Origin: Chryseobacterium sp. S0630
GTDB taxonomy: Bacteria > Bacteroidota > Bacteroidia > Flavobacteriales > Weeksellaceae
DNA: 64,000 nt
Assembly (NCBI RefSeq): GCF_024158915.1
Contig: NZ_JAMZGF010000003.1
Coordinates: 1-64,000, forward strand
Direction: 5' to 3'
The notes beneath the pieces were generated by a model. It was not told the DNA's origin. It worked only from the letters and a program-made list of their open reading frames with translations, and ran no database searches. The number at the start of each line of letters is the position of its first letter. Position 1 is the first letter of the stretch. Both the position numbers and the translations under genes were made by a program. Shown in pieces: positions 1-64,000 of this stretch.

Positions 1-50
1 ATCAAAAAAATCATCCTAAAAAAATAATATGGGTAGTTTATAAACAAAAA

Positions 51-83
51 CCGCCTCAAGGAAAATGAGACGGCTTCTTTATT
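51..83 (-). terminator. Hairpin terminator, possibly bidirectional
   Basis: Arms at 51-58 and 66-73 form an 8-bp stem with one C.A mismatch. On the minus strand the stem is followed at once by a T-run (TTTTTGTTT); on the plus strand by CTTCTTTATTT, so it could serve either direction. Confidence 0.5.
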
Positions 84-200
84 TAGGATAGAGTATTAAG
101 TAAAGTTTCGCTGTAAGCTTAAAATCAGAATGATTTATCTTAACTATACTTTATTTCTTAAATCTTCCTTAATGGTTTAAATTTTTTGATGAATTAAAGC

Positions 201-233
201 AAACCTCACAGGTTTTTAAAACCTGTGAGGTTT
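201..233 (-). terminator. Perfect inverted-repeat terminator behind the DtxR-type gene
   Basis: Two 16-nt arms (201-216 and 218-233, sequence AAACCTCACAGGTTTT and its complement) pair perfectly around one base. It begins about 20 nt past the stop of the minus-strand repressor gene, so it most likely ends that transcript. Confidence 0.65.
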
Positions 234-252
234 ATTTTCTCAGTTTAATGAC

Positions 253-906
253 TTATTTCTTTACGAGTATTTTCTCAGTCGCTTTTTTGCTTAAAATTTC
301 TGTTTTGCCCTCAATTTCTATCGTCATGGATTTATCAAAACTTTCAATTTTTACAATTTTCACTTTTGTATTAAGCAGCAATTTTCTGTCGTTCAGATAG
401 GTCAGGAAAGCATCGTCGGAAAGAGTAACAGAAGCAAAAGTTACATTTTCTCCTGGTTCACAACTGCTTAATTTTTGCAGATACTGAGCGATTATATTAC
501 CATCTTTATCAGGAATAGGTTCTCCATGAGGATCGAATTTAGGATGATCCAGGATTTCGTCCATTTTATCAAAGAAGATTTGAGAATGCACATGCTCCAG
601 CTGTTCTGCTATCTCATGAACGTTTTCCCAGCCGAAATTCATTTTCTTCACCAGGAACATTTCGGTAAGTCGGTGTTTACGAACGACCAGGGCAGCTTCA
701 CGTCTTCCACTTTCTGTAACGATTAAGGGTTTGTAGGTTTCATAAATGACCCACTTTTTTTCCGCAAATTTCTTCATCATGTTATTGACACTCGGCATTT
801 TTACATTTAAAAATTTGCTGAGCTCATTAATCGTAACCTTTCCTTCATTGTCAACTAAATGAAACAAAGCTTTCAGGTAATTCTCTTCTGTTAGGGTTGT
901 TTTCAA
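253..906 (-). CDS. DtxR/MntR-family metal-dependent transcriptional repressor
   Basis: Predicted dimeric repressor that binds DNA when loaded with Fe2+ or Mn2+ and controls metal uptake. Residues 1-65 form the winged helix-turn-helix. The metal/dimer domain follows, with His78 in RKHRLTEMFL and Glu101, Glu104 and His105 in EQLEHVH at the positions of MntR ligands. The last 75 residues look like the FeoA/SH3-like domain, giving the long DtxR architecture (217 aa). The first ligand helix is atypical: MntR Asp8/Glu11 align with Asn9/Lys12. Start is TTG (906-904); an in-frame TGA at 922-924 leaves only ATT as an alternative. It is divergent from the aldolase gene, and an inverted repeat over its promoter suggests autoregulation. 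Family assignment is firm; the metal is not known. Confidence 0.88.
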   Translation of the reverse strand: MKTTLTEENYLKALFHLVDNEGKVTINELSKFLNVKMPSVNNMMKKFAEKKWVIYETYKPLIVTESGRREAALVVRKHRLTEMFLVKKMNFGWENVHEIAEQLEHVHSQIFFDKMDEILDHPKFDPHGEPIPDKDGNIIAQYLQKLSSCEPGENVTFASVTLSDDAFLTYLNDRKLLLNTKVKIVKIESFDKSMTIEIEGKTEILSKKATEKILVKK

Positions 907-909
907 AAT

Positions 910-937
910 GTTAGATGATTTTCAGTACAAATCTAAC
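910..937 (-). promoter_or_regulatory. Promoter and candidate operator of the DtxR-type gene
   Basis: On the minus strand TAGATTTG (935-928) matches the Bacteroidota -7 consensus TAnnTTTG. It is overlapped by an inverted repeat GTTAGA/TCTAAC (910-915 and 932-937) with a 16-nt spacer. A repressor bound there would block its own promoter; the assignment to this regulator is inference. Confidence 0.45.
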
Positions 938-991
938 AAAATAAAATGAAAAGTTGACTCTTGTTATTTTAACTTTTTTTACTTTTACTCT

Positions 992-2020
992 ATGAAATTT
1001 TCATTCAAAAACGATTATTCTGAAGGATGTCATCCTAATATCTTACAGGCACTTTCACAGCATAATCTTGTACAGCAGGCTGGCTATGGAGAAGATGAGT
1101 ATTCATTAAAAGCGAAAGCATTAATTAAAGAAAAAATCAACAATCCGGATTCGGAAGTTTTTTTAGTTTCTGGAGGAACACAGGCTAACTTAATTGTTAT
1201 TTCTGCCATTCTAAAACCTTATCAGTGTGTTATCTCTGCTGCTCCCGGGCATATCCTGAATAATGAAACAGGAGCTATCGAAGCAACAGGTCATAAAGTA
1301 TTAAGCATTGAATCTGCAGATGGTAAATTAAAACCGTCGGATATTATTCCCATTTTAGAAGGACACAGTAATGTACCGCATCAGGTGATGCCTAAACTGG
1401 TGTATATTTCCAATTCTACAGAGCTGGGAACAATCTACCAGGAAAAAGAGTTGGAAGAACTTTCAGCATTTTGTAAGCAGAATAAATTATATCTGTTTAT
1501 GGATGGAGCAAGACTTGGACATGGTCTGACAGCGGAGATCAGTGATCTTACCCTGGAAAAAGTAGCTGCTCTTACCGATATTTTCTATCTTGGAGGAACT
1601 AAAAACGGAGCTTTGATAGGAGAGGCAATTGTGATTAATAATCCTGTGCTGCAGGAAGATTTTGCTTTTAATATCAAACAAAAAGGAGCATTACTGGCAA
1701 AAGGTAGATTATTGGGAATTCAGTTTTTGGAACTGATGAAGGACAACCTGTATTTTGATCTGGCACAACATGCCAATCAACAGGCCATGAAAATTAAAAG
1801 AGCTTTGGAGGAAAAAGGAACAGCTTTTCTTTCAGATACTTATACCAACCAGATTTTCCCTATTCTCAATAACCAACTTATAGAGGTGTTATCAGAGAAT
1901 TTTGAATTCTATGTCTGGAAAAAAATAGATGAAAATTTTTCAGCCATTCGTCTTATTACTTCATGGAGTACAGGAGATGAAGCTGTAAACCGCTTTATTG
2001 AAATGATTGAACAGAATTAG
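992..2020 (+). CDS. Threonine aldolase-like, PLP-dependent beta-eliminating lyase family
   Basis: PLP enzyme of the low-specificity L-threonine aldolase family (fold type I), expected to cleave L-threonine or related beta-hydroxy amino acids to glycine and an aldehyde in the cytosol. Visible marks are the phosphate-binding SGGTQAN (about 60-66), the cofactor-pairing Asp171 and Arg174 in LFMDGARLGHG, and the Schiff-base Lys204 in YLGGTKNGAL. At 342 aa it is full length. It is a single gene, divergent from the repressor and convergent with the lipoprotein gene, with a shared terminator between. The exact substrate cannot be told from sequence; a related aromatic amino acid lyase is less likely. 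Confidence 0.88.
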   Translation: MKFSFKNDYSEGCHPNILQALSQHNLVQQAGYGEDEYSLKAKALIKEKINNPDSEVFLVSGGTQANLIVISAILKPYQCVISAAPGHILNNETGAIEATGHKVLSIESADGKLKPSDIIPILEGHSNVPHQVMPKLVYISNSTELGTIYQEKELEELSAFCKQNKLYLFMDGARLGHGLTAEISDLTLEKVAALTDIFYLGGTKNGALIGEAIVINNPVLQEDFAFNIKQKGALLAKGRLLGIQFLELMKDNLYFDLAQHANQQAMKIKRALEEKGTAFLSDTYTNQIFPILNNQLIEVLSENFEFYVWKKIDENFSAIRLITSWSTGDEAVNRFIEMIEQN

Positions 2021-2027
2021 CATAAAA

Positions 2028-2060
2028 AAACAGCCTTGAAAAAAGGCTGTTTTTGTTTTT
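2028..2060. terminator. Bidirectional terminator between convergent genes
   Basis: AAACAGCCTT (2028-2037) pairs with AAGGCTGTTT (2043-2052). A-run before and T-run after make it a good intrinsic terminator for both the aldolase gene and the minus-strand lipoprotein gene. Confidence 0.75.
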
Positions 2061-2068
2061 ATAACAGA

Positions 2069-2572
2069 TTATTTTTTCAACGCTTCATTTACCACCTTAC
2101 AATCTGCAGGGCTTAGCTTCTGTCCGTCTTTATAGCTTATCTTTTTCTCATCAGCATATTTAGATTGTCCGTCTTCCTCTTTATGATCACCAATACCTTC
2201 CGTCAAAACATTATCCTTTTGAAGGAAGTAGATATCTCTCTTGCTTTTTTTACCTTCAGAAGTAAATTCATAAGTTAGTTTCAAGGTATCTCCGGATTTG
2301 AAACCCGTTACATCTCCTTTTGAGCTGTCTTTTTCGCTGTTTTTATAAGATAATTTTCCGGTGATTGTTCCTAAATTGTCATCAATAGAAGCAAAAACAC
2401 TGTCTTTTCCTGTAGCCCCGATATAACAGAACGATTTTGGTCCAAGAGTATCTATTACAGGTTCTTCCACAGCAATGGTATCTGCTTCCACTTTGGGAGC
2501 CGGTGCTTCAGTTTTCTTATTACAATTGATTAAAAAAGCTGATACAGCGCCCAATAAGATTAATTTTTTCAT
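2069..2572 (-). CDS. Predicted lipoprotein of unknown function
   Basis: A 167-aa protein with a signal peptide and lipobox (LINC, Cys17), so probably an envelope-anchored lipoprotein. After the anchor comes a Pro/Glu/Val-rich linker (about 20-42), then a domain with the look of a small beta-rich fold (alternating strands, many Lys/Asp/Gly) and two cysteines (about 49 and 158) that could form a disulfide. I recognise no catalytic motif. It is transcribed alone and ends at a shared terminator. Secreted and lipidated is well supported; function is unknown. Confidence 0.75.
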   Translation of the reverse strand: MKKLILLGAVSAFLINCNKKTEAPAPKVEADTIAVEEPVIDTLGPKSFCYIGATGKDSVFASIDDNLGTITGKLSYKNSEKDSSKGDVTGFKSGDTLKLTYEFTSEGKKSKRDIYFLQKDNVLTEGIGDHKEEDGQSKYADEKKISYKDGQKLSPADCKVVNEALKK

Positions 2573-2894
2573 ATCCTTAATTGTTAAAAATCAAATTTCT
2601 ATTCTGCTAAAATAATAATAGTATTTGTATATTAAAAGTCCTGAACTCTCAGAAAAATGTAAAAACGGGTGAAATCTCTCATGAATAAAGGATTTTTAGG
2701 GGAATTGTAAAATTGAAATGGTGCACAGAAATGCTACTTAAAGAAGTTCTAACTGAAAAAGCAGGTTACCAAATCATTACCTATGTTTTTTTTAGTTTTT
2801 AATTTGTAAGTAGTTGTAATTCAGTGTTTTGCTTTATGTTTCATGCTGCCACGTAACTCCATTAAGCTTAATTTTAAATACCAAACATTGAGTT
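2573..2894. other. Non-coding gap upstream of the integrase
   Basis: No reading frame of note and no tRNA seen. Because the next gene is an integrase, this gap is the likeliest place for an attachment site (attL), but the second copy of a direct repeat would be outside the window or unrecognised. Confidence 0.3.
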
Positions 2895-4139
2895 ATGGAA
2901 AGTTCTAAAAGGTCAACTTTTAAGTTATTATTTTACCTTAAAAAAAACGCACCTAAGAAAAATGGCACAGTAGCTATTATGGCGAGATTAACCATTAATG
3001 GTAATATCTCTCAGTTTAGCACTAAGTTGGAAATTAATCCAGTGCAATGGGATTTAAAATATGGGAGGGTAAATGGTAAAAGTAGGGAGGCATTAGAAAC
3101 CAACCAAAGACTGGATAAAATAAGAGTCCGTATAGAGCAGTGTTATTCGAGGATTTTGGATAAGGATGGTACTGTGTCTACTGAAAAACTGAAAAATACT
3201 TTTCTAGGTTTGGATAGTAATGAACTCACACTCTTGCAATTTCTGGATAATTTTATCTTGGACTTTAAAAGGAAAGTAGCTAGTGGTACACGTTCTAAAG
3301 GTACTTGTTCTACGTATTCCATACTTCGTAACAATTTAGCTGGTTTTATTATGTTCAATTATACCAAAAAGGATATGTTCTTAAAGGAAATTAATTGTGC
3401 TTTTGTGCAGGATTTCGATTATTATATGCGTAATGAAAAAAAGAACTGTCACAATACAATATGGGCGTATATGGTATCATTAAGAACAATTGTAAAGCTG
3501 GCCATAAGTCGAAAGTTACTTTATGATAATCCTTTTGTTGAGTATAGCAATATTCGTAAGGATGAGGACAGAGGTTACCTTATGAAAAAAGAACTGGAAG
3601 CGCTTATAGAATATCAGCCGATGAAAAAAAATATCGAGTACATAAAAGATATGTTCTTATTTAGTTGCTTTACCGGACTATCTTACAGCGATATTAAAAG
3701 GTTGGATAAAAGACATATACGTGAATTTTTTGATGGTAATTTATGGATCATTCTTAGGCGTAAAAAAACAACAATATCATCCAATGTTTTATTGCTCGAT
3801 ATCCCTAAAAAGATTATTGCAAAGTATGAAGGTACTGCAAAGAACAGTCTCCTCTTTAATATGGTAGGCAACTATCAATGTAATCTTAATCTTAAAAAGC
3901 TAGCTGAGGAAGTGGAATGCCTTAAAGGGAAAAAAATATCCTTTCATATAGCACGACATACCTTTGCTACTTTGTTTTTAAGCGAAGGTGTACCATTGGA
4001 AAGTCTTAGTAAAATGATGGGGCATAAAAACATAGCCACCACCCAGATTTATGCTAAAATCCTGAATGAGAAAGTGGGTCGGGATATGGAAGAAGTATCT
4101 CATAAATTTAAGGAGTTAGAAGCGGCTTTTAACTCATAA
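2895..4139 (+). CDS. Site-specific tyrosine recombinase (Bacteroidota mobile-element integrase)
   Basis: Integrase that would cut and join att sites to move an integrative element. It has an N-terminal arm-binding domain (about 8-90), a SAM-like core-binding domain (about 110-215) and a C-terminal catalytic domain (about 230-400). Visible catalytic residues are Lys in RRKKTT (about 290), HxxR at His351/Arg354, His377 in MMGHKN and nucleophile Tyr386 in TTQIYAKI. The first catalytic Arg is replaced by Ser263 (FTGLSYSDI). The related IntDOT of CTnDOT also lacks this Arg, so the protein may still be active. Length 414 aa is normal. Two excisionase-like HTH genes follow on the opposite strand. 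Confidence 0.93.
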   Translation: MESSKRSTFKLLFYLKKNAPKKNGTVAIMARLTINGNISQFSTKLEINPVQWDLKYGRVNGKSREALETNQRLDKIRVRIEQCYSRILDKDGTVSTEKLKNTFLGLDSNELTLLQFLDNFILDFKRKVASGTRSKGTCSTYSILRNNLAGFIMFNYTKKDMFLKEINCAFVQDFDYYMRNEKKNCHNTIWAYMVSLRTIVKLAISRKLLYDNPFVEYSNIRKDEDRGYLMKKELEALIEYQPMKKNIEYIKDMFLFSCFTGLSYSDIKRLDKRHIREFFDGNLWIILRRKKTTISSNVLLLDIPKKIIAKYEGTAKNSLLFNMVGNYQCNLNLKKLAEEVECLKGKKISFHIARHTFATLFLSEGVPLESLSKMMGHKNIATTQIYAKILNEKVGRDMEEVSHKFKELEAAFNS

Positions 4140-4154
4140 TATTTTTGTAGTATA

Positions 4155-4439
4155 TCATTTTCCTTTGTAATTATTTTCCAACAGGTTCAAAATATCTGAT
4201 TCCTTATATAATATTTTTCCCTGAATTTGTACAAAAGGCAATATGTGATCGTCTCGGTATTGTTGAAGTGTGCGCCTGCTAATATGAAGTAAGCGAGATA
4301 CTTCATCACCGGTTAAATATTTTTCTTCCTGATGGGCAGGCCTTAAATATCTGCTGATCTGTTCAATATGTTTTTTACTAGCATTCAAATCTTTAAGCCA
4401 GGATAAAATTTCTTCGGTAGCGTCTTTTATAGATTCCAT
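4155..4439 (-). CDS. Excisionase-like HTH protein (MerR/HTH_17 type)
   Basis: A 94-aa DNA-binding protein: an N-terminal helix (1-35), then an HTH_17/MerR-like winged helix (about 38-90) with the typical core LTGDEVSRLLHISRRTLQQY. Such proteins are common beside Bacteroidota conjugative-transposon integrases, where some act as excision factors or regulators. It ends 15 nt from the integrase stop (convergent) and lies 4 nt behind the next HTH gene, so the two are probably co-transcribed. Excision role is inference from position. Confidence 0.8.
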   Translation of the reverse strand: MESIKDATEEILSWLKDLNASKKHIEQISRYLRPAHQEEKYLTGDEVSRLLHISRRTLQQYRDDHILPFVQIQGKILYKESDILNLLENNYKGK

Positions 4440-4443
4440 ACTT

Positions 4444-4719
4444 TTAATTTTTTGATTGAACTAGTGCGATTACATCATCATATTTAAAATAATTTTTCCT
4501 ACTGATGCAGGTACATGGCAATAGACCTTTTTGCTTATAACTTTGTAGGCTTCTTTTACTAATATTCAAAAGCTGGCATACCTCCTGATTATCCAGCCAC
4601 CTGTTTTTACTATAGGTGGGTTGATATGGTGCAGCTATTTCTGAAAGTAATTTGTTAAGCCCTACGATTTCATTATTCAAGGCTTCGTAAGCTTTCTTTT
4701 CTATGAGTATAAATTCCAT
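4444..4719 (-). CDS. Excisionase-like HTH protein (HTH_17 type), paralogue of its neighbour
   Basis: A 91-aa protein with the same plan as the downstream gene: N-terminal helix, then an HTH_17-type domain with WLDNQEVCQLLNISKRSLQS. It is the first gene of a two-gene minus-strand unit. Pairs of such proteins occur in Bacteroidota integrative elements. A third member lies at 42136-42423, beside the DUF3945-TopB genes, linking the two regions by gene type. Confidence 0.8.
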   Translation of the reverse strand: MEFILIEKKAYEALNNEIVGLNKLLSEIAAPYQPTYSKNRWLDNQEVCQLLNISKRSLQSYKQKGLLPCTCISRKNYFKYDDVIALVQSKN

Positions 4720-5333
4720 AATTCAATTTTTAATTATGAAGCTATGGGACTGTTGAAAATAAGTATTCATCCTGTCTTTCAATTGCAGTAGTAGGTTGTG
4801 AATGGCTCCTTTGGGTATTCTGTAAGATGTTATAAAAAAGCAGATTAATCAGATCAATATTTAAGTAAATATTTACAATAAAAACCTTATTTCATCTTTT
4901 ATTGCAGTTTGCATGATCTACTGGTCATTTTTTATAATCAATGCCACATTTTTTGAACATGTTGATTCGGAAATATAATAAAGTTTGAGGTCTTTTAATG
5001 CAGTATATATATGATTAGGCTACACAATCGGATTATTAAAGAGTCAAATTGCTTTTTTTGAAGCCCCAACGGAAGATTTCTCGAATTTTTTAAAGAAGGT
5101 TTATTGCGGATAGGAAGTATCTATGAATATTTTGATTCGGGGGATAAGCCGTTTTAATACCTATTTTACATTGTATATTTTTATACTCTATGAAATAATT
5201 TTAGTTCTAATATACTTAAAAGTAAAAATAATAAACTAGCTAAACCCAGAAATTTCATTCGGACACAGATCTATCCTATAAAATTTTATTATTATTAATA
5301 GCGAAGGTAGAGTTTCAAAATATAATTTTAAAA
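4720..5333. other. Long gap with no convincing gene
   Basis: A 614-nt AT-rich stretch. On the plus strand about 5077-5160 reads as a short open segment (RFLEFFKEGL...YEYFDSGDKPF then stop) with no start, which could be the tail of a lost gene. The part just upstream of 4719 must hold the promoter of the HTH pair; no clear -7 element was found. Confidence 0.3.
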
Positions 5334-6308
5334 CTAATTATTTTCTTTATCATTCCTTTTTAATTCTCTTTCGATCTCATCCACTTTTGTTAAAGGAAGA
5401 AGATAAGTGTCATTAATGTACTGTAGAATAATTTGATTTGTCTCCTTATTTATTTTACGGATAAAAAGCTGATTATTGCTTTTAAGGGATTCTATAAAAT
5501 TTGTATAGTACCGATTTTTATTGAAAAAAAAATTTTTAATCGATGCCCTTTTGTCATCATTTACAATAATGTCTTTAAATGCTGTATTCATAAGAACCGT
5601 CTGGAAAAAAGATTCTGCTGGTAAAAGAGTGTGAAGATAGTAATCTTCAAAATCCATTACTCTCTTATTATTAGTTAGGAAAATACAGGTGTCTTTTGTG
5701 AAAATAAACCATTTTCCGCCAATATATGGTGTAACACCATCCATAAATTTTCTTTTATAAATTAAAGATGATATTTTATGGTTGAGTTCTGTAAAATGGT
5801 TCTGTATTCTTTGCAACGTATCTGGTCTATAAAGCTTTTGATCGTAGTAGAATAGGTAATTTCTTCCAATATTAGCAGTAAGGAACTGACGGATAATATT
5901 TTGTGATTTAAGTGGAAAGTCTTCCCCACTTAAATTAATAAAATAGTCCCATTCTTTGCTTACATTCAGAAGATATTCCATGGCGTTAAGTTCTGCTTGG
6001 ATTACACTAAAGCCGCCTGTCACAATATTTATACTTTCCAGAATATATACGTTTGGAAAATGGATTAGATATTGTTGAATTTCCTCAGTAAAGTCATCTG
6101 TCGCACTCCTATCAATATGAATAAGATAAAATTGATCTCTTGTGTAAATTTTATCAAACATCGATTTAAAAATATCAGGCTTGTGATGTATCATGATAAA
6201 ATAAGCTATTCTAATTTGAAAAGGAGTATTAGTTTGTAAAGACTGAAACTTAGGCTGTGGGGTAACTGTGAACTGTTGCATAAGATGGAATTTTAAAATC
6301 ATCCGCAC
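5334..6308 (-). CDS. Branch-type glycosyltransferase (GT14, core-2/I-branching family)
   Basis: Predicted beta-1,6-N-acetylglucosaminyltransferase-like enzyme of the GT14 Branch family, which adds a sugar branch to a surface glycan. Family marks are the N-terminal strand RIAYFIMIHHKPD, then YLIHIDRSA, TGGFSVIQAEL and DYFINLSGEDFPLKS, where the acidic pair lies. No signal peptide or membrane segment is evident, as is usual for bacterial members. The first Met is followed by an alternative at residue 10 that is just as plausible as the start. It stands alone between long gaps, so its acceptor cannot be inferred. Confidence 0.8.
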   Translation of the reverse strand: MRMILKFHLMQQFTVTPQPKFQSLQTNTPFQIRIAYFIMIHHKPDIFKSMFDKIYTRDQFYLIHIDRSATDDFTEEIQQYLIHFPNVYILESINIVTGGFSVIQAELNAMEYLLNVSKEWDYFINLSGEDFPLKSQNIIRQFLTANIGRNYLFYYDQKLYRPDTLQRIQNHFTELNHKISSLIYKRKFMDGVTPYIGGKWFIFTKDTCIFLTNNKRVMDFEDYYLHTLLPAESFFQTVLMNTAFKDIIVNDDKRASIKNFFFNKNRYYTNFIESLKSNNQLFIRKINKETNQIILQYINDTYLLPLTKVDEIERELKRNDKENN

Positions 6309-6664
6309 TTCGCAAACAATTCTGTTTTTATGCGTAAGGTATGAATATATTTTTGAAAATCAGTTAATTATATTTCATTGCTGTTGGTCTGTTTTAATGT
6401 ATATTTGAAAAGTATTTATAAAACAGGTTTCTGCCTTCGCTACTCTGCAATATTTTAAATCATATTTTTTATCATTCAGTTTTGCTATTTCAGCTGCCCA
6501 ATTATCAACTACGTTTTCTAGATAGAGTTAATCTCTACATTATAAGTTTTGTCAATAGAAAATAGTTGGCGTGCATAGCACTAAGAATTAAAATTAGTTC
6601 TTAAAGTACATTTAATTCTTAAAAATGCATTTTCTAAAAATTAGAGAAAGAAGAAAAAGGGGAC
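6309..6664. other. Non-coding gap
   Basis: A 356-nt AT-rich gap between divergent genes. It must hold both promoters, but no clear TAnnTTTG element, hairpin or gene fragment was recognised. Confidence 0.3.
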
Positions 6665-7780
6665 ATGATAAGTTTCAGAAATTTAAAATTAATTAATCCG
6701 ATCATCCGTGCAATTACGGAAGCGGGATATTCAAAACCAACCGAGATACAGAATGCTGTAATACCTGTTGTTTTAAAAGGAAATGACTTGTTGGCATATG
6801 CACCAAAAGGAAGCGGCAAAATAGCTGCATTTGCAGTCCCAATACTTCAACTGCTAAATAGAAATCCTGCTGAACATATGAAGATTAGAGTTTTAATACT
6901 TGCTTCTACAGATGAACTAGTTGTTGACATTGAACGTAAGCTTATATTATATAGTAAATATGTAACTCTTTTACAGCTTCGCATACATGATGGATCATCA
7001 AAGGAAAGTCAAGCTTCTGAATTCAAAAGACGAATAGATGTTTTGTTGGCAACACCAGAAAGGCTCTTTGAAATTATTGATAAAATGCCAATAAACTTTT
7101 CTAAATTGGAAATGCTGGTTTTATATGATGTAGATAAAATGGATCAAAAGACATTTAAGATAGGAATGAAGAATATTCAGGAAATAATTCCTACGAATGT
7201 ACAAACTCTTGTTTTTTGTGAAATAATTTCAAATACTGTGAAAAAATCTGTATCAGTACTTCTGAATAACCCTAAGGAAATATCAACTGGAGATTCACTA
7301 ATTCCGATAAAAAGTATAAAGCAAAGTGTCTATTTTGTTGAAAACAGAGATAAGCAGGAATTGCTTATTTATTTAGTGAAAAAAAACAGGAGTAAACAAT
7401 CTTTAGTTTTTATTAAGAATAAATACATTGCTGATAACCTTTTAGCAGAATTAAAAAATGCTGGAATTATTACAGAATCTATTCATGGAAATACATCTAC
7501 AGCTGTAAACAATAATATTCTGGATGATTTTAAAAATGGAAAAATTCAAATTTTAATTAGTACAGATAGTGCTATAAAGGGTTTGTTTATCAGTGGTTTA
7601 TCGAATATTGTGAACTATGATTTTCCAGACACTCTGAATGTTTATATTGAAAGAACTGAAAGGATAAGAATATCAATAAATGATGGTTCCCTCATTTCAT
7701 TCTGTACAGCAAATGAACATTTGAATTTACATGATATTCAAAATAGGATAGGTTTTACAATACCTGTCGGAATACTTTAA
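6665..7780 (+). CDS. DEAD-box helicase homologue with degenerate ATPase motifs
   Basis: Two RecA-like domains of the RhlE/DEAD-box kind (371 aa, no C-terminal extension). The Q motif is kept (PTEIQ, 25-29), but key residues are lost. Walker A reads APKGSGKI (46-53, Ile for the usual Thr), DEAD is DVDK (155-158), the SAT motif is not recognisable, and the HRxGRxxR arginine-finger motif is ERTERIR. Lys52 of Walker A remains. ATP hydrolysis is therefore doubtful; RNA binding without unwinding is possible. A cold-shock protein gene follows after 54 nt, suggesting a shared role in RNA structure at low temperature or stress. It is a long intact frame, not an obvious pseudogene. Confidence 0.8.
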   Translation: MISFRNLKLINPIIRAITEAGYSKPTEIQNAVIPVVLKGNDLLAYAPKGSGKIAAFAVPILQLLNRNPAEHMKIRVLILASTDELVVDIERKLILYSKYVTLLQLRIHDGSSKESQASEFKRRIDVLLATPERLFEIIDKMPINFSKLEMLVLYDVDKMDQKTFKIGMKNIQEIIPTNVQTLVFCEIISNTVKKSVSVLLNNPKEISTGDSLIPIKSIKQSVYFVENRDKQELLIYLVKKNRSKQSLVFIKNKYIADNLLAELKNAGIITESIHGNTSTAVNNNILDDFKNGKIQILISTDSAIKGLFISGLSNIVNYDFPDTLNVYIERTERIRISINDGSLISFCTANEHLNLHDIQNRIGFTIPVGIL

Positions 7781-7787
7781 AAATAAC

Positions 7788-7804
7788 ACTGTAAATTTTA
7801 CAGT
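7788..7804. promoter_or_regulatory. Perfect palindrome upstream of the cold-shock gene
   Basis: ACTGTAAA-T-TTTACAGT sits between the DEAD-box gene stop and the cold-shock start. It could be a regulator site or a weak stem in the leader; there is no T-run right after it, so termination is less likely. Confidence 0.35.
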
Positions 7805-7834
7805 ATATAATACATAATCTTAATAATAATTAAA

Positions 7835-8029
7835 ATGCAACAAGGCACAGTAAAGTTTTTTAATGAAGCAAAAGGCTTCGGATTTATTTCTCCTGCAGAT
7901 GGGAGTAAAGATATATTTGTCCATTCTTCAGGGTTGATTGTAGCTTCAATTCGTGAAAATGATAAAGTCATTTTTGATGTACAAAAAAGTGAAAAAGGGT
8001 TAAATGCTGTCAATGTAAAATTGGCCTAA
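7835..8029 (+). CDS. CspA-family cold-shock protein
   Basis: A 64-aa single cold-shock domain that binds single-stranded RNA/DNA and acts as an RNA chaperone in the cytosol. RNP1 (KGFGFI, about 13-18) and RNP2 (DIFVH, about 27-31) are intact with their aromatic residues, and the opening MQQGTVKFFNEAKGFG is typical. The long AT-rich stretch before the start is consistent with leader control of csp genes. It follows the degenerate DEAD-box gene in the same direction and is closed by a strong hairpin at 8195-8220. Confidence 0.95.
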   Translation: MQQGTVKFFNEAKGFGFISPADGSKDIFVHSSGLIVASIRENDKVIFDVQKSEKGLNAVNVKLA

Positions 8030-8194
8030 ATTAAACATGATTTTAGATATTTAGAAAGATAATTTTTTGCAATTCCAGTTTTATAATTTTATATTTTTTT
8101 ACAAATTCAGAATCCATACTTATTGGTCTGGATATATTATTTGAACGGGCATTAATATAAATACATTACTTTTTATTTTCATTATGTTCATTTG

Positions 8195-8220
8195 CCTCTC
8201 GCTTTATGCGAGAGGTTTTC
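8195..8220 (+). terminator. Intrinsic terminator after the cold-shock gene
   Basis: CCTCTCGC (8195-8202) and GCGAGAGG (8208-8215) form a perfect 8-bp stem followed by TTTTC. It is 165 nt past the csp stop with no gene between. Confidence 0.75.
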
Positions 8221-8267
8221 TAAGCAAAAGTTAACTTAATAAAAAAACAGAAGAATTTCGTATAGCT

Positions 8268-8726
8268 ATGATTATCATCAATAATTTTATCGAGTATAAA
8301 GCTCTTGAAGGTAAAATGATAGGTACTTCTGCTTGGCATAAGATAAATCAGGCCCAAATTGACAGGTTTGCTGAAGCAACTTTAGACTGTCAGTGGATTC
8401 ATCTTGATAAAGAAAAGGCAGAAAGGGAGGGGCCTTTTAAATCTACCATCGCTCACGGTTACTTAACGTTATCACTGATTCCTTATCTATGGAAGCAAAT
8501 TGCAGAGGTGAGACATGTAAAAATGGAAATCAATTACGGAATTGAGAATCTTAAGTTTGGCCAGGCTGTTCCTGTAGGGAGTGATGTGAAACTAGAAGCC
8601 ACTGTAAAATCAGTAATTGATCTTAGAGGAACGGTCAAGGTAGTTATGGAAGCAAAACTGCTTATAAGAAATGCCTCAAGGCCGGCCTATATAGGAGATG
8701 TCATTTTTCTTTACCATTTTCTATAG
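8268..8726 (+). CDS. MaoC-family (R)-specific enoyl-CoA hydratase-like protein
   Basis: Hot-dog fold hydratase that would add water to trans-2-enoyl-CoA. The catalytic pair of the family is present as Asp40 and His45 (LDCQWIHLD), and the AHGYLTLSL segment (about 62-70) forms the conserved helix. Length 152 aa is normal. It is transcribed alone after a terminator. The last codons lie over the start of a cinA-like gene fragment, so the natural 3' end may have been replaced by recombination; the C-terminal strand VIFLYHFL still looks acceptable for the family. Confidence 0.85.
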   Translation: MIIINNFIEYKALEGKMIGTSAWHKINQAQIDRFAEATLDCQWIHLDKEKAEREGPFKSTIAHGYLTLSLIPYLWKQIAEVRHVKMEINYGIENLKFGQAVPVGSDVKLEATVKSVIDLRGTVKVVMEAKLLIRNASRPAYIGDVIFLYHFL

Positions 8727-8806
8727 CAGAAAATGTAACTTCGGGATTAATACATTTGGCTTTCCCACATATGCTTAATGCAGTGCTGTTTTACAAAGAA
8801 GGGTAA
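8712..8806 (+). pseudogene. Remnant of a CinA C-terminal (PncC-like) gene
   Basis: From 8720 the plus strand reads SIAENVTSGLIHLAFPHM... to FYKEG then stop. This aligns residue by residue with SIAESVTSGLIQLAF...FYKGG of the cinA-like gene at 33797, and the DNA is similar as well. Only about 30 codons survive, with no start codon, and the fragment overlaps the MaoC stop. It is a broken duplicate. Confidence 0.75.
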
Positions 8807-9089
8807 GTTTCTACATATCAATCGTATTGAATCTCATGAAAATGGCTTTAAGACAAAATAATGTGATATAGAATAGATCTAAACTTTGCTGAATTATTTG
8901 CAATAAAATGGCGAATTGCTTTGCGGGTTATGCTGCATCTTTAAGAAAATTAGGCTTAAAAAGAAAGGTGTTAAATAACTTATAAATACCTCTAAATAAA
9001 TTGCATTTACATCAATTTGGAAAAGGTTTTGTACTCTAACAGTTAAAAAAAAATATGAGAGCAATCTGAATGGAGCAATAGGTTTTGGA

Positions 9090-9833
9090 TTGGTAAATAT
9101 ACCGATCAAGTTGTACTCGGCCAGTGCATCGAGTACATTAGATCTGGATATGCTGGATAAAAAAGATCTCAGCAATATCAAATACAAAAGAGTAAATGAA
9201 AATACTAACAAAGAAGTAGCGTGGGAAAATATCGTAAAAGGCTATAAAATAGAAGATAAATACATTGTTTTAGAAGATGAGGATTTTCAGGCGGTAAGTC
9301 CTGAAAAATCAAAAATTCTCAGTATTTTACAGTTTGTAAAAGAAGAAGAAGTGGATCCTGCACTTTTCGAAACCCCTTATTTTTTAGAACCTCAAAAAAA
9401 TGGAGAGGCAGCCTATAAATTATTGTTGAAAGCCCTAATGAAAACAAAAATGGCAGGGATAGGTTCTTTTATCTTAAGAGAAAGGGAAATTCTGTGCATG
9501 ATTCGTCCTTATCAAGATGAAATTCTCATGGTAAACCGAATGAGGTATCCGGAAGAAATGAGAACGTATGAAGATCTGAAAATACCGTCAGGAAAAGCAC
9601 CGAAAGCTGAGGAACTCAAAATGGCGGAAACATTAATTAAATCTTTAGCGGAGACTTTCGATCCTTCGAAGTACAGTGATACTTATAATGAAGATCTTTT
9701 GAAAATTATAAAGCAGAAAGCAAAAGGTAAAAGGGCAAAAGTTAAGGAAACAAAAGAGCCTTCGGGAAAAGCGACTGACCTTATGGCAATGTTGAAGGCC
9801 AGCCTTGAGTCAGGAAAAAGAAAAGCAGGATAA
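9090..9833 (+). CDS. ku: Ku protein of bacterial non-homologous end joining, start region frameshifted
   Basis: Bacterial Ku binds broken DNA ends as a ring-shaped dimer and recruits LigD. The core is recognisable (VNIPIKLYSA, the beta-barrel, and a Lys-rich tail after about residue 205 that in this family contacts DNA/LigD). The natural start is ATG 9055, reading MRAI and then TG instead of TGG at 9067-9068. One missing base gives TGA; restoring it yields MRAIWNGAIGFGLVNIPIKL, the normal family N-terminus. As it stands, only TTG 9090 can begin the frame, removing 12 residues of the first strand. It is either a true inactivating or weakening mutation or a sequence error. ligD follows after 48 nt. 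Confidence 0.85.
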   Translation: MVNIPIKLYSASASSTLDLDMLDKKDLSNIKYKRVNENTNKEVAWENIVKGYKIEDKYIVLEDEDFQAVSPEKSKILSILQFVKEEEVDPALFETPYFLEPQKNGEAAYKLLLKALMKTKMAGIGSFILREREILCMIRPYQDEILMVNRMRYPEEMRTYEDLKIPSGKAPKAEELKMAETLIKSLAETFDPSKYSDTYNEDLLKIIKQKAKGKRAKVKETKEPSGKATDLMAMLKASLESGKRKAG

Positions 9834-9881
9834 GATTTTAATCAAATAATCATTTTTCGTTTAACTTTAAATTTTTGTAAG

Positions 9882-12422
9882 ATGCCATTAGAAGAATATC
9901 ATAAAAAGAGAGATTTTAAGGTAACTTCCGAACCGGAAGGCAAAGAAAAGGAAAGTACAGCAAAACTGAGATTTGTGATTCAGCGTCACGCAGCAACACG
10001 TTTGCATTATGATTTCCGACTTGAAATGGAGGGTGTTCTTAAAAGCTGGGCAGTTCCGAAAGGACCTTCCCTTAATCCTTCTGATAAAAGACTGGCAATG
10101 ATGGTGGAAGATCATCCTTATGAATACCGCACATTTGAAGGAAGCATTCCCAAAGGAAATTATGGTGCCGGTGAAGTGGAAATCTGGGATGAAGGAACCT
10201 ATGAACCTTTGGAAAAAATAGAAGGAAAAAGTGATGATCTGATCATGCGTTCGGAACTACATAAGCAATCACTTAAGTTTATTTTGCACGGTAAAAAATT
10301 GAAAGGTGAATTTGCTTTGGTCAAAATTAAAAATTCAACAGAGGAAAATGCCTGGCTTCTTATCAAACATAAAGATCGTTATGCCGTTCAAGAAGACTAT
10401 GATGCAGAAGATTATACCACAAAAAATTCTAAAGTTACAACTTATCTGAAGGAGAAAAGCAGTAAAAAAAAAAATAATGCAGGGGAAAGCTTAAAACATT
10501 ATAAAAATTATGCTCCGGCACTTTCTGGTGAGAAAAAGCTTCCTGATTTTATAAAGCCTATGCTCTGTAAAACAAATGAACAACCGTTTGATGACAAAGA
10601 TTGGGCTTTTGAAATAAAATGGGATGGATATAGAGCTATTGCCGATACCCGAAAAGGTGAAAGCAGGCTGTATTCCAGAAACGGTCTTGATTTTTCAAAA
10701 TCATTCAAAAAAGTTGCAGATGCACTCAAAATTCAGAATCACGAAATGGTCCTGGATGGAGAAATAGTTGCCTATGATGAAAAAGGAAAACCTAATTTTC
10801 AATGGCTACAGAGAATAGGGGAACAAAATACCGAATTGGTCCTCCTTTATCAGGTATTCGATTTACTATGGCTGAATGGACATTCCACAGAAAACCTTTC
10901 TTATTTACAGCGAAAAGAACTACTGAAAGAAGCTTTAATTGAAAATGACATTATCAAGTATCATGATCATATTCTTCAAAACGGAAAAGATTTCTTTCAG
11001 GCTGCCGAAAATATGGGATTGGAAGGAATTATAGCCAAAAAAGCAGACAGTGAATATAAAGAAAACACCAGAAGCTCCGAATGGTTGAAAATAAAGATCC
11101 ATAAAACTGACGAAGCACTGATCTGTGGTTTCACCGCTCCCAAAGGCTCAAGAAAGGAGTTCGGATCTCTTATTTTAGGAAAATACTTAAATGGAGAACT
11201 CGTATTTTGCGGACATACAGGAACAGGATTTACAGATCGAAGTCTTAAAGAGATTCATCAAAAATTACAACCTCTGGTAGTAAAGCAATCAGCATTTAAA
11301 ATAACTCCTAAAACCAATTCCAAAGCAACATGGCTTAAATCTGAATTGGTAGCTGAAATAAAATATACAGAACTCACGAAAGATCATATCTATCGTCATC
11401 CGGTTTTTTTAAGACTAAGAGAAGACATTGATGATACAGAGGTAAAATTTGATACGGATTTAACTCAAAAACAACCCAAGATGAAAGCCAAGTCCCCCAC
11501 AAAGAAAACAACAACAGATAAAGTCAAAAAAATCGGAAAACAGCAGATTACGCTGACCAATCAGAATAAAATATACTTTCCGGCGGATGGCATTACAAAA
11601 GGGGAGATTATAGATTATTATCAGAGCATTGCCAAATTTATTTTGCCCCATCTGAAAAACCGTCCCCAATCACTCAACCGTTTTCCCAATGGAATCGAAG
11701 GACTGAGCTTCTATCAGAAAGATGCTGATGAAAATACGCCGGACTGGGTGACTCTTCAAAAAATATTTTCTGAAAGTAACGACAAATACATCAATTATAT
11801 TCTTTGTAATGATAAAGAAACCTTGGCATATCTGAATAATTTAGGATGTATTGAACTGAATGTCTGGACAAGCCATATACCGAAGGCAGATTTTCCCGAT
11901 TATTTGGTGCTTGATCTTGATCCTTCTGAAAAAAACACATTTGAAGATGTTATAGAAACAACATTGGCTGTTAAGGAGGTTTTGGATAAAGCAGGTATTA
12001 TTGGCTATCCAAAAACATCCGGAAGTTCTGGTATGCATATATATATTCCAATGGGAGCCAAGTATCCCTATGATCAGGTGAAAGATTTTGGGCATGTGCT
12101 TATGCAGCTGGTTCATCAGGAGCTTCCGGAGCTAACTACGCTCGAAAGAAGTCTTCAAAAAAGAGATAAGAATAAAATTTATCTGGATTATTTACAGAAC
12201 AGACGAGCACAGACATTGGCAAGTGTATACAGCGTACGCCCAAAACCCGGGGCTCCTGTTTCCGCGCCATTAGAATGGAGTGAAGTAAAAAAAGGCCTCC
12301 ATCCGACAGATTTTACGATCCTGAATATGGCTGAGCGATTGCAGGAAAAAGGAGATCTTTTCAAATCGATTTTGGGGAAAGGAATTGATCTTTTAAGAGC
12401 TATTAAACGATTAGAAATATAA
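9882..12422 (+). CDS. ligD: Multifunctional DNA ligase D (phosphoesterase-ligase-polymerase)
   Basis: ATP-dependent ligase that trims, fills and seals double-strand breaks with Ku. Domain order is PE-LIG-POL. The 3'-phosphoesterase (about 1-190) has His36, His42, Asp44, Arg46, His78 and Tyr82, spaced exactly as His42/His48/Asp50/Arg52/His84/Tyr88 in Pseudomonas LigD. The ligase (about 215-520) has nucleophile Lys246 in KWDGYR, DGEIVAYD, EGIIAKK and WLKIK. The primase-like polymerase (about 555-840) has catalytic Asp678/Asp680 in LDLDPSE plus SGSSGMHIYIP. All three domains look intact at 846 aa. It is the second gene of the ku-ligD unit, so the fault in ku affects its usefulness. Confidence 0.96.
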   Translation: MPLEEYHKKRDFKVTSEPEGKEKESTAKLRFVIQRHAATRLHYDFRLEMEGVLKSWAVPKGPSLNPSDKRLAMMVEDHPYEYRTFEGSIPKGNYGAGEVEIWDEGTYEPLEKIEGKSDDLIMRSELHKQSLKFILHGKKLKGEFALVKIKNSTEENAWLLIKHKDRYAVQEDYDAEDYTTKNSKVTTYLKEKSSKKKNNAGESLKHYKNYAPALSGEKKLPDFIKPMLCKTNEQPFDDKDWAFEIKWDGYRAIADTRKGESRLYSRNGLDFSKSFKKVADALKIQNHEMVLDGEIVAYDEKGKPNFQWLQRIGEQNTELVLLYQVFDLLWLNGHSTENLSYLQRKELLKEALIENDIIKYHDHILQNGKDFFQAAENMGLEGIIAKKADSEYKENTRSSEWLKIKIHKTDEALICGFTAPKGSRKEFGSLILGKYLNGELVFCGHTGTGFTDRSLKEIHQKLQPLVVKQSAFKITPKTNSKATWLKSELVAEIKYTELTKDHIYRHPVFLRLREDIDDTEVKFDTDLTQKQPKMKAKSPTKKTTTDKVKKIGKQQITLTNQNKIYFPADGITKGEIIDYYQSIAKFILPHLKNRPQSLNRFPNGIEGLSFYQKDADENTPDWVTLQKIFSESNDKYINYILCNDKETLAYLNNLGCIELNVWTSHIPKADFPDYLVLDLDPSEKNTFEDVIETTLAVKEVLDKAGIIGYPKTSGSSGMHIYIPMGAKYPYDQVKDFGHVLMQLVHQELPELTTLERSLQKRDKNKIYLDYLQNRRAQTLASVYSVRPKPGAPVSAPLEWSEVKKGLHPTDFTILNMAERLQEKGDLFKSILGKGIDLLRAIKRLEI

Positions 12423-13299
12423 GATAAATAATTGAAATATTCACAAAATCAATACTCATATGCTAATTAAGAATAATTGCTTTCTTTCACCGCTTAGTAA
12501 TTAGAGTTGGGTCGAACTGACTATTTATTCATACCATTTCCATAATAGGTTTTCGAAATAGCTGCTGCTAACTTTGGATTTACTAAGATTATTAATAACC
12601 AATAATCCTTTAATAAAATTATTTCGTCGAACCAATCAAGCGTAAATAGGAATATTTAATTATTTTATGCTAAATTTTTTGGGGAAGGATTTTTATAATT
12701 TTTTACTTACATAAATGAAGATTTCCAAACTAGAGTCTTTTTGTAACCGTAAATTTATTAGAAGCTATATAAATATGGGCCTAACTTTTTTTAGTTAAGG
12801 CTTTTTTGCTATTTTATAAAAATGAGCATATCTTCAATTGCCTTTATAGATGAGATACCTTCGCTTAGTCTAATCTAGCACGGATTTCTAAATTCCTTTG
12901 CCAATTATAAATATTAAGCCACTTAATTTTGCTTAAAATATAGCTTTAAAAATTTAGTGGGAATTCCTGTAGCGTTGGCTATCCTTTTGAGATGAGCGAA
13001 TAAATTTTGAAGTAAATAGATAGAAGAGTGCAAAATCAAAAAGACGCCTATAAGTGTATTAATACTCGCATATTAAAACCTTTCCACAAAAGTGAATAGC
13101 TTCAAAACCTTTATATATATTAAAAATTCATTTAGGATATAAATATACTAATACCTCCCAGGTGCTTTATCCTAATTTCCCTTTGTTATCTATATCATAT
13201 TAGTTATTTAATGAATTTCAATCCTTTACATGTCGTTTTTATGTCGAAATACTTTCATTTTATTATTTAAAATAAAAGTATATTTATATTCTTATTTTA
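12423..13299. other. Long gap with possible decayed regulator fragment
   Basis: No intact gene in about 880 nt. A hairpin with a T-run (about 12777-12807, plus strand) resembles a terminator but has no nearby gene. On the minus strand about 12985-12815 one frame reads RIANATGIPTKFLKLYF... and, after stops, SEGISSIKAIEDML. This is reminiscent of a decayed Rrf2-type helix-turn-helix gene, but the match is weak. Confidence 0.3.
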
Positions 13300-13313
13300 G
13301 TATATTTGTATAC
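13300..13313 (+). promoter_or_regulatory. -7 promoter element embedded in a palindrome upstream of marR
   Basis: GTATA-TTTG-TATAC is a perfect 5-bp inverted repeat that contains TATATTTG, an exact TAnnTTTG -7 element. Transcription would begin near 13315, so the protein start must lie downstream (GTG 13327). The same block occurs before the second MarR gene at 20193, pointing to autoregulation. Confidence 0.55.
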
Positions 13314-13326
13314 TAATTTGTTTGAT

Positions 13327-13983
13327 GTGAATTTTGATCTTATAAAATCAGTTGTAGAACTCGTCCAGAAGTTCACTGAACAAAATGAAGATAAAATATT
13401 GTATAATAACGATCTTCAAGGATTTATACAATGGATTAATACTTCTTTTGAAGATGATTCTAATTCAGAAGATCCGCTTTGGATAGGTAAGGAATTAGGA
13501 AGAAGTTCTGATAGCGTTATTAATACCTTATTCGTAAGAATTGGCAGGTATGCGAAAATGTACTCAAGATCTATAGGAAAATCTGTTTTTTCAAGTCAGG
13601 ATGATTTTATTTACATGATTAGTCTGAAGGCGATGGGGCCTATGACAAAAATGGAGCTGATAAGACATAATGTAAGTGAGAAATCTACAGGTGTTCTTAT
13701 TATCAATCGTCTAATCCATAATCAGTGGATAGAACAAACCGTTTCTCAGAAAGATAAAAGAACAAAACATATTACCATAACGGAGAAAGGAATTGCTGTG
13801 CTGGAAGAGCATATGGAAGAAATTCGAAAAGCTTCCAAAGCTGTTGTGGGAAATTTAACACATTCTGAGCAAATGTTGCTCATAGCCATACTCTCTAAAC
13901 TTGATGAATTCCATGCTTCTTTTTACCAAATGAATTTGGCAAATGATAGTTTACTGGATGTGGTGAATAAAAAATTGAGTTGA
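13327..13983 (+). CDS. MarR-family transcriptional regulator next to the carotenoid operon
   Basis: Winged-helix regulator of about 218 aa. A family-specific N-terminal part with the WIGKELGR segment (about 55-62) precedes the MarR domain (about 85-200), whose wing is SQKDKRTKHITITEKG. I chose GTG 13327 because an upstream frame extension begins inside the -7 element, and because the paralogue at 20219 starts with ATG at the equivalent codon (MNFTLIK versus VNFDLIK). It lies 42 nt upstream of crtI in the same direction, so it probably controls, and may be co-transcribed with, the pigment genes. The ligand is unknown. Confidence 0.85.
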   Translation: MNFDLIKSVVELVQKFTEQNEDKILYNNDLQGFIQWINTSFEDDSNSEDPLWIGKELGRSSDSVINTLFVRIGRYAKMYSRSIGKSVFSSQDDFIYMISLKAMGPMTKMELIRHNVSEKSTGVLIINRLIHNQWIEQTVSQKDKRTKHITITEKGIAVLEEHMEEIRKASKAVVGNLTHSEQMLLIAILSKLDEFHASFYQMNLANDSLLDVVNKKLS

Positions 13984-14025
13984 TACAATATAAGATTATC
14001 TGTTAAAACTTTTAAATAAATACCA

Positions 14026-15516
14026 ATGATAACTGGAAACTTAAGAAAGAGAATTGCAGTGATAGGATCTGGGTTTTCAGGACTCTCAGCAGCGGCTTAT
14101 GCCGCAAAATCCGGCAATGAAGTGCATGTATTTGAAAAGCATCATCAACCTGGTGGTCGAGCAAGGCAATTTAAAACAGATGAAGGGTATGTTTTTGATA
14201 TGGGCCCTAGCTGGTACTGGATGCCTGATATTATTGAGAGATTTTTCAATGATTTCGGCTATAAAACATCCGATTTTTTTCATCTTGTTTCTTTGGATCC
14301 TCAGTTTGAAATGGTTTTCTCAGGAGAAAAAGTTTCTGTTCCTGGAGATAATAATGCTATTAGAGACCTCTTCGAAGCAATAGAAAGTGGGGCAGGTAAG
14401 CAGTATGACATATTTATGGAGTCTGCTAAATTTAAGTATGAAATCGGAATGAAGGAATTCGTTACCAAGCCTTGCTATAACTGGCTTGAATTTGCTTCTT
14501 TAAAAATTGCAAACAGTGCTTTCAAGCTTGACCTTCTCAGTAATTTCCGAAAGTATGTTTCGGGATACTTTTCTGATGAAAAATTAAAATCTCTGATGGA
14601 GTTTCCTGTTATATTCCTCGGAGCTTCTCCCCAGCAGATTCCCGCCCTATACAGTCTTATGAATTACGGAGGCTATGTTCTGGGTACAAAATATCCAATG
14701 GGAGGCTTTTATCAACTAGTTCTTGCTATGAAAGAGATAGGAGAAAAACAGGGGGTAACGTTTCATTTTAATCATGAAATACAAAAAATAAATACGGAAA
14801 ATGGAAAAGTAGTTTCCATACTAGCGGAAGATAAAACATATGAATTTGATGCGATAATTGCTTCATCAGATTATCATCATACAGAAAGATTGCTTCCCAA
14901 ATCGCTCAGAAACTATAACGAAGAATATTGGAAGACGAGAACTTTCGCACCCTCTTGTCTTATTTATTATTTGGGAATCAGAGGAAGAATACCCCATTTA
15001 AAGCACCATACTTTGTTTTTTGAAAATGAACTTGATCATCATATAGATTGTATTTATAAAAATAAAAAATGGCCCAAGAAGCCTCTTTTTTATACATGTT
15101 GTCCTTCCAAAACAGATCCGGATGTTGCTCCTGAAGGTTGTGAGAATCTTTTTTTACTGCTACCACTTGCCCCTGGGATACATGATGAGGAATCTGTTAG
15201 GGAAAAATATTTGATGGAAATGCTTGAAAGAATTGAAAAACATACCGGTGAGACCGATCTTATTTCCAGAATTGAATATAAGAGAAGCTATTGCGTAAGC
15301 GATTTTATTTCGGATTATAATGCTTATCAGGGTAATGCCTATGGGTTATCTAATACTTTGTCGCAGACAGCAGTTTTAAAACCCAAAATAAGGAACAGAA
15401 AGATCGGGAATCTCTTCTATACGGGGCAGTTAACGGTTCCTGGGCCCGGAGTTCCTCCCTCGGTAATTTCAGGGAAAATTGTGGCGGCTGAAGTTAGTAA
15501 ACTAAAAATAAAATAA
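14026..15516 (+). CDS. crtI: Phytoene desaturase
   Basis: FAD-dependent desaturase converting phytoene to lycopene in the carotenoid pathway, membrane-associated. The dinucleotide-binding motif is GSGFSG (14-19) with the following Glu in VFEKHHQPGGRA. The C-terminal CrtI signature is present as YTGQLTVPGPGVPPSVISG (about 465-483). Length 496 aa is normal. It is the first structural gene of a tightly packed operon; crtB starts 2 nt after its stop. A neurosporene- or diapophytoene-specific variant cannot be excluded, but the downstream lycopene cyclase supports lycopene as product. Confidence 0.94.
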   Translation: MITGNLRKRIAVIGSGFSGLSAAAYAAKSGNEVHVFEKHHQPGGRARQFKTDEGYVFDMGPSWYWMPDIIERFFNDFGYKTSDFFHLVSLDPQFEMVFSGEKVSVPGDNNAIRDLFEAIESGAGKQYDIFMESAKFKYEIGMKEFVTKPCYNWLEFASLKIANSAFKLDLLSNFRKYVSGYFSDEKLKSLMEFPVIFLGASPQQIPALYSLMNYGGYVLGTKYPMGGFYQLVLAMKEIGEKQGVTFHFNHEIQKINTENGKVVSILAEDKTYEFDAIIASSDYHHTERLLPKSLRNYNEEYWKTRTFAPSCLIYYLGIRGRIPHLKHHTLFFENELDHHIDCIYKNKKWPKKPLFYTCCPSKTDPDVAPEGCENLFLLLPLAPGIHDEESVREKYLMEMLERIEKHTGETDLISRIEYKRSYCVSDFISDYNAYQGNAYGLSNTLSQTAVLKPKIRNRKIGNLFYTGQLTVPGPGVPPSVISGKIVAAEVSKLKIK

Positions 15517-15517
15517 T

Positions 15518-16354
15518 ATGAAAAAGCTGTTTGATGAATTGTCTTACGAAGTAAGTAAGTACACTACCCAAAAATACAGTACCAGTTTTTCGTTAGGAAT
15601 ACTTGCCCTGAAGCCATCTATCAGGCCTGCTATTTATGCAGTCTATGGGTATGTGCGCCTTGCTGATGAAATCGTAGATAGTTTTCATGGCTATGATAAA
15701 GAAAAGCTTCTGAAGAGATTAAAAGCTGAAACTTATGAAGCGCTTGAAGATAGAATATCACTCAATCCTATTTTGCATTCATTTCAGGAAACAGTTCGCC
15801 AGTATGATATTGATATAAAGCTAATCAATCAGTTTTTACGGAGTATGGAAATGGATCTTCATAAAATTGATTATAATTCTGAACTGTATAAAGAGTATAT
15901 ATACGGATCTGCAGAAGTTGTAGGGCTTATGTGTCTGCAGATATTTACAGAAGGTGACAAACAGCAATATGATAAACTTAAACCCTTTGCAATGAAGTTG
16001 GGATCTGCTTTTCAGAAAGTAAATTTTTTGCGGGATCTTAAAGATGATTATCAGCTTTTAGGAAGAACTTATTTTCCTTCCCTGAATATGTCAGTCTTTG
16101 ATAATATTGTAAAAACCCAGATTGAAAAAGAAATTGAAGAAGAATTCAAAGAAGCATTGCAGGGAATTAAGAAACTGCCTGGATCATCCATTTTCGGAGT
16201 ATACCTTGCCTACAGATATTATCTCTCCCTGTTTGAGAAAATAAAAAGAACAAGCTCCCAGAATATTTTGCAGCAAAGAATCAGAATTGCCAATTCACAA
16301 AAATTGCTGGTTGCTTTTAAAAGTTATATCCGTTACAAATCTGCTTATTTCTGA
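15518..16354 (+). CDS. crtB: Phytoene synthase
   Basis: Squalene/phytoene synthase family enzyme that condenses two geranylgeranyl diphosphates to phytoene, the entry step of C40 carotenoids. The first Asp-rich motif is DEIVD (50-54) and the second is RDLKDD (172-177, Asp173/Asp177), both needed to bind Mg2+-diphosphate. Length 278 aa fits. It starts 2 nt after crtI and is followed by the SRPBCC gene after 56 nt. Confidence 0.94.
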   Translation: MKKLFDELSYEVSKYTTQKYSTSFSLGILALKPSIRPAIYAVYGYVRLADEIVDSFHGYDKEKLLKRLKAETYEALEDRISLNPILHSFQETVRQYDIDIKLINQFLRSMEMDLHKIDYNSELYKEYIYGSAEVVGLMCLQIFTEGDKQQYDKLKPFAMKLGSAFQKVNFLRDLKDDYQLLGRTYFPSLNMSVFDNIVKTQIEKEIEEEFKEALQGIKKLPGSSIFGVYLAYRYYLSLFEKIKRTSSQNILQQRIRIANSQKLLVAFKSYIRYKSAYF

Positions 16355-16410
16355 TCGTAGAATACAGGATGAAATGATTGCCCAAGGAGCTAACAATTAA
16401 TAAAAAATAA

Positions 16411-16878
16411 ATGAGGTACAGATTATACAGAGAACAACAGCTTAGTTGCAGCATTGAAAAGGCATGGAGTTTTTTTTCATCGCCCCATAATTTATCAGAA
16501 ATAACTCCTAAGAGTATGGGCTTTGTTGTCCTTTCTGATGTGAAAAATAAACCTATTTTCAAAGGAATGGAAATAGATTACACCGTTTCTCCAGTGCTGG
16601 GAATTCCGATGAGGTGGAAGACCGTTATCAGCCAGGTAAAAGATTATAAAAGTTTTACAGACTTTCAGAAAAAAGGTCCATACAAGTACTGGAATCATTT
16701 TCATGAATTTATTCCTAATGAGAATGGAGTACTGATGAAAGACACAGTAGATTATGAACTCCCAATGGGAATTTTAGGTACAATAGCCCATCGGTTATTT
16801 GTAAAAGAGAAGCTCAGAAGTATTTTCGATTTCAGATACAGGGTTCTGAATGATCTTTTTAACGATAAACATAATTAA
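16411..16878 (+). CDS. SRPBCC-fold protein of the carotenoid operon
   Basis: A 155-aa START/Bet v 1-like (SRPBCC) protein with a hydrophobic pocket, typified here by the N-terminal strand YREQQLSCSIEKAWSFFSSP and the C-terminal helix after KEKLRSIFDFR. Similar genes are regular members of flavobacterial crt operons, lying between crtB and crtZ, but their role is not established. A carrier or chaperone for a hydrophobic intermediate is a reasonable guess. No catalytic residues are recognised. Its stop is 1 nt before the crtZ start, implying coupled translation. Confidence 0.82.
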   Translation: MRYRLYREQQLSCSIEKAWSFFSSPHNLSEITPKSMGFVVLSDVKNKPIFKGMEIDYTVSPVLGIPMRWKTVISQVKDYKSFTDFQKKGPYKYWNHFHEFIPNENGVLMKDTVDYELPMGILGTIAHRLFVKEKLRSIFDFRYRVLNDLFNDKHN

Positions 16879-16879
16879 A

Positions 16880-17332
16880 ATGAATATTCTGATCGTTTTG
16901 GGAGTATTTATTTCGATGGAAGGAGCTACATGGCTGATCCATCGATATATTATGCATGGCTTTCTGTGGTTCCTGCACCGCGATCATCATGATCATAGCC
17001 ATGATGGCAAGCTTGAAAGGAATGATTGGTTCTTTTTCATTTTTGCAAGCCCGGCTATTGCCTTATTATATCTGGGAGTACAGCAGAATTTCAGTTATTG
17101 GTTTTTTATCGGTCTGGGAATAAGCCTTTATGGAATGGCCTATTTCTTTGTGCATGATATTTTTATTCACCAGAGAGCAAAAATTTTTACAAAAGCAAAA
17201 AGCCCTTACTTCCTTGCTATAAGACGAGCCCATAAGCAACATCACAAACATTTGGGTAAAGAAAAAGGAGAATGTTTTGGCTTTTTGTGGGTTCCTGTTA
17301 AATATTTTAAAATGTATTTCAATAAAAAATGA
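16880..17332 (+). CDS. crtZ: Beta-carotene hydroxylase
   Basis: Membrane di-iron hydroxylase that adds hydroxyl groups to beta-ionone rings (beta-carotene to zeaxanthin). Three to four membrane helices are visible, and the histidine clusters HRYIMH (about 21-26), HRDHHDHSH (about 34-42), HDIFIH and HKQHHKH supply iron ligands. I use ATG 16880; a longer frame would start inside the SRPBCC gene and adds 10 residues not expected in the family. Its stop overlaps the start of the lycopene cyclase gene by 4 nt (ATGA). Confidence 0.93.
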   Translation: MNILIVLGVFISMEGATWLIHRYIMHGFLWFLHRDHHDHSHDGKLERNDWFFFIFASPAIALLYLGVQQNFSYWFFIGLGISLYGMAYFFVHDIFIHQRAKIFTKAKSPYFLAIRRAHKQHHKHLGKEKGECFGFLWVPVKYFKMYFNKK

Positions 17333-18018
17333 TGCCTTATACTTACATACTGATTAATTTTTTTACTGTCATTATCTGCTTTTTGGCATCTTTTGACAGA
17401 AGAATACAGTTTAGCAGATTTTTTGGAAAGTTTCTTTTGTCATCTACCATCGTGGCCATTCCTTTTATTATCTGGGATATATGGTTTACTTCAAAAGAGG
17501 TTTGGTGGTTTAATCTCAACTATACTTTAGGATTTAAAATAGCAGGACTACCTGTTGAAGAATGGCTGTTTTTTTACTGTATTCCTTTCGCCTGTGTTTT
17601 TACTTATTACTGCATTGAGAAATTTTATCATCCTGATTGGGCCAGCGCTTTTAATAATCTCATCGTATTCACGTCATTTATTATCCTTGGTGTGGTTGGT
17701 GTTCTTTATTATGAAAGAATATACACGCTTCTTACCGTAATTGTAACACTGCTTACCCTATTTTATCTCCATTTTATTGCTCAAAAAGAGTGGATAGGAA
17801 AGGCTAGTCTGGTATATCTGATTTTGATGCCCGGTTTTTTTGCAGTAAATGGAATCCTGACAGGTTCTTTTATTCCTTCGCCGGTTGTTAACTATAATCC
17901 AGATGACTTTTTAGGAATTAGAATGGGAACGATCCCTGTAGAAGATGCCGTTTATGGCTACAGTCAGTTTTTACTTAATATTTATTTCTTTAAAAAAATA
18001 ACAAAAAATGAAAAATAA
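17329..18018 (+). CDS. Lycopene cyclase, fused CrtYc-CrtYd type
   Basis: Integral membrane lycopene beta-cyclase of the small carR/crtYcd type (two homologous lycopene-cyclase domains in one 229-aa chain, about six to seven helices). Each half has a Pro-x-Glu-(Glu/Asp) motif characteristic of the family: LPVEEWLFFY (about 75-84) and GTIPVEDAVYGY (about 202-213). It would convert lycopene to beta-carotene before CrtZ acts. The start overlaps the crtZ stop; MM gives two equivalent Met starts (17329 or 17332). Its 3' end overlaps the lipocalin gene by 11 nt. Confidence 0.9.
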   Translation: MMPYTYILINFFTVIICFLASFDRRIQFSRFFGKFLLSSTIVAIPFIIWDIWFTSKEVWWFNLNYTLGFKIAGLPVEEWLFFYCIPFACVFTYYCIEKFYHPDWASAFNNLIVFTSFIILGVVGVLYYERIYTLLTVIVTLLTLFYLHFIAQKEWIGKASLVYLILMPGFFAVNGILTGSFIPSPVVNYNPDDFLGIRMGTIPVEDAVYGYSQFLLNIYFFKKITKNEK

Positions 18019-18556
18019 AATCATTCTTACATTCTTATCAAGTTTCGTGCTTTTAAACATTTTGTCTTCTTGTTCTTCAATGCCCGAAAAAGCGCAGCCT
18101 GTTGATAGATTTGATGTCAATAGATATTTAGGGACATGGTATGAGATAGCCAGATTCGATTATCGCTTTGAAAAAGATCTTGATAACGCAATCGCTCAGT
18201 ACAGTCTTAATGAGGAGGGAAATGTAAACGTAGTCAACAGCGGGTACAACTTTAAAAAAAATAAATGGGTGTCTGTCAATGGAACCGCTAAATTTAGAGG
18301 GGCCAAGAATACTGCAGCTCTGAAAGTGAGCTTTTTCGGCCCTTTCTACAGCGGATATAACGTCGTAGCCCTGGAAGATTACAAATACGCATTGATTGCT
18401 GGAAAAAACTTAGATTATTTGTGGATTCTATCCCGTGAAAAGACCATTCCCGAAAATATAAAACAAAATTTTATCAGTAAGGCTCAGGAGATCGGTTATG
18501 ATACTTCAAAATTGATATGGGTAAAACAGGATAGAAAAAGTCCGTTTGAAAAATAG
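18008..18556 (+). CDS. Lipocalin-family outer-membrane lipoprotein (Blc-like)
   Basis: A 182-aa lipoprotein (signal peptide, lipobox LSSC with Cys22) carrying a bacterial lipocalin barrel. The diagnostic GTWYEIARFDYRFEKDL (about 42-58) and later strands WILSREK are present. Blc-type lipocalins bind lipids and help envelope repair under stress. Overlap with the lycopene cyclase gene ties it to the pigment operon, so it might carry or shield carotenoid or oxidised lipid; that link is inference. Confidence 0.9.
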   Translation: MKNKIILTFLSSFVLLNILSSCSSMPEKAQPVDRFDVNRYLGTWYEIARFDYRFEKDLDNAIAQYSLNEEGNVNVVNSGYNFKKNKWVSVNGTAKFRGAKNTAALKVSFFGPFYSGYNVVALEDYKYALIAGKNLDYLWILSREKTIPENIKQNFISKAQEIGYDTSKLIWVKQDRKSPFEK

Positions 18557-18583
18557 ATTATATTAACTTAAAATCAGAACAAA

Positions 18584-19174
18584 ATGCTCAAAATACAAGC
18601 ACGATCAAAAATACCTACAGAATATGGGATGTTCATAGTATATGCATTTTCAGAGAAGGAAGAAGACTGGAGTCCTCATCTGGTTTGGATAGCAGAGAAT
18701 ACGGATTTTAACACAACTGTAAATGTTCGTTTTCATTCAGAATGTATTACAGGAGAGGTTTTTCATTCCAAAAAATGTGAATGTGGACAGCAACTTGATG
18801 CCGCTATGAAGTATATGTCCGAAAATGGGGGAGTGATCATTTACCTTCGTCAGGAAGGAAGAAATATCGGAATAATTAATAAACTCAGGGCTTATGAACT
18901 TCAGGAGAAAGGATTGGATACTGTTGAAGCCAATTTGAAACTAGGGCTCCCTGCAGACGGAAGAAACTTTGACATAGCCGTTGAAATGTTGAATATTTTG
19001 GAGGTTGGGAATATTAATCTGTTGACCAACAACCCGGATAAGATCAGATCAATAGAGAATAGTGGGATTATTCTCAATAGCAGAGTTCCTTTGGAAATTG
19101 ATTCCAATGAAGTGAATGAAAGTTATCTTGTGAAGAAAAAAAAATACTTTGGTCATCTTTTAGAGAAGATTTAA
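18584..19174 (+). CDS. ribA: GTP cyclohydrolase II
   Basis: Zinc enzyme opening GTP to 2,5-diamino-6-ribosylamino-pyrimidinone phosphate, the first step of riboflavin synthesis. Zn ligands Cys54, Cys65 and Cys67 (HSECITG...KCECG) fall at the same numbers as in E. coli RibA, and LRQEGRNIGIINKLRAYELQ is the catalytic signature with its Arg. At 196 aa it is a stand-alone RibA without a RibB domain. It lies 27 nt after the lipocalin gene, at the end of the carotenoid operon. Co-expression may supply flavin for CrtI or for light/oxidative-stress enzymes. Confidence 0.94.
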   Translation: MLKIQARSKIPTEYGMFIVYAFSEKEEDWSPHLVWIAENTDFNTTVNVRFHSECITGEVFHSKKCECGQQLDAAMKYMSENGGVIIYLRQEGRNIGIINKLRAYELQEKGLDTVEANLKLGLPADGRNFDIAVEMLNILEVGNINLLTNNPDKIRSIENSGIILNSRVPLEIDSNEVNESYLVKKKKYFGHLLEKI

Positions 19175-19224
19175 TGCTTTTTTTGGTGGCATAATGTTTT
19201 AGGATACATTTAAATTCAGATGTC

Positions 19225-19494
19225 ATGGAAAAAATTCTAGTAACAGGTGCTACCGGATATATTGGCAAAAGAATGATCAGCATCATAGTATCCCAAGGAT
19301 ATAAAGCGATATGCTGCTGCAGAGATGCCAATCGGTTTGAAAAAGTTATGGAGCTTGATGATAAAAATAAAATAGGGCAGAAGGCTCTGTTACGGCCAAA
19401 AGATTTATGGGCTAGGTTATAGTGGATTAAGGTACTTCCGTTTCATGGGTTTATTTTTAAAGGATTGATTAAAAATCTTGGGAGAAGTAACTAG
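19225..19494 (+). pseudogene. Internally deleted NAD(P)-binding (NmrA/DUF2867-type) gene
   Basis: The N-terminus is a clean Rossmann start (ILVTGATGYIGKRM, then about 25 more residues). The frame then jumps to what looks like the C-terminal end of a DUF2867-type protein, RPKDLWARL, a TAG at 19420-19422 where Tyr is expected, and WIKVLPFHGFIFKGLIKNL before a final stop at 19492-19494. Normal members are several hundred residues long, so most of the middle is gone. It was probably the last gene of the carotenoid operon. Confidence 0.75.
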
Positions 19495-19683
19495 ACCGAC
19501 ATTAACAGTAAAAAACATTGTAGGATGCTTTGCGAAGTATGTTATTGGTTATGAGTTTCATAATTGAAGGAAGTATGATTTTTTAAAATGTTGATTTAAT
19601 ATTTTAAGAGATTTTAACATATCAACGGGCATTTTAGGCATAGACATTGTTTATTTATATACCAATTACTAAAATATTATATT

Positions 19684-19983
19684 ATGAATAATTCAGATTA
19701 CAACAAAGCGGAAAATGCAGTTAATGAAACAGAAAATTCTTTAAAAAATGCGGCTGATAATGCAAAATGGAAGATCAGTGAATTAGCGGATAAAGCGAAA
19801 GATTATATCAGTGAAAAAAGAGATAATGATCAGGAAGCGACTCAGGAAGACTGGTTAGATAAGGTGAAGTCAAATGTGTCCGAGGCATGGGAAGATATTA
19901 AAGATAAAGCCGATGAAGCTTGGGAAAGTACAAAAGATGCAGCTGAAGATGTTAAGGCTGAATGGAGAAAAAGAACAAATTAA
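19684..19983 (+). CDS. Small LEA-like/YtxH-like stress protein
   Basis: A 99-aa, highly charged, cysteine-free protein built of amphipathic 11-residue-like repeats (KNAADNAKWKISELADKAKD, then SEAWEDIKDKADEAWESTKD). This pattern resembles LEA-like proteins that shield membranes or proteins during drying or osmotic stress. There is no signal peptide or membrane segment. It stands alone and has its own terminator. Family naming is by pattern only. Confidence 0.7.
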   Translation: MNNSDYNKAENAVNETENSLKNAADNAKWKISELADKAKDYISEKRDNDQEATQEDWLDKVKSNVSEAWEDIKDKADEAWESTKDAAEDVKAEWRKRTN

Positions 19984-20004
19984 TTCAAAGACTTTATACT
20001 ACAG

Positions 20005-20041
20005 ACTGTCCGAAACTGATAAAGTTTCGGACAGTTTTCTT
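20005..20041 (+). terminator. Strong intrinsic terminator
   Basis: ACTGTCCGAAACT (20005-20017) pairs perfectly with AGTTTCGGACAGT (20023-20035), followed by TTTTCTTACTTTTT. It ends the LEA-like gene. Confidence 0.8.
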
Positions 20042-20192
20042 ACTTTTTAATTGGTTTATTTATATTCTTTTTTATTTGTTGAGAAATTTTCATACATGTT
20101 TAAAAAAATAGTAATTGTTTCTTCTTTTTTTATAATTCTTTGAATAAACTCAATATGCAGTGAGCAGAGAATAAATATTAAATTAAAAGCAG

Positions 20193-20206
20193 GTATATTT
20201 GTATAG
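20193..20206 (+). promoter_or_regulatory. -7 promoter element with near-palindrome upstream of second marR
   Basis: GTATATTTGTATAG contains the exact -7 element TATATTTG (20194-20201) and differs by one base from the palindrome before the first MarR gene at 13300. The shared block suggests both regulators, or one of them, bind here. Confidence 0.5.
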
Positions 20207-20218
20207 TATTTAATTGAA

Positions 20219-20884
20219 ATGAATTTTACCCTAATCAAAGAATTTATAGCTCTTCTTGAGCAGTTTGAATCAGATAATAAAACATCTTCAAATTCTTATC
20301 CGCCTACTATTGAAGGTTTTAAATCATGGATTTCTGGTGGAGAGAAAATTGTGGATGAGCCTTATTGGGAAGGAAAAGAGAATGGCAGGACCGCTGAAAG
20401 TGCAATTAGTACATTACTGGTTCATATAAACCGATATGCTAAAACTTATTCAAAGTCAGCTATCATTAATTCTGAATTTTCAACTCAGGAAGACTTTATT
20501 TATCTGATCAACTTAAAAGCTTTTGGAGAGATGACTAAAATGGCACTTATCAAAAAAAATATACATGATAAGCCAGTTGGTATGCTTGTTATTGCAAGGC
20601 TGCTTCGTCAGAAACTTGTTGAACAGACAGAATCTGATATGGACAAACGAAGCAAGCTCATCCGTATTTCAGAAAAAGGATTGGTTGTTCTCGAAAGACA
20701 GATGGAAAAAATTCGTCAGGCAACGAATATTGTGGCCGGAAACCTCACTCATAAAGAAAAGATGGATCTCATTCGTATTCTTAACAAGCTTGATGCTTTT
20801 CACTATCCCATTTTTTCGCGAAATATTAATTCTGATGAACTCATTAATATTGTCTATGATGAATACGCTATCGAAAAGAAATAA
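20219..20884 (+). CDS. MarR-family transcriptional regulator (paralogue of the crt-linked one)
   Basis: A 221-aa regulator clearly related along its whole length to the one at 13327. Shared segments include RYAK.YS, DFIY.I.LKA.G.MTKM.LI, the wing DKRSKLIRISEKG and the C-terminal NLTHKEKMDLIRILNKLDAFH. The ATG start follows a -7 element by the right distance. It is monocistronic, with the convergent YihY gene next. Target genes are unknown; the common upstream palindrome suggests autoregulation or cross-regulation with its paralogue. Confidence 0.85.
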   Translation: MNFTLIKEFIALLEQFESDNKTSSNSYPPTIEGFKSWISGGEKIVDEPYWEGKENGRTAESAISTLLVHINRYAKTYSKSAIINSEFSTQEDFIYLINLKAFGEMTKMALIKKNIHDKPVGMLVIARLLRQKLVEQTESDMDKRSKLIRISEKGLVVLERQMEKIRQATNIVAGNLTHKEKMDLIRILNKLDAFHYPIFSRNINSDELINIVYDEYAIEKK

Positions 20885-20977
20885 TATGTTTTACACACCA
20901 GTGGCAGAAATAGGATATTGAACGTCAACTTAAAAAAAATAAAGATTATTCATTTTTTATATTATAAGTTTTCGAAG

Positions 20978-21940
20978 CTAAATCGTTGAATCTTTCATCG
21001 TTTTTTTTGAATTTTTTTCAGCAGATACTACGTCTTGCGAATCTTCTTTAGATACTATTTGGGGACTCCATTTTGCATGTTTTGAAGGTTTTAGTTGATG
21101 ACCCATTTTTTTAGCATATACCTTAGTGAATTCGGCACCAAAGAAAATAATCTGACAGGTATAATTAATCCAAAGCAACAGTAAAATAACAGTTCCGGCT
21201 GTACCAAACGCAGAACTGGGATTGAACGTTTCAAAATAAAAAGTAAGGATATACTTCCCAAGTGTAAATAGTGCAGCAGTTACTGCGGCCCCTACCCATA
21301 CAGATCTCCATTGTAACTCAACATCTGGTAGAATTTTAAACATGGCGGCGAAAAGAAATAGCGTAACCAGAAAACCTACAACAATATTAATGATATTCAT
21401 CAGAACCAGGGTTTCCAACCCGAAACGATGGACAACCCAATCATTAGCAAGACCGATAAAAGAGCTTATGAGCAAGGTAATGAGCATAAGAAATGCAATC
21501 ACAATAATCATCCCCAAAGAATTCGCTCGGTCGAGAAGATATTTTTCCCATGCCTTTTTAGGAGTTGCCACGATATCCCACAGCTTATTGAGGGATTTTT
21601 GAAATTGGAAGAAAAGTGAGGTCGCACCAAAAACTAGAGTCGCAATTCCAATGATTTTCATAATGATATTTTTTTTATCAACCATGCCTGCGACAACCAT
21701 TTCTTCAAGACTCTTGCCAACATCTCTACCCATCATGCTCCCGATGAGTTTAGTTATTTCTCCACGTACCGCTTCTTCACCAAAGAATATACCAGTGAGC
21801 CATATAACTATAATTAAGAGTCCCGGAATCGAAAAAATTGCAGTGTAAGCTAAACTTGCAGCCTCAGTTCCCAAATCCCGCGCGCTCCAGTCTTTATAAG
21901 TGCTTTTAAGTATTTCCCAAAAATTATTAATTGTTTTCAT
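20978..21940 (-). CDS. YihY/BrkB-family inner-membrane protein
   Basis: A 320-aa membrane protein with about six helices and the family landmarks AASLAYTAIFSIPGLLI (about 27-43), LWDIVATPKKAWEKYL and the C-terminal GTAGTVILLLLWINYTCQIIFFGAEF. It ends in a charged cytosolic tail of about 45 residues. The family is often mislabelled ribonuclease BN; its function is unsettled, with transport or envelope roles proposed. It stands alone on the minus strand. Confidence 0.88.
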   Translation of the reverse strand: MKTINNFWEILKSTYKDWSARDLGTEAASLAYTAIFSIPGLLIIVIWLTGIFFGEEAVRGEITKLIGSMMGRDVGKSLEEMVVAGMVDKKNIIMKIIGIATLVFGATSLFFQFQKSLNKLWDIVATPKKAWEKYLLDRANSLGMIIVIAFLMLITLLISSFIGLANDWVVHRFGLETLVLMNIINIVVGFLVTLFLFAAMFKILPDVELQWRSVWVGAAVTAALFTLGKYILTFYFETFNPSSAFGTAGTVILLLLWINYTCQIIFFGAEFTKVYAKKMGHQLKPSKHAKWSPQIVSKEDSQDVVSAEKNSKKTMKDSTI

Positions 21941-22547
21941 GATGTAGAGTATTACCTGTAAAAATCATTTATATAATTTTTACTTAACATTGTAAAAGTA
22001 CCAGAGTCAAAACCTGATTACTAAAATTTCATTTCTTATTATTGAATTAGTCTTTGAAAATTATAATAGAGTTTGTTGCATAAGAAACAGACTATTCATT
22101 TTTCTTTTTATAATTTTCTATGTTTTGAAATAGATTGTAAGAAAAACGAAGCTGTTTCAACTGTTCTGCAATTATCTTTGAGCTTTCACTACAAGATCAC
22201 ATGTTTTTAATGTATTATCGTCTGCTTTAATGAAATGTTTTTCATCAAAAACTATATTCGCCAAGGTTTCGTTATCCCTATTACTTGCAAAACATCCTCC
22301 TAGGATGGCAATATTTTTTTTCATAAAAGGATATTTTTGTGAGTGGTGTAATAAAATGCATCCAATAATAAGACCAATTGCACTAAAAAGTGGATTTGTA
22401 ATACTTTTTATAAAAAATGTAAATACCTAAACATCAATCATTATTATTTTGGTTGTAAAAATTTGGATGAATGTACAATATATCCTAAAAATTACACATC
22501 TGGCACAATACATGTTCTATTTATTATCGAATTGAAAAAAAGTAAAC
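21941..22547. other. Long gap with one possible tiny gene
   Basis: No firm gene in 607 nt. On the minus strand 22324-22172 is a 50-codon frame beginning MKKNIAILGGCFASNRDNET. Its hydrophobic start IAILGGCFAS resembles a Rossmann-type strand-loop, so it may be a fragment of a larger protein, but I cannot place it. The promoter of the SDR gene should lie near 22440-22540. Confidence 0.25.
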
Positions 22548-23546
22548 ATGAGAAAAGAAGAACAATTTCAACAGACTTTATTACGAAAAACAGTCGTAAT
22601 AACAGGCTCAAGCAGTGGGGTAGGAAGGGCTGCTGCAGAAGCTTTTGCCTTGGAAGGATGTAATATAGTAATTGTGGCAAGAGGACAGGAAGGTATAGAT
22701 GAGGTTGTTGAGCTGTGCAAAGGAATGGGAGTAGAAGTATTGGGAATTTCCGCAGATACCTCCGTTGCTGCAGATATAGAAAGGGTAGCAGAAGAGACAT
22801 TGTGCAGATTTGGAAGAATTGATATATGGGTAAATAATGCTGGAGTAATGGCGAGTGGAAAATTTGAAGAGATTCCAATGGAGATTCACGAACAGGTTAT
22901 TAAAACTAATCTATTTGGTTATATGCATGGAGCTTACAATGCCATTAAAATTTTCAAAAAACAAAATGAAGGGATATTGATTAATAATGTTTCTATAGGA
23001 GGTTATATGCCAGCGCCTTACAGCTCTGTATACTCGGCAACTAAGTACGGTATTAAAGGAATGATGGATGGCCTTCAAGGCGAAATTTCAAATTATGCCA
23101 ACATTCATGTCTGTAATTTATACCCCCAACTTCAGAAATCAACTGGGAATCTTCACTCTGCAAAATACTCAGGATTTAAGATGGGTATACCTCCAATTGC
23201 TTCAGATCCAAGAGATACCGCTGCAAAAATGGTTGAATTAGCTAGAAAACCGAAAAAAGATTTATTTCCCGATTTCAGATCTTATGCAATTACTTCAATT
23301 TACAGACTTTTTCCTAAAGTAGTAATCAATACGGCATCAGCTGGTGTACGGTTAATGATGAAAATAAAGAATGGTCCTGAAGTATCGGGGAATATACTTG
23401 AGCCTTCAAAAGACCCACACAGAATATACGGTATACCTCCTTTAAATACGTCCAAAAGCGTTAAAGTAGCTGCATTAATTGGAGTTGTGGCTGGATTTGC
23501 TGTAATCGCATTAAAAAATGGCTCAGTAAATAAGAGTAATTCGTAG
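22548..23546 (+). CDS. Short-chain dehydrogenase/reductase with C-terminal membrane anchor
   Basis: Classical SDR oxidoreductase (332 aa). The NAD(P)-binding motif is TGSSSGVG (19-26), NNAG is near 95-98, and the catalytic Ser and YxxxK are in SSVYSATKYGIKG (about 160-172). After the enzyme domain (about 250 aa) comes an extension ending in one hydrophobic helix, VAALIGVVAGFAVIALKNG, which probably anchors it to the membrane. The substrate is unknown. A degraded second copy of its 3' end (about 40 codons) lies at 34166-34299, fused behind a truncated cinA-like gene. Confidence 0.88.
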   Translation: MRKEEQFQQTLLRKTVVITGSSSGVGRAAAEAFALEGCNIVIVARGQEGIDEVVELCKGMGVEVLGISADTSVAADIERVAEETLCRFGRIDIWVNNAGVMASGKFEEIPMEIHEQVIKTNLFGYMHGAYNAIKIFKKQNEGILINNVSIGGYMPAPYSSVYSATKYGIKGMMDGLQGEISNYANIHVCNLYPQLQKSTGNLHSAKYSGFKMGIPPIASDPRDTAAKMVELARKPKKDLFPDFRSYAITSIYRLFPKVVINTASAGVRLMMKIKNGPEVSGNILEPSKDPHRIYGIPPLNTSKSVKVAALIGVVAGFAVIALKNGSVNKSNS

Positions 23547-23929
23547 TATGCATAATTATATCTTGATATTGGAGAGAGATTAACTTAAGGTAATATAAAA
23601 CGGATTAGGAAATAAAAAAGCCGACATCGAAGAGTGCAATCTTCAAATGTCGGTTGTGTGACTAAGACGAGCGTATCTTCAGACACTTTTATCGATAATT
23701 TAGTTCGTCTGAGCAATATTACGGGGAATTATAAAGGTATTTTGATCAAGAAACTTTTATTAGAATAAAAATGTTATAAACTCAAAACAATTTAATTTCA
23801 AAAATTAAACATAAGCGAACTTGGCTTAGTTTATCTTTACTTGGTTTTATTTGTCTTGTTTCTTCTAAAAACTATTTAGTAAAGACATCACTTTGAGTAG
23901 GAAGCTCTTGAGTACTAAAAATAACAATT
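23547..23929. other. Intergenic gap between convergent genes
   Basis: A 383-nt gap between the SDR gene and the minus-strand cluster. Apart from the hairpin at 23621-23653 nothing is recognised. Confidence 0.3.
23611..23653 (-). terminator. Terminator for the minus-strand cluster
   Basis: CCGACAT...ATGTCGG (23621-23627/23647-23653) with inner GAAGA/TCTTC forms a long stem. On the minus strand it runs into GGCTTTTTTATTT, a textbook T-tract; on the plus strand there is none. Confidence 0.7.
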
Positions 23930-24193
23930 TTAAATAAAATCATAGTGATCTAATCTTAGGACAAAGTAATGTTCAATTGTTTTTTGAGCTTTTTTGCACA
24001 TTGATAAAAGATCCTTTCCTGATGTGTTGTCGAAACTAAAGTCATCATTGGTTTTCACGATATATTCGGTTACTATTTCAATATCCATTAAATCAATTTC
24101 TGTTACATCGGTTTTCAACCTATGCTCTTCTTTGAAGAAAGGAATTTTACGGAAAATAGAATTGTTAAACTGAAAAAGATGTATTGTTTTCAT
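23930..24193 (-). CDS. Small uncharacterised protein, paralogue of the gene at 33471
   Basis: An 87-aa acidic protein that starts MKTIHLFQFNNSIFRKIPFFKEE and ends in a DLLSMCKKAQKTIEHYF helix. The protein at 33471-33740 has the same beginning, the same VTEYI...DDFSF core and the same end, so the two are duplicates within this window. No motif, signal peptide or membrane segment is seen. It is the last gene of a minus-strand cluster. Both copies sit near pieces of the SDR/cinA genes, suggesting one ancestral duplicated segment. Confidence 0.65.
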   Translation of the reverse strand: MKTIHLFQFNNSIFRKIPFFKEEHRLKTDVTEIDLMDIEIVTEYIVKTNDDFSFDNTSGKDLLSMCKKAQKTIEHYFVLRLDHYDFI

Positions 24194-24231
24194 TGTACAG
24201 ATATTTATTTAGTTGTAGATTGAGGAGAAGA

Positions 24232-25038
24232 CTATTTTGAAAATTCTTCTTTCATTTTTCTGTTCATCCACCTTTTAAGAATGACACGTTCTGACGGCAG
24301 CTGATATATACCTCCTGAAAGTATATGCAATAAACCGTCCCAAAGGTTACCTTTTTTACTGGATTCATAGCTGTAATCGGTTAATATTTTCAAATACTGC
24401 TGTTCATATTCCTTTGCTTCTTTTAAAGTGTAATTTTTCGGAATATCTTTAATAATATCCGCTGTGATATCATTAAAGATTTTAGAAGTGTATTTTTCAA
24501 TAAAATCAGATTCAACTTTGCAGATACTTATAAGCGGGGTGAGTAAACATAAAATTTCATCATAAAAACTGCATGTAGTCGTCTTCCAAGATAATCTTTC
24601 TTCTTTTGGTAGAATCTGATTCCCTATTTGGATAAGTTTCTCATGATTCCCTTCTAAGCCGTTCATATAGATTTTGTTTTGCTGCCAGAATATATAAGAA
24701 TTGATTTTATTTTTTTTTATCATATTTTCCTGTATATATTCGAACTGGATTCTAATATTCTTTATGTTCTCGCTCAGGTCTTCTAAAACAGACTGCCATA
24801 GGTTATGCTGGCTTAAACTGCAGTATGTGCTAAATACCAATCTAGATTTGTTATTGAGAATCTGTAATTCCTTTAACATTCTAAGAACTTCCTTCGTATC
24901 TCTTTCCAAAGTAATATTGGTATTCCTGATATAGAACAATGAGACAAACTGAGAATAATAGACCTTTCGTGAAGTATTCTTTTTATTTCTAAGCCCAAAT
25001 CTGTTTTTGGGTTTCAGATGTTTATTTGGCCGTTTCAT
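24232..25038 (-). CDS. Uncharacterised protein of 268 aa
   Basis: I do not recognise this protein. It opens with a strongly basic stretch (KRPNKHLKPKNRFGLRNKK), then is mostly helical with many Lys, Glu, Ile and Leu and no signal peptide or membrane helix. The basic head could bind nucleic acid or the membrane. It lies in a minus-strand run behind the 75-aa gene (12-nt gap) and in front of the 87-aa gene, so it belongs to one transcription unit with the cupin gene upstream. The four genes together have no obvious pathway. Confidence 0.6.
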   Translation of the reverse strand: MKRPNKHLKPKNRFGLRNKKNTSRKVYYSQFVSLFYIRNTNITLERDTKEVLRMLKELQILNNKSRLVFSTYCSLSQHNLWQSVLEDLSENIKNIRIQFEYIQENMIKKNKINSYIFWQQNKIYMNGLEGNHEKLIQIGNQILPKEERLSWKTTTCSFYDEILCLLTPLISICKVESDFIEKYTSKIFNDITADIIKDIPKNYTLKEAKEYEQQYLKILTDYSYESSKKGNLWDGLLHILSGGIYQLPSERVILKRWMNRKMKEEFSK

Positions 25039-25050
25039 TAGAGTGTTATT

Positions 25051-25278
25051 TTATTGTGAATCATTTTTTGTATTCCTTTTTTCAAAATACTTTTTTTGCA
25101 TAATAAGTGAAATAAGGTATTGTTTTAAGTCCTTGATCGTGATATCTTTTTCTGCAAAAGAAAAAAATAGTGGAGTTTCGTCTAAAAGCTCATACAATTC
25201 AGGGTAATTTTTCTGAATTTCAAGCGTCTTTTTAAAAATCCTCTTTGTTAAAATGGAGGTGATTTCTACTTTATTCAT
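25051..25278 (-). CDS. Small uncharacterised protein of 75 aa
   Basis: Helical, charged protein (NKVEITSILTKRIFKKTLEI near the start, acidic middle, basic tail) without recognised motifs. Its start overlaps the cupin stop by 4 nt (ATGA type), a sign of translational coupling. It probably works with the cupin or the following 268-aa protein, but no role can be stated. Confidence 0.6.
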   Translation of the reverse strand: MNKVEITSILTKRIFKKTLEIQKNYPELYELLDETPLFFSFAEKDITIKDLKQYLISLIMQKKYFEKRNTKNDSQ

Positions 25279-25634
25279 AATTCATAACCGCTTTTTATTA
25301 TGGTTAATATCATTTTAAAGCGTTTATTTCCCTTTATGGAATTAGGCTGATGAGCAGGAATGATAATGCATTCACCTTCTTCCATAAAATAAGAAGCTCC
25401 GTCTATAATGACTTCTGCTTTACCTTCAATAATTTGTGCAAAAGCATCAAAAGGAGAAGTTTTTTCGGATAACCCTTCTGTGTCATCAAACGATAAAGCA
25501 CTGATGTTGCCTGTAAGTTTTTCCAGTATTGTTTTGCTGCCAACAGAATTCGGAATGTATTGTACAATCTGGTTGGTAATATATACTTTTGATTTCTCAA
25601 GTTCTTTATGATTCATCACAGTTGGTTTAAACAT
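25275..25634 (-). CDS. Cupin-domain protein
   Basis: Small single-cupin protein (up to 119 aa; a second Met at residue 7, 25616, is the likelier start). The second cupin motif is visible as G.AEVIIDG then FMEEGECIIIPAHQPNSI, whose His may bind metal. The first motif is weak (SPFDAFAQIIEGKA), with no His pair, so metal binding may be poor. Such small cupins often bind sugars or sense metabolites. It is the first gene of the minus-strand unit 25634-23930. Confidence 0.75.
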   Translation of the reverse strand: MFKPTVMNHKELEKSKVYITNQIVQYIPNSVGSKTILEKLTGNISALSFDDTEGLSEKTSPFDAFAQIIEGKAEVIIDGASYFMEEGECIIIPAHQPNSIKGNKRFKMILTIIKSGYEL

Positions 25635-25757
25635 AAAAAGAGTAGGAGGTATTGTAAATAAAAGGGATAGAACTGTCTAATATTCCATCCCTTTTTCTAG
25701 TTAGAACTTTTGATAAATATATCTTTTTCATAGGTTTTAACTATTCTTGAAAACAAT

Positions 25758-25976
25758 TTATGAAAGTTTAATTTCTTTTAAAATATTAAGAACCTCTTCA
25801 CGGTTTTTTCTTAGTCTGTTTCCAATTCTTTCAAGCATTTCCTTTTCTTTACCTTCTTCAAGTTTCAGGTCGTGATCTGTCAATATTGAAAATTTTTCTT
25901 TTAATTGTTTTGACTGTTCAATCCAGTCTCCAGGAGTTTTGAAAAATTTGTCGCCTTTGTTGTGGTTTGTGTCCAT
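25758..25976 (-). CDS. CsbD-like small stress protein
   Basis: A 72-aa, all-helical, charged protein. DWIEQSKQLKEKFSILTDHD followed by EEGKEKEMLERIGNRLRKNR resembles the CsbD family, where a LTDDDL...EGK...L.GRLQ pattern is typical. CsbD proteins are abundant general-stress proteins of unknown mechanism. It is separated from the cupin unit by 123 nt and preceded by a long regulatory gap holding a TGTAAC/GTTACA inverted repeat. Confidence 0.65.
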   Translation of the reverse strand: MDTNHNKGDKFFKTPGDWIEQSKQLKEKFSILTDHDLKLEEGKEKEMLERIGNRLRKNREEVLNILKEIKLS

Positions 25977-26441
25977 AAGGTGGATTTTAGTGTAACTTCA
26001 TTGCTACGTTACAAAGTTGGGCGTTTAATAATCTATTGTATTATAGATTGTTTCTTTTATGTTACACATATCACACTTTTACAAAATTGCAGCTTGTTTT
26101 GTGTATCTGCAATCCGGGTTTTTCATAAAAGCACAGCTTTGATTACTCTGATATAGTAATAGAAGTTATAAGTCTAGGAAATGATTACAAACTTAATATA
26201 CTAATATAAAATTTCAAATAAGTGAGTGATTATTCGTACCTTGCTGAATAATTGCATTGAGCTAACAATCTAGACTCTAAGAACTAGCGTATTCACTTCT
26301 TTTCTTTTCATTATTTAATACTTCCGGCATACCTCTCTGTTCCTTCAAATCATTTATAAAATTGTTTTTGAAAAGGAGAATATAAAACTGCTGATTCTCT
26401 CCTAAAGAGAATTCAATGGTAAAAAAATTATTAATGTTTTT
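25977..26441. promoter_or_regulatory. Divergent regulatory gap with TGTAAC/GTTACA inverted repeat
   Basis: A 465-nt gap between the CsbD-like gene and the antiporter gene. TGTAAC (25991-25996) and GTTACA (26008-26013) form an inverted repeat 15 nt upstream of the CsbD-like start. The same half-site occurs at the LexA-like/DinB promoter (38516-38577). The remainder holds no recognised feature. Confidence 0.35.
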
Positions 26442-27539
26442 ATGTATATAAAAAAATATTTAGGGATGTGGACGTTTTTGATTCCTATCCTGGCATGGTT
26501 CTCTTATGTTGGAAATTCTGTTTTTTCTTCAGGGTATTACTCTGTGATTCTTACTTTATTTTTAATAGGAAGTGTTTTGGCTGCGGTGTATCACTCCGAA
26601 GTTATTGCCCATCGTTTGGGTGAACCATTCGGAACTTTACTTCTGGCATTTGCCATTACGGTCATAGAAGTAGGACTTATTATTTCTATCATGATGGGAG
26701 CGAAAGGGTTGGAAACAATTACTCTTGCCAGAGATACTGTTTTTGCAGCAGTGATGATAATCCTTACCGGAATCATTGGAAGCTGTATTGTAATAGGCTC
26801 TTTAAGATATAGAGAACAAAGTTTTACACTACAAGGGGTAAGTACTGCACTGATCACGCTGACCTCTGTTATTATTTTTGTGCTTATTCTGCCTAATTAT
26901 ACGGTAAGCCATATCGGAGGCGAATACACGTCCTTTCAGCTGCTTTTTATCGCCTTGATTTCTTTAGGACTTTATCTTGGATTTACCATGATCCAAACAT
27001 TTAGACATCGAAGCTTTTTCATTTCTCCGCAAAACAAATTATCCAAGATCCTGCCTGTAGAAGGTAATAATAAAATAATTTCCAGAAAACAATTGTATAT
27101 CAATTGTATATTGTTAATTTTATCCCTGGGAATAGTCGTTTTACTGGCAAAACTTCTTTCAAAGGATGTTGAACATATAGTTGTTTCTGTGGGGGCTCCA
27201 AAATCTCTTGTAGGTATCATTATTGCTGGTATTGTTCTGCTTCCGGAAGGTCTGGCTGCATTCAGAGCTGCAAAAAGTGATCAGATCCAAACCTCATTAA
27301 ATCTGGCTTTTGGTTCAGCTTTGGCGAGTATCGGACTAAGTATTCCTGCGATTGCCATTATATCTGTAATAACCGGTATAAGAATGACATTGGGGATAGA
27401 TATCAAATCAACAATACTTTTAGGACTATCGCTTTTTATTATTACTGTTTCACTGGCAACAGGCAGAACTAATATCATGCAGGGAATTGTACTGATTGCT
27501 ATATTTTTAATTTATCTTTTTATTACAATTGTACCATAA
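26442..27539 (+). CDS. chaA: Ca2+/H+ antiporter, ChaA type
   Basis: CaCA-superfamily cation/proton antiporter of the inner membrane (365 aa, about 11 helices) that expels Ca2+ or Na+ in exchange for protons. The two inverted-repeat ion-binding motifs are GEPFGTLLLAFAITVIEVGL (about 62-81) and VGIIIAGIVLLPEGLAAFRAA (about 264-284), each with its essential Glu. It stands alone. Role in salt, alkali or Ca2+ stress is expected from the family. Confidence 0.93.
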   Translation: MYIKKYLGMWTFLIPILAWFSYVGNSVFSSGYYSVILTLFLIGSVLAAVYHSEVIAHRLGEPFGTLLLAFAITVIEVGLIISIMMGAKGLETITLARDTVFAAVMIILTGIIGSCIVIGSLRYREQSFTLQGVSTALITLTSVIIFVLILPNYTVSHIGGEYTSFQLLFIALISLGLYLGFTMIQTFRHRSFFISPQNKLSKILPVEGNNKIISRKQLYINCILLILSLGIVVLLAKLLSKDVEHIVVSVGAPKSLVGIIIAGIVLLPEGLAAFRAAKSDQIQTSLNLAFGSALASIGLSIPAIAIISVITGIRMTLGIDIKSTILLGLSLFIITVSLATGRTNIMQGIVLIAIFLIYLFITIVP

Positions 27540-27557
27540 ACCTATTTAAGTTATACT

Positions 27558-27666
27558 TATAGCTTGATATATATTGAAACGGCTAGCTGTAGTTTATATG
27601 ATATGATGGTTTATATAGAATATATTTCATCAAATGAAGCCACAAAAAACGTTTGAAGGCTCATGA
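27558..27666 (+). repeat. Dispersed degenerate repeat, copy A
   Basis: Two blocks, 27558-27593 and 27624-27666, have recognisable but diverged partners at 32994-33030 and 33367-33410 (shared cores such as CCACAAAAAAC and AAACGGC). In copy A they are 30 nt apart; in copy B about 335 nt apart. They are probably traces of an old duplicated segment. Confidence 0.5.
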
Positions 27667-27821
27667 TTATAAAGGTATTGCCCAAATATTGAAATATCAA
27701 ATAAAAACTAATGAGATAATATAGAAACTGGTTCACAACTTGGGTTAAGCCAATACTTTAAAAGTTTGAAGAAGTACTCTGAACAGAAAAAAGATTTTGC
27801 AAATTAAAATTATTTATCGAT

Positions 27822-28061
27822 ATGACTAGTAAAAAATATTACTTCCACGATAAAAGTCAGAATATTATATCAGAAGATCAATTAATTGGAGGAAATATAG
27901 ATGATATAGAATGTTTTCTGACTGATTATCAGTTACAAAAGCTACATACAATAGAGCGTGTCTATATCTTGAAAAAAACATTTTTAGGAATTTTTAAGAC
28001 AAGATTGTATTTATATCTTAGTGAAGATACAATATATAATTACGCCATTCAGAAAACATAA
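27822..28061 (+). CDS. Small uncharacterised protein of 79 aa
   Basis: A short mixed alpha/beta-looking protein (KKYYFHDKSQNIISEDQLIGG, later TFLGIFKTRLYLYLSED). It has no signal peptide, membrane helix or known motif. It is flanked by long gaps and a decayed repeat upstream. ATG start and good length suggest a real gene, but there is no functional hint. Confidence 0.45.
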   Translation: MTSKKYYFHDKSQNIISEDQLIGGNIDDIECFLTDYQLQKLHTIERVYILKKTFLGIFKTRLYLYLSEDTIYNYAIQKT

Positions 28062-28760
28062 CATTACTATACTTTATTATTCCTCCGATCATAGCATAAT
28101 GTTAGAATTCAAATTTGTTTGGAATATCGCTGCTTTGTCTTATTTCGTTTTGATGGTTTCTGAAAGCTATAGTATTTGTTACTCTTACTAAAACGATAAC
28201 ATCTTTAAAGTAGTGGTCAGCGGCACTATGATGATGAAAATTAGAATTTTCACTTTCGGCCTCACATAGCAATTAAAATTTCCCATACAAAAGTCATTAT
28301 ATCTTGCAAAATCGAAAACTGTGTAAATAAAAAATCCCCGCTATTATGAGTAGATTTCTGTAGAGGTACAATCACACTCATATCCTGGAAACACTATATA
28401 GTAAATTTTACAGTCCGATTTAATATCCTACAGATATTAACCTTTCTAATGCCTAGGAGGAGAGTATATAACAAAACCCTCCTTTTTAGGGGAGAGTTAA
28501 TTGTACTAATGAGAATGTACAACTATTATGAACAGTAAATGTATATGTAAATAAATTACATTAATATGCTGCAAGTCATGTGATTCTTTTTATTATTGTC
28601 GTATATGGAGTAGAATTAATACATTTATTTTTAATTCTCCTTAGGGTAATTTTTTTAAGTATGACTTTTTAATGCGAGGTCTTATTACAGAGTTGCAGAT
28701 CAATGACTGATATCAGAGTTTTGATCATAGGGTTGGTTGCTGGTTGAAAAAGTAAACTAC
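28062..28760. other. Long gap with nothing recognised
   Basis: About 700 nt of AT-rich sequence. An imperfect hairpin (about 28473-28499, AACCCTCCT paired with AGGGGAGAGTT) could be a terminator, but no gene feeds it directly. No coding remnant was identified with confidence. Confidence 0.3.
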
Positions 28761-31028
28761 TTATTTTGGAAAACAGAGCCTTGCCATGAGATAGCTTACT
28801 GTTGATTCTGCTCCCTGATTGAGATTAACATTTTTCTCTTCAAGACCGTCATAACATCCACCCGTTGCAGGGTTGTAAATAATCTGATGTAAATGATTTT
28901 TTCCTAAAAACCAGCTAAAAGCATTTCTCATCATTTGTAAATATTTTTCATCCTTAAAAACCTTGTAGAATGTAGATAAGGCTAGTATAGTGTACGCAAC
29001 ATCAATAGGCTGCTCACCACCAATTGGTTCAGGACTTTTAATCGTTTCTTTGTGCAACCATCCTTTATTGGATATTACTTTGATGCCTCCCTTAATAAAT
29101 ATTTTAGAAAGCAAAAACTTGAATGATTCATTGGCAACCTGCTTATACATTTGGTCTTGGGTCGTAATCCATGCACACAATAAAGCTTCAGGGATTACAC
29201 TGTTTCCATAGGTAAGATAGCTTTCAAACCAATGCCAGTCTCTATGCTTTTCGTGCTGATACATTTTAACCAGTCGATTGGCCAGCTTTTTCAATAATGG
29301 AATATTGTTTTCAACGTTTTGATAATGCAATCCCTTGATGATAAAAGCCATTGCACGGGTAGAGTGTATTTTATCAATAGACGGAAGACTTTTTTCAATA
29401 ATTGATTCCGCTTCATCATAAAGCTGCTGCGGTAAAATAGCTTTTATAGATAGAAGATAGCCCAGTGCCCAAATAGCCCTTCCATTAGAATCTTCTAGAT
29501 TGGTCTCATAATTCTGCTGTGCAAATTCCTTGTCATGATTGATATAATTGAGGAAACTTCCATCCGGTTGTTGACAAAACTTAATAAGCTTCAGATAAGT
29601 TGAGATTAAATCAAGGTCAGATTTATCTTTGCTCAGTTCGTAATGTCTGCAGGCTACAATCATAGCACGGGCATTATCGTCTAAAGTATACCCGGAATTG
29701 ATATCAGGTTTATTGATTTTAGAAAATTGAATCATCCCAAAATCTGTTGTCATATTTTTGATATGGCTGAGATTGATGATGGGGAATGTATAATGTAATG
29801 TCATTTTATCTTTGCTGTATTGTTGAAATAATAAGGCATGTGAAATAGAAGAATTCTCCCACGCTGTGGGAGCCATTTTTTCTAAACTATTTGATCGTAA
29901 TTTTTCCTGTGCGGTTTCATTTTTCAGTAATGTATTCACGGCATCAGCAAGCTGTTTCGGAGCTTCAAAATCAATAATAATTCCCAGGTCTTCATTTAAT
30001 ACTTCCAGAGCATGGGGAATAGGAGTAGAAACAATAGGGCAGCCACAGCTGATGGCATAGGAAAAGGTACCGCTTACTGCCTGATTTCTGTCTTTTGAAG
30101 TGAAAAGATAGATGTTGGTGAGCTGAAGATAATCCAACAAATCATCTAAAGGCAGATACTGGTTGATAAAATAAGTATGTTTTTCCAGATGGAGCCTCTT
30201 AATAGTATCCTGCAAAAAATCACGATATTTCTCACCTTCATATTTAATGATGCCGGGATGCGTTTTTCCAATAATCAGAAACATTACATCCGGGTTTTGG
30301 GAAATGATTTCAGGCAGAGCTTCTAAGGTGGTTTCAATATTTTTTCCCGAACCCAGTAACCCAAATGTTGAAAGAATTTTTTTATCTTTAAATCCATATT
30401 TCGCTTTCAGTGAAATCTTATCGATAAATGGTAGTAAATGCGTACCGTGCGGAATTACTTTAATTTTATCAGATGGTATATCATAATCATTGGTGAGGAT
30501 ATCTGCAGAAATACTGGTCATTACAATAATAGATTTTACGAAACTGCTAATTTCTTTTACCTTTTCTTTTAATTCCCAATCCGGTTTCGGCAGAATGGTG
30601 TGAAAAGTAATAATGATATCTTTCTCTACATTTTGAAGAAAAAGCAGCAATCCGTTTTTCGCTTCAGTGAAAAATCCAAACTCATGCTGGAGAATAATCA
30701 ATTGAATATTGTCATTTTTGTTGATTTTATCAGCCAGCTCCAAATAAGAAATAGCATCGGATGTATTGAGTCTATATTGAGGATTTTCTTCGTATTGATA
30801 GCTTTCATCCTCAGTTTCCATTGGACAGGTAACTATGCTAAATGATTCTTTGAACTTTAGCTGAAGAGATTTTATCAAATCCTGACAATAGGTTGCAATA
30901 CCGCACACCTTAGGAGGAAAAGTACTTATAAAGAGAATTTCAGGCTTATAATTAATTGTGTTTTTTTTACTTTGTGCAGACCATCTTTTTGTCTTTTCCT
31001 CCACATCTGATTTTGTATTTTTATTCAT
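28761..31028 (-). CDS. Two-domain glycosyltransferase: GT4-type plus helical barrel domain
   Basis: Large cytosolic sugar transferase (755 aa from ATG 31028; a TTG at 31055 would add 9). The first 390 residues are a GT-B fold of the GT4 family: TFPPKVCGIATYCQDL near the start (donor-side Gly loop), LQHEFGFF, HGTHLLPF, and the nucleotide-sugar end with SGTFSYAISCGCPIVSTPIPHA. The remaining 360 residues are helical repeats like an (alpha/alpha)6 barrel (SGYTLDDNARAMIVACRHYE, HWFESYLTYGNSVIPEAL, GGEQPIDVAYTILAL), with conserved acidic residues that could bind sugar. The GH130 gene lies 45 nt upstream in the same operon, so the pair probably makes or recycles a mannose-type glycan. Confidence 0.85.
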   Translation of the reverse strand: MNKNTKSDVEEKTKRWSAQSKKNTINYKPEILFISTFPPKVCGIATYCQDLIKSLQLKFKESFSIVTCPMETEDESYQYEENPQYRLNTSDAISYLELADKINKNDNIQLIILQHEFGFFTEAKNGLLLFLQNVEKDIIITFHTILPKPDWELKEKVKEISSFVKSIIVMTSISADILTNDYDIPSDKIKVIPHGTHLLPFIDKISLKAKYGFKDKKILSTFGLLGSGKNIETTLEALPEIISQNPDVMFLIIGKTHPGIIKYEGEKYRDFLQDTIKRLHLEKHTYFINQYLPLDDLLDYLQLTNIYLFTSKDRNQAVSGTFSYAISCGCPIVSTPIPHALEVLNEDLGIIIDFEAPKQLADAVNTLLKNETAQEKLRSNSLEKMAPTAWENSSISHALLFQQYSKDKMTLHYTFPIINLSHIKNMTTDFGMIQFSKINKPDINSGYTLDDNARAMIVACRHYELSKDKSDLDLISTYLKLIKFCQQPDGSFLNYINHDKEFAQQNYETNLEDSNGRAIWALGYLLSIKAILPQQLYDEAESIIEKSLPSIDKIHSTRAMAFIIKGLHYQNVENNIPLLKKLANRLVKMYQHEKHRDWHWFESYLTYGNSVIPEALLCAWITTQDQMYKQVANESFKFLLSKIFIKGGIKVISNKGWLHKETIKSPEPIGGEQPIDVAYTILALSTFYKVFKDEKYLQMMRNAFSWFLGKNHLHQIIYNPATGGCYDGLEEKNVNLNQGAESTVSYLMARLCFPK

Positions 31029-31073
31029 GTTGATATTTATTTTAAAGTATGACAATCTGTATTGAATAGTCAG

Positions 31074-32102
31074 TTATGAAGTGTACCATAGTAATTCCTT
31101 CAGTAATTCCGGGATACTTAAAGAAGCAACGGCTATTCTTTTATCTGCAGCTCCGTAATAAATATGGAGTGTATCTCCTTCTACGATGGCCCCGGTAGGG
31201 AAGCAGACATTGTTGACTTCTCCCTTCTGTTCCCACTGTTCTTCAGGCTTGAAAAGAGGATAAGGAAGTCTTGAAATTTCTTTTTCAGGATTATCAAGAT
31301 CTAGTAAAGCAGCACATGCGCTGTAAACATAGCCTTCAATGGTATCATGTACACCATGATAGATTAAAAGCCATCCATGTTCAGTTTCTATTGGGGGACA
31401 TCCACCGCCAATATAGCTTACTTCATGCTCATATCGGGGAGACAATACAATATGTTCTTTAAAGTGAAGGAAATAATCTTTCCAAAAATCAGGATTCAGA
31501 TCTTCAATAGTTTCTATACCTACAATTTGGATATCGGGTCTTATCCGATGAAGGAAATAAAGCTTACCGTTAATTCTTCTTGGAAAAAATATCACATTTT
31601 TATCCCACAGGAAGACATCTTTATCCTTTGTATGAGTAGGCGGGAGTTTGTTGAAACGTCTGTACTTTTCTGCTATTTCACCTTGGTATTCTGATAAAAA
31701 TCTAAACTTGTTGTATGGAATTTTGGGAACAATAATGCCTTGTTTTTGCCACGATGTAAGGTCCTTCGATACTGCAAGTGTGCCCAATGCATTAATCCCG
31801 TCATAACTCGTATAGGTAAGGTAAAACAAATGATCGATTTTTACTATTCTTGGATCTTCAACACCATGTTTTTCGTATTCAAACTCGGGGATTATAACCG
31901 GATTGTTTAGCCTGGTTTCTATAGTCGTATAATCTGATAGTATACAGTATCCGATACTGGAGAAATTCTTCTTGGCAAGAGCCCTGTAAAATAAATGTAT
32001 TTTTCCGTTATGTTTAATAACTGCGGGGTTTAAGACACCTTCACTCTCAAAGTCTAATGTCGTTTTTCTGAGTATAATTCCGTATTTTTTCAGGGATACC
32101 AT
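31074..32102 (-). CDS. Glycoside hydrolase/phosphorylase family GH130 protein
   Basis: Five-bladed beta-propeller of family GH130 (342 aa), which acts on beta-mannosides either by phosphorolysis or hydrolysis. Visible marks are NPAVIKHNGKIHLFYRA (about 26-42), HGVEDPRIVKI with the expected catalytic Asp region (about 81-91), GGGCPPIETEHGWLLIYHGV (about 230-249) and IYYGAADKRIAVA near the end. No signal peptide, so cytosolic. It is between a 43-aa gene upstream (0-nt gap) and the GT4-like gene downstream. Whether it is a phosphorylase or a hydrolase cannot be told by eye. Confidence 0.87.
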   Translation of the reverse strand: MVSLKKYGIILRKTTLDFESEGVLNPAVIKHNGKIHLFYRALAKKNFSSIGYCILSDYTTIETRLNNPVIIPEFEYEKHGVEDPRIVKIDHLFYLTYTSYDGINALGTLAVSKDLTSWQKQGIIVPKIPYNKFRFLSEYQGEIAEKYRRFNKLPPTHTKDKDVFLWDKNVIFFPRRINGKLYFLHRIRPDIQIVGIETIEDLNPDFWKDYFLHFKEHIVLSPRYEHEVSYIGGGCPPIETEHGWLLIYHGVHDTIEGYVYSACAALLDLDNPEKEISRLPYPLFKPEEQWEQKGEVNNVCFPTGAIVEGDTLHIYYGAADKRIAVASLSIPELLKELLWYTS

Positions 32103-32234
32103 TTAGTTGCTGGTATTTTGGGCTTCGTTTTCCCCGTGTCTTCGTTTATTCATTTTTTCTTCCCGTTTCTCTTTTGCGGATTTTGCGGGTGGAGTTTTAT
32201 CTGATTTCTTTTTTCCGTCTTTTTCTTTTGACAT
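32103..32234 (-). CDS. 43-aa highly basic peptide at the head of the GT4-GH130 operon
   Basis: Frame from ATG 32234 to a stop that abuts the GH130 start codon with no spacing. It reads as a lysine/glutamate-rich chain (SKEKDGKKKSDKT, AKSAKEKREEKMNKRRHGEN) with no hydrophobic core, so it is likely disordered. The exact join to the next start suggests translational coupling and a true gene. Function unknown; it might bind nucleic acid or act as a leader peptide. Confidence 0.5.
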   Translation of the reverse strand: MSKEKDGKKKSDKTPPAKSAKEKREEKMNKRRHGENEAQNTSN

Positions 32235-32342
32235 TGTGAAATATTTTTTGTTAACTGTAAATTTCAATCATTAAAAAAGGAAAGCTTTGCAATTGTCTTT
32301 CAATTTGTTGTATAAATCATACATATTTACGATTTAATAGAC

Positions 32343-32350
32343 TAACTTTG
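32343..32350 (+). promoter_or_regulatory. -7 promoter element of the AraC-type gene
   Basis: TAACTTTG is an exact TAnnTTTG match, placing the transcription start about 43 nt before the ATG at 32400. No clear -33 TTG at standard spacing. Confidence 0.4.
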
Positions 32351-32399
32351 GGTAAATAACTGTTAATGAAATAATTGATAAATGTAAACAGTAAGGGCG

Positions 32400-32960
32400 A
32401 TGAAGTTGTATATAAAGTACATGGTAAGTTTGCGCTGCAAAATGGTTGTCCATCAGGAACTGGAAAGGCTGGGCATTAAAAATGCTATTGTAGATTTGGG
32501 AACTGTAGAATTATTGGATGATATCAGTGTTGAAGTAAGACAAATTCTGAAAGAAAACTTACTTAAAACAGGCCTTGAAATATTAGATGATAAAAAAAGT
32601 ATCCTGATAGAAAAAATAAAAAATGTAGTCATAGAAATGATTCATTATTCAGATGAACTCCCAAAAGAAAATTTCTCAGATTATGTAAGTGAAAAATTAG
32701 GATATGATTATACCTATCTGGCTAATACCTTTTCAGAAGTGAAAGGAATGACACTCCAGCATTTTATCATTATTAATAAAGTAGAAAAGATAAAAGAATT
32801 ACTCTTGTATGATGAACTTAATCTTACAGAAATATCTTATAAACTCAATTATAGCAGTGTTGCCCATCTCTCTAATCAGTTTAAAAAAATCACAGGACTT
32901 TCCCCCTCATTTTATAAGCAGTTAAAACAAAGACGTCTTGGAAATTTGGAAGACTTATAA
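32400..32960 (+). CDS. AraC-family transcriptional regulator
   Basis: A 186-aa regulator with an AraC DNA-binding domain in its last 95 residues. The two HTH units include LGYDYTYLANTFSEVKGMT (first) and LNLTEISYKLNYSSVAHLSN...FKKITGLSPSFYK (second, family signature). The N-terminal half begins YIKYMVSLRCKMVV and is not a cupin arm. It resembles short AraC proteins common in Chryseobacterium. It is divergent from the GT4-GH130 operon, which it may regulate. Confidence 0.85.
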   Translation: MKLYIKYMVSLRCKMVVHQELERLGIKNAIVDLGTVELLDDISVEVRQILKENLLKTGLEILDDKKSILIEKIKNVVIEMIHYSDELPKENFSDYVSEKLGYDYTYLANTFSEVKGMTLQHFIIINKVEKIKELLLYDELNLTEISYKLNYSSVAHLSNQFKKITGLSPSFYKQLKQRRLGNLEDL

Positions 32961-32993
32961 ATGTGTGATATATGTAAGATTATTCCGGAGATA

Positions 32994-33410
32994 TATAGCT
33001 TAGTATATACTTAAACGGCCATCTTTGTAGTATAATAATCAGGAATTCACCAAATCCATAAAGTTTATATCACCATACATAGTGCAATTTTAGATAGGAA
33101 AATAGAGTGAGCAGTTGAAAGAATGTATCATGCAAAATGCTGTTCTCCAGCATTTGAAAACATCGTTGTAGTAAATTAAGACTGGAAAAGCAATATACAC
33201 TATGATAAAATTAATAGACTTAAGGATTCTCAACTTTGATAATGAGCATATTAAAATCCCAATAAAATAGTAGATCTGTTTTCAGAAGGTTTTAATTAAT
33301 TAAGGATAGGAACCTCTGGTTTCTGTCCTTTTCATCCCGATTATAGGAATTGATAGATATATAAAAATTTCATCAACTGAGTCCACAAAAAACTGTTTGA
33401 ACATTCATGA
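32994..33410 (+). repeat. Dispersed degenerate repeat, copy B
   Basis: Blocks 32994-33030 and 33367-33410 match, with divergence, 27558-27593 and 27624-27666. The 335 nt between them have no counterpart in copy A and contain a terminator-like hairpin. The whole 510-nt gap 32961-33470 holds no intact gene. Confidence 0.5.
33301..33331 (+). terminator. Terminator-like hairpin
   Basis: AAGGATAGGAACC pairs with GGTTTCTGTCCTT through two G.U pairs around a TCT loop, followed by TTTTC. It may end transcripts from the AraC gene side. Confidence 0.55.
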
Positions 33411-33470
33411 GTAAACAACATGTTTAAATACAAAACAGGCTTTCTTATTATCACTTTAATATCAAAATTC

Positions 33471-33740
33471 ATGAAAACAATACGTCTTTTTCAATTTAAG
33501 AATTCAATTACCCGAAATCTTCCTTTTTTTAAGGAAGAATGTAGATTAGATAATTTAAACGATTTAATGGCTTATGACTTGATGAACACCGAAAAAGTGA
33601 CTGAGTTCATTATGGAAGTTCATGATGATTTTATTTTTGAAGATATGGCCAGAGAAGATCTTTTGTCAATGTGCAACAATGCCAAGGAAATGATTGAGCA
33701 TTATTTTGTAACAACCATGAATGACTATGACGTTATCTGA
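33471..33740 (+). CDS. Small uncharacterised protein, paralogue of the gene at 23930
   Basis: An 89-aa acidic protein, MKTIRLFQFKNSITRNLPFF at the start and EDLLSMCNNAKEMIEHYF near the end. It mirrors the 87-aa protein of 23930-24193 over its full length. I start it at ATG 33471 rather than at an in-frame upstream ATG because the paralogue begins at the same residue. No motif known. It precedes the truncated cinA-like gene by 56 nt. Confidence 0.65.
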   Translation: MKTIRLFQFKNSITRNLPFFKEECRLDNLNDLMAYDLMNTEKVTEFIMEVHDDFIFEDMAREDLLSMCNNAKEMIEHYFVTTMNDYDVI

Positions 33741-33796
33741 ACATTGATTTCTGCTGGGTAAAAAGTTTTTTAGATTAACATTAAATAGTAGATCCC

Positions 33797-34174
33797 ATGA
33801 AATTTCAGCAAAGTTTACTTGATAATATCAATACTTCACTCATTACAATGAATGAAACAGTTTCTATAGCAGAAAGTGTAACCTCGGGATTAATACAGCT
33901 GGCTTTTTCCCAGATGCCTAATGCAAAGCTTTTTTACAAAGGAGGAATAATAACTTTTACATTACCTGAAAAAGTTAGTCTTTTAGATATCAATAGAATT
34001 CAAGCTGAGGAAAATGGTTTTGAAACTCAAAAAATGGCTGGTACAATGGCTGTAAAGGTCGCTGAATCATTTGGAACAGATTGGGGAATTGCTTCTACTG
34101 GATATGCTGCATCTGGAAGAAATTCGGGATTTAAAGTGTATTCATTCTGTTCATTCAGTTACAAAGGATGGTAG
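33797..34174 (+). pseudogene. Truncated CinA C-terminal domain (PncC-like) gene
   Basis: A 125-codon frame of the CinA_C/PncC family, which deamidates NMN to nicotinate mononucleotide. The family core is present: SIAESVTSG (about 23-31), LFYKGGIITF, then KMAGTMAVKVAESFGTDWGIASTGYA. The domain normally runs to about 160 aa; here it stops after FSYKGW, short of the last strand and helix, where unrelated SDR-tail sequence begins. The ATG and frame are good, so a shortened protein might be made, but loss of the end makes activity doubtful. Another, smaller remnant lies at 8712-8806. Confidence 0.7.
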
Positions 34175-34299
34175 ACTTCCTTTATATATTTCTAAAAACA
34201 TTAAAGTAGCTACATTAATTGGAATTGTGGCTGGCTTTCCCATAATTGCGTTAAAAAACGGCATAGCAGATAAGAGCAATAAGAGTATTGACTTATAAT
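34166..34299 (+). pseudogene. 3'-end remnant of an SDR gene fused behind cinA'
   Basis: In a frame different from cinA', this stretch encodes RLPLYISKNIKVATLIGIVAG...IALKNGIADKSN. It matches the C-terminal membrane anchor of the SDR at 22548-23546 (PLNTSKSVKVAALIGVVAGF...IALKNGSVNKSN). The upstream 290 codons are missing. It marks the breakpoint of a deletion or recombination. Confidence 0.75.
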
Positions 34300-34312
34300 T
34301 ATATATATTCTC

Positions 34313-37300
34313 CTATAGAATTTTCTGTCTTGGTAATCCTATTTCATGTTCTTGCGGATAAGGCTTTCGCCAGGTCATACTGATATCCTCGTGCAAATTA
34401 CGTTGTGCTTCCAATGATTTTTCTTTATCCATAGAATATCTTGGATCCGGAATAAAAGGCATTTTGGCCATTTTATAAATAGTAACAGTAGGAAAGTGAA
34501 AATCTACTTCTACTGTTCCCAATAAGAGATAACAGCCACCACCCTTAAAAGGATATTCCTCAAGGCAGTTGGGAAAATGAGCGGTATCAAAATATTCTCC
34601 CTGAGCATCAACCCAGGTTCCGAAATACATTGTTCCTTTCTTTGTAGGTACATGCTTTCGTGAAATAAGATAAGCAAGCATCTTAACCTGACATTTATGA
34701 AACTTCAATAAATCTTTTACTAAAACGGAACCTCTGTATCGGGTCTGTAACAAATCAAAAGGACTGAATGAAACGGGGAAGCCTAATATTTCTATTTCAT
34801 CAAATGCATCTTCAAAGCGGTTTCTTTCTATAGAAGGAAGCTGATAATCTTTCTGTGGCTCCTTCAGTAATGTGGGATATCTAAATACAATTTTATGAGT
34901 TCCCAAAAGAAACCTTGATTCAATCAGCAGTTCATGTTTTTGTTTTCCAGTAAAGCGGAATGCGCCAATAAAGATTAAAATTTGCAATGTTTCGATACCT
35001 ATAGGAATTCTCTTAATAAAATTTTCCAGGGAAGTATAATTTCCATTTTGAGCTCTTTCTTCAGGAATCAGCTGTGCTAACCTCGTTTCCAGTTTTTCAA
35101 TATGCATTAATCCCAAATAAACCTCTGAACCATACACCGTTGTCTGATATTTACTTAGATTAACACAGGGATTATGGATATAGGCTCCTGACATTCTTGC
35201 TTCATGAATATAAACTTCCGTTCTGTAAAACCCACCGCCGTTATTGATGGCAGAAACCATAAATTCGATAGGATAGTAGACCTTAAGATATAAACTCTGA
35301 TAACTTTCCACTGCATAAGAAGCAGAATGAGCTTTACAGAATGAGTATCCTGCAAAAGATTCAATCTGCCGGTATACTTCCATGGATAATTGTTCAGGAT
35401 GTCCCAGCTTTTTACAGGATTCAAAGAAGTTGTCTTTTACTTTCTGTAATGCAGATAAAGACCGGCCTTTACCACTCATGGCTCTTCTCAGTACGTCACC
35501 ATCAGGAGCAGATAATCCTCCGAAATGCAGCGCAATTTTGATAACATCCTCCTGGTAAACCATAATACCATATGTTTCCCCTAATTCCTTTTCAAAAACC
35601 TCATGAAAGTATTCAAATTTTGTGGGATTATTATGTCTGAAAATATACTCCCGCATCATTCCGCTTTGAGCCACTCCCGGTCGGATAATAGAGGAGGCGG
35701 CGACCAATACTTTATAATTATCACATTTAAGTCTTCGAAGTAATCCCCTCATAGCAGGAGATTCAATATAAAAACAGCCAATGGTTTTTCCGGAACTTAA
35801 GAATTCATTGCACCGGGCTTCATCTTTTGAGAGAGAGGTATCCCGGATATTGATATCAATTCCTCTTTTTTCTTTAACCAGCTTTACCGTATCGTTAATG
35901 GTACCTAACCCTCTTTGTGAGAGAATATCAAATTTTTCAAGACCAATTTCTTCGGCGGTATACATATCGAACTGTACGATCGGAAAACCTTTGGGAGGCA
36001 TTTCGAGTGCAGAATAATCGGTTATAGGCTCTTCTGATATAAGGATTCCACATGAGTGCATGCTTCTCTGATTAGGAAACTTTTCCAACAGTTTTCCGTA
36101 GTAATGAACCTGTCTGGATACCGAATTAGTATCATGTTCCTGAATCGGTTTTGTTGCCAGTGTATCTAGTTCTTCTTTGGGAAGTCCAAAGACTTTTCCT
36201 ATTTCGCGGAAAATAGAGCGGTATTTAAATTCCACATTGGTTCCGCAGAAGGCAACATGATCCTTACCATATTTATCAAAAATATATTCCAAGATAATGT
36301 CTCTGGTCTGCCAGCTCCAATCTATGTCAAAATCGGGTGGTGTTTTACGGTTGAGGTTTAAAAATCTCTCAAAATACAGGTCCAGTTCAAGAGGACATAT
36401 ATCAGTAATACCAATGCAGTAGCTGACAATGGAATTGGCACCACTGCCTCTTCCTACATGCATAAATCCCATCCGGTTGCTGTACTGGATAATATCCCAG
36501 GTGATCAGAAAATAAGCACAGAAATTAAGCTGGTCAATGACTCCTAACTCTTTATCCACTCTTGCTTTTGCCTGCAGATTATCATCGGAATACCTTTTAG
36601 AGAACCCCTGATAGGCTAACATTTTTAAAAGCTTAGAATCATTTTCCTTACTGTCTGTGAAATGCTTTTTATTTTTGGGTGTTGAAAAATCAAAATCAAA
36701 ATAGCAGCTATTGACAATGTACTTTGTATTTTCAATAATCTGTGGCTCATGGTAAAATTGAGACAGAAGCTCTTTTTTATCAGTAAACATTTCGTTGTCC
36801 TTACAGTAATCAGCTTCTGTAAGCTTACTGATCAAAGTATTATGATCAATAGCTCTTAATATCTTATGAAGTTCATATTCTTCAGGGGTTGCAAAGGTAA
36901 CCGGATGAAGAATGACCATTTTATAGATTAACTTTTTCAATTCAGGCTGAATCAAAAAGTTTAATTGGTTCTGTCTGATGCCTATAAATTCATGATCTGC
37001 TAATTTTTCAGGAATATTCTCTAATGGATAAATGACAAGAGTATCTGTAAAATCAGGATTGGCTTTAGGAATTTCTATCCCTTCACAGTTATATGCGGTT
37101 AAGAGTTTGTTGACTTCTGCAATGCTTTTTTGGTTTTTTGCCAGACAGATATAATACAGTTCATCCTGAACCCGTATTTCCACTCCTACGATCGGTTTGA
37201 TATGATGATCCTGACAAAGTTTATAGAAATCATAAATCCCCGTAATGGTATTGATATCGGTAAGAGCCAGAGTTTTAATATTAAACCGTACGGCCTGCTC

Positions 37301-37366
37301 AACCAGTTCTTTAATAGAAATGGTTCCATATCTTAGGCTGTGATAAGAATGACAATTCAGAAACAT
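34313..37366 (-). CDS. dnaE: Accessory DNA polymerase III alpha subunit (DnaE-type, probably error-prone)
   Basis: C-family polymerase of 1017 aa, smaller than the main replicative DnaE. It has a PHP domain at the start (FLNCHSYHSLRYG with His6 and His9), the palm with GRGSGANSIVSYCIGI and the catalytic PPDFDIDWS around residue 343, the fingers (YGIMVYQEDVIKIA; SFCKAHSASYAVESYQSLYLK) and an OB-like C-terminus. Polymerases of this size paired with a Y-family polymerase act in damage-induced mutagenesis (DnaE2/ImuC-like). It starts 7 nt after the dinB stop in the same operon, itself divergent from a LexA-like gene, so damage induction is likely. Confidence 0.9.
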   Translation of the reverse strand: MFLNCHSYHSLRYGTISIKELVEQAVRFNIKTLALTDINTITGIYDFYKLCQDHHIKPIVGVEIRVQDELYYICLAKNQKSIAEVNKLLTAYNCEGIEIPKANPDFTDTLVIYPLENIPEKLADHEFIGIRQNQLNFLIQPELKKLIYKMVILHPVTFATPEEYELHKILRAIDHNTLISKLTEADYCKDNEMFTDKKELLSQFYHEPQIIENTKYIVNSCYFDFDFSTPKNKKHFTDSKENDSKLLKMLAYQGFSKRYSDDNLQAKARVDKELGVIDQLNFCAYFLITWDIIQYSNRMGFMHVGRGSGANSIVSYCIGITDICPLELDLYFERFLNLNRKTPPDFDIDWSWQTRDIILEYIFDKYGKDHVAFCGTNVEFKYRSIFREIGKVFGLPKEELDTLATKPIQEHDTNSVSRQVHYYGKLLEKFPNQRSMHSCGILISEEPITDYSALEMPPKGFPIVQFDMYTAEEIGLEKFDILSQRGLGTINDTVKLVKEKRGIDINIRDTSLSKDEARCNEFLSSGKTIGCFYIESPAMRGLLRRLKCDNYKVLVAASSIIRPGVAQSGMMREYIFRHNNPTKFEYFHEVFEKELGETYGIMVYQEDVIKIALHFGGLSAPDGDVLRRAMSGKGRSLSALQKVKDNFFESCKKLGHPEQLSMEVYRQIESFAGYSFCKAHSASYAVESYQSLYLKVYYPIEFMVSAINNGGGFYRTEVYIHEARMSGAYIHNPCVNLSKYQTTVYGSEVYLGLMHIEKLETRLAQLIPEERAQNGNYTSLENFIKRIPIGIETLQILIFIGAFRFTGKQKHELLIESRFLLGTHKIVFRYPTLLKEPQKDYQLPSIERNRFEDAFDEIEILGFPVSFSPFDLLQTRYRGSVLVKDLLKFHKCQVKMLAYLISRKHVPTKKGTMYFGTWVDAQGEYFDTAHFPNCLEEYPFKGGGCYLLLGTVEVDFHFPTVTIYKMAKMPFIPDPRYSMDKEKSLEAQRNLHEDISMTWRKPYPQEHEIGLPRQKIL

Positions 37367-37373
37367 GTTGTAA

Positions 37374-38516
37374 TTATTTTAATAAACCTGAGGCTCTTCC
37401 TACACTTGAAGTTCCAAACCTGTTCTTGATTTTATCCATTGTCTGATACAGTGATATCAACTCTTCCGTATCTTCAAAGAGATCCATTTGATGGCACCCG
37501 TGAACCAGTCCGGTAAACTTTACGCCAACCAGCCTTATTCTCATACGTCTGGTATATACTTTTTTAAAGAGTTCTAAAACATACCTGAGCAGGGTATGAT
37601 CAGCTGAGGTGTAAGGAATCCTGCATTGTTTGGTTTCAGTATCAAAATTGGAATACCGGAGTTTTACCACCACTACCGATACCAGCCATTTCTCTGCCCG
37701 GAGCTGATAACAGAGTTTTTCAACCATTCCTGAGAGTATACTTTGAATACCCTGAATATCGATGCTGTCCTGAGCAAAAGTATCTTCCGTAGAAATGGAT
37801 TTTCGTTCCGAATAGGGAACCACAGGATTTTCGTCAATTCCGTGTGCTTTTTTCCAAAGTTCATTTCCATTTTTACCAATCAGCTGCTGAAGAACGTCAA
37901 CAGGCATTTCTGAAAGCGTTTGTATCGTTCTGATCCCCAGTCTGGAGAGCAGTTGAAAAGTAACATCGCCGACCATAGGAATCTTCTTTACTGAAAGCGG
38001 GTTTAAAAACGGCTGTATGTCAGATTGTTTCACTTCCAATCTTCCGGTTGGCTTGGATTCTCCGGTTCCGATTTTGGATACGGTTTTATTGGTAGATAAA
38101 GCAAAACTTATGGGTAATCCTGTGTTTTTCTGTACGCTTTCTGCTATTTCATGAGTCCATTTATAGCATCCAAAAAACTGATCCATCCCGGATAAATCCA
38201 GATAAAATTCATCAATACTTGCTTTTTCGAGAACAGGAACTTTTTCCTGAATAATCTCCGTTACCATATGAGACATGTTAGAATACATTTCCATATCTCC
38301 CTTAATGACTTTAGCTTCGGGGCATAGCCGCAAAGCCATTTTGATGGGCATGGCACTCCTAACTCCGAAAAAGCGGGTTTCATAAGAGCAGGACGCCACT
38401 ACACCACGATCTCCACCTCCTATGATCACAGGCTTATTCTCCAGTTCAGAGTTTTTCAGCCTTTCACAGGAAACAAAGAACGTATCCAAATCCATATGTA
38501 CAATTGCTCTTTCCAT
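37374..38516 (-). CDS. dinB: Y-family DNA polymerase (DinB/Pol IV type)
   Basis: Translesion polymerase of 380 aa. The catalytic acids are Asp9 (VHMDLDTFF) and Asp102/Glu103 (ASIDEFYLDLSG). The thumb HhH motif is near 180-215 (KIPMVGDVTFQLLSRLGIRT), then the little-finger domain. QMDLF (343-347) fits the sliding-clamp-binding motif and would tether it to the clamp. It heads a two-gene unit with the accessory DnaE. Because catalytic residues are intact it is more DinB- than ImuB-like, although the operon plan resembles the imuB-dnaE2 mutasome. Confidence 0.93.
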   Translation of the reverse strand: MERAIVHMDLDTFFVSCERLKNSELENKPVIIGGGDRGVVASCSYETRFFGVRSAMPIKMALRLCPEAKVIKGDMEMYSNMSHMVTEIIQEKVPVLEKASIDEFYLDLSGMDQFFGCYKWTHEIAESVQKNTGLPISFALSTNKTVSKIGTGESKPTGRLEVKQSDIQPFLNPLSVKKIPMVGDVTFQLLSRLGIRTIQTLSEMPVDVLQQLIGKNGNELWKKAHGIDENPVVPYSERKSISTEDTFAQDSIDIQGIQSILSGMVEKLCYQLRAEKWLVSVVVVKLRYSNFDTETKQCRIPYTSADHTLLRYVLELFKKVYTRRMRIRLVGVKFTGLVHGCHQMDLFEDTEELISLYQTMDKIKNRFGTSSVGRASGLLK

Positions 38517-38577
38517 GTTACAAAATTAGTTACGTTTTGAAACAAATTTTGTATTTTTGTTGTCTAAAATTGTAACA
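38516..38577. promoter_or_regulatory. Divergent damage-response promoter with paired operator
   Basis: TGTTACAAAATTAG (38516-38529) and CTAAAATTGTAACA (38564-38577) are inverted copies matching in 12 of 14 positions. They flank TATTTTTG (38552-38559), a TAnnTTTG -7 element for the LexA-like gene. A third half-site GTTAC lies at 38529-38533. The arrangement suits self-repression plus control of dinB-dnaE. Confidence 0.6.
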
Positions 38578-39354
38578 ATGTCAAAATTCTCTGATAACAT
38601 CGTGTTTTTGAGAGGAAAGAAAAATATGACTCAGCAAGAGCTGGCAGATCTATTAATTCTTACCCGATCCAGATATGTTGCCTATGAATATGGTAGAACA
38701 GAACCGCCTATTGAAATATTGCTTAGAATTTCAAAATTCTATAACATCAGCATCGACCTGCTATTGACTGTAGATGTCAGAAAATTTTCTATCGATGAAA
38801 TCATGGAGCTTCCTGAGAACAGGATCGTTCTGCCTATAAGGGTTGATCAGGATGGAAACAATCAGATTGAGATTATTCCCCAAAAAGCGTCTATGGGCTA
38901 TTTGAATGGCTATGGAGATCCGGAATATATAGAAAATCTGGAGACCATATCATTACCTTTTTTAAAAGGGGGTAAGTTCAGGGCATTTCCGGCTGACGGA
39001 GATTCAATGCCCCCCTATAAGAACGGAACCTATATTGTGGGAAAATATGTAGAAAATCTTTCGGATTTGAAAACGGACAGAACGTATGTTTTCATTACCA
39101 CCAATGATGGTATCAGTTATAAAAGGTTTCAGTTTCACGAAGCCGATGGTATATGGGTAAAGGCTGACAATCAATTTTATGAGCCTTATAAAATTCCATT
39201 GCCTGAGATTAAAGAAATCTGGGAATTTGCCTGTAGTATCAATACCAAAGAATATGAGCCTGATGAATTTTCAGAACATCATATTCAAAACTTTATCACA
39301 GAAATTAAAACCGATATCAAACAGATCAAAGAAAAAATGGGAGATAAGAATTGA
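38578..39354 (+). CDS. LexA-like self-cleaving repressor (XRE HTH plus S24 peptidase)
   Basis: A 258-aa regulator with an XRE helix-turn-helix (about 6-65, MTQQELADLLILTRSRYVAY) and a C-terminal S24/LexA-like domain. The Ser-Lys dyad is intact: Ser143 in DGDSMPP and Lys182 in ISYKRF. The probable cleavage/hinge region is KASMGYLNGYGDPEY (about 103-117). It should repress the divergent dinB-dnaE genes until DNA damage triggers self-cleavage. ATG 38578 is chosen because the longer frame starts inside the -7 element. A helical tail of about 40 residues follows the peptidase. Confidence 0.9.
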   Translation: MSKFSDNIVFLRGKKNMTQQELADLLILTRSRYVAYEYGRTEPPIEILLRISKFYNISIDLLLTVDVRKFSIDEIMELPENRIVLPIRVDQDGNNQIEIIPQKASMGYLNGYGDPEYIENLETISLPFLKGGKFRAFPADGDSMPPYKNGTYIVGKYVENLSDLKTDRTYVFITTNDGISYKRFQFHEADGIWVKADNQFYEPYKIPLPEIKEIWEFACSINTKEYEPDEFSEHHIQNFITEIKTDIKQIKEKMGDKN

Positions 39355-39380
39355 ATTCATTTTGAGTACATGGCATAATC

Positions 39381-39450
39381 AAAAAACTTCCCCGAAGGGA
39401 AGCAAAAAACACAAATGATGAAAAAAAATCCCGAAGTAACGGGATATTAC
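39381..39450. terminator. Two hairpins between the LexA-like gene and alkB
   Basis: CTTCCC/GGGAAG (39387-39392 and 39397-39402) and ATCCCG/CGGGAT (39428-39433 and 39440-39445) each have an A-run on the plus strand 5' side, giving T-tails only on the minus strand. They may be bidirectional processing or terminator structures; direction is unclear. Confidence 0.45.
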
Positions 39451-39478
39451 TAAGATAAATATTTTAATTTAAAGTTAA

Positions 39479-40087
39479 ATGACCCAGCTGAGTTTATTTG
39501 ATGCTGAAGAATTCTATGAATTTCCAAAAGATCTTTTGGAATACAGAGAGAATTTCCTGAGCCGGGAAGAAGCAGACCTTCTTAGAAACAAATTATTAAA
39601 TACTGCACCCTGGGAACAGCGTACTCAGAAAATGTACGATAAGATGGTACTTACTCCACGGTTGACCGCTTGGTATGGAGATTCAAAATACAACGATTCC
39701 GAAGAAAATAAAAAGCCAACAAATCCATGGACTCCTGAATTGTTCTCCTTAAAACAAAGAATTGAAAAGGAATTTGGCTGTCAGTTCAATGGTGTTCTGC
39801 TAAACCTGTATCGTGATCATAATGATTCCGTCGCCTGGCATCGGGATAAGGAAAGCCGTTATGGTAAACGTCCTGTCATTGCATCCATCAGTCTTGGACA
39901 AACCAGAAACTTTGATTTCAGAAAAAAAGACCACCACCAAAGCAAATACAGTCTTCCTCTTCCTCACGGCTGCTTATTGATCATGAAAGGTAATCTTCAG
40001 GAAGAGTGGGAGCACAGGATTGCCAAATCAAACGTACCTATGAAAGAACGGATTAATCTAACGTTCAGGTTAATTCAAAATCTTTAA
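39479..40087 (+). CDS. alkB: AlkB-type 2-oxoglutarate/Fe(II) DNA dealkylase
   Basis: Dioxygenase that removes methyl or etheno lesions from DNA or RNA bases. Iron ligands are His121, Asp123 (WHRDKE) and His179 (EWEHRI); Arg191 and Arg197 (RINLTFR) bind 2-oxoglutarate. At 202 aa it is of the ALKBH2-like bacterial class. The extreme N-terminus MTQLSLF contains QLSLF, the classic bacterial sliding-clamp-binding pentapeptide, suggesting recruitment to replication forks. It lies between the LexA-like gene and the ExoVII-like gene in the same direction, in a DNA-damage block. Confidence 0.92.
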   Translation: MTQLSLFDAEEFYEFPKDLLEYRENFLSREEADLLRNKLLNTAPWEQRTQKMYDKMVLTPRLTAWYGDSKYNDSEENKKPTNPWTPELFSLKQRIEKEFGCQFNGVLLNLYRDHNDSVAWHRDKESRYGKRPVIASISLGQTRNFDFRKKDHHQSKYSLPLPHGCLLIMKGNLQEEWEHRIAKSNVPMKERINLTFRLIQNL

Positions 40088-40227
40088 TTTTTATTAAGCT
40101 AAATACAATGACTGCAACGAGAGTCAACCATCACTTTGTTAATAAAAGTAATAATAACCATAATATGAGGCATGCTATATTCTATAAAATAGCAATAACT
40201 TTAGCATCATTTAATTTTTGAGGAAGT

Positions 40228-41658
40228 ATGCAGGGAAATGAACCCACTTATCAGATTTATTCTCCGGGATCAGTATTGGGACTGTTTAGCAATGCATTAA
40301 AGCTTAATGCTACCGTTAATCTAATTTATCTTAAGGGAAGATATTCCTTCGGCGGAGGAAAATCCTATGGGAACTATTACTATGATCATCTGTTTTCAGA
40401 ATCTGATACTATTTCTATTGGTGTTAGAATATCAGCATTACTGAGAAGTAAAATTGAAAACAATGATATCTATACGCTTAGAGGGTATATTGAGAAAAGC
40501 ATTAAAAACTCCTCTGTAGAATTGCGTTTCGTTGTAGATGAAATTATCCAGCAAGAGGAACGGGCAATTTCAGAAGAAGAACTACAGAGATATGAACTCA
40601 TCCAGAAAAAGCTTGAAAAAGGATCCAAAGATCTTGAGTCAATAATCAGAAATAAACTTCTCAAAGATGAGCCAGTCAGAATTGCTAATATTTATGGAAA
40701 TAATGCAATCGTACAAAAAGACTTTGCAGAGGGATTGGATATTTCACAGAAGTATTTCCAGGTCTCGGAATATAGCTGCAGTATCACTTCATCAACATCT
40801 ATTGCTGAAAAATTGGAGGAGGTTTCTGAATCAGGGTATGACATTATTGCGCTGGTAAGGGGAGGAGGCGACCGGCAAAGCATGGAAGTTTTCAATGATA
40901 TAGTTCTTTCAGAATTATTTATTGCTCTGGAAGCTGTCACTGTAACAGCAATAGGTCATACAGTAGATGAAACGCTGCTGGATAAGCTGGCTGATAAAAG
41001 ATTTCATCTACCGCATGATTATGGAGCTGGTCTTCATTCCATTGTGGAAAAACTCTCCCATGAAAAATCAAATTCACGGGCATTACTGATTGATGAAGTT
41101 AAAAAGGATGTGGGTAAACAGTTTGCAGAGCAGGTGCTGACACTGGAGAAGCAACTTAAAAAGAAAAATGATGAATTCACCGAAGCTCAGAAGACCTTTA
41201 AAGAACAATCTGAAAATCAGGTAAAAGCTTTTACGGAGCAGCTTAAGGTTCGTAATGAAGAGGTAGAGAAATTAAAGAAAGATCTTTCAGAGAAACACGG
41301 TGATCAGGTAAAAACCTTAACAGATCAACTCTCAAAAAGAACTGAAGAATTTCAAAAGTTTCAGGAGTCTTCGGCAAAACAGGTTCAGGAAATGCAGAAG
41401 AACTTTGTCGACCAGCAGAAAGAGAGACAGCAGGAGATTGAAAACTATAATAAGGAACTTGCTGCATTGCATGAAAAAAATTTACAGGCAGCTATTAATG
41501 AAAAAACGGCTTCTTTAAAGGCGGGAATGGAATCTTTACAGCAGGAAAATACAAGACTGAATATTGAAATAAAGAACAGCAAAACGGATTATATGAAGAT
41601 TGCAATGGCAGCTATAGCAGCTTTGATCATAGGTTTTATATTGGCAAAGATTCTGTAA
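40228..41658 (+). CDS. Exonuclease VII large-subunit-like protein with coiled coil and membrane anchor
   Basis: A 476-aa homologue of XseA. An OB-like N-terminal part (about 25-105) precedes an ExoVII-type catalytic core: ALVRGGGDRQSMEVFND (about 208-224) and AIGHTVDETLLDKLADKR (about 241-258). Arg211, His244 and Asp247 correspond to residues known as essential in E. coli XseA. In place of the usual C-terminal domain there is a coiled coil of about 180 residues and a terminal membrane helix (about 455-476, AIAALIIGFILAKIL). No xseB lies next to it. It is thus a membrane-tethered nuclease-like protein in a DNA-repair neighbourhood; a defence role is possible but unproven. Confidence 0.82.
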   Translation: MQGNEPTYQIYSPGSVLGLFSNALKLNATVNLIYLKGRYSFGGGKSYGNYYYDHLFSESDTISIGVRISALLRSKIENNDIYTLRGYIEKSIKNSSVELRFVVDEIIQQEERAISEEELQRYELIQKKLEKGSKDLESIIRNKLLKDEPVRIANIYGNNAIVQKDFAEGLDISQKYFQVSEYSCSITSSTSIAEKLEEVSESGYDIIALVRGGGDRQSMEVFNDIVLSELFIALEAVTVTAIGHTVDETLLDKLADKRFHLPHDYGAGLHSIVEKLSHEKSNSRALLIDEVKKDVGKQFAEQVLTLEKQLKKKNDEFTEAQKTFKEQSENQVKAFTEQLKVRNEEVEKLKKDLSEKHGDQVKTLTDQLSKRTEEFQKFQESSAKQVQEMQKNFVDQQKERQQEIENYNKELAALHEKNLQAAINEKTASLKAGMESLQQENTRLNIEIKNSKTDYMKIAMAAIAALIIGFILAKIL

Positions 41659-42135
41659 AGCTGTTCTATTCATCTTTCATTTTAAGGACGACCAATCCTA
41701 ATTATAATAAAAAACCTCCCGCATGACCAGGAGGCAAAAAATGTTCTTTGTTAAACATTCTAAAAACAATTAAATATACAATTATTCTCAAAAATCAGTA
41801 CCTTTAATAAGAAATGTTTTGAATATCCTTCTGTTGATATTTTTATTACATTTAATCAAAAGTCAGCGAAAATTGCCCCCTACTTAATCATGCTACCTCT
41901 CAGTTATGAGAGGTTTTATTTTTTCCTTTTCCCTAAAAAGCATCTAAAAAAGTTCTGCTGATTGCCAATATTCTTTCTGCCTGGTTGTAATTTATCATAC
42001 CACTGATAATCAAAAACTCTTAATTTTTTTATTATCACATGAAAATTTCTTTTTCGGTACTACGAAAAAGTAGTGATTTTATATCATTCCTGTTGTTCAA
42101 TTTTACATCACCAACAAATCATAAAAATCACAGTT
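41659..42135. other. Gap with two hairpins separating the repair block from the mobile module
   Basis: A 477-nt gap. CCTCC/GGAGG (41715-41719 and 41730-41734) gives a T-tail only on the minus strand. CCTCTCA/TGAGAGG (41896-41902 and 41907-41913) followed by TTTTATTTTTT is a good plus-strand terminator. The remaining sequence has no recognised gene and contains the promoter of the HTH gene. Confidence 0.45.
41896..41925 (+). terminator. Intrinsic terminator
   Basis: Perfect 7-bp stem CCTCTCA-GTTA-TGAGAGG with a long T-rich tail; same style as the terminator at 8195. Confidence 0.75.
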
Positions 42136-42423
42136 ATGAATATTGAGAGAACAGAATTTATAGCCTGGATGGATAGAATCATGGAAAGATTTGATCTACT
42201 AAAAGAACAGATGATTAAGAACCAGTCCAGATGTATAGAAATTGATGGGGAGCAGCTTTTGGACAACCAGGATGTTTTACAGCTTTTAAAAATAAGCTCC
42301 AGATCATTACAACGATACCGAACGGATAAAAAGCTGCCTTACTATACCATCAGCGGAAAGCTGTATTATAAGTTGTCAGATGTTCATCAACTGATCAGAG
42401 AGAGTTTAAGCTCTTCATTATGA
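42136..42423 (+). CDS. Excisionase-like HTH protein of the conjugative-element module
   Basis: A 95-aa HTH_17/MerR-like protein with LLDNQDVLQLLKISSRSLQR in the recognition region (about 36-55), related in plan to the pair at 4155-4719. I start at ATG 42136; an upstream in-frame ATG adds 21 residues unlike the family. It heads a plus-strand run HTH-DUF3945-TopB, an arrangement seen in Bacteroidota integrative conjugative elements, where it may regulate transfer genes. Confidence 0.8.
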   Translation: MNIERTEFIAWMDRIMERFDLLKEQMIKNQSRCIEIDGEQLLDNQDVLQLLKISSRSLQRYRTDKKLPYYTISGKLYYKLSDVHQLIRESLSSSL

Positions 42424-42515
42424 TCAAGACTTTAGCAGCCAAATCCGTTATTATAATTCCAAATTTTATGAATTCGTGATCGAGTAAATACCTTCATTCC
42501 ATTAAATAGAATACA

Positions 42516-43952
42516 ATGGAAGATGAAATAATAAACTCTCAGGAAACCGGTGAAATCAAACCAACAAGAGATACATTACTTGTTTTGAACACTGATACCA
42601 ATCAGGTAGAAATGGTAAAAGGAATTGATCAGGAAGGCAATCTTCAAAAGGTTTCTCCACTAGAAAAAAATGAAAATGACCAATTGATCAAAGTTGATAA
42701 GCATGGAGATATTTTCTCTAATTTCTTTTCTAATTTCTACCGGCAGCTTAAAAATCCCACGTATTTCAATTTTTTCAAAGTATCAGAATATGATGCTGTC
42801 AATACCGCCAAGGATCTTCAAAAATATGTTGATCAGGCATCCCCTGAAGAAAAAGAAAGGCTGAAAGACTACGAAGTTTTACCTCAACACCACAATAATC
42901 CCAAAAATCAAAATACAATGAACAACAACACAGACAATCAGGAATATCGTTTTCAGCCTGAACAGATCGACTGGAAAACGATGGAAAAATTCGGACTTAA
43001 TCAGGAGAAGCTTGAAAAAATGGATGCTATGGATTCATTACTCAGAGGTTTTAAAACAAATACATTGATTCCCATTACCATTAATTTAGGAACAGCAGTC
43101 AGCAAAATGGATGTCCGGTTATCCCTTCAAACAGGAGATACAGGACAGGTTGCCGTCCATTTGCATGGTATCCGCAAAGAGCCTAATCTCAATATGAAAT
43201 TCCTCGGGCATGAGTTCAGTGATCAGGACAAAAAGAACCTGAAGGAAACCGGAAATATGGGCAGGGTAGTAAATCTTGTCAATCCTAAAACCGATGAAAT
43301 CATTCCATCAGTCATCAGCCGAGACAGGCTTACCAATGAGCTTGTTGCGTATCGAGCGGAGTATATGAAAGTTCCTGATGAAATCAAAGGAATAAAACTT
43401 GATGAACATCAGAAACAAACTTTACTGGAAGGAGGACCCTTGTATCTTGAAGGCATGACTTCCAAAAAAGGAGAGTCTTTCGACGCCACCGTACAATTCA
43501 ATGCAGATAAGCGGTATGTAGAATTTTTGTTTGGCAATAACCAAGCGCCACAACAAAGCCAACAGCCATCACAACTTCCGGCTCAAGAAGCTCCCAAAGT
43601 ATTCAGAGGAAAAGAACTGGATGATTCACAGTATGAAAAATTTAAAGCCGGGCAAACCATTTATATTGACGGTCTTACCGATGCTAAAGGTAAAGCCTAT
43701 CAAGGCTATATTACCTTCAACAAACAAACTTCCAAAACCGACTTTTCATTCACTCATCCTAATAAGCTCAAAGAAGGGGCGAAACCTACAGAAGATCATA
43801 AAACTCAAACTGCGGTTAACACCGATGGTAAAACCAATGAAGCTACTAAAAATGTGAAGGAGCCTTTAGAATCAAAACAGCAGCAGCCTGCCCATAAGCA
43901 ACAAGAAGATCAGCAAAAAAAGGTTAGAAAACCAAGAAGACAAAAACTATAA
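42516..43952 (+). CDS. DUF3945/DUF4099-type protein of Bacteroidota conjugative elements
   Basis: A 478-aa hydrophilic protein. The middle (about 145-330) matches the DUF4099/DUF3945 style, with EQIDWKTMEKFGLNQEKLEK, LIPITINLGTAVSKMDVRLS and IKLDEHQKQTLLEGGPLYLEG. A second, shorter copy of the last motif follows (KELDDSQYEKFKAGQTIYIDG, about 367-387). The tail is Gln/Lys-rich and ends in a basic KVRKPRRQKL, fitting nucleic-acid binding. This family lies directly upstream of topB in many Bacteroidota ICEs; its function in transfer is not known. Confidence 0.82.
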   Translation: MEDEIINSQETGEIKPTRDTLLVLNTDTNQVEMVKGIDQEGNLQKVSPLEKNENDQLIKVDKHGDIFSNFFSNFYRQLKNPTYFNFFKVSEYDAVNTAKDLQKYVDQASPEEKERLKDYEVLPQHHNNPKNQNTMNNNTDNQEYRFQPEQIDWKTMEKFGLNQEKLEKMDAMDSLLRGFKTNTLIPITINLGTAVSKMDVRLSLQTGDTGQVAVHLHGIRKEPNLNMKFLGHEFSDQDKKNLKETGNMGRVVNLVNPKTDEIIPSVISRDRLTNELVAYRAEYMKVPDEIKGIKLDEHQKQTLLEGGPLYLEGMTSKKGESFDATVQFNADKRYVEFLFGNNQAPQQSQQPSQLPAQEAPKVFRGKELDDSQYEKFKAGQTIYIDGLTDAKGKAYQGYITFNKQTSKTDFSFTHPNKLKEGAKPTEDHKTQTAVNTDGKTNEATKNVKEPLESKQQQPAHKQQEDQQKKVRKPRRQKL

Positions 43953-43972
43953 TCAACATCTAAATCCGTCAT

Positions 43973-46060
43973 ATGAAAGCAATCATCGCAGAAAAGCCGA
44001 GCGTTGCCAGGGAAATTGCACAGTTGTTAGGTGCTCATGAAAAAAAAGAGGGGTACTTATCCGGTAACGGATATTGTGTCACCTGGGCATTGGGACATCT
44101 GATCGCATTAGGAATGCCGGAAGATTACGGTATAAGGGGCTTTAACAAAGCCTCTTTGCCTATCTTTCCTAAACCATTTATTCTGACTCCCAAAAAACTA
44201 AAGAAAGAAAAAGGCTATGAGCCTGATCCTTCGGCTTTAAAACAACTCCATATTATAAAGCAAGTCATCAATCAATGCAGCAGTATCATTGTCGCCACAG
44301 ATGCAGGAAGAGAAGGAGAGCTCATCTTCCGTTATATTTATCACTACCTACAATGCAATAAGCCTTTTGAAAGGCTCTGGATCAGTTCACTTACCGAAAA
44401 AGCAATACAGGACGGTTTTAAAAACCTTCAACCAGGTGATGCTTTTGATGGTTTGTATCAAGCTGCTAAAGCCAGAAGCGAAGCAGACTGGCTGGTGGGA
44501 ATCAATGCTACCCAGGCATTAACCATCGCAGAAAATCAAGATCTCTACTCATTGGGCAGAGTACAGACACCAACCCTAGCTTTAATCTGTCACCGGTTTT
44601 TTCAGCATCAAAACTTCATTAAGCAAAAATACTTTCAAATCCAGCTGAGTCACAGAAAAGAATATACAGATTTCACCAGTCTTTCACTATTGCAGTGGGA
44701 AGAAAAAAAGCAGGCAGAACACATCCAAAAATTCATAGAACGGGAGGGAAGAGCAGTTGTCGACGATGTATCCATTACAACAGTTCAGGAACAATCCCCG
44801 TTACTTTTCGATCTCACAGAATTACAGAAAGAAGCCAACAGAAATCTTGGCCTTTCTGCCAATGAGGTTTTACAAACTGCCCAAAGCTTGTATGAAAAAA
44901 AATTCATTACCTATCCCAGAACCGGCAGCAAATATATTCCTGAAGATTTATGGGCAGAGATCCCAGAACTGGTCAGAATCCTCAATATATCAAACCTATT
45001 CAAAACAGCTATATCTACTTTAAAATTCGGAAACTTCAACAAGAGAATCGTTAATGATGTAAAAGTAACAGATCATCACGGTTTACTCATCACTACGAAG
45101 GTTCCATCCGCACTTACAGCTACTGAAAAAGCTATCTATGATATGATTGCTTACCGTTTATTGGAGTCATTATCCCATACCTGTACAAAACAAGTCACCC
45201 AGATCCAGATAAAAGTATATCATTATGAATTCCAGGTCACAGGATCAAAAATACTCAACAAAGGCTGGCGAGCCATCAAAGGAATTCTATCTGACAAAGG
45301 AGATCCCACCACTACTAACCAAACCCTTACTGAACTCCCGGAACTCAAAATCGGAGATGAACTGAAGATCTCAAAAACAGAATTACTGGAAAAAGTAACG
45401 CAACCTCCCAAGCTTTATACAGAAGCGGATCTTTTATCAGCCATGGAAAACGGAGGAAGTTCGATTGAAAACAAAGAAGAAAAGCAGGTACTATCCAATA
45501 TCGGCATCGGAACCCCAGCCACCAGAGCTTCTATTATTGAAACCCTAATCAGCAGAAACTATATCATAAGGAAAAGCAAAACCCTATATCCTACAGATAA
45601 AGGCTTACAAGTTTACAACCTTGTCAAAGACAAAAAAATAGCTAATGTCCAAATGACCGCGGAATGGGAAATAGCACTGGATAGAATTGAAAAAGGTCAA
45701 CTGAACAGAACCCAATTTATCAATGATATCCAAGACTATACGGCAGAAATCACCAGCGAACTTTTATTACTCAATATTCCACAAGAGAATCCCCCACAAC
45801 TCAACTGCCCCAAATGCCAACAACATACTCTTATTATCAAAGACAAAATCATAAAATGCCCTGATGAAAAATGTAATTGGATTCTCTTCAGAATGATATG
45901 CGGAGTACAACTCAGTATTACAGATATAGCTTTACTATTAACTCAGAACAAAACATCATTAATCAAAAACATGAAAAGCAAAAACGGAAAAAAGTTTAAT
46001 GCTTATATAGTTTTAAAAGAAGATTCTAGTACAGTATTTGACTTTGGAAAGGATAACTAA
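43973..46060 (+). CDS. topB: DNA topoisomerase III (mobile-element type)
   Basis: Type IA topoisomerase of 695 aa that passes single strands. The Toprim domain has Glu7 (IIAEKPSVA) and the ATDAGREGELIFRY acids (Asp110, Glu114). The nucleophile is Tyr314 in FITYPRTGSKYI, preceded by YSLGRVQTPTLALI. After the core is a short Cys motif (CPKCQQH...CPDEKC, about 610-640), a zinc finger remnant. TopB of this kind is carried by Bacteroidota conjugative transposons. It follows the DUF3945 gene by 20 nt, so the two are co-transcribed. Confidence 0.94.
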   Translation: MKAIIAEKPSVAREIAQLLGAHEKKEGYLSGNGYCVTWALGHLIALGMPEDYGIRGFNKASLPIFPKPFILTPKKLKKEKGYEPDPSALKQLHIIKQVINQCSSIIVATDAGREGELIFRYIYHYLQCNKPFERLWISSLTEKAIQDGFKNLQPGDAFDGLYQAAKARSEADWLVGINATQALTIAENQDLYSLGRVQTPTLALICHRFFQHQNFIKQKYFQIQLSHRKEYTDFTSLSLLQWEEKKQAEHIQKFIEREGRAVVDDVSITTVQEQSPLLFDLTELQKEANRNLGLSANEVLQTAQSLYEKKFITYPRTGSKYIPEDLWAEIPELVRILNISNLFKTAISTLKFGNFNKRIVNDVKVTDHHGLLITTKVPSALTATEKAIYDMIAYRLLESLSHTCTKQVTQIQIKVYHYEFQVTGSKILNKGWRAIKGILSDKGDPTTTNQTLTELPELKIGDELKISKTELLEKVTQPPKLYTEADLLSAMENGGSSIENKEEKQVLSNIGIGTPATRASIIETLISRNYIIRKSKTLYPTDKGLQVYNLVKDKKIANVQMTAEWEIALDRIEKGQLNRTQFINDIQDYTAEITSELLLLNIPQENPPQLNCPKCQQHTLIIKDKIIKCPDEKCNWILFRMICGVQLSITDIALLLTQNKTSLIKNMKSKNGKKFNAYIVLKEDSSTVFDFGKDN

Positions 46061-46173
46061 TTCTCAAAAAAATAGTTGTTTTTTATTTGAAATCTGAGAC
46101 CGGATCATTTTTAACTATATAGATTTCAATATTTTAAATATGTACTAAGTTTTGTGCCTAAACTGGGGGCGAT

Positions 46174-46216
46174 TTATATTTTGCTTTAGCAAAATATAAT
46201 ACGACATATTTTGTCG
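46174..46216. repeat. Two adjacent palindromic hairpins
   Basis: TTATATTTTGC-TTTA-GCAAAATATAA (46174-46199, 11 perfect base pairs) is followed at once by CGACA-TATTT-TGTCG (46202-46216). Neither has a clear T-tail. They lie 110-155 nt after topB and could be terminator/processing structures or a small repeat element. Confidence 0.55.
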
Positions 46217-46333
46217 CTTTGCGGATATATCTTTGCCTTATTAAAGAATGTTAATTAATTGAACAGGTTTTTGAAAAATATTTCTCAGGAAACAATCACG
46301 ATTATTTATCTTTAACTGTCACTATCCAGGACG

Positions 46334-46531
46334 ATGGTTTTTAATTTTTTAAAGAAGCCAGGAAATGAAAAATATCAAAGTTTTAGATATTATGATCATT
46401 ATTGGGAAAAGCAAAATCACAGTGCAAGAACTCAGTATATATCGCCAATTTTACAACAATATTATAAATCTGTAAAACAAAATGTTATAAAAGACTCCAT
46501 TGGTAAAAGTATTGACGGCTTTAAGTATTAA
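46334..46531 (+). CDS. Possible small protein of 65 aa
   Basis: Frame from ATG 46334, rich in Tyr, Lys and Gln (SFRYYDHYWEKQNHS, YISPILQQYYKSVKQNV), overlapping the next gene by 32 nt in another frame. It is soluble with no known motif. Composition is protein-like, but it may be chance; the upstream reach of the following lipoprotein gene is the main competing use of this DNA. Confidence 0.3.
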   Translation: MVFNFLKKPGNEKYQSFRYYDHYWEKQNHSARTQYISPILQQYYKSVKQNVIKDSIGKSIDGFKY

Positions 46532-47228
46532 TTTAACTTTAGTTTGTACTGTCATACAGTGCAAGGAGAAAAAAGCGAACATGGAAGTACTATTTTTGGA
46601 GAATGACGGTCAGTATTCATTTCTCATAGAAGGTCCTTCAACGATAGCATATAGTACACCCTCAGCTATGGGGATTATATCCAAAAATGAGAGAAACAAA
46701 AGTAATATAATATTTGCAGAGCAATTAAAAGAATTCAGACCATACGAATTTGTTCCACAGCAAGAGAATTATAGCAATATATACGTTTCTAATGTATTGG
46801 GAGAAACTAATTTTAGCAACAATAATCTGTTTGAATATGATGTTCAGATCAGTCGATCAGTAGTTTTAAAGTCAAATATTTATTATCCCTATGATTTAAA
46901 AGGAAGTTATGAATTTAAAATAGATAGCCATACAAGTAAAATTCTGGGACAGTTGCTTTATAAAATTTCTTTAGAAGATAGGAAAAGTAACAGAGTGTCT
47001 CCAGATGCTAAGTTGAATAATGTAATTGTTTTGGAGAATAATAAAAGGAAAAATGAAGTTTTTACCGGTGAAAATCGCGCTCAAAATAATTTAGAATATT
47101 CTTTGTTTATGGCTTGGATAAATAAACTATTATTGGAAAATATTAATAAAGCTAATAAAATAGATCATTTAGATGTTCCTTCAATCCAGTACGTTGAAAG
47201 ATTAGATATTCCACCTGATATAAAATAG
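46500..47228 (+). CDS. Predicted lipoprotein of unknown function
   Basis: A 242-aa protein starting at TTG 46500: MVKVLTALSINLTLVCTVIQC gives a lipoprotein signal with lipobox VIQC. The mature part is hydrophilic, Asn-rich and probably beta-stranded, with no motif I recognise. Without the TTG the frame would lose the signal peptide, so the rare start is favoured. The low-GC, Asn/Lys-rich codon use resembles the defence region further right, suggesting recent acquisition. A small hairpin with TTTTA ends it. Confidence 0.6.
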   Translation: MVKVLTALSINLTLVCTVIQCKEKKANMEVLFLENDGQYSFLIEGPSTIAYSTPSAMGIISKNERNKSNIIFAEQLKEFRPYEFVPQQENYSNIYVSNVLGETNFSNNNLFEYDVQISRSVVLKSNIYYPYDLKGSYEFKIDSHTSKILGQLLYKISLEDRKSNRVSPDAKLNNVIVLENNKRKNEVFTGENRAQNNLEYSLFMAWINKLLLENINKANKIDHLDVPSIQYVERLDIPPDIK

Positions 47229-47256
47229 TGAAATAAAATGACCTTTTCACTTTTAG
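47227..47256 (+). terminator. Weak terminator after the lipoprotein gene
   Basis: AGTGAAA (47227-47233) pairs with TTTCACT (47245-47251), then TTTTAGG. The stem begins at the stop codon; AT-rich and only 7 bp. Confidence 0.4.
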
Positions 47257-47474
47257 GAACTGTCTTTAGAATAATGTAAATCATGAACTGAATACAGTTA
47301 AAGGATTAGAGTTGCATTTTCAAACAGACTGTTGGTATGATTCCGGTAGAATATAGATTAAGTCACGGGAATATCAACAGGGTAGAAATGCTCGGTATTG
47401 AAAATAATGAGCTAAAGATATTCTATATTTTATTATCCGAAGAAAAAACCTTCAGTGTTTTCATTTTTTTAAAT

Positions 47475-48650
47475 TTAATGATGTTTTACTTTTTTTCTGA
47501 GCAACATATAAATGGTATGTAATGAAAGTTTGGTTACATCCATATTCCATAAAGGTTGACTTTTATTAACAACAACCCATATTTTGCTGTGAATATCAAA
47601 TTGATGAATAAAGCAATAGTAAACCCATTTGGAAATGGAAATACGGGTATTTTTTCCTTTGTTTCGAACTAAACAATAAAGGGAGTAGGTAGATTCGGTA
47701 TTTGCTGACATTATTTGAGAAAGAATCTGTTCTTTGAGGAAAAGTGTTCTTCCATTAGAAGTCCATCCTGCCAATCGTTTGACACGTCCTTTACTAGAGA
47801 TAGCAAAACGGTTATCAAAGCCGGGAATGATTTTCCAGTGTTCTCCGGGAAGATCTTTTATGGACAAGTTCAGACATGCGGGAGGATTATTTTGATCAAT
47901 AGAGGGGCTTCCTAATTTTTCCCACAGAGCAGTATTAAGCAACCGGTATGAAAGGCTTTTATTTTCAGTTATTATAAAGTCCTTCTTTGTTGGGGTATAA
48001 GATTTCAAAAACCATAGGTATCCACCTGCTGTTAAAAATTGTTTATTGATAACATCCATAATACTTTCCGGAGCAATACCCAGCTTTTTTTCTGCCATAT
48101 ACATGCTTTCAAAATCAGATAGTAGTTCCCCTTCAATACTATACTGGCTGACAGCCTGGCTGTAAATGACTTTTCGGTTTCTTATTCTGTTTTTTTCAAA
48201 CATATTGAGCCGCATTTCATGGGACGAAATTTTCTGTAAATTATGGTAATGTATATTAAGTTTGTTCTCATCCTTAGTGCTGATAAGAATGGTGCGGTCA
48301 TAGTAATCAAATTTTTCTATAAAATGATAATAGACAAGACGTATTATTGATTTCCTGTACTTCTTACCCTCTGAGGATAAAGAGCAATGTACACTATAGT
48401 TATAATTTTGTAGATAATTGTTGGTATGTTTTACAAAAATCAGTTTCATAATCAGTTCCGGCCTTTTCCATTCTTTACCACTTGGGAGAGATACAAAACG
48501 TCCTATGCTTTTTACACGCCCGTAATTAGAAATCATATAATTTTCATAATTCTCAATAGATTTCCATTCTTCACCTGGAAGATTTTTTAAAGAAGTATTA
48601 TATAAAACTTCTTTTACATATTGGTCTTCAAATTCAGGAGGCAGTTTCAT
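47475..48650 (-). CDS. NUMOD4-domain protein with duplicated modules, homing-endonuclease-like
   Basis: A 391-aa protein built from NUMOD modules that bind DNA in homing endonucleases. The first NUMOD4 is at about 24-50 (LPGEEWKSIENYENYMISNYG), a NUMOD1-like repeat at about 168-215 (VSQYSIEGELLSDFESMYMA), and a second NUMOD4 at about 265-295 (LPGEHWKIIPGFDNRFAISS). Between them the place of an HNH nuclease reads STKDENKLNIHYHNLQ, recalling the HNH pattern HxDxNKxNNxxxNL but lacking the first catalytic His. It is therefore either a DNA-binding protein or a nuclease with reduced activity. It is monocistronic. Confidence 0.75.
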   Translation of the reverse strand: MKLPPEFEDQYVKEVLYNTSLKNLPGEEWKSIENYENYMISNYGRVKSIGRFVSLPSGKEWKRPELIMKLIFVKHTNNYLQNYNYSVHCSLSSEGKKYRKSIIRLVYYHFIEKFDYYDRTILISTKDENKLNIHYHNLQKISSHEMRLNMFEKNRIRNRKVIYSQAVSQYSIEGELLSDFESMYMAEKKLGIAPESIMDVINKQFLTAGGYLWFLKSYTPTKKDFIITENKSLSYRLLNTALWEKLGSPSIDQNNPPACLNLSIKDLPGEHWKIIPGFDNRFAISSKGRVKRLAGWTSNGRTLFLKEQILSQIMSANTESTYSLYCLVRNKGKNTRISISKWVYYCFIHQFDIHSKIWVVVNKSQPLWNMDVTKLSLHTIYMLLRKKVKHH

Positions 48651-48915
48651 AAGCTACTTGATGAAAAAAAATAATAGTAATGAATAACAAAAATAAAAAA
48701 CTCAGTTTAAAAAATAATTAGTTGTGGTATCTAGCCCTTTTATTCTGTAGTATTGATAATATCGAACAATGGTGTTGTCATAATACTTAATATGTTTTAA
48801 AGTTATTCAATTTGTTGATAACTGTCAGATTAAATGTTAACTAATTCAGATTATTCCAAGATTATTATTGCGGTGATTATTTCATTAATTATTGGTTTAG
48901 TATTGGCTACTCTTT

Positions 48916-49119
48916 TTAAATAATTTTTTCCTTGGTGAGTAAAACGCCTAAGTGAAAAAGAGTTTTTGCCTGGTACTGTTTCCGCAGTGCACTTAATCTT
49001 TTTTCAATTAAACTTTCACTGATTACGACGGAGTGTTGGCTGCTTAGTTGTTTACTAACCTCAGAAACTTTGTAGCCTTCTGATAGATATTTTATGATGA
49101 GTAGATCTCTTTTTTCCAT
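48916..49119 (-). CDS. Small LuxR/GerE-type HTH protein
   Basis: A 67-aa stand-alone helix-turn-helix of the LuxR type: EKRDLLIIKYLSEGYKVSEV is like the first helices of GerE domains, with SESLIEKRLSALRKQY as recognition helix. No receiver or sensor domain is present. In Chryseobacterium such short proteins accompany type-of-cell-surface operons, but nothing nearby defines its target. The 265 nt upstream of the NUMOD gene contains no other feature. Confidence 0.6.
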   Translation of the reverse strand: MEKRDLLIIKYLSEGYKVSEVSKQLSSQHSVVISESLIEKRLSALRKQYQAKTLFHLGVLLTKEKII

Positions 49120-49204
49120 TGTTTAAAGATAATGATTTCCAATCTGAAATTTGGAATCCATTGATGTATTGAAAATGAAATAAGATCTATGTATTCAAGG
49201 TTGA

Positions 49205-49657
49205 TTAATTATTGTTTAAACCAAATGAATTGGTTCCCAGTTTATTTTTGAAAAGGCGTTCTTTTTTGATGGCTTCGTCCGCAGTTATCGTCTTCGGAAG
49301 AAGCATTAAAATTGAAAATTGAAAGTGGTTACCATGTAAAGGGTCAGAATCAAGAAGTTCTTTTAACATCTTATTATCTCCATGACCATTCGTTAGCACA
49401 TATGCTGACCAACGGGCCCAAATTCCATTTTCACCGTATGCTGATCCTACATAAAGCTTGCCGGTTTGGGTATCATTGATAAGGTACACGCCCTTTGTTA
49501 TGGAAAGTACCTTTTTCCAGTCGCTGTATTGATTGGTTACTATTTCTTTCAGTTCGCTAAAACTTAGAATAAAATCAAAATAATCCGTAAACTGCTTATA
49601 ATGAAGTCCTGGTTTGATTTCTATGACTTCCATTTCATTTTTTATCCATTGCTCCAC
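49205..49657 (-). CDS. GIY-YIG nuclease, C-terminal part of a split gene
   Basis: A 150-aa frame carrying a GIY-YIG catalytic module: GVYLINDTQTGKLYVGSAYG (about 56-75) holds the GVY/YVG tyrosines, IWARWSAY (about 79-86) supplies the Arg, and a Glu follows in KKERLFKN (about 131-138). It can begin only at a GTG (49657) lying inside the preceding frame. Family members are normally one chain with an N-terminal region like that encoded by 49642-49989, so a frameshift or small deletion has separated them. It may still be made by coupled re-initiation. Confidence 0.65.
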   Translation of the reverse strand: MEQWIKNEMEVIEIKPGLHYKQFTDYFDFILSFSELKEIVTNQYSDWKKVLSITKGVYLINDTQTGKLYVGSAYGENGIWARWSAYVLTNGHGDNKMLKELLDSDPLHGNHFQFSILMLLPKTITADEAIKKERLFKNKLGTNSFGLNNN

Positions 49658-49989
49658 CTGATAATAACCCTCTCCTTAAGATCGTCGTACTGCTCAGGTA
49701 CTTCTATCATCTCATAATGGTAGCGGTCTTCAGCAAACTTTTGTCTGTCTTTAATTTGATAAACACCGATAAATCGAGCGAAAATACCCTCTTCACCAAT
49801 AAAAGAAACAATATACTCGACATCTTTAAACACATCTTTAGATTGTGAGCTCTGATACGATAGGAATTCTGAACGGTGATTTTTATAAAGATCATATAAA
49901 TCCTGCCTTACGTCTTTGTGTCTTACTAATTTTATTTTTACGTTCCTTTTTAACCCTCTGTTATAAAGCAGTTCTTGTATGGTAATCAT
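49642..49989 (-). CDS. N-terminal part of the split GIY-YIG nuclease gene
   Basis: A 115-aa frame with ITIQELLYNRGLKRNVKIKL and FIGEEGIFARFIGVYQIKDR, typical of the region preceding GIY-YIG domains in bacterial proteins of about 260 aa. It ends in IIRWSNG then TAA, 16 nt after the next frame opens with VEQWIKNEMEV, which looks like its natural continuation. Alone it has no catalytic residues. Confidence 0.6.
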   Translation of the reverse strand: MITIQELLYNRGLKRNVKIKLVRHKDVRQDLYDLYKNHRSEFLSYQSSQSKDVFKDVEYIVSFIGEEGIFARFIGVYQIKDRQKFAEDRYHYEMIEVPEQYDDLKERVIIRWSNG

Positions 49990-50025
49990 TTTCTTTTCTT
50001 ATATGTTGGTTGCTTGCGAAGGGGT

Positions 50026-50721
50026 TTATTTAACAGTAATAATAGGTGCTCGTTTTGTTGCTTGCTGATCGGCAGATTTAATCAGTTTTACTGAATCTTC
50101 TATGTAGAATGTTTTTAGAATTTTGTTATTCGTAATATCCAGTTCTTTTATTGATGTACCGAGTAGATACAATTGTACCAATTCTTTATTTTTTGATAGA
50201 TCAAGATTGATCAATTGTTTACATCCGTCAAGATTAAGTGTGTGAAGAGCTGGAAATTTCGTGCTATCGAATTCTGTAAATAAATTATCCTGTAAATGGA
50301 TGTACATTATATTTTGTGAGTTTAACTGAATTTTGGTTAATCCCAATCTGAAAGCATAAATTCCTTTCAAATTAATCAAACCTTTTAAATTCAGAACTCC
50401 AATTTTATTGTTGTCCCCTATATAAAGATTTTCAAGCTTTGTAAGTTTGTTTAAAAGGGAAAAATCGGAAATATTATTCTTGTGTAGATTAAGCTCTTTC
50501 AAACCCTGAAAGTATTCAAGGCCGCTTAAATCGGAAATATTCTTTTCGTCCAGTTTCAGTTCAGTAGTCGTATTAATTTCTGAAACTTCTAAATTTCCGT
50601 TATAATTTTGATCGAACTGCTGTAACAGAGCCGTTTTGAGATTGTTGTCTTTAATGGAAATTTCTTGTGCAACAATGTTGATGGATAGAATGACTGCAAA
50701 TGTTGATATAATTTTAAGCAT
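50026..50721 (-). CDS. Secreted leucine-rich-repeat protein
   Basis: A 231-aa protein with a signal peptide (MLKIISTFAVILSINIVAQ, cleavage after Ala/Gln about 18-19), an EF-hand-like start of the internalin type (DQNYNGNLEVSEI), then about seven 22-residue leucine-rich repeats (LKELNLHKNNISDFSLLNKL, LENLYIGDN, and so on). LRR proteins bind proteins or glycans; this one is exported to periplasm or surface. No anchor or sorting domain is seen. Monocistronic, function unknown. Confidence 0.75.
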   Translation of the reverse strand: MLKIISTFAVILSINIVAQEISIKDNNLKTALLQQFDQNYNGNLEVSEINTTTELKLDEKNISDLSGLEYFQGLKELNLHKNNISDFSLLNKLTKLENLYIGDNNKIGVLNLKGLINLKGIYAFRLGLTKIQLNSQNIMYIHLQDNLFTEFDSTKFPALHTLNLDGCKQLINLDLSKNKELVQLYLLGTSIKELDITNNKILKTFYIEDSVKLIKSADQQATKRAPIITVK

Positions 50722-50806
50722 TTTTGAAACGTATGTTATAAAAGTAAGATCGATAATTTATAAGAATCTTAATTGAATTCTACAATGATCTACACCTATA
50801 ATAATT

Positions 50807-51499
50807 CTATTTATTATTGTTAAAGTTGTCAAATAATTCCTGTAATGTAAATACTTCAGGCTTAGCTGAAAAATTTTCTTTAATTATAATGTATAATTTC
50901 GAGTAAGATTTAGGGAGATATAACTTCTCTTTAATATACTGATCTATATATTTCAGAATAGTATCTTTTCGAGTATGGATACAGAGAAACACAGCATTTT
51001 GAAAATTATACTTGTTTAAATAAATGGTTAATTTAAAGAAATCCCATAAGAATCTTTCATAAGGCAATTCTCTTTCTGTTTTCACTTCGGCAATGAGACG
51101 TTGATTATCAGGACTCATATCATCCTGATCTTTATGAATAAAGAAGTCAGGAATTAAGGTAAGTTCTCTAAGGTATTCACTATCATTAGCTGAAATATTT
51201 CTGATCTTTCCTGCTACTTCAAAAATTTCTTCATCACGTTCATTAGAATAGATGTATCTTTTTGGTATCTGCAATTGCCTTGTTAGTTCACGAGGTTCTG
51301 CAATTTCCTTTGCATAATTCAGTATAGCATATTGCACATTTAATTGAGTGACAAAATTATTTTCGTATGTCGTCGATCGTTTTTTATTAATCGCAATCCT
51401 ATCATTTTGGAACGAAACTCTGGAGGTTTGATAGTTAATTTCCTCAATGCTTTCTAGGGTGGCTAAAAAATTATTAATGGTTGGGTTATTAGTTTTCAT
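50807..51499 (-). CDS. Possible PD-(D/E)XK nuclease-fold protein
   Basis: A 230-aa cytosolic protein of unknown family. Residues 116-141 read LIPDFFIHKD...RLIAEVKTE, which fits the PD-(D/E)XK core (Asp118, Glu138, Lys140), with an upstream helix Glu likely at about 46 (TTYENNF). The strand/helix pattern after it (FLWDFFKLTIYL, NAVFLCIH) also fits a nuclease fold. It is divergent from the methyltransferase operon across a 488-nt gap, so it may be an accessory nuclease of that locus or an independent defence gene. No name can be given from sequence alone. Confidence 0.55.
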   Translation of the reverse strand: MKTNNPTINNFLATLESIEEINYQTSRVSFQNDRIAINKKRSTTYENNFVTQLNVQYAILNYAKEIAEPRELTRQLQIPKRYIYSNERDEEIFEVAGKIRNISANDSEYLRELTLIPDFFIHKDQDDMSPDNQRLIAEVKTERELPYERFLWDFFKLTIYLNKYNFQNAVFLCIHTRKDTILKYIDQYIKEKLYLPKSYSKLYIIIKENFSAKPEVFTLQELFDNFNNNK

Positions 51500-51987
51500 T
51501 TTTTTATCTATCTCAAATCTACAAAAGTTTACAGAAAGCTATATCATAATATGTAGAAATAAAACTAATAAGAATAAAGATTTAAATGGAATTACGCCTT
51601 TAGATTCCAAACTACACATCTTTCAACTGCTTAATCAATTGTTTTAAAAGAACTTCCTAGTTTGAATGTCCTATAATATGGATAAGAAAGGAAAAAATAT
51701 CAGAGGTATTTGATATTTAATAAAAGGGTGAAGAAGTTTGAGTTTTCTTTTAAGAATGTGTGGAGGGAAAGTTTAAAAAGCAAAAAATCTGAATTAAAAA
51801 AAACGATAAACTTTGATAGTGTTTTAAAAATTAAAATGAAAATTTATTACGGTTTCCCGTTTTTTTTCTTTCAATTTCGATTCGTATATTTAAAGATTTA
51901 AATCATACATCATTGATTAACTATAGTACATGGTTTTACTTCTGCAGTTAATTGAGTGATAATAAGAAGCTAATAATATTTATTTAA
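51500..51987. other. Promoter gap of the defence operon
   Basis: A 488-nt very AT-rich gap between divergent genes. TATATTTA (51885-51892) is one base off the -7 consensus and could drive the methyltransferase operon. No other feature recognised; a 63-codon frame at 51710 looks like chance. Confidence 0.3.
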
Positions 51988-53364
51988 GTGTCAAAATATA
52001 AATTTATAGACCTATTTGCAGGATTAGGAGGGTTTCATTTAGCCTTAGAGGGATTAGGTCATGAATGCGTTTTCGCAAGTGAATTACAACCTGATCTTCA
52101 AAAACTTTATTCAGAAAACTATCCTGGAACACCAATCTTCGGTGATATTACTAAAATTTCGGTAGATAATATCCCGAAGCACGATATTCTCTGCGGAGGA
52201 TTTCCTTGTCAGCCCTTTTCTCAAGCGGGCAAAAGATTAGGTTTTACAGAAGATCGGGGAAATTTATTTAATAATATTATGGAAATTTTAGAATTTCATA
52301 AACCTAAATATGTTTTTTTAGAGAACGTTCAAAATTTAAAAAATCATGATGAGGGAAATACTTGGAAAGTAATAGAAGAAAGATTATCTGCGTTGTATGA
52401 TGTTAAAGAAGCAATTCTATCACCCCATCAGTTTGGAATACCGCAACATAGATTTAGAATCTATATTGTAGGAAAATTAAAAGAGTTCTATGAAGATAAA
52501 CCTTTAGCTAACTTTGAATTTCCACTACCAGAGAAACACGAATGTAATATTAAAACCATAATTGATGAATCTGCATTAGATTTCATGCACTTACGAAATG
52601 ATACAAGAAATCATCTTTCTATTTGGCAAGAATTTTTGAATGAATTGTACGATAATGGAGGTGAATTACCAACTTTTCCTATTTGGGCAATGGAATTTGG
52701 GGCAGATTATGATTTTGAGGACATTGCACCTGCACATCAAAAATTAAAGGAATTAAAAAATAAAAAAGGTAAATTAGGTAAAAAAATAGTCGGTTCTACG
52801 ATAAAAGAATGTCTCTCACATTTACCAATTTATGCCATTACGGATAAAACTAAAACATTTCCATCTTGGAAAATTCAATTTATTAAAAGAAACCGTGAGT
52901 TTTACAATACACACAAATTGTGGTTAGATAAGTGGATTCCAAAAATTGTGGATTTTGAAAATAGTCATCAGAAATTTGAATGGAATTGTGGGGCCGAAGA
53001 AAATCCAACAATTTATAATAAAATTATTCAATTTAGACCTTCTGGTATAAGAGTAAAAAAACCAACATATTCTCCAGCATTAGTGCTAACAACAACACAG
53101 ATTCCTATTTTTCCATGGATAAAACTACCTGAGGAATCTTTGGATGGAAATGAGGGGTTATATGGAAGATATATGACTAAAGATGAAGCCGCAAAGTTGC
53201 AAGGAATGGATAAATTAAAAAAATATCCAGAAACTGTTCCTTCCGCATTTAAAGCATTTGGGAATGCTGTTAATGTGGATCTTGTTAAATTAATTGCCGA
53301 AAAACTACTAAACCATGAATCAAATAGAGAAAGTATCCATCGCGCTGCAGCCCAGTGTTTATAA
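51988..53364 (+). CDS. DNA (cytosine-5) methyltransferase of a restriction-type operon
   Basis: A 458-aa m5C methyltransferase that marks host DNA with AdoMet. Motif I is FIDLFAGLGGFHLAL (6-20), motif IV GGFPCQPFSQAG with nucleophile Cys74, motif VI ENV (112-114), and motif VIII QHRFRIYIVG (153-162). Then comes an unusually long target-recognition region (about 165-385), and motifs IX-X near the end (GRYMTKDEAAKLQGM, FKAFGNAVNVDL). The start is GTG 51988. Its last 50 nt overlap the next gene, a sign of coupling. The target site cannot be read from sequence. Confidence 0.95.
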   Translation: MSKYKFIDLFAGLGGFHLALEGLGHECVFASELQPDLQKLYSENYPGTPIFGDITKISVDNIPKHDILCGGFPCQPFSQAGKRLGFTEDRGNLFNNIMEILEFHKPKYVFLENVQNLKNHDEGNTWKVIEERLSALYDVKEAILSPHQFGIPQHRFRIYIVGKLKEFYEDKPLANFEFPLPEKHECNIKTIIDESALDFMHLRNDTRNHLSIWQEFLNELYDNGGELPTFPIWAMEFGADYDFEDIAPAHQKLKELKNKKGKLGKKIVGSTIKECLSHLPIYAITDKTKTFPSWKIQFIKRNREFYNTHKLWLDKWIPKIVDFENSHQKFEWNCGAEENPTIYNKIIQFRPSGIRVKKPTYSPALVLTTTQIPIFPWIKLPEESLDGNEGLYGRYMTKDEAAKLQGMDKLKKYPETVPSAFKAFGNAVNVDLVKLIAEKLLNHESNRESIHRAAAQCL

Positions 53365-54847
53365 TACTTTTAGGGCTCTCAACAACACTGTTGCACTAAC
53401 TTTAAGTGAATATGTTGATAATTCTGTTCAATCCTTTTTGGATAATAAAGATGTTATTTTAAGCATTTATCCAGATTTTATATTTGAAGTTAATATCGAG
53501 GTTGATCAGAAATCAAATCAGATAATTATTCGAGATAATGCTGCAGGCATTGATTTTGTAAATTATCAAAGAGCATTTGAACCAGCAAATATTCCTTTAG
53601 ACAATACCAAATTAAATGAATTTGGAATGGGAATGAAAACAGCTTCAATTTGGTTAGCAGATAAATGGAGTGTACGAACCAAAGCTTTAGGCGAAAAAGT
53701 AGAAAGATTTACTGAATTTGATTTGCATAAAGTTATTAAAGAAAATAAAGAAGAATTAATTGTAGTTGAGACAGTTAAAGAGCCTGAATTACATTATACT
53801 GAGATTGTTTTATCAAACCTCTCCCATAATGCGCCCTCTCCGTATCAAATGGATAAAGTAAGGCGACACTTATCAAGTATTTACAGAGTATTCTTGCGAA
53901 CAAATGAAATTACTATTGTGGTTAATGGTGAAAAATTAGTTGCTCCTAACTATGAAATATTAGATGTTCCATTTCACAGCTCTTCAAGTAATAATAATAC
54001 TTTGTGGAAAAAAGAGATTACCTTTAGTCTTGGTAAGTATCAAGCAAAAGGGTTTATAGCAATCTTGAAGACCATACAAAATAATGCAAATGGATTAGTT
54101 CTTCTTCGAAGAGGACGTGTCATTGTGGGAGGGGATGAAGATCGTTTTTTTCCAAATTCAATTTTTGGATCACCAGGTAATTTTCGATATAAAAGATTGT
54201 TTGGAGAAATTGAATTAAGCGGATTTGATGTTACATTTAATAAAAATGGATTTACAGATGAAGAAAATTTAAATGCTTTTATTGATGCTTTACGCGAAGA
54301 ACTACGCGACCCTGATTTCAATCTTCTAAGCCAAGCTGATAATTATCGTGTAAAGACTAAAGAGGAAAATTCGAAAATTGCTGAAAAAATCATTAAAACT
54401 CAGCAAAAAGAAGTTGATAAAGAACCGTTAACAGATAAAATAAAAAAAGTAGAAAATGCCTCAAGTAATAGAGAAAATATTGCTATAGAAGAAGAAAAAA
54501 TTTCTAATGCAGATACTTTAGGCTCGGTAGAGGATTATTTTGATTATGATGATATTTCCTATAAGTTTCAAGTAGATCTTATAAACGAAGATGAGTCAGA
54601 TGCCCTTTACGCAGTAAAACAAGAAGACTTAGAAGTAGAAGGAAAAATGATTTCTTGTTTAATCTGCAAAATAAATCTTGCACATCCTTTTTTTAATAGA
54701 TTCGAGCAGTTTAGAAAGGCAGGTGATTATCAACCGATAATAGAAATTTTTAAATCTTTTGCAATTGCTGAGTTTCATGCTACAAAAAAGAAGATGCAAT
54801 ATCCTTCTGAATTAAGGACTTTTTTTAATAGTTATATTGTTCAATAA
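53315..54847 (+). CDS. MORC/MutL-like GHKL ATPase of the defence operon
   Basis: A 510-aa protein with a GHKL ATPase fold: motif N Glu32/Asn36 (SEYVDNSVQ), motif I DNAAGI (Asp74, Gly78), motif II NEFGMGMKTA (101-110), followed by a MutL-type S5 domain. The C-terminal 170 residues are charged and unlike known domains. Iyer, Abhiman and Aravind (2008) described bacterial MORC-like GHKL ATPases in operons with methyltransferases, Z1 helicases and PD-(D/E)XK nucleases, which is this order. Likely role: an ATP-driven clamp that senses or loads onto unmethylated invading DNA. Confidence 0.9.
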   Translation: MNQIEKVSIALQPSVYNTFRALNNTVALTLSEYVDNSVQSFLDNKDVILSIYPDFIFEVNIEVDQKSNQIIIRDNAAGIDFVNYQRAFEPANIPLDNTKLNEFGMGMKTASIWLADKWSVRTKALGEKVERFTEFDLHKVIKENKEELIVVETVKEPELHYTEIVLSNLSHNAPSPYQMDKVRRHLSSIYRVFLRTNEITIVVNGEKLVAPNYEILDVPFHSSSSNNNTLWKKEITFSLGKYQAKGFIAILKTIQNNANGLVLLRRGRVIVGGDEDRFFPNSIFGSPGNFRYKRLFGEIELSGFDVTFNKNGFTDEENLNAFIDALREELRDPDFNLLSQADNYRVKTKEENSKIAEKIIKTQQKEVDKEPLTDKIKKVENASSNRENIAIEEEKISNADTLGSVEDYFDYDDISYKFQVDLINEDESDALYAVKQEDLEVEGKMISCLICKINLAHPFFNRFEQFRKAGDYQPIIEIFKSFAIAEFHATKKKMQYPSELRTFFNSYIVQ

Positions 54848-54859
54848 TTAAATCAATGT

Positions 54860-57100
54860 ATGGAAATAAGAATACTTCCCTCAAATAATTCTCAGCAAGA
54901 ATTCAGACCTGAAATTGGAGTTAAAACAAATGATTTATTCTCACGATTTAGTTCTTTTTTAGATGAAGATGAGTTAGATTCATTACTTAGTGAAACCAAT
55001 CATATCTTATCACATTGTACTAATCCTAAATTGCTAATTGAACAAGATGTAACACATTTGACTGTTGGTTATGTACAAAGTGGAAAAACAATGTCTTTCA
55101 CCTCATTAACAGCTTTAGCTGCGGATAATGGGTATCGAATTATTATTTATTTGGCGGGGACCAAAAATAATTTGTTAAACCAGACTACAAAACGACTAAC
55201 AAAAGATTTAATTTCTGATAGTTCGTTAAATAATGCGTATAAAGTATTTGAAAATCCAACTGAGTCAAAGATTCAAGAAATGAGAAATAAGTTACGGTTA
55301 TCATCAAAGCCAACCTTACTTATTACAATTTTAAAACATTACGACCACATCAACAGATTAGCTAATATATTTAGATCACTGATTATTAAAAATGAATTAG
55401 GGAAGCAAGGAGTTTTAATTATTGATGATGAAGCTGACCAAGCCTCTTTAAATGGCTTTGCTTATATCAATGGTAAAAATGCGAATACATCAAGTGAATG
55501 GGATGAAGAAACTGACAATAAAGAATCAAGTACTTATGCAAGTATTATCAATTTGAAAGCAGCAATTCCAAATCACTCTTATGTTCAATACACAGCAACT
55601 CCTCAAGGACCATTATTAATAAGTATAATTGATTTGCTTTCTCCAAAAAGTCATACTGTCCTTACTCCTGGCAAAAAATATACTGGTGGTAAAACATATT
55701 TTAAAGATTTTCCTGATTTGGTAATTAATATTCCAGAAGAAGAGGTTTATCACTACAGAGCAAATCCTTTAAGTGATGTACCCAATTCCTTGAAAGAGTC
55801 TTTACAAGTTTATATTTTAAGTGTCGCTTTAGTAACAAATTACTGGAATAAAGTTAAATTTTTGTCAATGATGATACATGCGGATAGACAAAAAGATGTG
55901 AGCAGACTATTTCATGGTTGGGTAAGCGAATTGATTGAGAAATGGACAACAATTTTGAATTTGGAGATTGGAGATCTAGGCAGAATTGATTTAGATAGAG
56001 AATTTAAAGAAGTATATGAAAGAGAAGCTATAAAATTTTATAGTTCTCAAGATGATGTGCCTTCCTTCGATGAAATTAAACCACTAATTGCAGATGCTAT
56101 TAATGATACACAAATCAATCTAATTATTAGCGATGTGGATGCAACAAATACAATTGATTGGGAAAGTTCTTCATCTCATATATTAGTAGGAGCTGATATG
56201 TTAAATCGTGGTTTTACAGTAGAAAATCTTGCAATAACATATATGCCTAGATATACAAAGAGCAAATCTAATGCTGATACTATACAGCAGAGATGTAGAT
56301 TTTTTGGCTACAAACAAAAATATTTGAAATCGTGTAGAGTGTACCTTCCATCTAGTTCAATAGTAGAATATGTTGACTATCTTGAACATGAAGAAGAAAT
56401 GAGAACTTGGTTAAAAAATAATAATAGCCTTGAAAACATTGAAAGACAATTAATGCTTGCAGAGAAACTTAATGTAACAAGAAAAAATATTCTGCCATAT
56501 AACATTGTTCAAACAAAAATGAAAGGGTGGCATTCTATGAATGCATTGAATTCGATCGAGTCTAATATGAATGTTGTTAGCTCGTTTTTAGATAATAATC
56601 CTTTTGAATTATTTGAACCTCAATACAATACTATTGATAGAAATCATAAAATCGCAACTGTTCCTGTTGAAAATGCAATAGATTTTCTAACAAAATTCAA
56701 GTTTGGTAACTTTGCGGATACAGCAAGAAAGCAAGCTACCATTAGGTATTTACAATATTTATCATCAGAATCGGCTTTGAAAATTTCAAATGTACATTTT
56801 ATCCAGATGGCATATGAAAGTAATTCTCGACTTCGTAATTTTGATCCTAATACACTAAAAATAGATCAATTATTTACTGGGCGATCAACTGCAGGTAGTG
56901 AGGTATATCCTGGAGATCGAGAGATTAAGTGTGAGGACAGTATCTGTATTCAGTTACATAAGGTTGAATTAAGGTCAAATCAAATCAATAGGCTTAATAG
57001 GAAAGTTATTTATACTATAGCAGTTTACTACCCTGAAGATTTTGCAACCAGGTATACCAGCATCGAACCTGAAGATTTTAATTTCGAAGACGAAGATTAG
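54860..57100 (+). CDS. Z1-domain superfamily II helicase-like ATPase
   Basis: A 746-aa protein. Walker A is GYVQSGKT (70-77), Walker B IIDDEADQ (187-194), motif III-like YVQYTATPQG (241-250). The C-terminal helicase half contains GADMLNRGFTVENLAITYMP and TIQQRCRFFGY. The Z1 domain is a known marker of MORC-linked restriction systems, where it may move along or remodel DNA for the nuclease. It lies 12 nt after the GHKL gene and 1 nt before the DUF4420 gene. Confidence 0.92.
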   Translation: MEIRILPSNNSQQEFRPEIGVKTNDLFSRFSSFLDEDELDSLLSETNHILSHCTNPKLLIEQDVTHLTVGYVQSGKTMSFTSLTALAADNGYRIIIYLAGTKNNLLNQTTKRLTKDLISDSSLNNAYKVFENPTESKIQEMRNKLRLSSKPTLLITILKHYDHINRLANIFRSLIIKNELGKQGVLIIDDEADQASLNGFAYINGKNANTSSEWDEETDNKESSTYASIINLKAAIPNHSYVQYTATPQGPLLISIIDLLSPKSHTVLTPGKKYTGGKTYFKDFPDLVINIPEEEVYHYRANPLSDVPNSLKESLQVYILSVALVTNYWNKVKFLSMMIHADRQKDVSRLFHGWVSELIEKWTTILNLEIGDLGRIDLDREFKEVYEREAIKFYSSQDDVPSFDEIKPLIADAINDTQINLIISDVDATNTIDWESSSSHILVGADMLNRGFTVENLAITYMPRYTKSKSNADTIQQRCRFFGYKQKYLKSCRVYLPSSSIVEYVDYLEHEEEMRTWLKNNNSLENIERQLMLAEKLNVTRKNILPYNIVQTKMKGWHSMNALNSIESNMNVVSSFLDNNPFELFEPQYNTIDRNHKIATVPVENAIDFLTKFKFGNFADTARKQATIRYLQYLSSESALKISNVHFIQMAYESNSRLRNFDPNTLKIDQLFTGRSTAGSEVYPGDREIKCEDSICIQLHKVELRSNQINRLNRKVIYTIAVYYPEDFATRYTSIEPEDFNFEDED

Positions 57101-57101
57101 C

Positions 57102-58091
57102 ATGGAAAACTCAGGGTATAAAAAATTCTTAGAACTGCAACAAAAAGATGTTGACAGCGCCAATGGATACATTTCTGTGGAATCAGTTCCTTTTTCTGAT
57201 TATCATAAAATAGGAGTTTCACCAGATGGCTTTCCTTTGTTTTTTGTAAAATGTGATAATACAGTTTCTTCAATTGATATTAACTTAGAACTTATTTCAG
57301 TTTTATTTTCGCAAGATTGTAGTATTAGAGAAAAGGAATTAGATTCAGAAGATATCTATACAATTGTTTTATTAAAAACTTTAAATAGGGATCTCCAGCA
57401 GTATTTTACTGATGTATTTTCAATAATACTCCAACAACTTGTAGTAATTCCAACAGAACGAGAACTCCATAAGGAAATTAGAAAGGTTATTGACTTATTT
57501 AGTAGTATAAGTAAACCTCCAGTTAAATCAATTCAAGGATTATGGTCAGAACTTTTAATAATAGACTTTGCTAAAAATCCGGAGTATTTGATTTCATCTT
57601 GGCATGTTTTACCTTCCGATAAATACGATTTTAATGATGGAAAAGACAAATTAGAAATTAAATCAACTTCAAAACAAAATAGAGTACATCGATTTTCTAT
57701 TGAACAATTAAATGGAAATGTTGGTTCGGAATTAATTGTTGCTTCTTTATTTGTATTAGAAACAGGTTTAGGAAAAAGTATTCTTAATTTAAGAGATAGT
57801 ATTATTTCAAAAATTAAGAATATAGATACTCATCTTAAGCTTAATGAGATTATCTATAAGACAATTGGTAATCAGTACGAAAAACTTGGTGACATCTTTT
57901 TCGATTACCAGATGGCTATTGATTCATTAATGTTTTATAACGCTAAAAATATTCCTAATATATTATCAAGCAATATTCCATCTGAACTATCAAATATTTC
58001 TTTTGACTGTGACTTGACTGGTGTTTCTGAAATTAAAACGGGGGAAAACCAATTTGAACAAAATGTATTATTTTTAGAGTTAGGGCTATGA
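57102..58091 (+). CDS. DUF4420 PD-(D/E)XK nuclease of the defence operon
   Basis: A 329-aa protein of the PD-(D/E)XK motif (DUF4420) family. The active-site set is Glu150 (GLWSEL), Asp176 (KYDFNDG), Glu185 and Lys187 (LEIKSTSKQ), the standard Mg2+-binding arrangement. ATG 57102 is chosen, one base after the Z1 stop; the longer frame overlaps Z1 by 59 nt without support. This should be the cutting component of the restriction system. Its stop overlaps the next gene by 4 nt. Confidence 0.9.
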   Translation: MENSGYKKFLELQQKDVDSANGYISVESVPFSDYHKIGVSPDGFPLFFVKCDNTVSSIDINLELISVLFSQDCSIREKELDSEDIYTIVLLKTLNRDLQQYFTDVFSIILQQLVVIPTERELHKEIRKVIDLFSSISKPPVKSIQGLWSELLIIDFAKNPEYLISSWHVLPSDKYDFNDGKDKLEIKSTSKQNRVHRFSIEQLNGNVGSELIVASLFVLETGLGKSILNLRDSIISKIKNIDTHLKLNEIIYKTIGNQYEKLGDIFFDYQMAIDSLMFYNAKNIPNILSSNIPSELSNISFDCDLTGVSEIKTGENQFEQNVLFLELGL

Positions 58092-59137
58092 GTGACCATA
58101 AACATATAGAAAAAATTAAACCTGAGATATTACTTTTACTTGCTAGGGAAGTTTTAGACCAAAGTGTTGAATTTAAATATATTTCAGGGATACAACCATT
58201 CTTTATGTCATTTAATAATGAGGAATTCTTCGTTTACATAAAAAATATTTCTAGTGCCTATTTTACAGACAGAGATCAAACAACTCGTGCGCAGTTACCT
58301 ATCAAAAAGGAATTTGAAGTTGCAAAAAATTCTGACAAACCTTTTATATTTTTAGGTTATGATGGAGCCAATGATGTTTATGTATGTTGGAATTACCATA
58401 TAGTAAAACAAAGATTAAATATTAGTAAAAGCGTTTCATTTTATTCAAGAACATTCTTTCAATCCGAAGTTAAAGAAGGTGAATTCAATAGAAGACAGCT
58501 TAAAAATGGTGATATACCAGTATTGTTCAAGCGTTCTAATTTAATTGAGTTTTTTAAAAATGTGCATTCTTTCTTTCCAGATGATAATCTTGATGATCTA
58601 GAAGTCAAAATTGATTTACAAATTGAGGATCTTGAAGAGAAATTTTCAGAATTTTTAAGAGACGTTAAAAATTTGTCAAATGAATTAAACGTATACTATT
58701 GTAACGTATTAAATGGTCCTGTAACTAATATCATTGCAAAATACTTTTATAAAGATATTACTAGTTTTTATCAAATTATACGTAGGTCTGAACTAAATAG
58801 ATTGCAAATTGATTTGACAAGTACTCCGGAATACAAAAATCTAAATGAAATAGAGAGGAGCATATATATTTCTGTCCTTACTAGCTACATTGAATTTTTT
58901 TCTAATATGATGGAAAATAAAAGTGATTGTCAAAAACAAGTGGCTGATGTTGATTTTAAATCAGATAAAAAATTAGAATGTATAACAGATTTTGATTTAT
59001 TAACTAAACTAAAACCATACGTTGAATCAAACAGATTACTGTCTGCAGCTCAAATACTAGGTGAACATTATAAAAATCAGTATCCTAGTATGCAATTTAA
59101 GGATTGGATGGAATTGATAAATGAAATTAAAATATAA
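58088..59137 (+). CDS. Fifth protein of the Z1/MORC operon, unknown function
   Basis: A 349-aa protein with a likely two-domain plan. The N-terminal 130 residues (FFVYIKNISSAYFTDRDQTT, FIFLGYDGANDVYVCWN, VSFYSRTFFQ) look like a beta-rich module that I have seen in association with restriction enzymes but cannot name. After about 150 the protein is helical, with coiled-coil propensity (about 170-200). No nuclease triad is visible. Its 4-nt overlap with the DUF4420 gene makes it part of the same operon; target recognition or specificity is a plausible role. Confidence 0.75.
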   Translation: MSDHKHIEKIKPEILLLLAREVLDQSVEFKYISGIQPFFMSFNNEEFFVYIKNISSAYFTDRDQTTRAQLPIKKEFEVAKNSDKPFIFLGYDGANDVYVCWNYHIVKQRLNISKSVSFYSRTFFQSEVKEGEFNRRQLKNGDIPVLFKRSNLIEFFKNVHSFFPDDNLDDLEVKIDLQIEDLEEKFSEFLRDVKNLSNELNVYYCNVLNGPVTNIIAKYFYKDITSFYQIIRRSELNRLQIDLTSTPEYKNLNEIERSIYISVLTSYIEFFSNMMENKSDCQKQVADVDFKSDKKLECITDFDLLTKLKPYVESNRLLSAAQILGEHYKNQYPSMQFKDWMELINEIKI

Positions 59138-59256
59138 TAAGAATATGTGTCATTGAAATCTTTTATAATGAAATATTGAGTGAAGTATAAAATTTAAAAA
59201 ATTGAATCTTCTTAATAAATAATTTTACATAATTTAAATTCTATAATCTGTGATTG

Positions 59257-59988
59257 TTAGTTTTCCCATGCTATTTCGCATGCAAAAAACTCATCAATAA
59301 CAATTCTAATTATAATAATTCCTTTATCATCAATAGCAATATATCTATATCTCTTATCCTGAACATCAACCCAATCATTGATAAGAACACTGATGTCTTT
59401 ATTTTTACCATTAGTATCTGTTATAGATAACTTTGTAACAAATGAACGTTGCATTGATCTTGAGCCAACTTCTCCAACATTTTCTTGTACGTGAGCAGCA
59501 TTGAAATCTATTCTATATTCTTCGGGTAATGATGTTAGTAATCCACACCAAAAGTAATTAGGCTTATCACGTTTTATTAAATCTAACTCATATGCTACAT
59601 GTCCTTTGGCTAGCTTTAACATAACATTGTTTATTCTGTCTTGCTCAGGTGTAAAAACTGATTTACCATCGATTTTCACTATTGATGCTTCAATACGATT
59701 TCTTAAATTGGGCGAATTTTGGAGAGTTTTTGATATTGATATACGATTAAGTTCCACAGGATCTGTTGAACCGCAACTAACACATTCAATGAAACAAGCA
59801 AAATATTCTTCATCGCTTGAAAAACTTTGATTACATTCATAACAACAACCAACTATTATAAGATTTTCCGGATAAGGGCGATCTAATAGGCATTTTGATG
59901 GTATATGGTCTCTTGTTTCAGCCTGACCACCGCAAAAAATGCATCCACGAATTAATCTATTGTCTGCAAAACTGTTTAATTTTATCAT
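59257..59988 (-). CDS. HNH-type zinc-binding nuclease candidate
   Basis: A 243-aa protein with an HNH-like head: CIFCGGQAETRDHIPSK (16-32) gives Cys16, Cys19 and the Asp27-His28 pair, and CCYECNQSF (48-56) gives Cys49-x2-Cys52 and Asn53, together a treble-clef HNH nuclease. The remaining 185 residues carry no known domain. It is convergent with the five-gene operon and is the last gene of a minus-strand group. Probably a defence-linked nuclease; not shown. Confidence 0.75.
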   Translation of the reverse strand: MIKLNSFADNRLIRGCIFCGGQAETRDHIPSKCLLDRPYPENLIIVGCCYECNQSFSSDEEYFACFIECVSCGSTDPVELNRISISKTLQNSPNLRNRIEASIVKIDGKSVFTPEQDRINNVMLKLAKGHVAYELDLIKRDKPNYFWCGLLTSLPEEYRIDFNAAHVQENVGEVGSRSMQRSFVTKLSITDTNGKNKDISVLINDWVDVQDKRYRYIAIDDKGIIIIRIVIDEFFACEIAWEN

Positions 59989-60054
59989 AGATTAAATATG
60001 ATTTTAGCTGTTATAATTCGCATAAAATTTTATTCTTGCAAATCTTTTTTGGGA

Positions 60055-61614
60055 TTATAACCAACCTAATTTAGTTAAGTTATCTGTGTACGGAATTAAA
60101 CTTAATTGAATTATACTTTCTAAATCAAATTTTTCTTTAATTAGACTTCTTACATCATCGTCTGAAGGCGCAGTAGCAAAAAATTCTATTTCACCAATTT
60201 CTTCTAATTTATTAAGCAATGAATTGTAATCTCGTATAGTAATTAGGTCATCATAATTATTATTTTGAATTAATGTTATAGTTCTATTTTCATAGTTCCA
60301 TACAATATTTTCAAGAGTATTTATAATAGCATTTTCAGAATCTTCCTCGCAGAGCCATCGCTCTGGGCTGTAATCTGAATTAATATTCTGTAATATTTTT
60401 TGATAAAAGTCTTGATCTTTACCTTTTATTTTTTCAATAGAAATTAACCCAAGTTTAATATTTATAGTATTTCTTATCCTACCTCTTCCTATTCCAGACG
60501 ATTGGAAAAATTTATCTCCAAAATCTAAATTTTTTAATTTTTCTATATAGAAATTAAAATCAATTTTACTGATATTATTTGATTCGGATTTTAAAATTGA
60601 TTTTAAAACATCAAAAAGAGCTTGAATTCCTACCGTTTTTTTAATGTATGAGTTAGTGTTACTATTTACCCATAAAATCTCATTTATACTTTTAAAATAA
60701 CTTACAATAATATCGTATATTATTTGATCTTCGATATTCAAGAATTGTTTTCTTAACGGTGAATTATCTTTTATGTTAACTAACATTGATCTGTTTCTTC
60801 CATTTAAAAAACTTTTTTGCTGCATTAAAATACGATCTCTTTTAGGATTTGCACTTATTAATGAAGTAATTCCATCAACAATTGTTGCAGTGGAAACCAC
60901 CCAGTCTTTATTTTTTTCTCCATTAAACAAACTGTCCACATTCATTGGAGCTACTTTTATGTGTCTGTAGAATGCAGAATTTGTTTTGTCTGTATTTAAT
61001 TTTCGAGATAAAAAAACAGCAAATTTTTCTGGTGTCCAAGATTTTTCATTCTCATCATCGACGTTGTATCCAAATTGTTCCAACGCTAGGCTTCGATCAA
61101 CTTTTTTCTGATTTGAATTAATCGTTGCAAACAAAAATGCTTGATAAGAATTAGGGAGGTCAAAATACACAGAACATAAAAGGTCTATTTTTTCCAATTT
61201 GCTATTATTGGTTACATATCTGAAAGAGTTTAAACGATGTTGTCCATCTATGATTGCAGCTAATTTCTGTTTTGTTGGAATAATAAGTTTAAATCCATCC
61301 TTATCACTCTCTATACGCCACCTATCATCTTTGTCATAAACAATTTGACCATTTTCATTATAGTTTGCAGATAATATAATCGAATTTGGAAAAGCCATTT
61401 CTACAGATTCTATATAACTAGCAATTTCTTTTAATCTTTTTTGATCTTGGGGGCGCTGACTTCCTTGAACATTTCCACTTCCATCTATATATTTTAAAGG
61501 CTCAGAAAAGCAAATGTCTAATAATTTTGCAGCGTTTATTGAAATTACAAAAAAATTTCCTAGGGGTTGGCTAACTTTTAAAGCTCTTAGTTCTAAAAAA
61601 TTATTATTTTCCAT
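60055..61614 (-). CDS. DGQHR-domain protein (DndB-related)
   Basis: A 519-aa protein from ATG 61614 (GTG 61641 would add 9 residues). The signature IIDGQHRLNSFRY (about 121-133) defines the DGQHR domain, best known from DndB, the regulator of phosphorothioate DNA modification, and found in other defence loci. Nearby SANYNENGQIVYD and FLFATINSNQKKVD fit the ParB/Srx-like fold of this family, which can bind or hydrolyse nucleotides. No dndA, dndC, dndD or dndE is present, so this is not a Dnd system. It follows the four-TM gene with a 10-nt overlap. Confidence 0.85.
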   Translation of the reverse strand: MENNNFLELRALKVSQPLGNFFVISINAAKLLDICFSEPLKYIDGSGNVQGSQRPQDQKRLKEIASYIESVEMAFPNSIILSANYNENGQIVYDKDDRWRIESDKDGFKLIIPTKQKLAAIIDGQHRLNSFRYVTNNSKLEKIDLLCSVYFDLPNSYQAFLFATINSNQKKVDRSLALEQFGYNVDDENEKSWTPEKFAVFLSRKLNTDKTNSAFYRHIKVAPMNVDSLFNGEKNKDWVVSTATIVDGITSLISANPKRDRILMQQKSFLNGRNRSMLVNIKDNSPLRKQFLNIEDQIIYDIIVSYFKSINEILWVNSNTNSYIKKTVGIQALFDVLKSILKSESNNISKIDFNFYIEKLKNLDFGDKFFQSSGIGRGRIRNTINIKLGLISIEKIKGKDQDFYQKILQNINSDYSPERWLCEEDSENAIINTLENIVWNYENRTITLIQNNNYDDLITIRDYNSLLNKLEEIGEIEFFATAPSDDDVRSLIKEKFDLESIIQLSLIPYTDNLTKLGWL

Positions 61615-62053
61615 TTGAGAGAGGTTTTGATGTATCACCACCTAAGGAAGAGGTTGGATCAAAATTTGAATTATTATAGTTTACTAACCACCAAGCAGTA
61701 AATGAGAAAATTATTCCAACAAAAATTTGCCAAGGAATATTTTGTAAATATTTTCCTTTTACATTATAATACATTACCTGGCAAGCCATAAATAGTACAA
61801 TCGTATTTAAAATGCATGTTATTAAAATCACAGGCTTACGATATGTTACTTGATTATCAATGATTTTCATAATATAATCTAAACTTGATGTTACTGCAAT
61901 AGCAATAAAGTAGGTGATTAAATTTTGATTGAGATTTTTTACTAGATTTTGATCATTGTACATAATATCTAAGGTCAAAGGGATCAAAACTCCAATTGCC
62001 GCTAGAAACATTATTGCGAAAATGAAATATAATAGTATAGTTATAAATTTCAT
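61604..62053 (-). CDS. Four-helix membrane protein paired with the DGQHR gene
   Basis: A 149-aa integral membrane protein with four hydrophobic helices (FITILLYFIFAIMFLAAIGV at the start; LITYFIAIAVTS; VILITCILNTIVLFMACQVM; QIFVGIIFSFTAWWL) and a short polar tail. No known family is recognised. Overlap with the DGQHR gene start makes the two a unit: a membrane effector or anchor with a nucleotide-sensing partner is a testable idea seen in other defence systems. Confidence 0.7.
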   Translation of the reverse strand: MKFITILLYFIFAIMFLAAIGVLIPLTLDIMYNDQNLVKNLNQNLITYFIAIAVTSSLDYIMKIIDNQVTYRKPVILITCILNTIVLFMACQVMYYNVKGKYLQNIPWQIFVGIIFSFTAWWLVNYNNSNFDPTSSLGGDTSKPLSNGK

Positions 62054-62260
62054 CTATTAAAGGATTTAAAAGAATTAACAGTAAACTTACAAAAATACGC
62101 AATTATAGACGTTGCTTAATAACAATTTTTGAAAACTATCTTGAGGTTGCGGTGTGAAATTATAGTTAGAATATTAATTAGTAATAATTTATTTTCATTA
62201 GAATTAAAATGTAGAATAATTTCTTAATAATTTGGAAATGTAAAGAAATAACATGCTAGA

Positions 62261-62282
62261 AATCCCGACTCTCGTCAGGATT
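62261..62282 (-). terminator. Stem overlapping the end of the XRE gene
   Basis: AATCCCGAC (62261-62269) and GTCAGGATT (62274-62282) form a 9-bp stem with one G.U pair on the minus strand. The stop codon lies inside it and there is no T-run, so termination is uncertain. Confidence 0.35.
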
Positions 62283-62583
62283 TTCTCTTATTTTTATTTT
62301 TAAACTCTTTTTGTAAGCAATCAATTTCTAATTCTATTTTTTGTAATTCTTTTACGTCCAATTTTGTGAAAAGGAATAATATATTAATGTCTAAAAAATT
62401 GCTAAGTTTTACAATATTTTCAATTGTTGGATTTGTCAATCCTCGCTCAATTCTACCTACATGATCTTTAGAAATATTTAATTCCAATCCTAACTGGAAT
62501 TGGGATAATTCTCTCCTTAATCTATAGACTTGAATTATCTTACCAATTTGAAACTTTAAATCTTCTACCTGCCATTTATACAT
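62275..62583 (-). CDS. XRE-family HTH regulator
   Basis: A 102-aa protein with a standard XRE helix-turn-helix (about 12-70: QVYRLRRELSQFQLGLELNI, then RIERGLTNPTIENIVKLSN), then a Lys-rich tail. It is divergent from the SusC leader and upstream of the four-TM/DGQHR pair on the same strand (221-nt gap). It may control either unit, much as small XRE (C-protein-like) regulators set the timing of defence genes. Confidence 0.85.
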   Translation of the reverse strand: MYKWQVEDLKFQIGKIIQVYRLRRELSQFQLGLELNISKDHVGRIERGLTNPTIENIVKLSNFLDINILFLFTKLDVKELQKIELEIDCLQKEFKNKNKRKS

Positions 62584-62650
62584 GTAGTAAATTTTGATCT
62601 TTTAAATACTTTTCATGAAGATATATATGTCGTCTAATGTTTTTTTTTAT

Positions 62651-62658
62651 TATATTTG
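62651..62658 (+). promoter_or_regulatory. -7 promoter element feeding the SusC leader
   Basis: TATATTTG is an exact TAnnTTTG match on the plus strand. A transcript starting near 62665 would have a leader of about 570 nt before the SusC ATG (63232). Confidence 0.5.
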
Positions 62659-62756
62659 TAAAATAGGTTACAGATAATGTAACTTTGCGATACTTCAACG
62701 AAATATTAGAAGCTATTGCTTAGAATCTCGAAGCAGAAAACTGGTAATTTTCAAAT

Positions 62757-63082
62757 AACAACGAGATGATAGGCTTGAAGCTCACGACCTAGGCGTGGGC
62801 TCTCTTATCTGTTGTTATGGGTATACCAGTGCCTCTGCTCGGATAATGTAGAGTTCCATGCCATTTTATTTCATGCTGTTCGCTTTATCTCTACAGTAAA
62901 ATCTAAGCCCGCTTTCAAAATAGTATCAGACTACACGATACAATAGGAGGGTACAACCTATTGCGGCTTTAAAAAGCTTACACGGGAACACAGATTTCAT
63001 TCATATTAAATTCTTTCCGGTGCCCTAAAGGTCACTGATTGCAGAACCTCACCAGTCCTTTTTCATACTAAAGGGCATCAGG
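62757..63082 (+). ncRNA. Candidate structured RNA leader upstream of susC
   Basis: Four separable helices lie in line. (1) Outer AACAAC/GTTGTT (62757-62762 and 62811-62816), continued by AGAT/ATCT, with inner AGCTCACG/CGTGGGCT (62779-62786 and 62794-62801) and loop ACCTAGG. (2) TGTAGAG/CTCTACA (62847-62853 and 62889-62895). (3) CAATAGG/CCTATTG (62941-62947 and 62957-62963). (4) CCGGTGCCCT paired with AGGGCATCAGG (63017-63026 and 63072-63082) through one bulge and one G.U. Such density is unusual in this AT-rich DNA. It could be an attenuator, riboswitch-like leader or separate ncRNA. No known class was recognised. Confidence 0.45.
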
Positions 63083-63100
63083 AAAGTCTTTATCTAAAAA

Positions 63101-63196
63101 ATGAATCAAAAAACTACTCAACTTAAAATCAGAAGAAAGAAAAAAGCCCCTTCCCATAGAGTTTGCAGACCAACGGGAAAGAGCGTAGTTCAGTAA
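63101..63196 (+). CDS. Possible 31-aa basic leader peptide
   Basis: Frame from ATG 63101 to TAA 63194-63196, 35 nt before susC. It reads as a basic peptide with QLKIRRKKKAPSHRVCRPTG. Very short, with no family; it may be a leader peptide or simply part of the structured RNA. Confidence 0.25.
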   Translation: MNQKTTQLKIRRKKKAPSHRVCRPTGKSVVQ

Positions 63197-63231
63197 TTAA
63201 TCTTTAAAAAATTAAAAACCTTTACAAATCT

Positions 63232-64000
63232 ATGAAAAATTCCTATTACAATATAGGAGGCATTTTCTTTGGGCTCATGTTTACCACTGTAAGCATCTAT
63301 ACAAATGCCCAAATACGCACCATTTCCGGTACCGTAACCTCATCCGGCAAACCTTTGCAGGGAGTTATAATCTCCCAAGAGGGTAGTGATCAGGTAACCA
63401 TAACCGGTAACAACGGAACCTATACCTTACAGGTTTCAGCAGAAAATACCATCCTATTGTTCAGACACCCTGATTATGCAGAAGAAAAATTTACCGTCAC
63501 TAATCAAACCGTCGTTAATATCAGCTTAGAACAAAAAGTAAAGGGAATCGAAGAAGTCATTCTCAACGCTGGCTACTACAAAGTTAAAGACAAAGAAAGA
63601 ACCGGTAGTATCGCCAAAGTTTCAGCAAAAGATATAGGAAATCAACCCGTCACCAATGTCCTCTCTGCGGCCCAGGGAAGGGTAGCGGGAGTAAATATTG
63701 TACAGAACTCGGGAATACCTGGAGGAGGCTATGATATTCAGATAAGAGGAAAGAACAGCCTGCGTGCTCTTGGAAATAATCCATTATATGTCGTGGACGG
63801 GGTTCCGGTAGGAGGAGAAATGGCTTCTCAGTTTTCAGGAGCGGTACTGCCAGCCAGCAGTATCAACCCACTAAACAGCATCAATCCTGCGGATATTGAG
63901 AGTATTGAGATTCTGAAAGATGCAGATGCAACCTCGATCTATGGATCAAGGGGAGCGAATGGAGTAGTACTGGTAACCACAAAGAAAGGAAAATCAGGAA
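63232..64000 (+). CDS. SusC/RagA-family TonB-dependent outer-membrane receptor, 5' part
   Basis: The window ends inside this gene; 256 codons are visible. It has a signal peptide (about 1-26, ending in NAQ), a carboxypeptidase-like CNA-B domain (IRTISGTVTSSGKPLQGVII, to about residue 100), then the TonB-dependent plug, with VLSAAQGRVAGVNIVQNSG, NPLYVVDGVPVGG and IESIEILKDADATSIYGSRG (the SusC signature). Such receptors import glycans or peptides with a SusD partner, expected beyond the edge. A long structured leader and a -7 element precede it. Confidence 0.92.
   Translation, partial: MKNSYYNIGGIFFGLMFTTVSIYTNAQIRTISGTVTSSGKPLQGVIISQEGSDQVTITGNNGTYTLQVSAENTILLFRHPDYAEEKFTVTNQTVVNISLEQKVKGIEEVILNAGYYKVKDKERTGSIAKVSAKDIGNQPVTNVLSAAQGRVAGVNIVQNSGIPGGGYDIQIRGKNSLRALGNNPLYVVDGVPVGGEMASQFSGAVLPASSINPLNSINPADIESIEILKDADATSIYGSRGANGVVLVTTKKGKSG

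Follow-up and report, generated by a model that had tools for sequence, protein, structure and literature searches.

A five-gene methyltransferase–MORC–DEAD-Z1–DUF4420–MTaX1 operon in Chryseobacterium sp. S0630: a probable restriction-modification system with a candidate DNA-reading subunit

Organisation of the operon

The window analysed here, a stretch of 64,000 nucleotides from Chryseobacterium sp. S0630 (NZ_JAMZGF010000003.1), carries five genes between positions 51988 and 59137. An earlier note had described them as intact and with overlapping or near-touching ends, and all five are indeed plus-strand ORFs with zero internal stops. They encode an m5C DNA methyltransferase (gene 1; 51988..53364; 458 aa; GTG start), a MORC-type GHKL ATPase (gene 2; 53315..54847; 510 aa), a DEAD-Z1 motor (gene 3; 54860..57100; 746 aa), a DUF4420 PD-(D/E)XK nuclease (gene 4; 57102..58091), and an MTaX1 protein (gene 5; 58088..59137; 349 aa). 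Their Pfam matches all exceed the curated cut-offs. Genes 1 and 2 share 50 bases, their counterparts in two related loci (L012, L052) overlap likewise, and the stop of gene 4 overlaps the ATG of gene 5 as ATGA. The ORF of gene 4 is open from 57042, but its start is very probably the ATG at 57102, 1 base past the gene 3 stop, rather than the TTG at 57042, because the alignment of its relatives begins there. Upstream of gene 1 no Bacteroidetes-type promoter pattern was found, and the region 3′ of gene 5 shows weak folding. Since the same gene set recurs in the same order in 8 of 46 Z1 loci, spread over two phyla (Bacteroidota and Treponema), the arrangement is not due to chance. These eight MTaX1 systems are those of the window, L012, L052–L056, and L090.

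The product of gene 1 matches PF00145 (DNA_methylase; E 1.4e-72) and the PADLOC Type II methyltransferase model PDLC03272 (4.8e-84), and contains the PCQ, ENV, and GNAV motifs. Its target-recognition stretch, at about residues 171–405 (52498..53202, plus strand), lies between QHRFR, which we take to be motif VIII, and the C-terminal motifs. The very long recognition region that had been remarked on is therefore real, though common to relatives: the methyltransferases of the eight MTaX1 systems are 448–479 aa long, and the stretch in the window is 56–81% identical to those of the other seven. Among the matches listed (25 of 63 families for gene 1), the DruM and DrmMII models were matched by gene 1 alone; for the nine other proteins in the scan, the listed matches included no further Drm or Dru components of DISARM and Druantia.

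Defining motifs are present in the other enzymatic components as well, that of Z1 in a deviating form. Gene 2 (PF13589, HATPase_c_3; E 7.9e-13) has EYVDN and DNAAGI, and at residues 260–270 the MORC S5-domain motif GhXhhpXXRhl, here GLVLLRRGRVI (54092..54124, plus strand). A regular expression of this motif from Iyer et al. (2008) found it in all 36 systems with a GHKL gene. Gene 3 has the motor motifs QSGKT (73–77) and DDEAD (189–193) and matches PF10593 (Z1; E 7.5e-33) over residues 310–524; its Z1 motif, DTIQQRCRFFG, deviates from the DThhQXuRhFG of Iyer et al. (2008) at two defined class positions (the second h and u). Gene 4 (PF14390, DUF4420; E 2.1e-27) carries the active-site residues E150, D176, and E185-x-K187, numbered from 57102, and this E-D-ExK set is retained in 37/37 aligned rows. 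A sequence search of solved structures with genes 2–5 gave no credible match, and gene 3 found only five unannotated faecal records among the phage records searched, at identities of at most 31%.

About 6 kb from the operon are genes for a DUF3945/DUF4099 protein and a topoisomerase, which are of a sort found in conjugative elements. Their proximity would suit an operon that is not defensive but helps to regulate or maintain a mobile element, its methyltransferase having an epigenetic role. We regard this as very improbable, given that all eight MTaX1 systems retain unbroken nuclease and motor motifs and that the related MZA genes carry an anti-phage label in NCBIfam.

Distribution and inheritance of the restriction arm

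The eight MTaX1 systems form one clade in the Z1 tree (support 100/100), which was built without L036 and L089 (frames under 600 aa) and in which L107, L088, L049, and L046 were flagged as long branches. They also hold together in trees of the GHKL (98) and DUF4420 (96) proteins, both made by a quick method. Because the eight cluster in all three trees, genes 2–4 have been inherited as a block with gene 5.

Elsewhere among the 46 Z1 loci, an AIPR gene occupies the position after DUF4420 in 16, confirmed in 10/10 of those scanned, and these loci mark a clade separate from that of the MTaX1 loci. Eleven short-Z1 loci, nearer relatives of the MTaX1 systems, have neither MTaX1 nor AIPR, and the arm can thus evidently function without MTaX1. 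Of the loci that show neither gene, five (L043, L048, L091, L102, and L104) lie near a contig end. In three of the eleven (L093, L094, and L095) a different same-strand gene directly follows DUF4420, that of L095 encoding an AspBHI_N/Mrr_cat protein, and the fifth place therefore seems to accommodate various accessory genes.

The MTaX1 protein

The fifth protein had been taken to be undescribed, which does not hold: residues 46–156 (58223..58555, plus strand) match the Pfam family MTaX1 (PF20296; E 9e-25), with 87.8 bits against a cut-off of 25 and coverage of profile positions 2–111 of 111. The name is said to come from Krishnan and co-workers in 2020. PMC10853773 credits it to its reference 24, and a role in discriminating modified DNA has been suggested in print. 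No MTaX1 gene within a Z1 operon was found in the literature searched, which included few subscription papers. Gene 5 had no matches in the viral contigs, plasmids, and phages searched, and no MTaX1-HNH relative was confirmed in viral contigs.

In a 15-row alignment of MTaX1, which leaves out the broken copy of L015, P37, N53, Q69, and G90 are invariant, and Y50, R62, and R67 are retained in 14 rows. Downstream of the domain lies an extra, fast-changing insert at about residues 166–291 (58583..58960, plus strand), limited to the window and L012 among seven aligned rows and 26% identical between these two across 126 aa; it is mostly helical in a low-confidence model. The conserved C-terminal part, at about residues 292–349 (58961..59134, plus strand), is predicted to be helical in both models.

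For both predicted models of this protein the best structural likeness was to PD-(D/E)XK nucleases, and the matches are weak (Z below 8): 1y1o_A for one model (Z 7.9, rmsd 3.4, 126 aligned) and 2fco_A for the second (Z 7.7, rmsd 3.5, 127 aligned). Foldseek returned nothing with E below 4e-3. The catalytic acids of such a fold appear to be absent. Strands 2 and 3, assigned from the models rather than by superposition, have no conserved acid in the 15 rows and read Y-I-x-N where acids would be expected, and the sole near-constant acid, D142 (14/15 rows), lies outside the core strands. If gene 5 were itself a second active PD-(D/E)XK-fold nuclease, giving an arm with two cutting subunits, the likeness of both models would be accounted for. 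This is nonetheless very improbable, with no acid kept on the expected strands (as judged from the topology of the models, not from superposed solved active sites), and with MTaX1 elsewhere fused to another nuclease domain.

These fusions suggest what MTaX1 may do. It is joined to HNH in L013 and L016 and to GmrSD_N in L014, each beside a methyltransferase gene, and plasmid-borne cases were also found; various nucleases thus use MTaX1 as an N-terminal partner. The fusion genes resemble the window in adjoining a methyltransferase gene but differ in having the nuclease fused to MTaX1, whereas in the window the nuclease and motor are separate. Their partner methyltransferases are of the N4/N6 type (L013, L014, and L015) or the Eco57I type (L016), against the m5C type in the window. 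In view of these fusions, gene 5 seems to correspond to the reading part of such enzymes.

Exchange of the methyltransferase

The methyltransferase has a different history from the arm. Its tree, which leaves out L091 (methyltransferase cut off near a contig end), rejects the grouping of the eight MTaX1 systems as one clade (AU p 1.35e-6), and gene 5 is therefore not tied to a single methyltransferase. L056 and L096 have methyltransferases that are 83% identical and arms that share only 27% (GHKL), 25% (Z1), and 16% (DUF4420) identity. Conversely, L092 and L093 have close arms (67, 82, and 70%) and methyltransferases merely 38% identical, although the L092 methyltransferase frame opens only downstream of motif I and could be disrupted, which makes the L092 pairs weaker than L056/L096 and L090/L097. 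The methyltransferase has thus been swapped among divergent restriction arms, and similar methyltransferases adjoin arms both with and without MTaX1. Scanning the L092 and L093 arms for a hypervariable recognition region revealed only dips, in the C-terminal half of GHKL and at the N-terminal ends of Z1 and DUF4420. Among the four Treponema systems, whose clades for the AU tests were chosen after earlier trees had been inspected, the methyltransferase conflicts with the Z1 and GHKL trees (AU p 0.004, 0.0003, and 0.001) and with DUF4420 at p 0.054 only; on whether gene 5 goes with the arm or with the methyltransferase there, its tree has support of 42/17, with an AU p of 0.28 for an alternative grouping.

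The earlier note had proposed gene 5 as the specificity or sensor subunit. The domain fusions favour DNA reading; a family-wide specificity role is contradicted by the 11 relatives without MTaX1, by the similar methyltransferases beside arms of both kinds, and by the swapping of the methyltransferase among divergent arms. Gene 5 instead resembles a reader that a single lineage carries as an extra.

The same swapping bears on a reading in which both arms would owe their specificity, in a Type I-like manner, to the methyltransferase and its extended recognition region, and gene 5 would be an accessory (a regulator, a sensor of modified phage DNA, or a back-up effector) in the variable fifth place where MZA-like systems have AIPR. 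The 16/46 loci with AIPR in that place, the other genes there in L093–L095, and the exchanges seen in L056/L096 and L092/L093 all accord with it. However, the methyltransferases that were exchanged could simply have a single target in common, which the arms recognise by themselves, and the L092 pairs count for less if that methyltransferase is broken. We consider this reading less likely than not.

Comparison with known systems

The four core components correspond, as the earlier note had recognised, to the MORC/Z1 systems of Iyer, Abhiman and Aravind (2008), and among the operon types of that paper to the third, which combines a MORC ATPase, a superfamily II helicase with Z1, a restriction endonuclease-fold nuclease with E-D-ExK, and a cytosine methylase (PMC2292703); both are mobile and scattered. 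In the accessible text of that paper no MTaX1 gene is named in this operon type, and a figure legend mentions uncharacterised X1–X3 domains.

The MZA system (mzaABCDE), reportedly from Gao et al. in 2020, shares with the window a MORC-like ATPase, a Z1 protein, and a PD-(D/E)XK protein. A putative Type II system described by Miller et al. (2022; PMC9523054) also shares the cytosine methyltransferase. The extra gene in both is AIPR (in MZA it is MzaE, after the nuclease), in contrast to MTaX1 in the window, where none of ten proteins scanned is an AIPR. The Z1 protein is about 730–746 aa in the MTaX1-type operon and about 925 aa in the MZA or Miller type. The window scores 19.1, 135.4, and 18.2 bits with the NCBIfam MzaB, MzaC, and MzaD models, against equivalog cut-offs of 850, 1500, and 420; the AIPR-type L037 scores 429.3, 685.8, and 132.6, likewise below them. 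Four-gene systems (dcm, ATP-binding, Z1, and PD-(D/E)XK), such as that on the Rathayibacter plasmid NZ_CP047182.1, match the window in core genes and order, without the MTaX1 gene.

CglI and NgoAVII share the m5C methyltransferase and a separate DEAD-Z1 motor subunit, but their nuclease is a PLD-B3 protein and, in the sections available, they are described without MORC, DUF4420, or MTaX1 (PMC4267653, PMC5737866); the window operon gave no PLD or B3 match. According to the same sections, their DEAD-Z1 subunits show ATPase activity only when the R protein is present and the target DNA is unmethylated, and in CglI translocation precedes cutting (PMC4267653, PMC5737866).

Proposed mode of action

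Judged from its sequence, the operon is very probably an anti-virus system that marks its own DNA and cuts unmarked DNA. More specifically, we give about an even chance to a restriction-modification system of several subunits that depends on ATP and has an additional reader of target or modification. The m5C methyltransferase would mark the host's own sites, and genes 2–5 would form the restriction arm, in which the MTaX1 protein may check target DNA for an absent (or foreign) mark, the MORC ATPase may close on DNA or loop it, the DEAD-Z1 motor would travel along DNA, and the DUF4420 nuclease would perform the cutting. MTaX1 would be a nuclease-like fold without catalytic acids serving as a DNA reader, docked to the arm by the C-terminal helices of gene 5.

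A broader and more tentative proposal, on the unlikely side, treats MORC, DEAD-Z1, and DUF4420 as a plug-in arm. The arm would take its target from the methyltransferase or read methylation generically, because methyltransferases have been exchanged between arms only about a quarter identical. MTaX1, as a dead-nuclease DNA reader, would have been gained a single time, by one lineage, as a further check of (modified) DNA, in a slot otherwise held by AIPR or other effectors, and the m5C system would be more Type I-like than Type II-like.

Significance

The eukaryotic MORC silencing ATPases have been proposed to derive from prokaryotic MORCs (Iyer et al. 2008; PMC2292703), and no tests of MORC ATPase function in restriction systems were found in the literature searched. 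This compact operon and its relatives, some without MTaX1 and some with AIPR, amount to a naturally occurring series of gene deletions and exchanges. Methyltransferase exchange makes it testable whether the restriction arm has its own specificity, and a DNA-reading role should be easy to assay for MTaX1 here, where it stands apart from any nuclease. Beyond what was found in print, this analysis adds the fusion context of MTaX1, its predicted nuclease-like fold without acids, and the swapping of methyltransferases among arms. The kind of system is already known; what appears to be new in this branch is an unusual, putatively DNA-reading subunit and a methyltransferase exchanged between distant cutting machineries.

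Operon structure and genomic setting

The operon lies within the window, the first 64,000 bases of contig 73 of a 5.38 Mb genome, and comprises five consecutive forward-strand frames (51988-59137), encoding in order an m5C methyltransferase (gene 1, 458 aa), a GHKL ATPase (gene 2, 510 aa), a DEAD-Z1 protein (gene 3, 746 aa), a DUF4420 protein (gene 4) and an MTaX1 protein (gene 5, 349 aa). The frames of genes 1 and 2 share 50 bases, as they do in the related loci L012 and L052; one base separates the stop of gene 3 from the likely start of gene 4, and an ATGA overlap joins genes 4 and 5. The motifs PCQ, ENV and GNAV of gene 1, EYVDN, DNAAGI and the MORC motif of gene 2, QSGKT and DDEAD of gene 3, and E-D-ExK of gene 4 are all intact. 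These frames, junctions and motifs confirm an earlier note, made from the sequence alone, that the genes are intact with overlapping or near-touching ends. The fifth protein, which that note called undescribed, in fact matches Pfam MTaX1 (PF20296) over residues 46-156 (9e-25). Passages of PMC10853773 give MTaX1 a potential role in discriminating modified DNA and place it in several restriction-modification systems. We did not find MTaX1 at the fifth place of such an operon in the literature searched.

A DUF3945/DUF4099 gene followed by a topoisomerase gene (42516-46060, forward strand) lies approximately 6 kb upstream, a pairing that we take to resemble Bacteroidetes conjugative elements. These genes suggest an integrative element, and a conjugative-type element of this sort may carry the defence operon as cargo. 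The G+C content of the operon is 30.2%, versus 33.1% for the window, and no tRNA gene was found within the window. The only C5-methylase match elsewhere in the genome is on contig 47. Just upstream of the operon, the reverse strand encodes a NUMOD4 protein (47475-48650) and a weak GIY-YIG match (49205-49657), both possibly homing-endonuclease-like. A further reverse-strand gene (60055-61641) scores above the NCBIfam cut-off for "DNA phosphorothioation-associated DGQHR protein 1" and is the sole DGQHR match in the genome. Since DndC has no match anywhere in the genome, this gene is an orphan of the phosphorothioation-associated kind.

Known systems and relatives

This kind of system is already known (Iyer 2008; Miller 2022; the MZA system), and a Corynebacterium island carrying Z1, Dcm and DUF4420 genes is described in part of PMC5379612. 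When compared with MZA through its NCBIfam models and portions of the text of Miller 2022 (PMC9523054), the operon falls below the MZA cut-offs and lacks AIPR, whereas the AIPR-type locus L037 is much closer yet also below the cut-offs. The operon differs from CglI in having a different nuclease, as well as a MORC protein that CglI lacks.

Searching genome contigs with gene 3 returned five loci, in Flavobacterium piscis, a Porphyromonadaceae MAG and three Treponema. Among 395 genomes of the phylum, 18 gave a match to the Pfam Z1 model; a short-type Z1 alignment, used as query, matched 10 of 395 genomes from the window's order and 16 of 195 from the family to which the Treponema carrying L054 belongs. 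MTaX1, searched in 395 genomes of the phylum, matched in five, this one among them; the other four regions (stretches of ~20 kb each) gave no BLAST match to the five genes. With gene 5 as query, 2 of 296 genomes of the family matched, one being the window's own.

Our Z1 comparison set comprised 46 loci, one being the window itself and two coming from plasmid records. In eight, genes for methyltransferase, MORC, Z1, DUF4420 and MTaX1 stand in this order, and 16 carry AIPR (all ten scanned with Pfam passed). The remaining 22 have neither MTaX1 nor AIPR: 11 belong to the window's short-Z1 branch (L048, L049, L088, L091-L098) and 11 have other arrangements. Immediately after DUF4420, on the same strand, L093 has a 683-aa gene with a weak nSTAND3 match, L094 a 463-aa gene with no Pfam match at E 0.001, and the four-gene MORC-Z1 system of L095 a 452-aa AspBHI_N and Mrr_cat gene (6217-7575, reverse strand). 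The arms of L094 and L095 are nearly alike, yet these following genes look unrelated. A Rathayibacter plasmid has the four-gene set alone in its NCBI annotation.

Several neighbouring genes were also observed. In L093 (2932-5809, forward strand), the four-gene system is immediately preceded by a second methyltransferase gene that overlaps an AAA_21/AAA_15 ATPase gene. A Schlafen AlbA_2 protein gene in L053 (5493-7118, forward strand) shares 4 bases with the start of the methyltransferase gene in an MTaX1 system, and in L048 (2717-6482, reverse strand) genes for a DUF2357/PDDEXK_7 protein and an AAA protein are divergent from the four-gene system. The MORC-Z1 operon of a Hymenobacter plasmid (L089, 4859-13084) has split GHKL and Z1 frames and adjoins a separate MTaX1-containing DUF262 gene and an opposite-strand HEPN gene.

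Inheritance of the arm and the methyltransferase

The Z1 tree (44 rows) groups the MTaX1 systems in a single clade (100/100) nested in its short-Z1 branch; systems with AIPR make up a separate clade (15 rows, 97/97) within the long-Z1 branch. The eight MTaX1 systems also cluster in GHKL (98) and DUF4420 (96) trees of 19 short-branch loci built by a quick method. As the three trees keep the eight together, they indicate that the genes of the restriction arm (ATPase, DEAD-Z1 and DUF4420) travel as a block and that a single gain of MTaX1 is probable.

The methyltransferase does not follow the arm in its inheritance. A single clade of the eight was rejected in its tree (18 rows; AU p 1.35e-6). Methyltransferase identity reaches 83% between L056 and L096, versus 27, 25 and 16% for GHKL, Z1 and DUF4420; 80% between L090 and L097, versus 24, 24 and 17%; and 93% between L092 and L097, versus 35, 26 and 19%. 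The reverse holds for L092 and L093, whose arm proteins are 67, 82 and 70% identical and methyltransferases 38%. In every locus of these pairs, the methyltransferase gene touches or overlaps the ATPase gene. The L092 methyltransferase frame (6062-7339, forward strand) begins downstream of motif I and may have a broken or misread start, so the argument for exchange is carried by L056/L096 and L090/L097.

MTaX1 as a putative reader domain

Apart from the L012 protein, relatives of gene 5 have lengths of 233-248 aa; the proteins of the window and of L012 share an extra, mostly helical insert, 26% identical between them, compared with 72% for residues 1-165. AlphaFold models of gene 5 (pLDDT 66, pTM 0.47) and of its L053 relative (pLDDT 83, pTM 0.65) had as top structure matches RecU, Hjc, I-Ssp6803I or SPARDA nuclease chains, which we take to be PD-(D/E)XK folds. 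The best Z scores were 7.9 and 7.7, respectively, and Z below 8 may, by the tool's own warning, reflect merely a common arrangement; in the L053 list, the first rows taken for other folds stand at Z ≤ 5.0. Foldseek gave no match with E < 0.001 for either model, and with Z below 8 the likeness to PD-(D/E)XK nucleases is therefore treated as a lead. Across 15 aligned MTaX1 rows, P37, N53, Q69 and G90 never vary and Y50, R62 and R67 are close to invariant; the strands that would have to bear acids in a nuclease show no conserved one.

For CglI and NgoAVII, parts of PMC4267653 and PMC5737866 report that ATP hydrolysis by the DEAD-Z1 protein needs the R protein and unmethylated target DNA, and propose for CglI translocation and then collision-triggered cutting. 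In Iyer 2008 (PMC2292703), MORC ATPases are proposed to draw the DNA between a recognition site and a cleavage site into a loop. Combining these, we would expect the arm of this operon to recognise and clamp DNA, translocate along it and cut it, with gene 5 as the inspecting part in the MTaX1 clade. Our confidence in this role for gene 5 is moderate, because relatives without MTaX1 exist and fifth-place genes vary by lineage; any restriction by such relatives would have to rely on another way of recognising DNA. The main rival explanation is that the methyltransferase supplies specificity to both arms, gene 5 being accessory.

MTaX1 also occurs in other contexts. It is followed by HNH in L013 and L016 and by GmrSD_N in L014, with a methyltransferase adjacent in each; the L015 gene is a broken copy. 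MTaX1 genes adjoin methyltransferases in plasmid records H38 and H39 and are flanked by DUF499 and DUF1156 genes in H43. The L013 protein matched 98 plasmid records, and 6 of the 20 listed match in the MTaX1 part. This joining to differing nucleases beside methyltransferases, in genomes and plasmids, suggests that MTaX1 is a reader domain borrowed by different nucleases.
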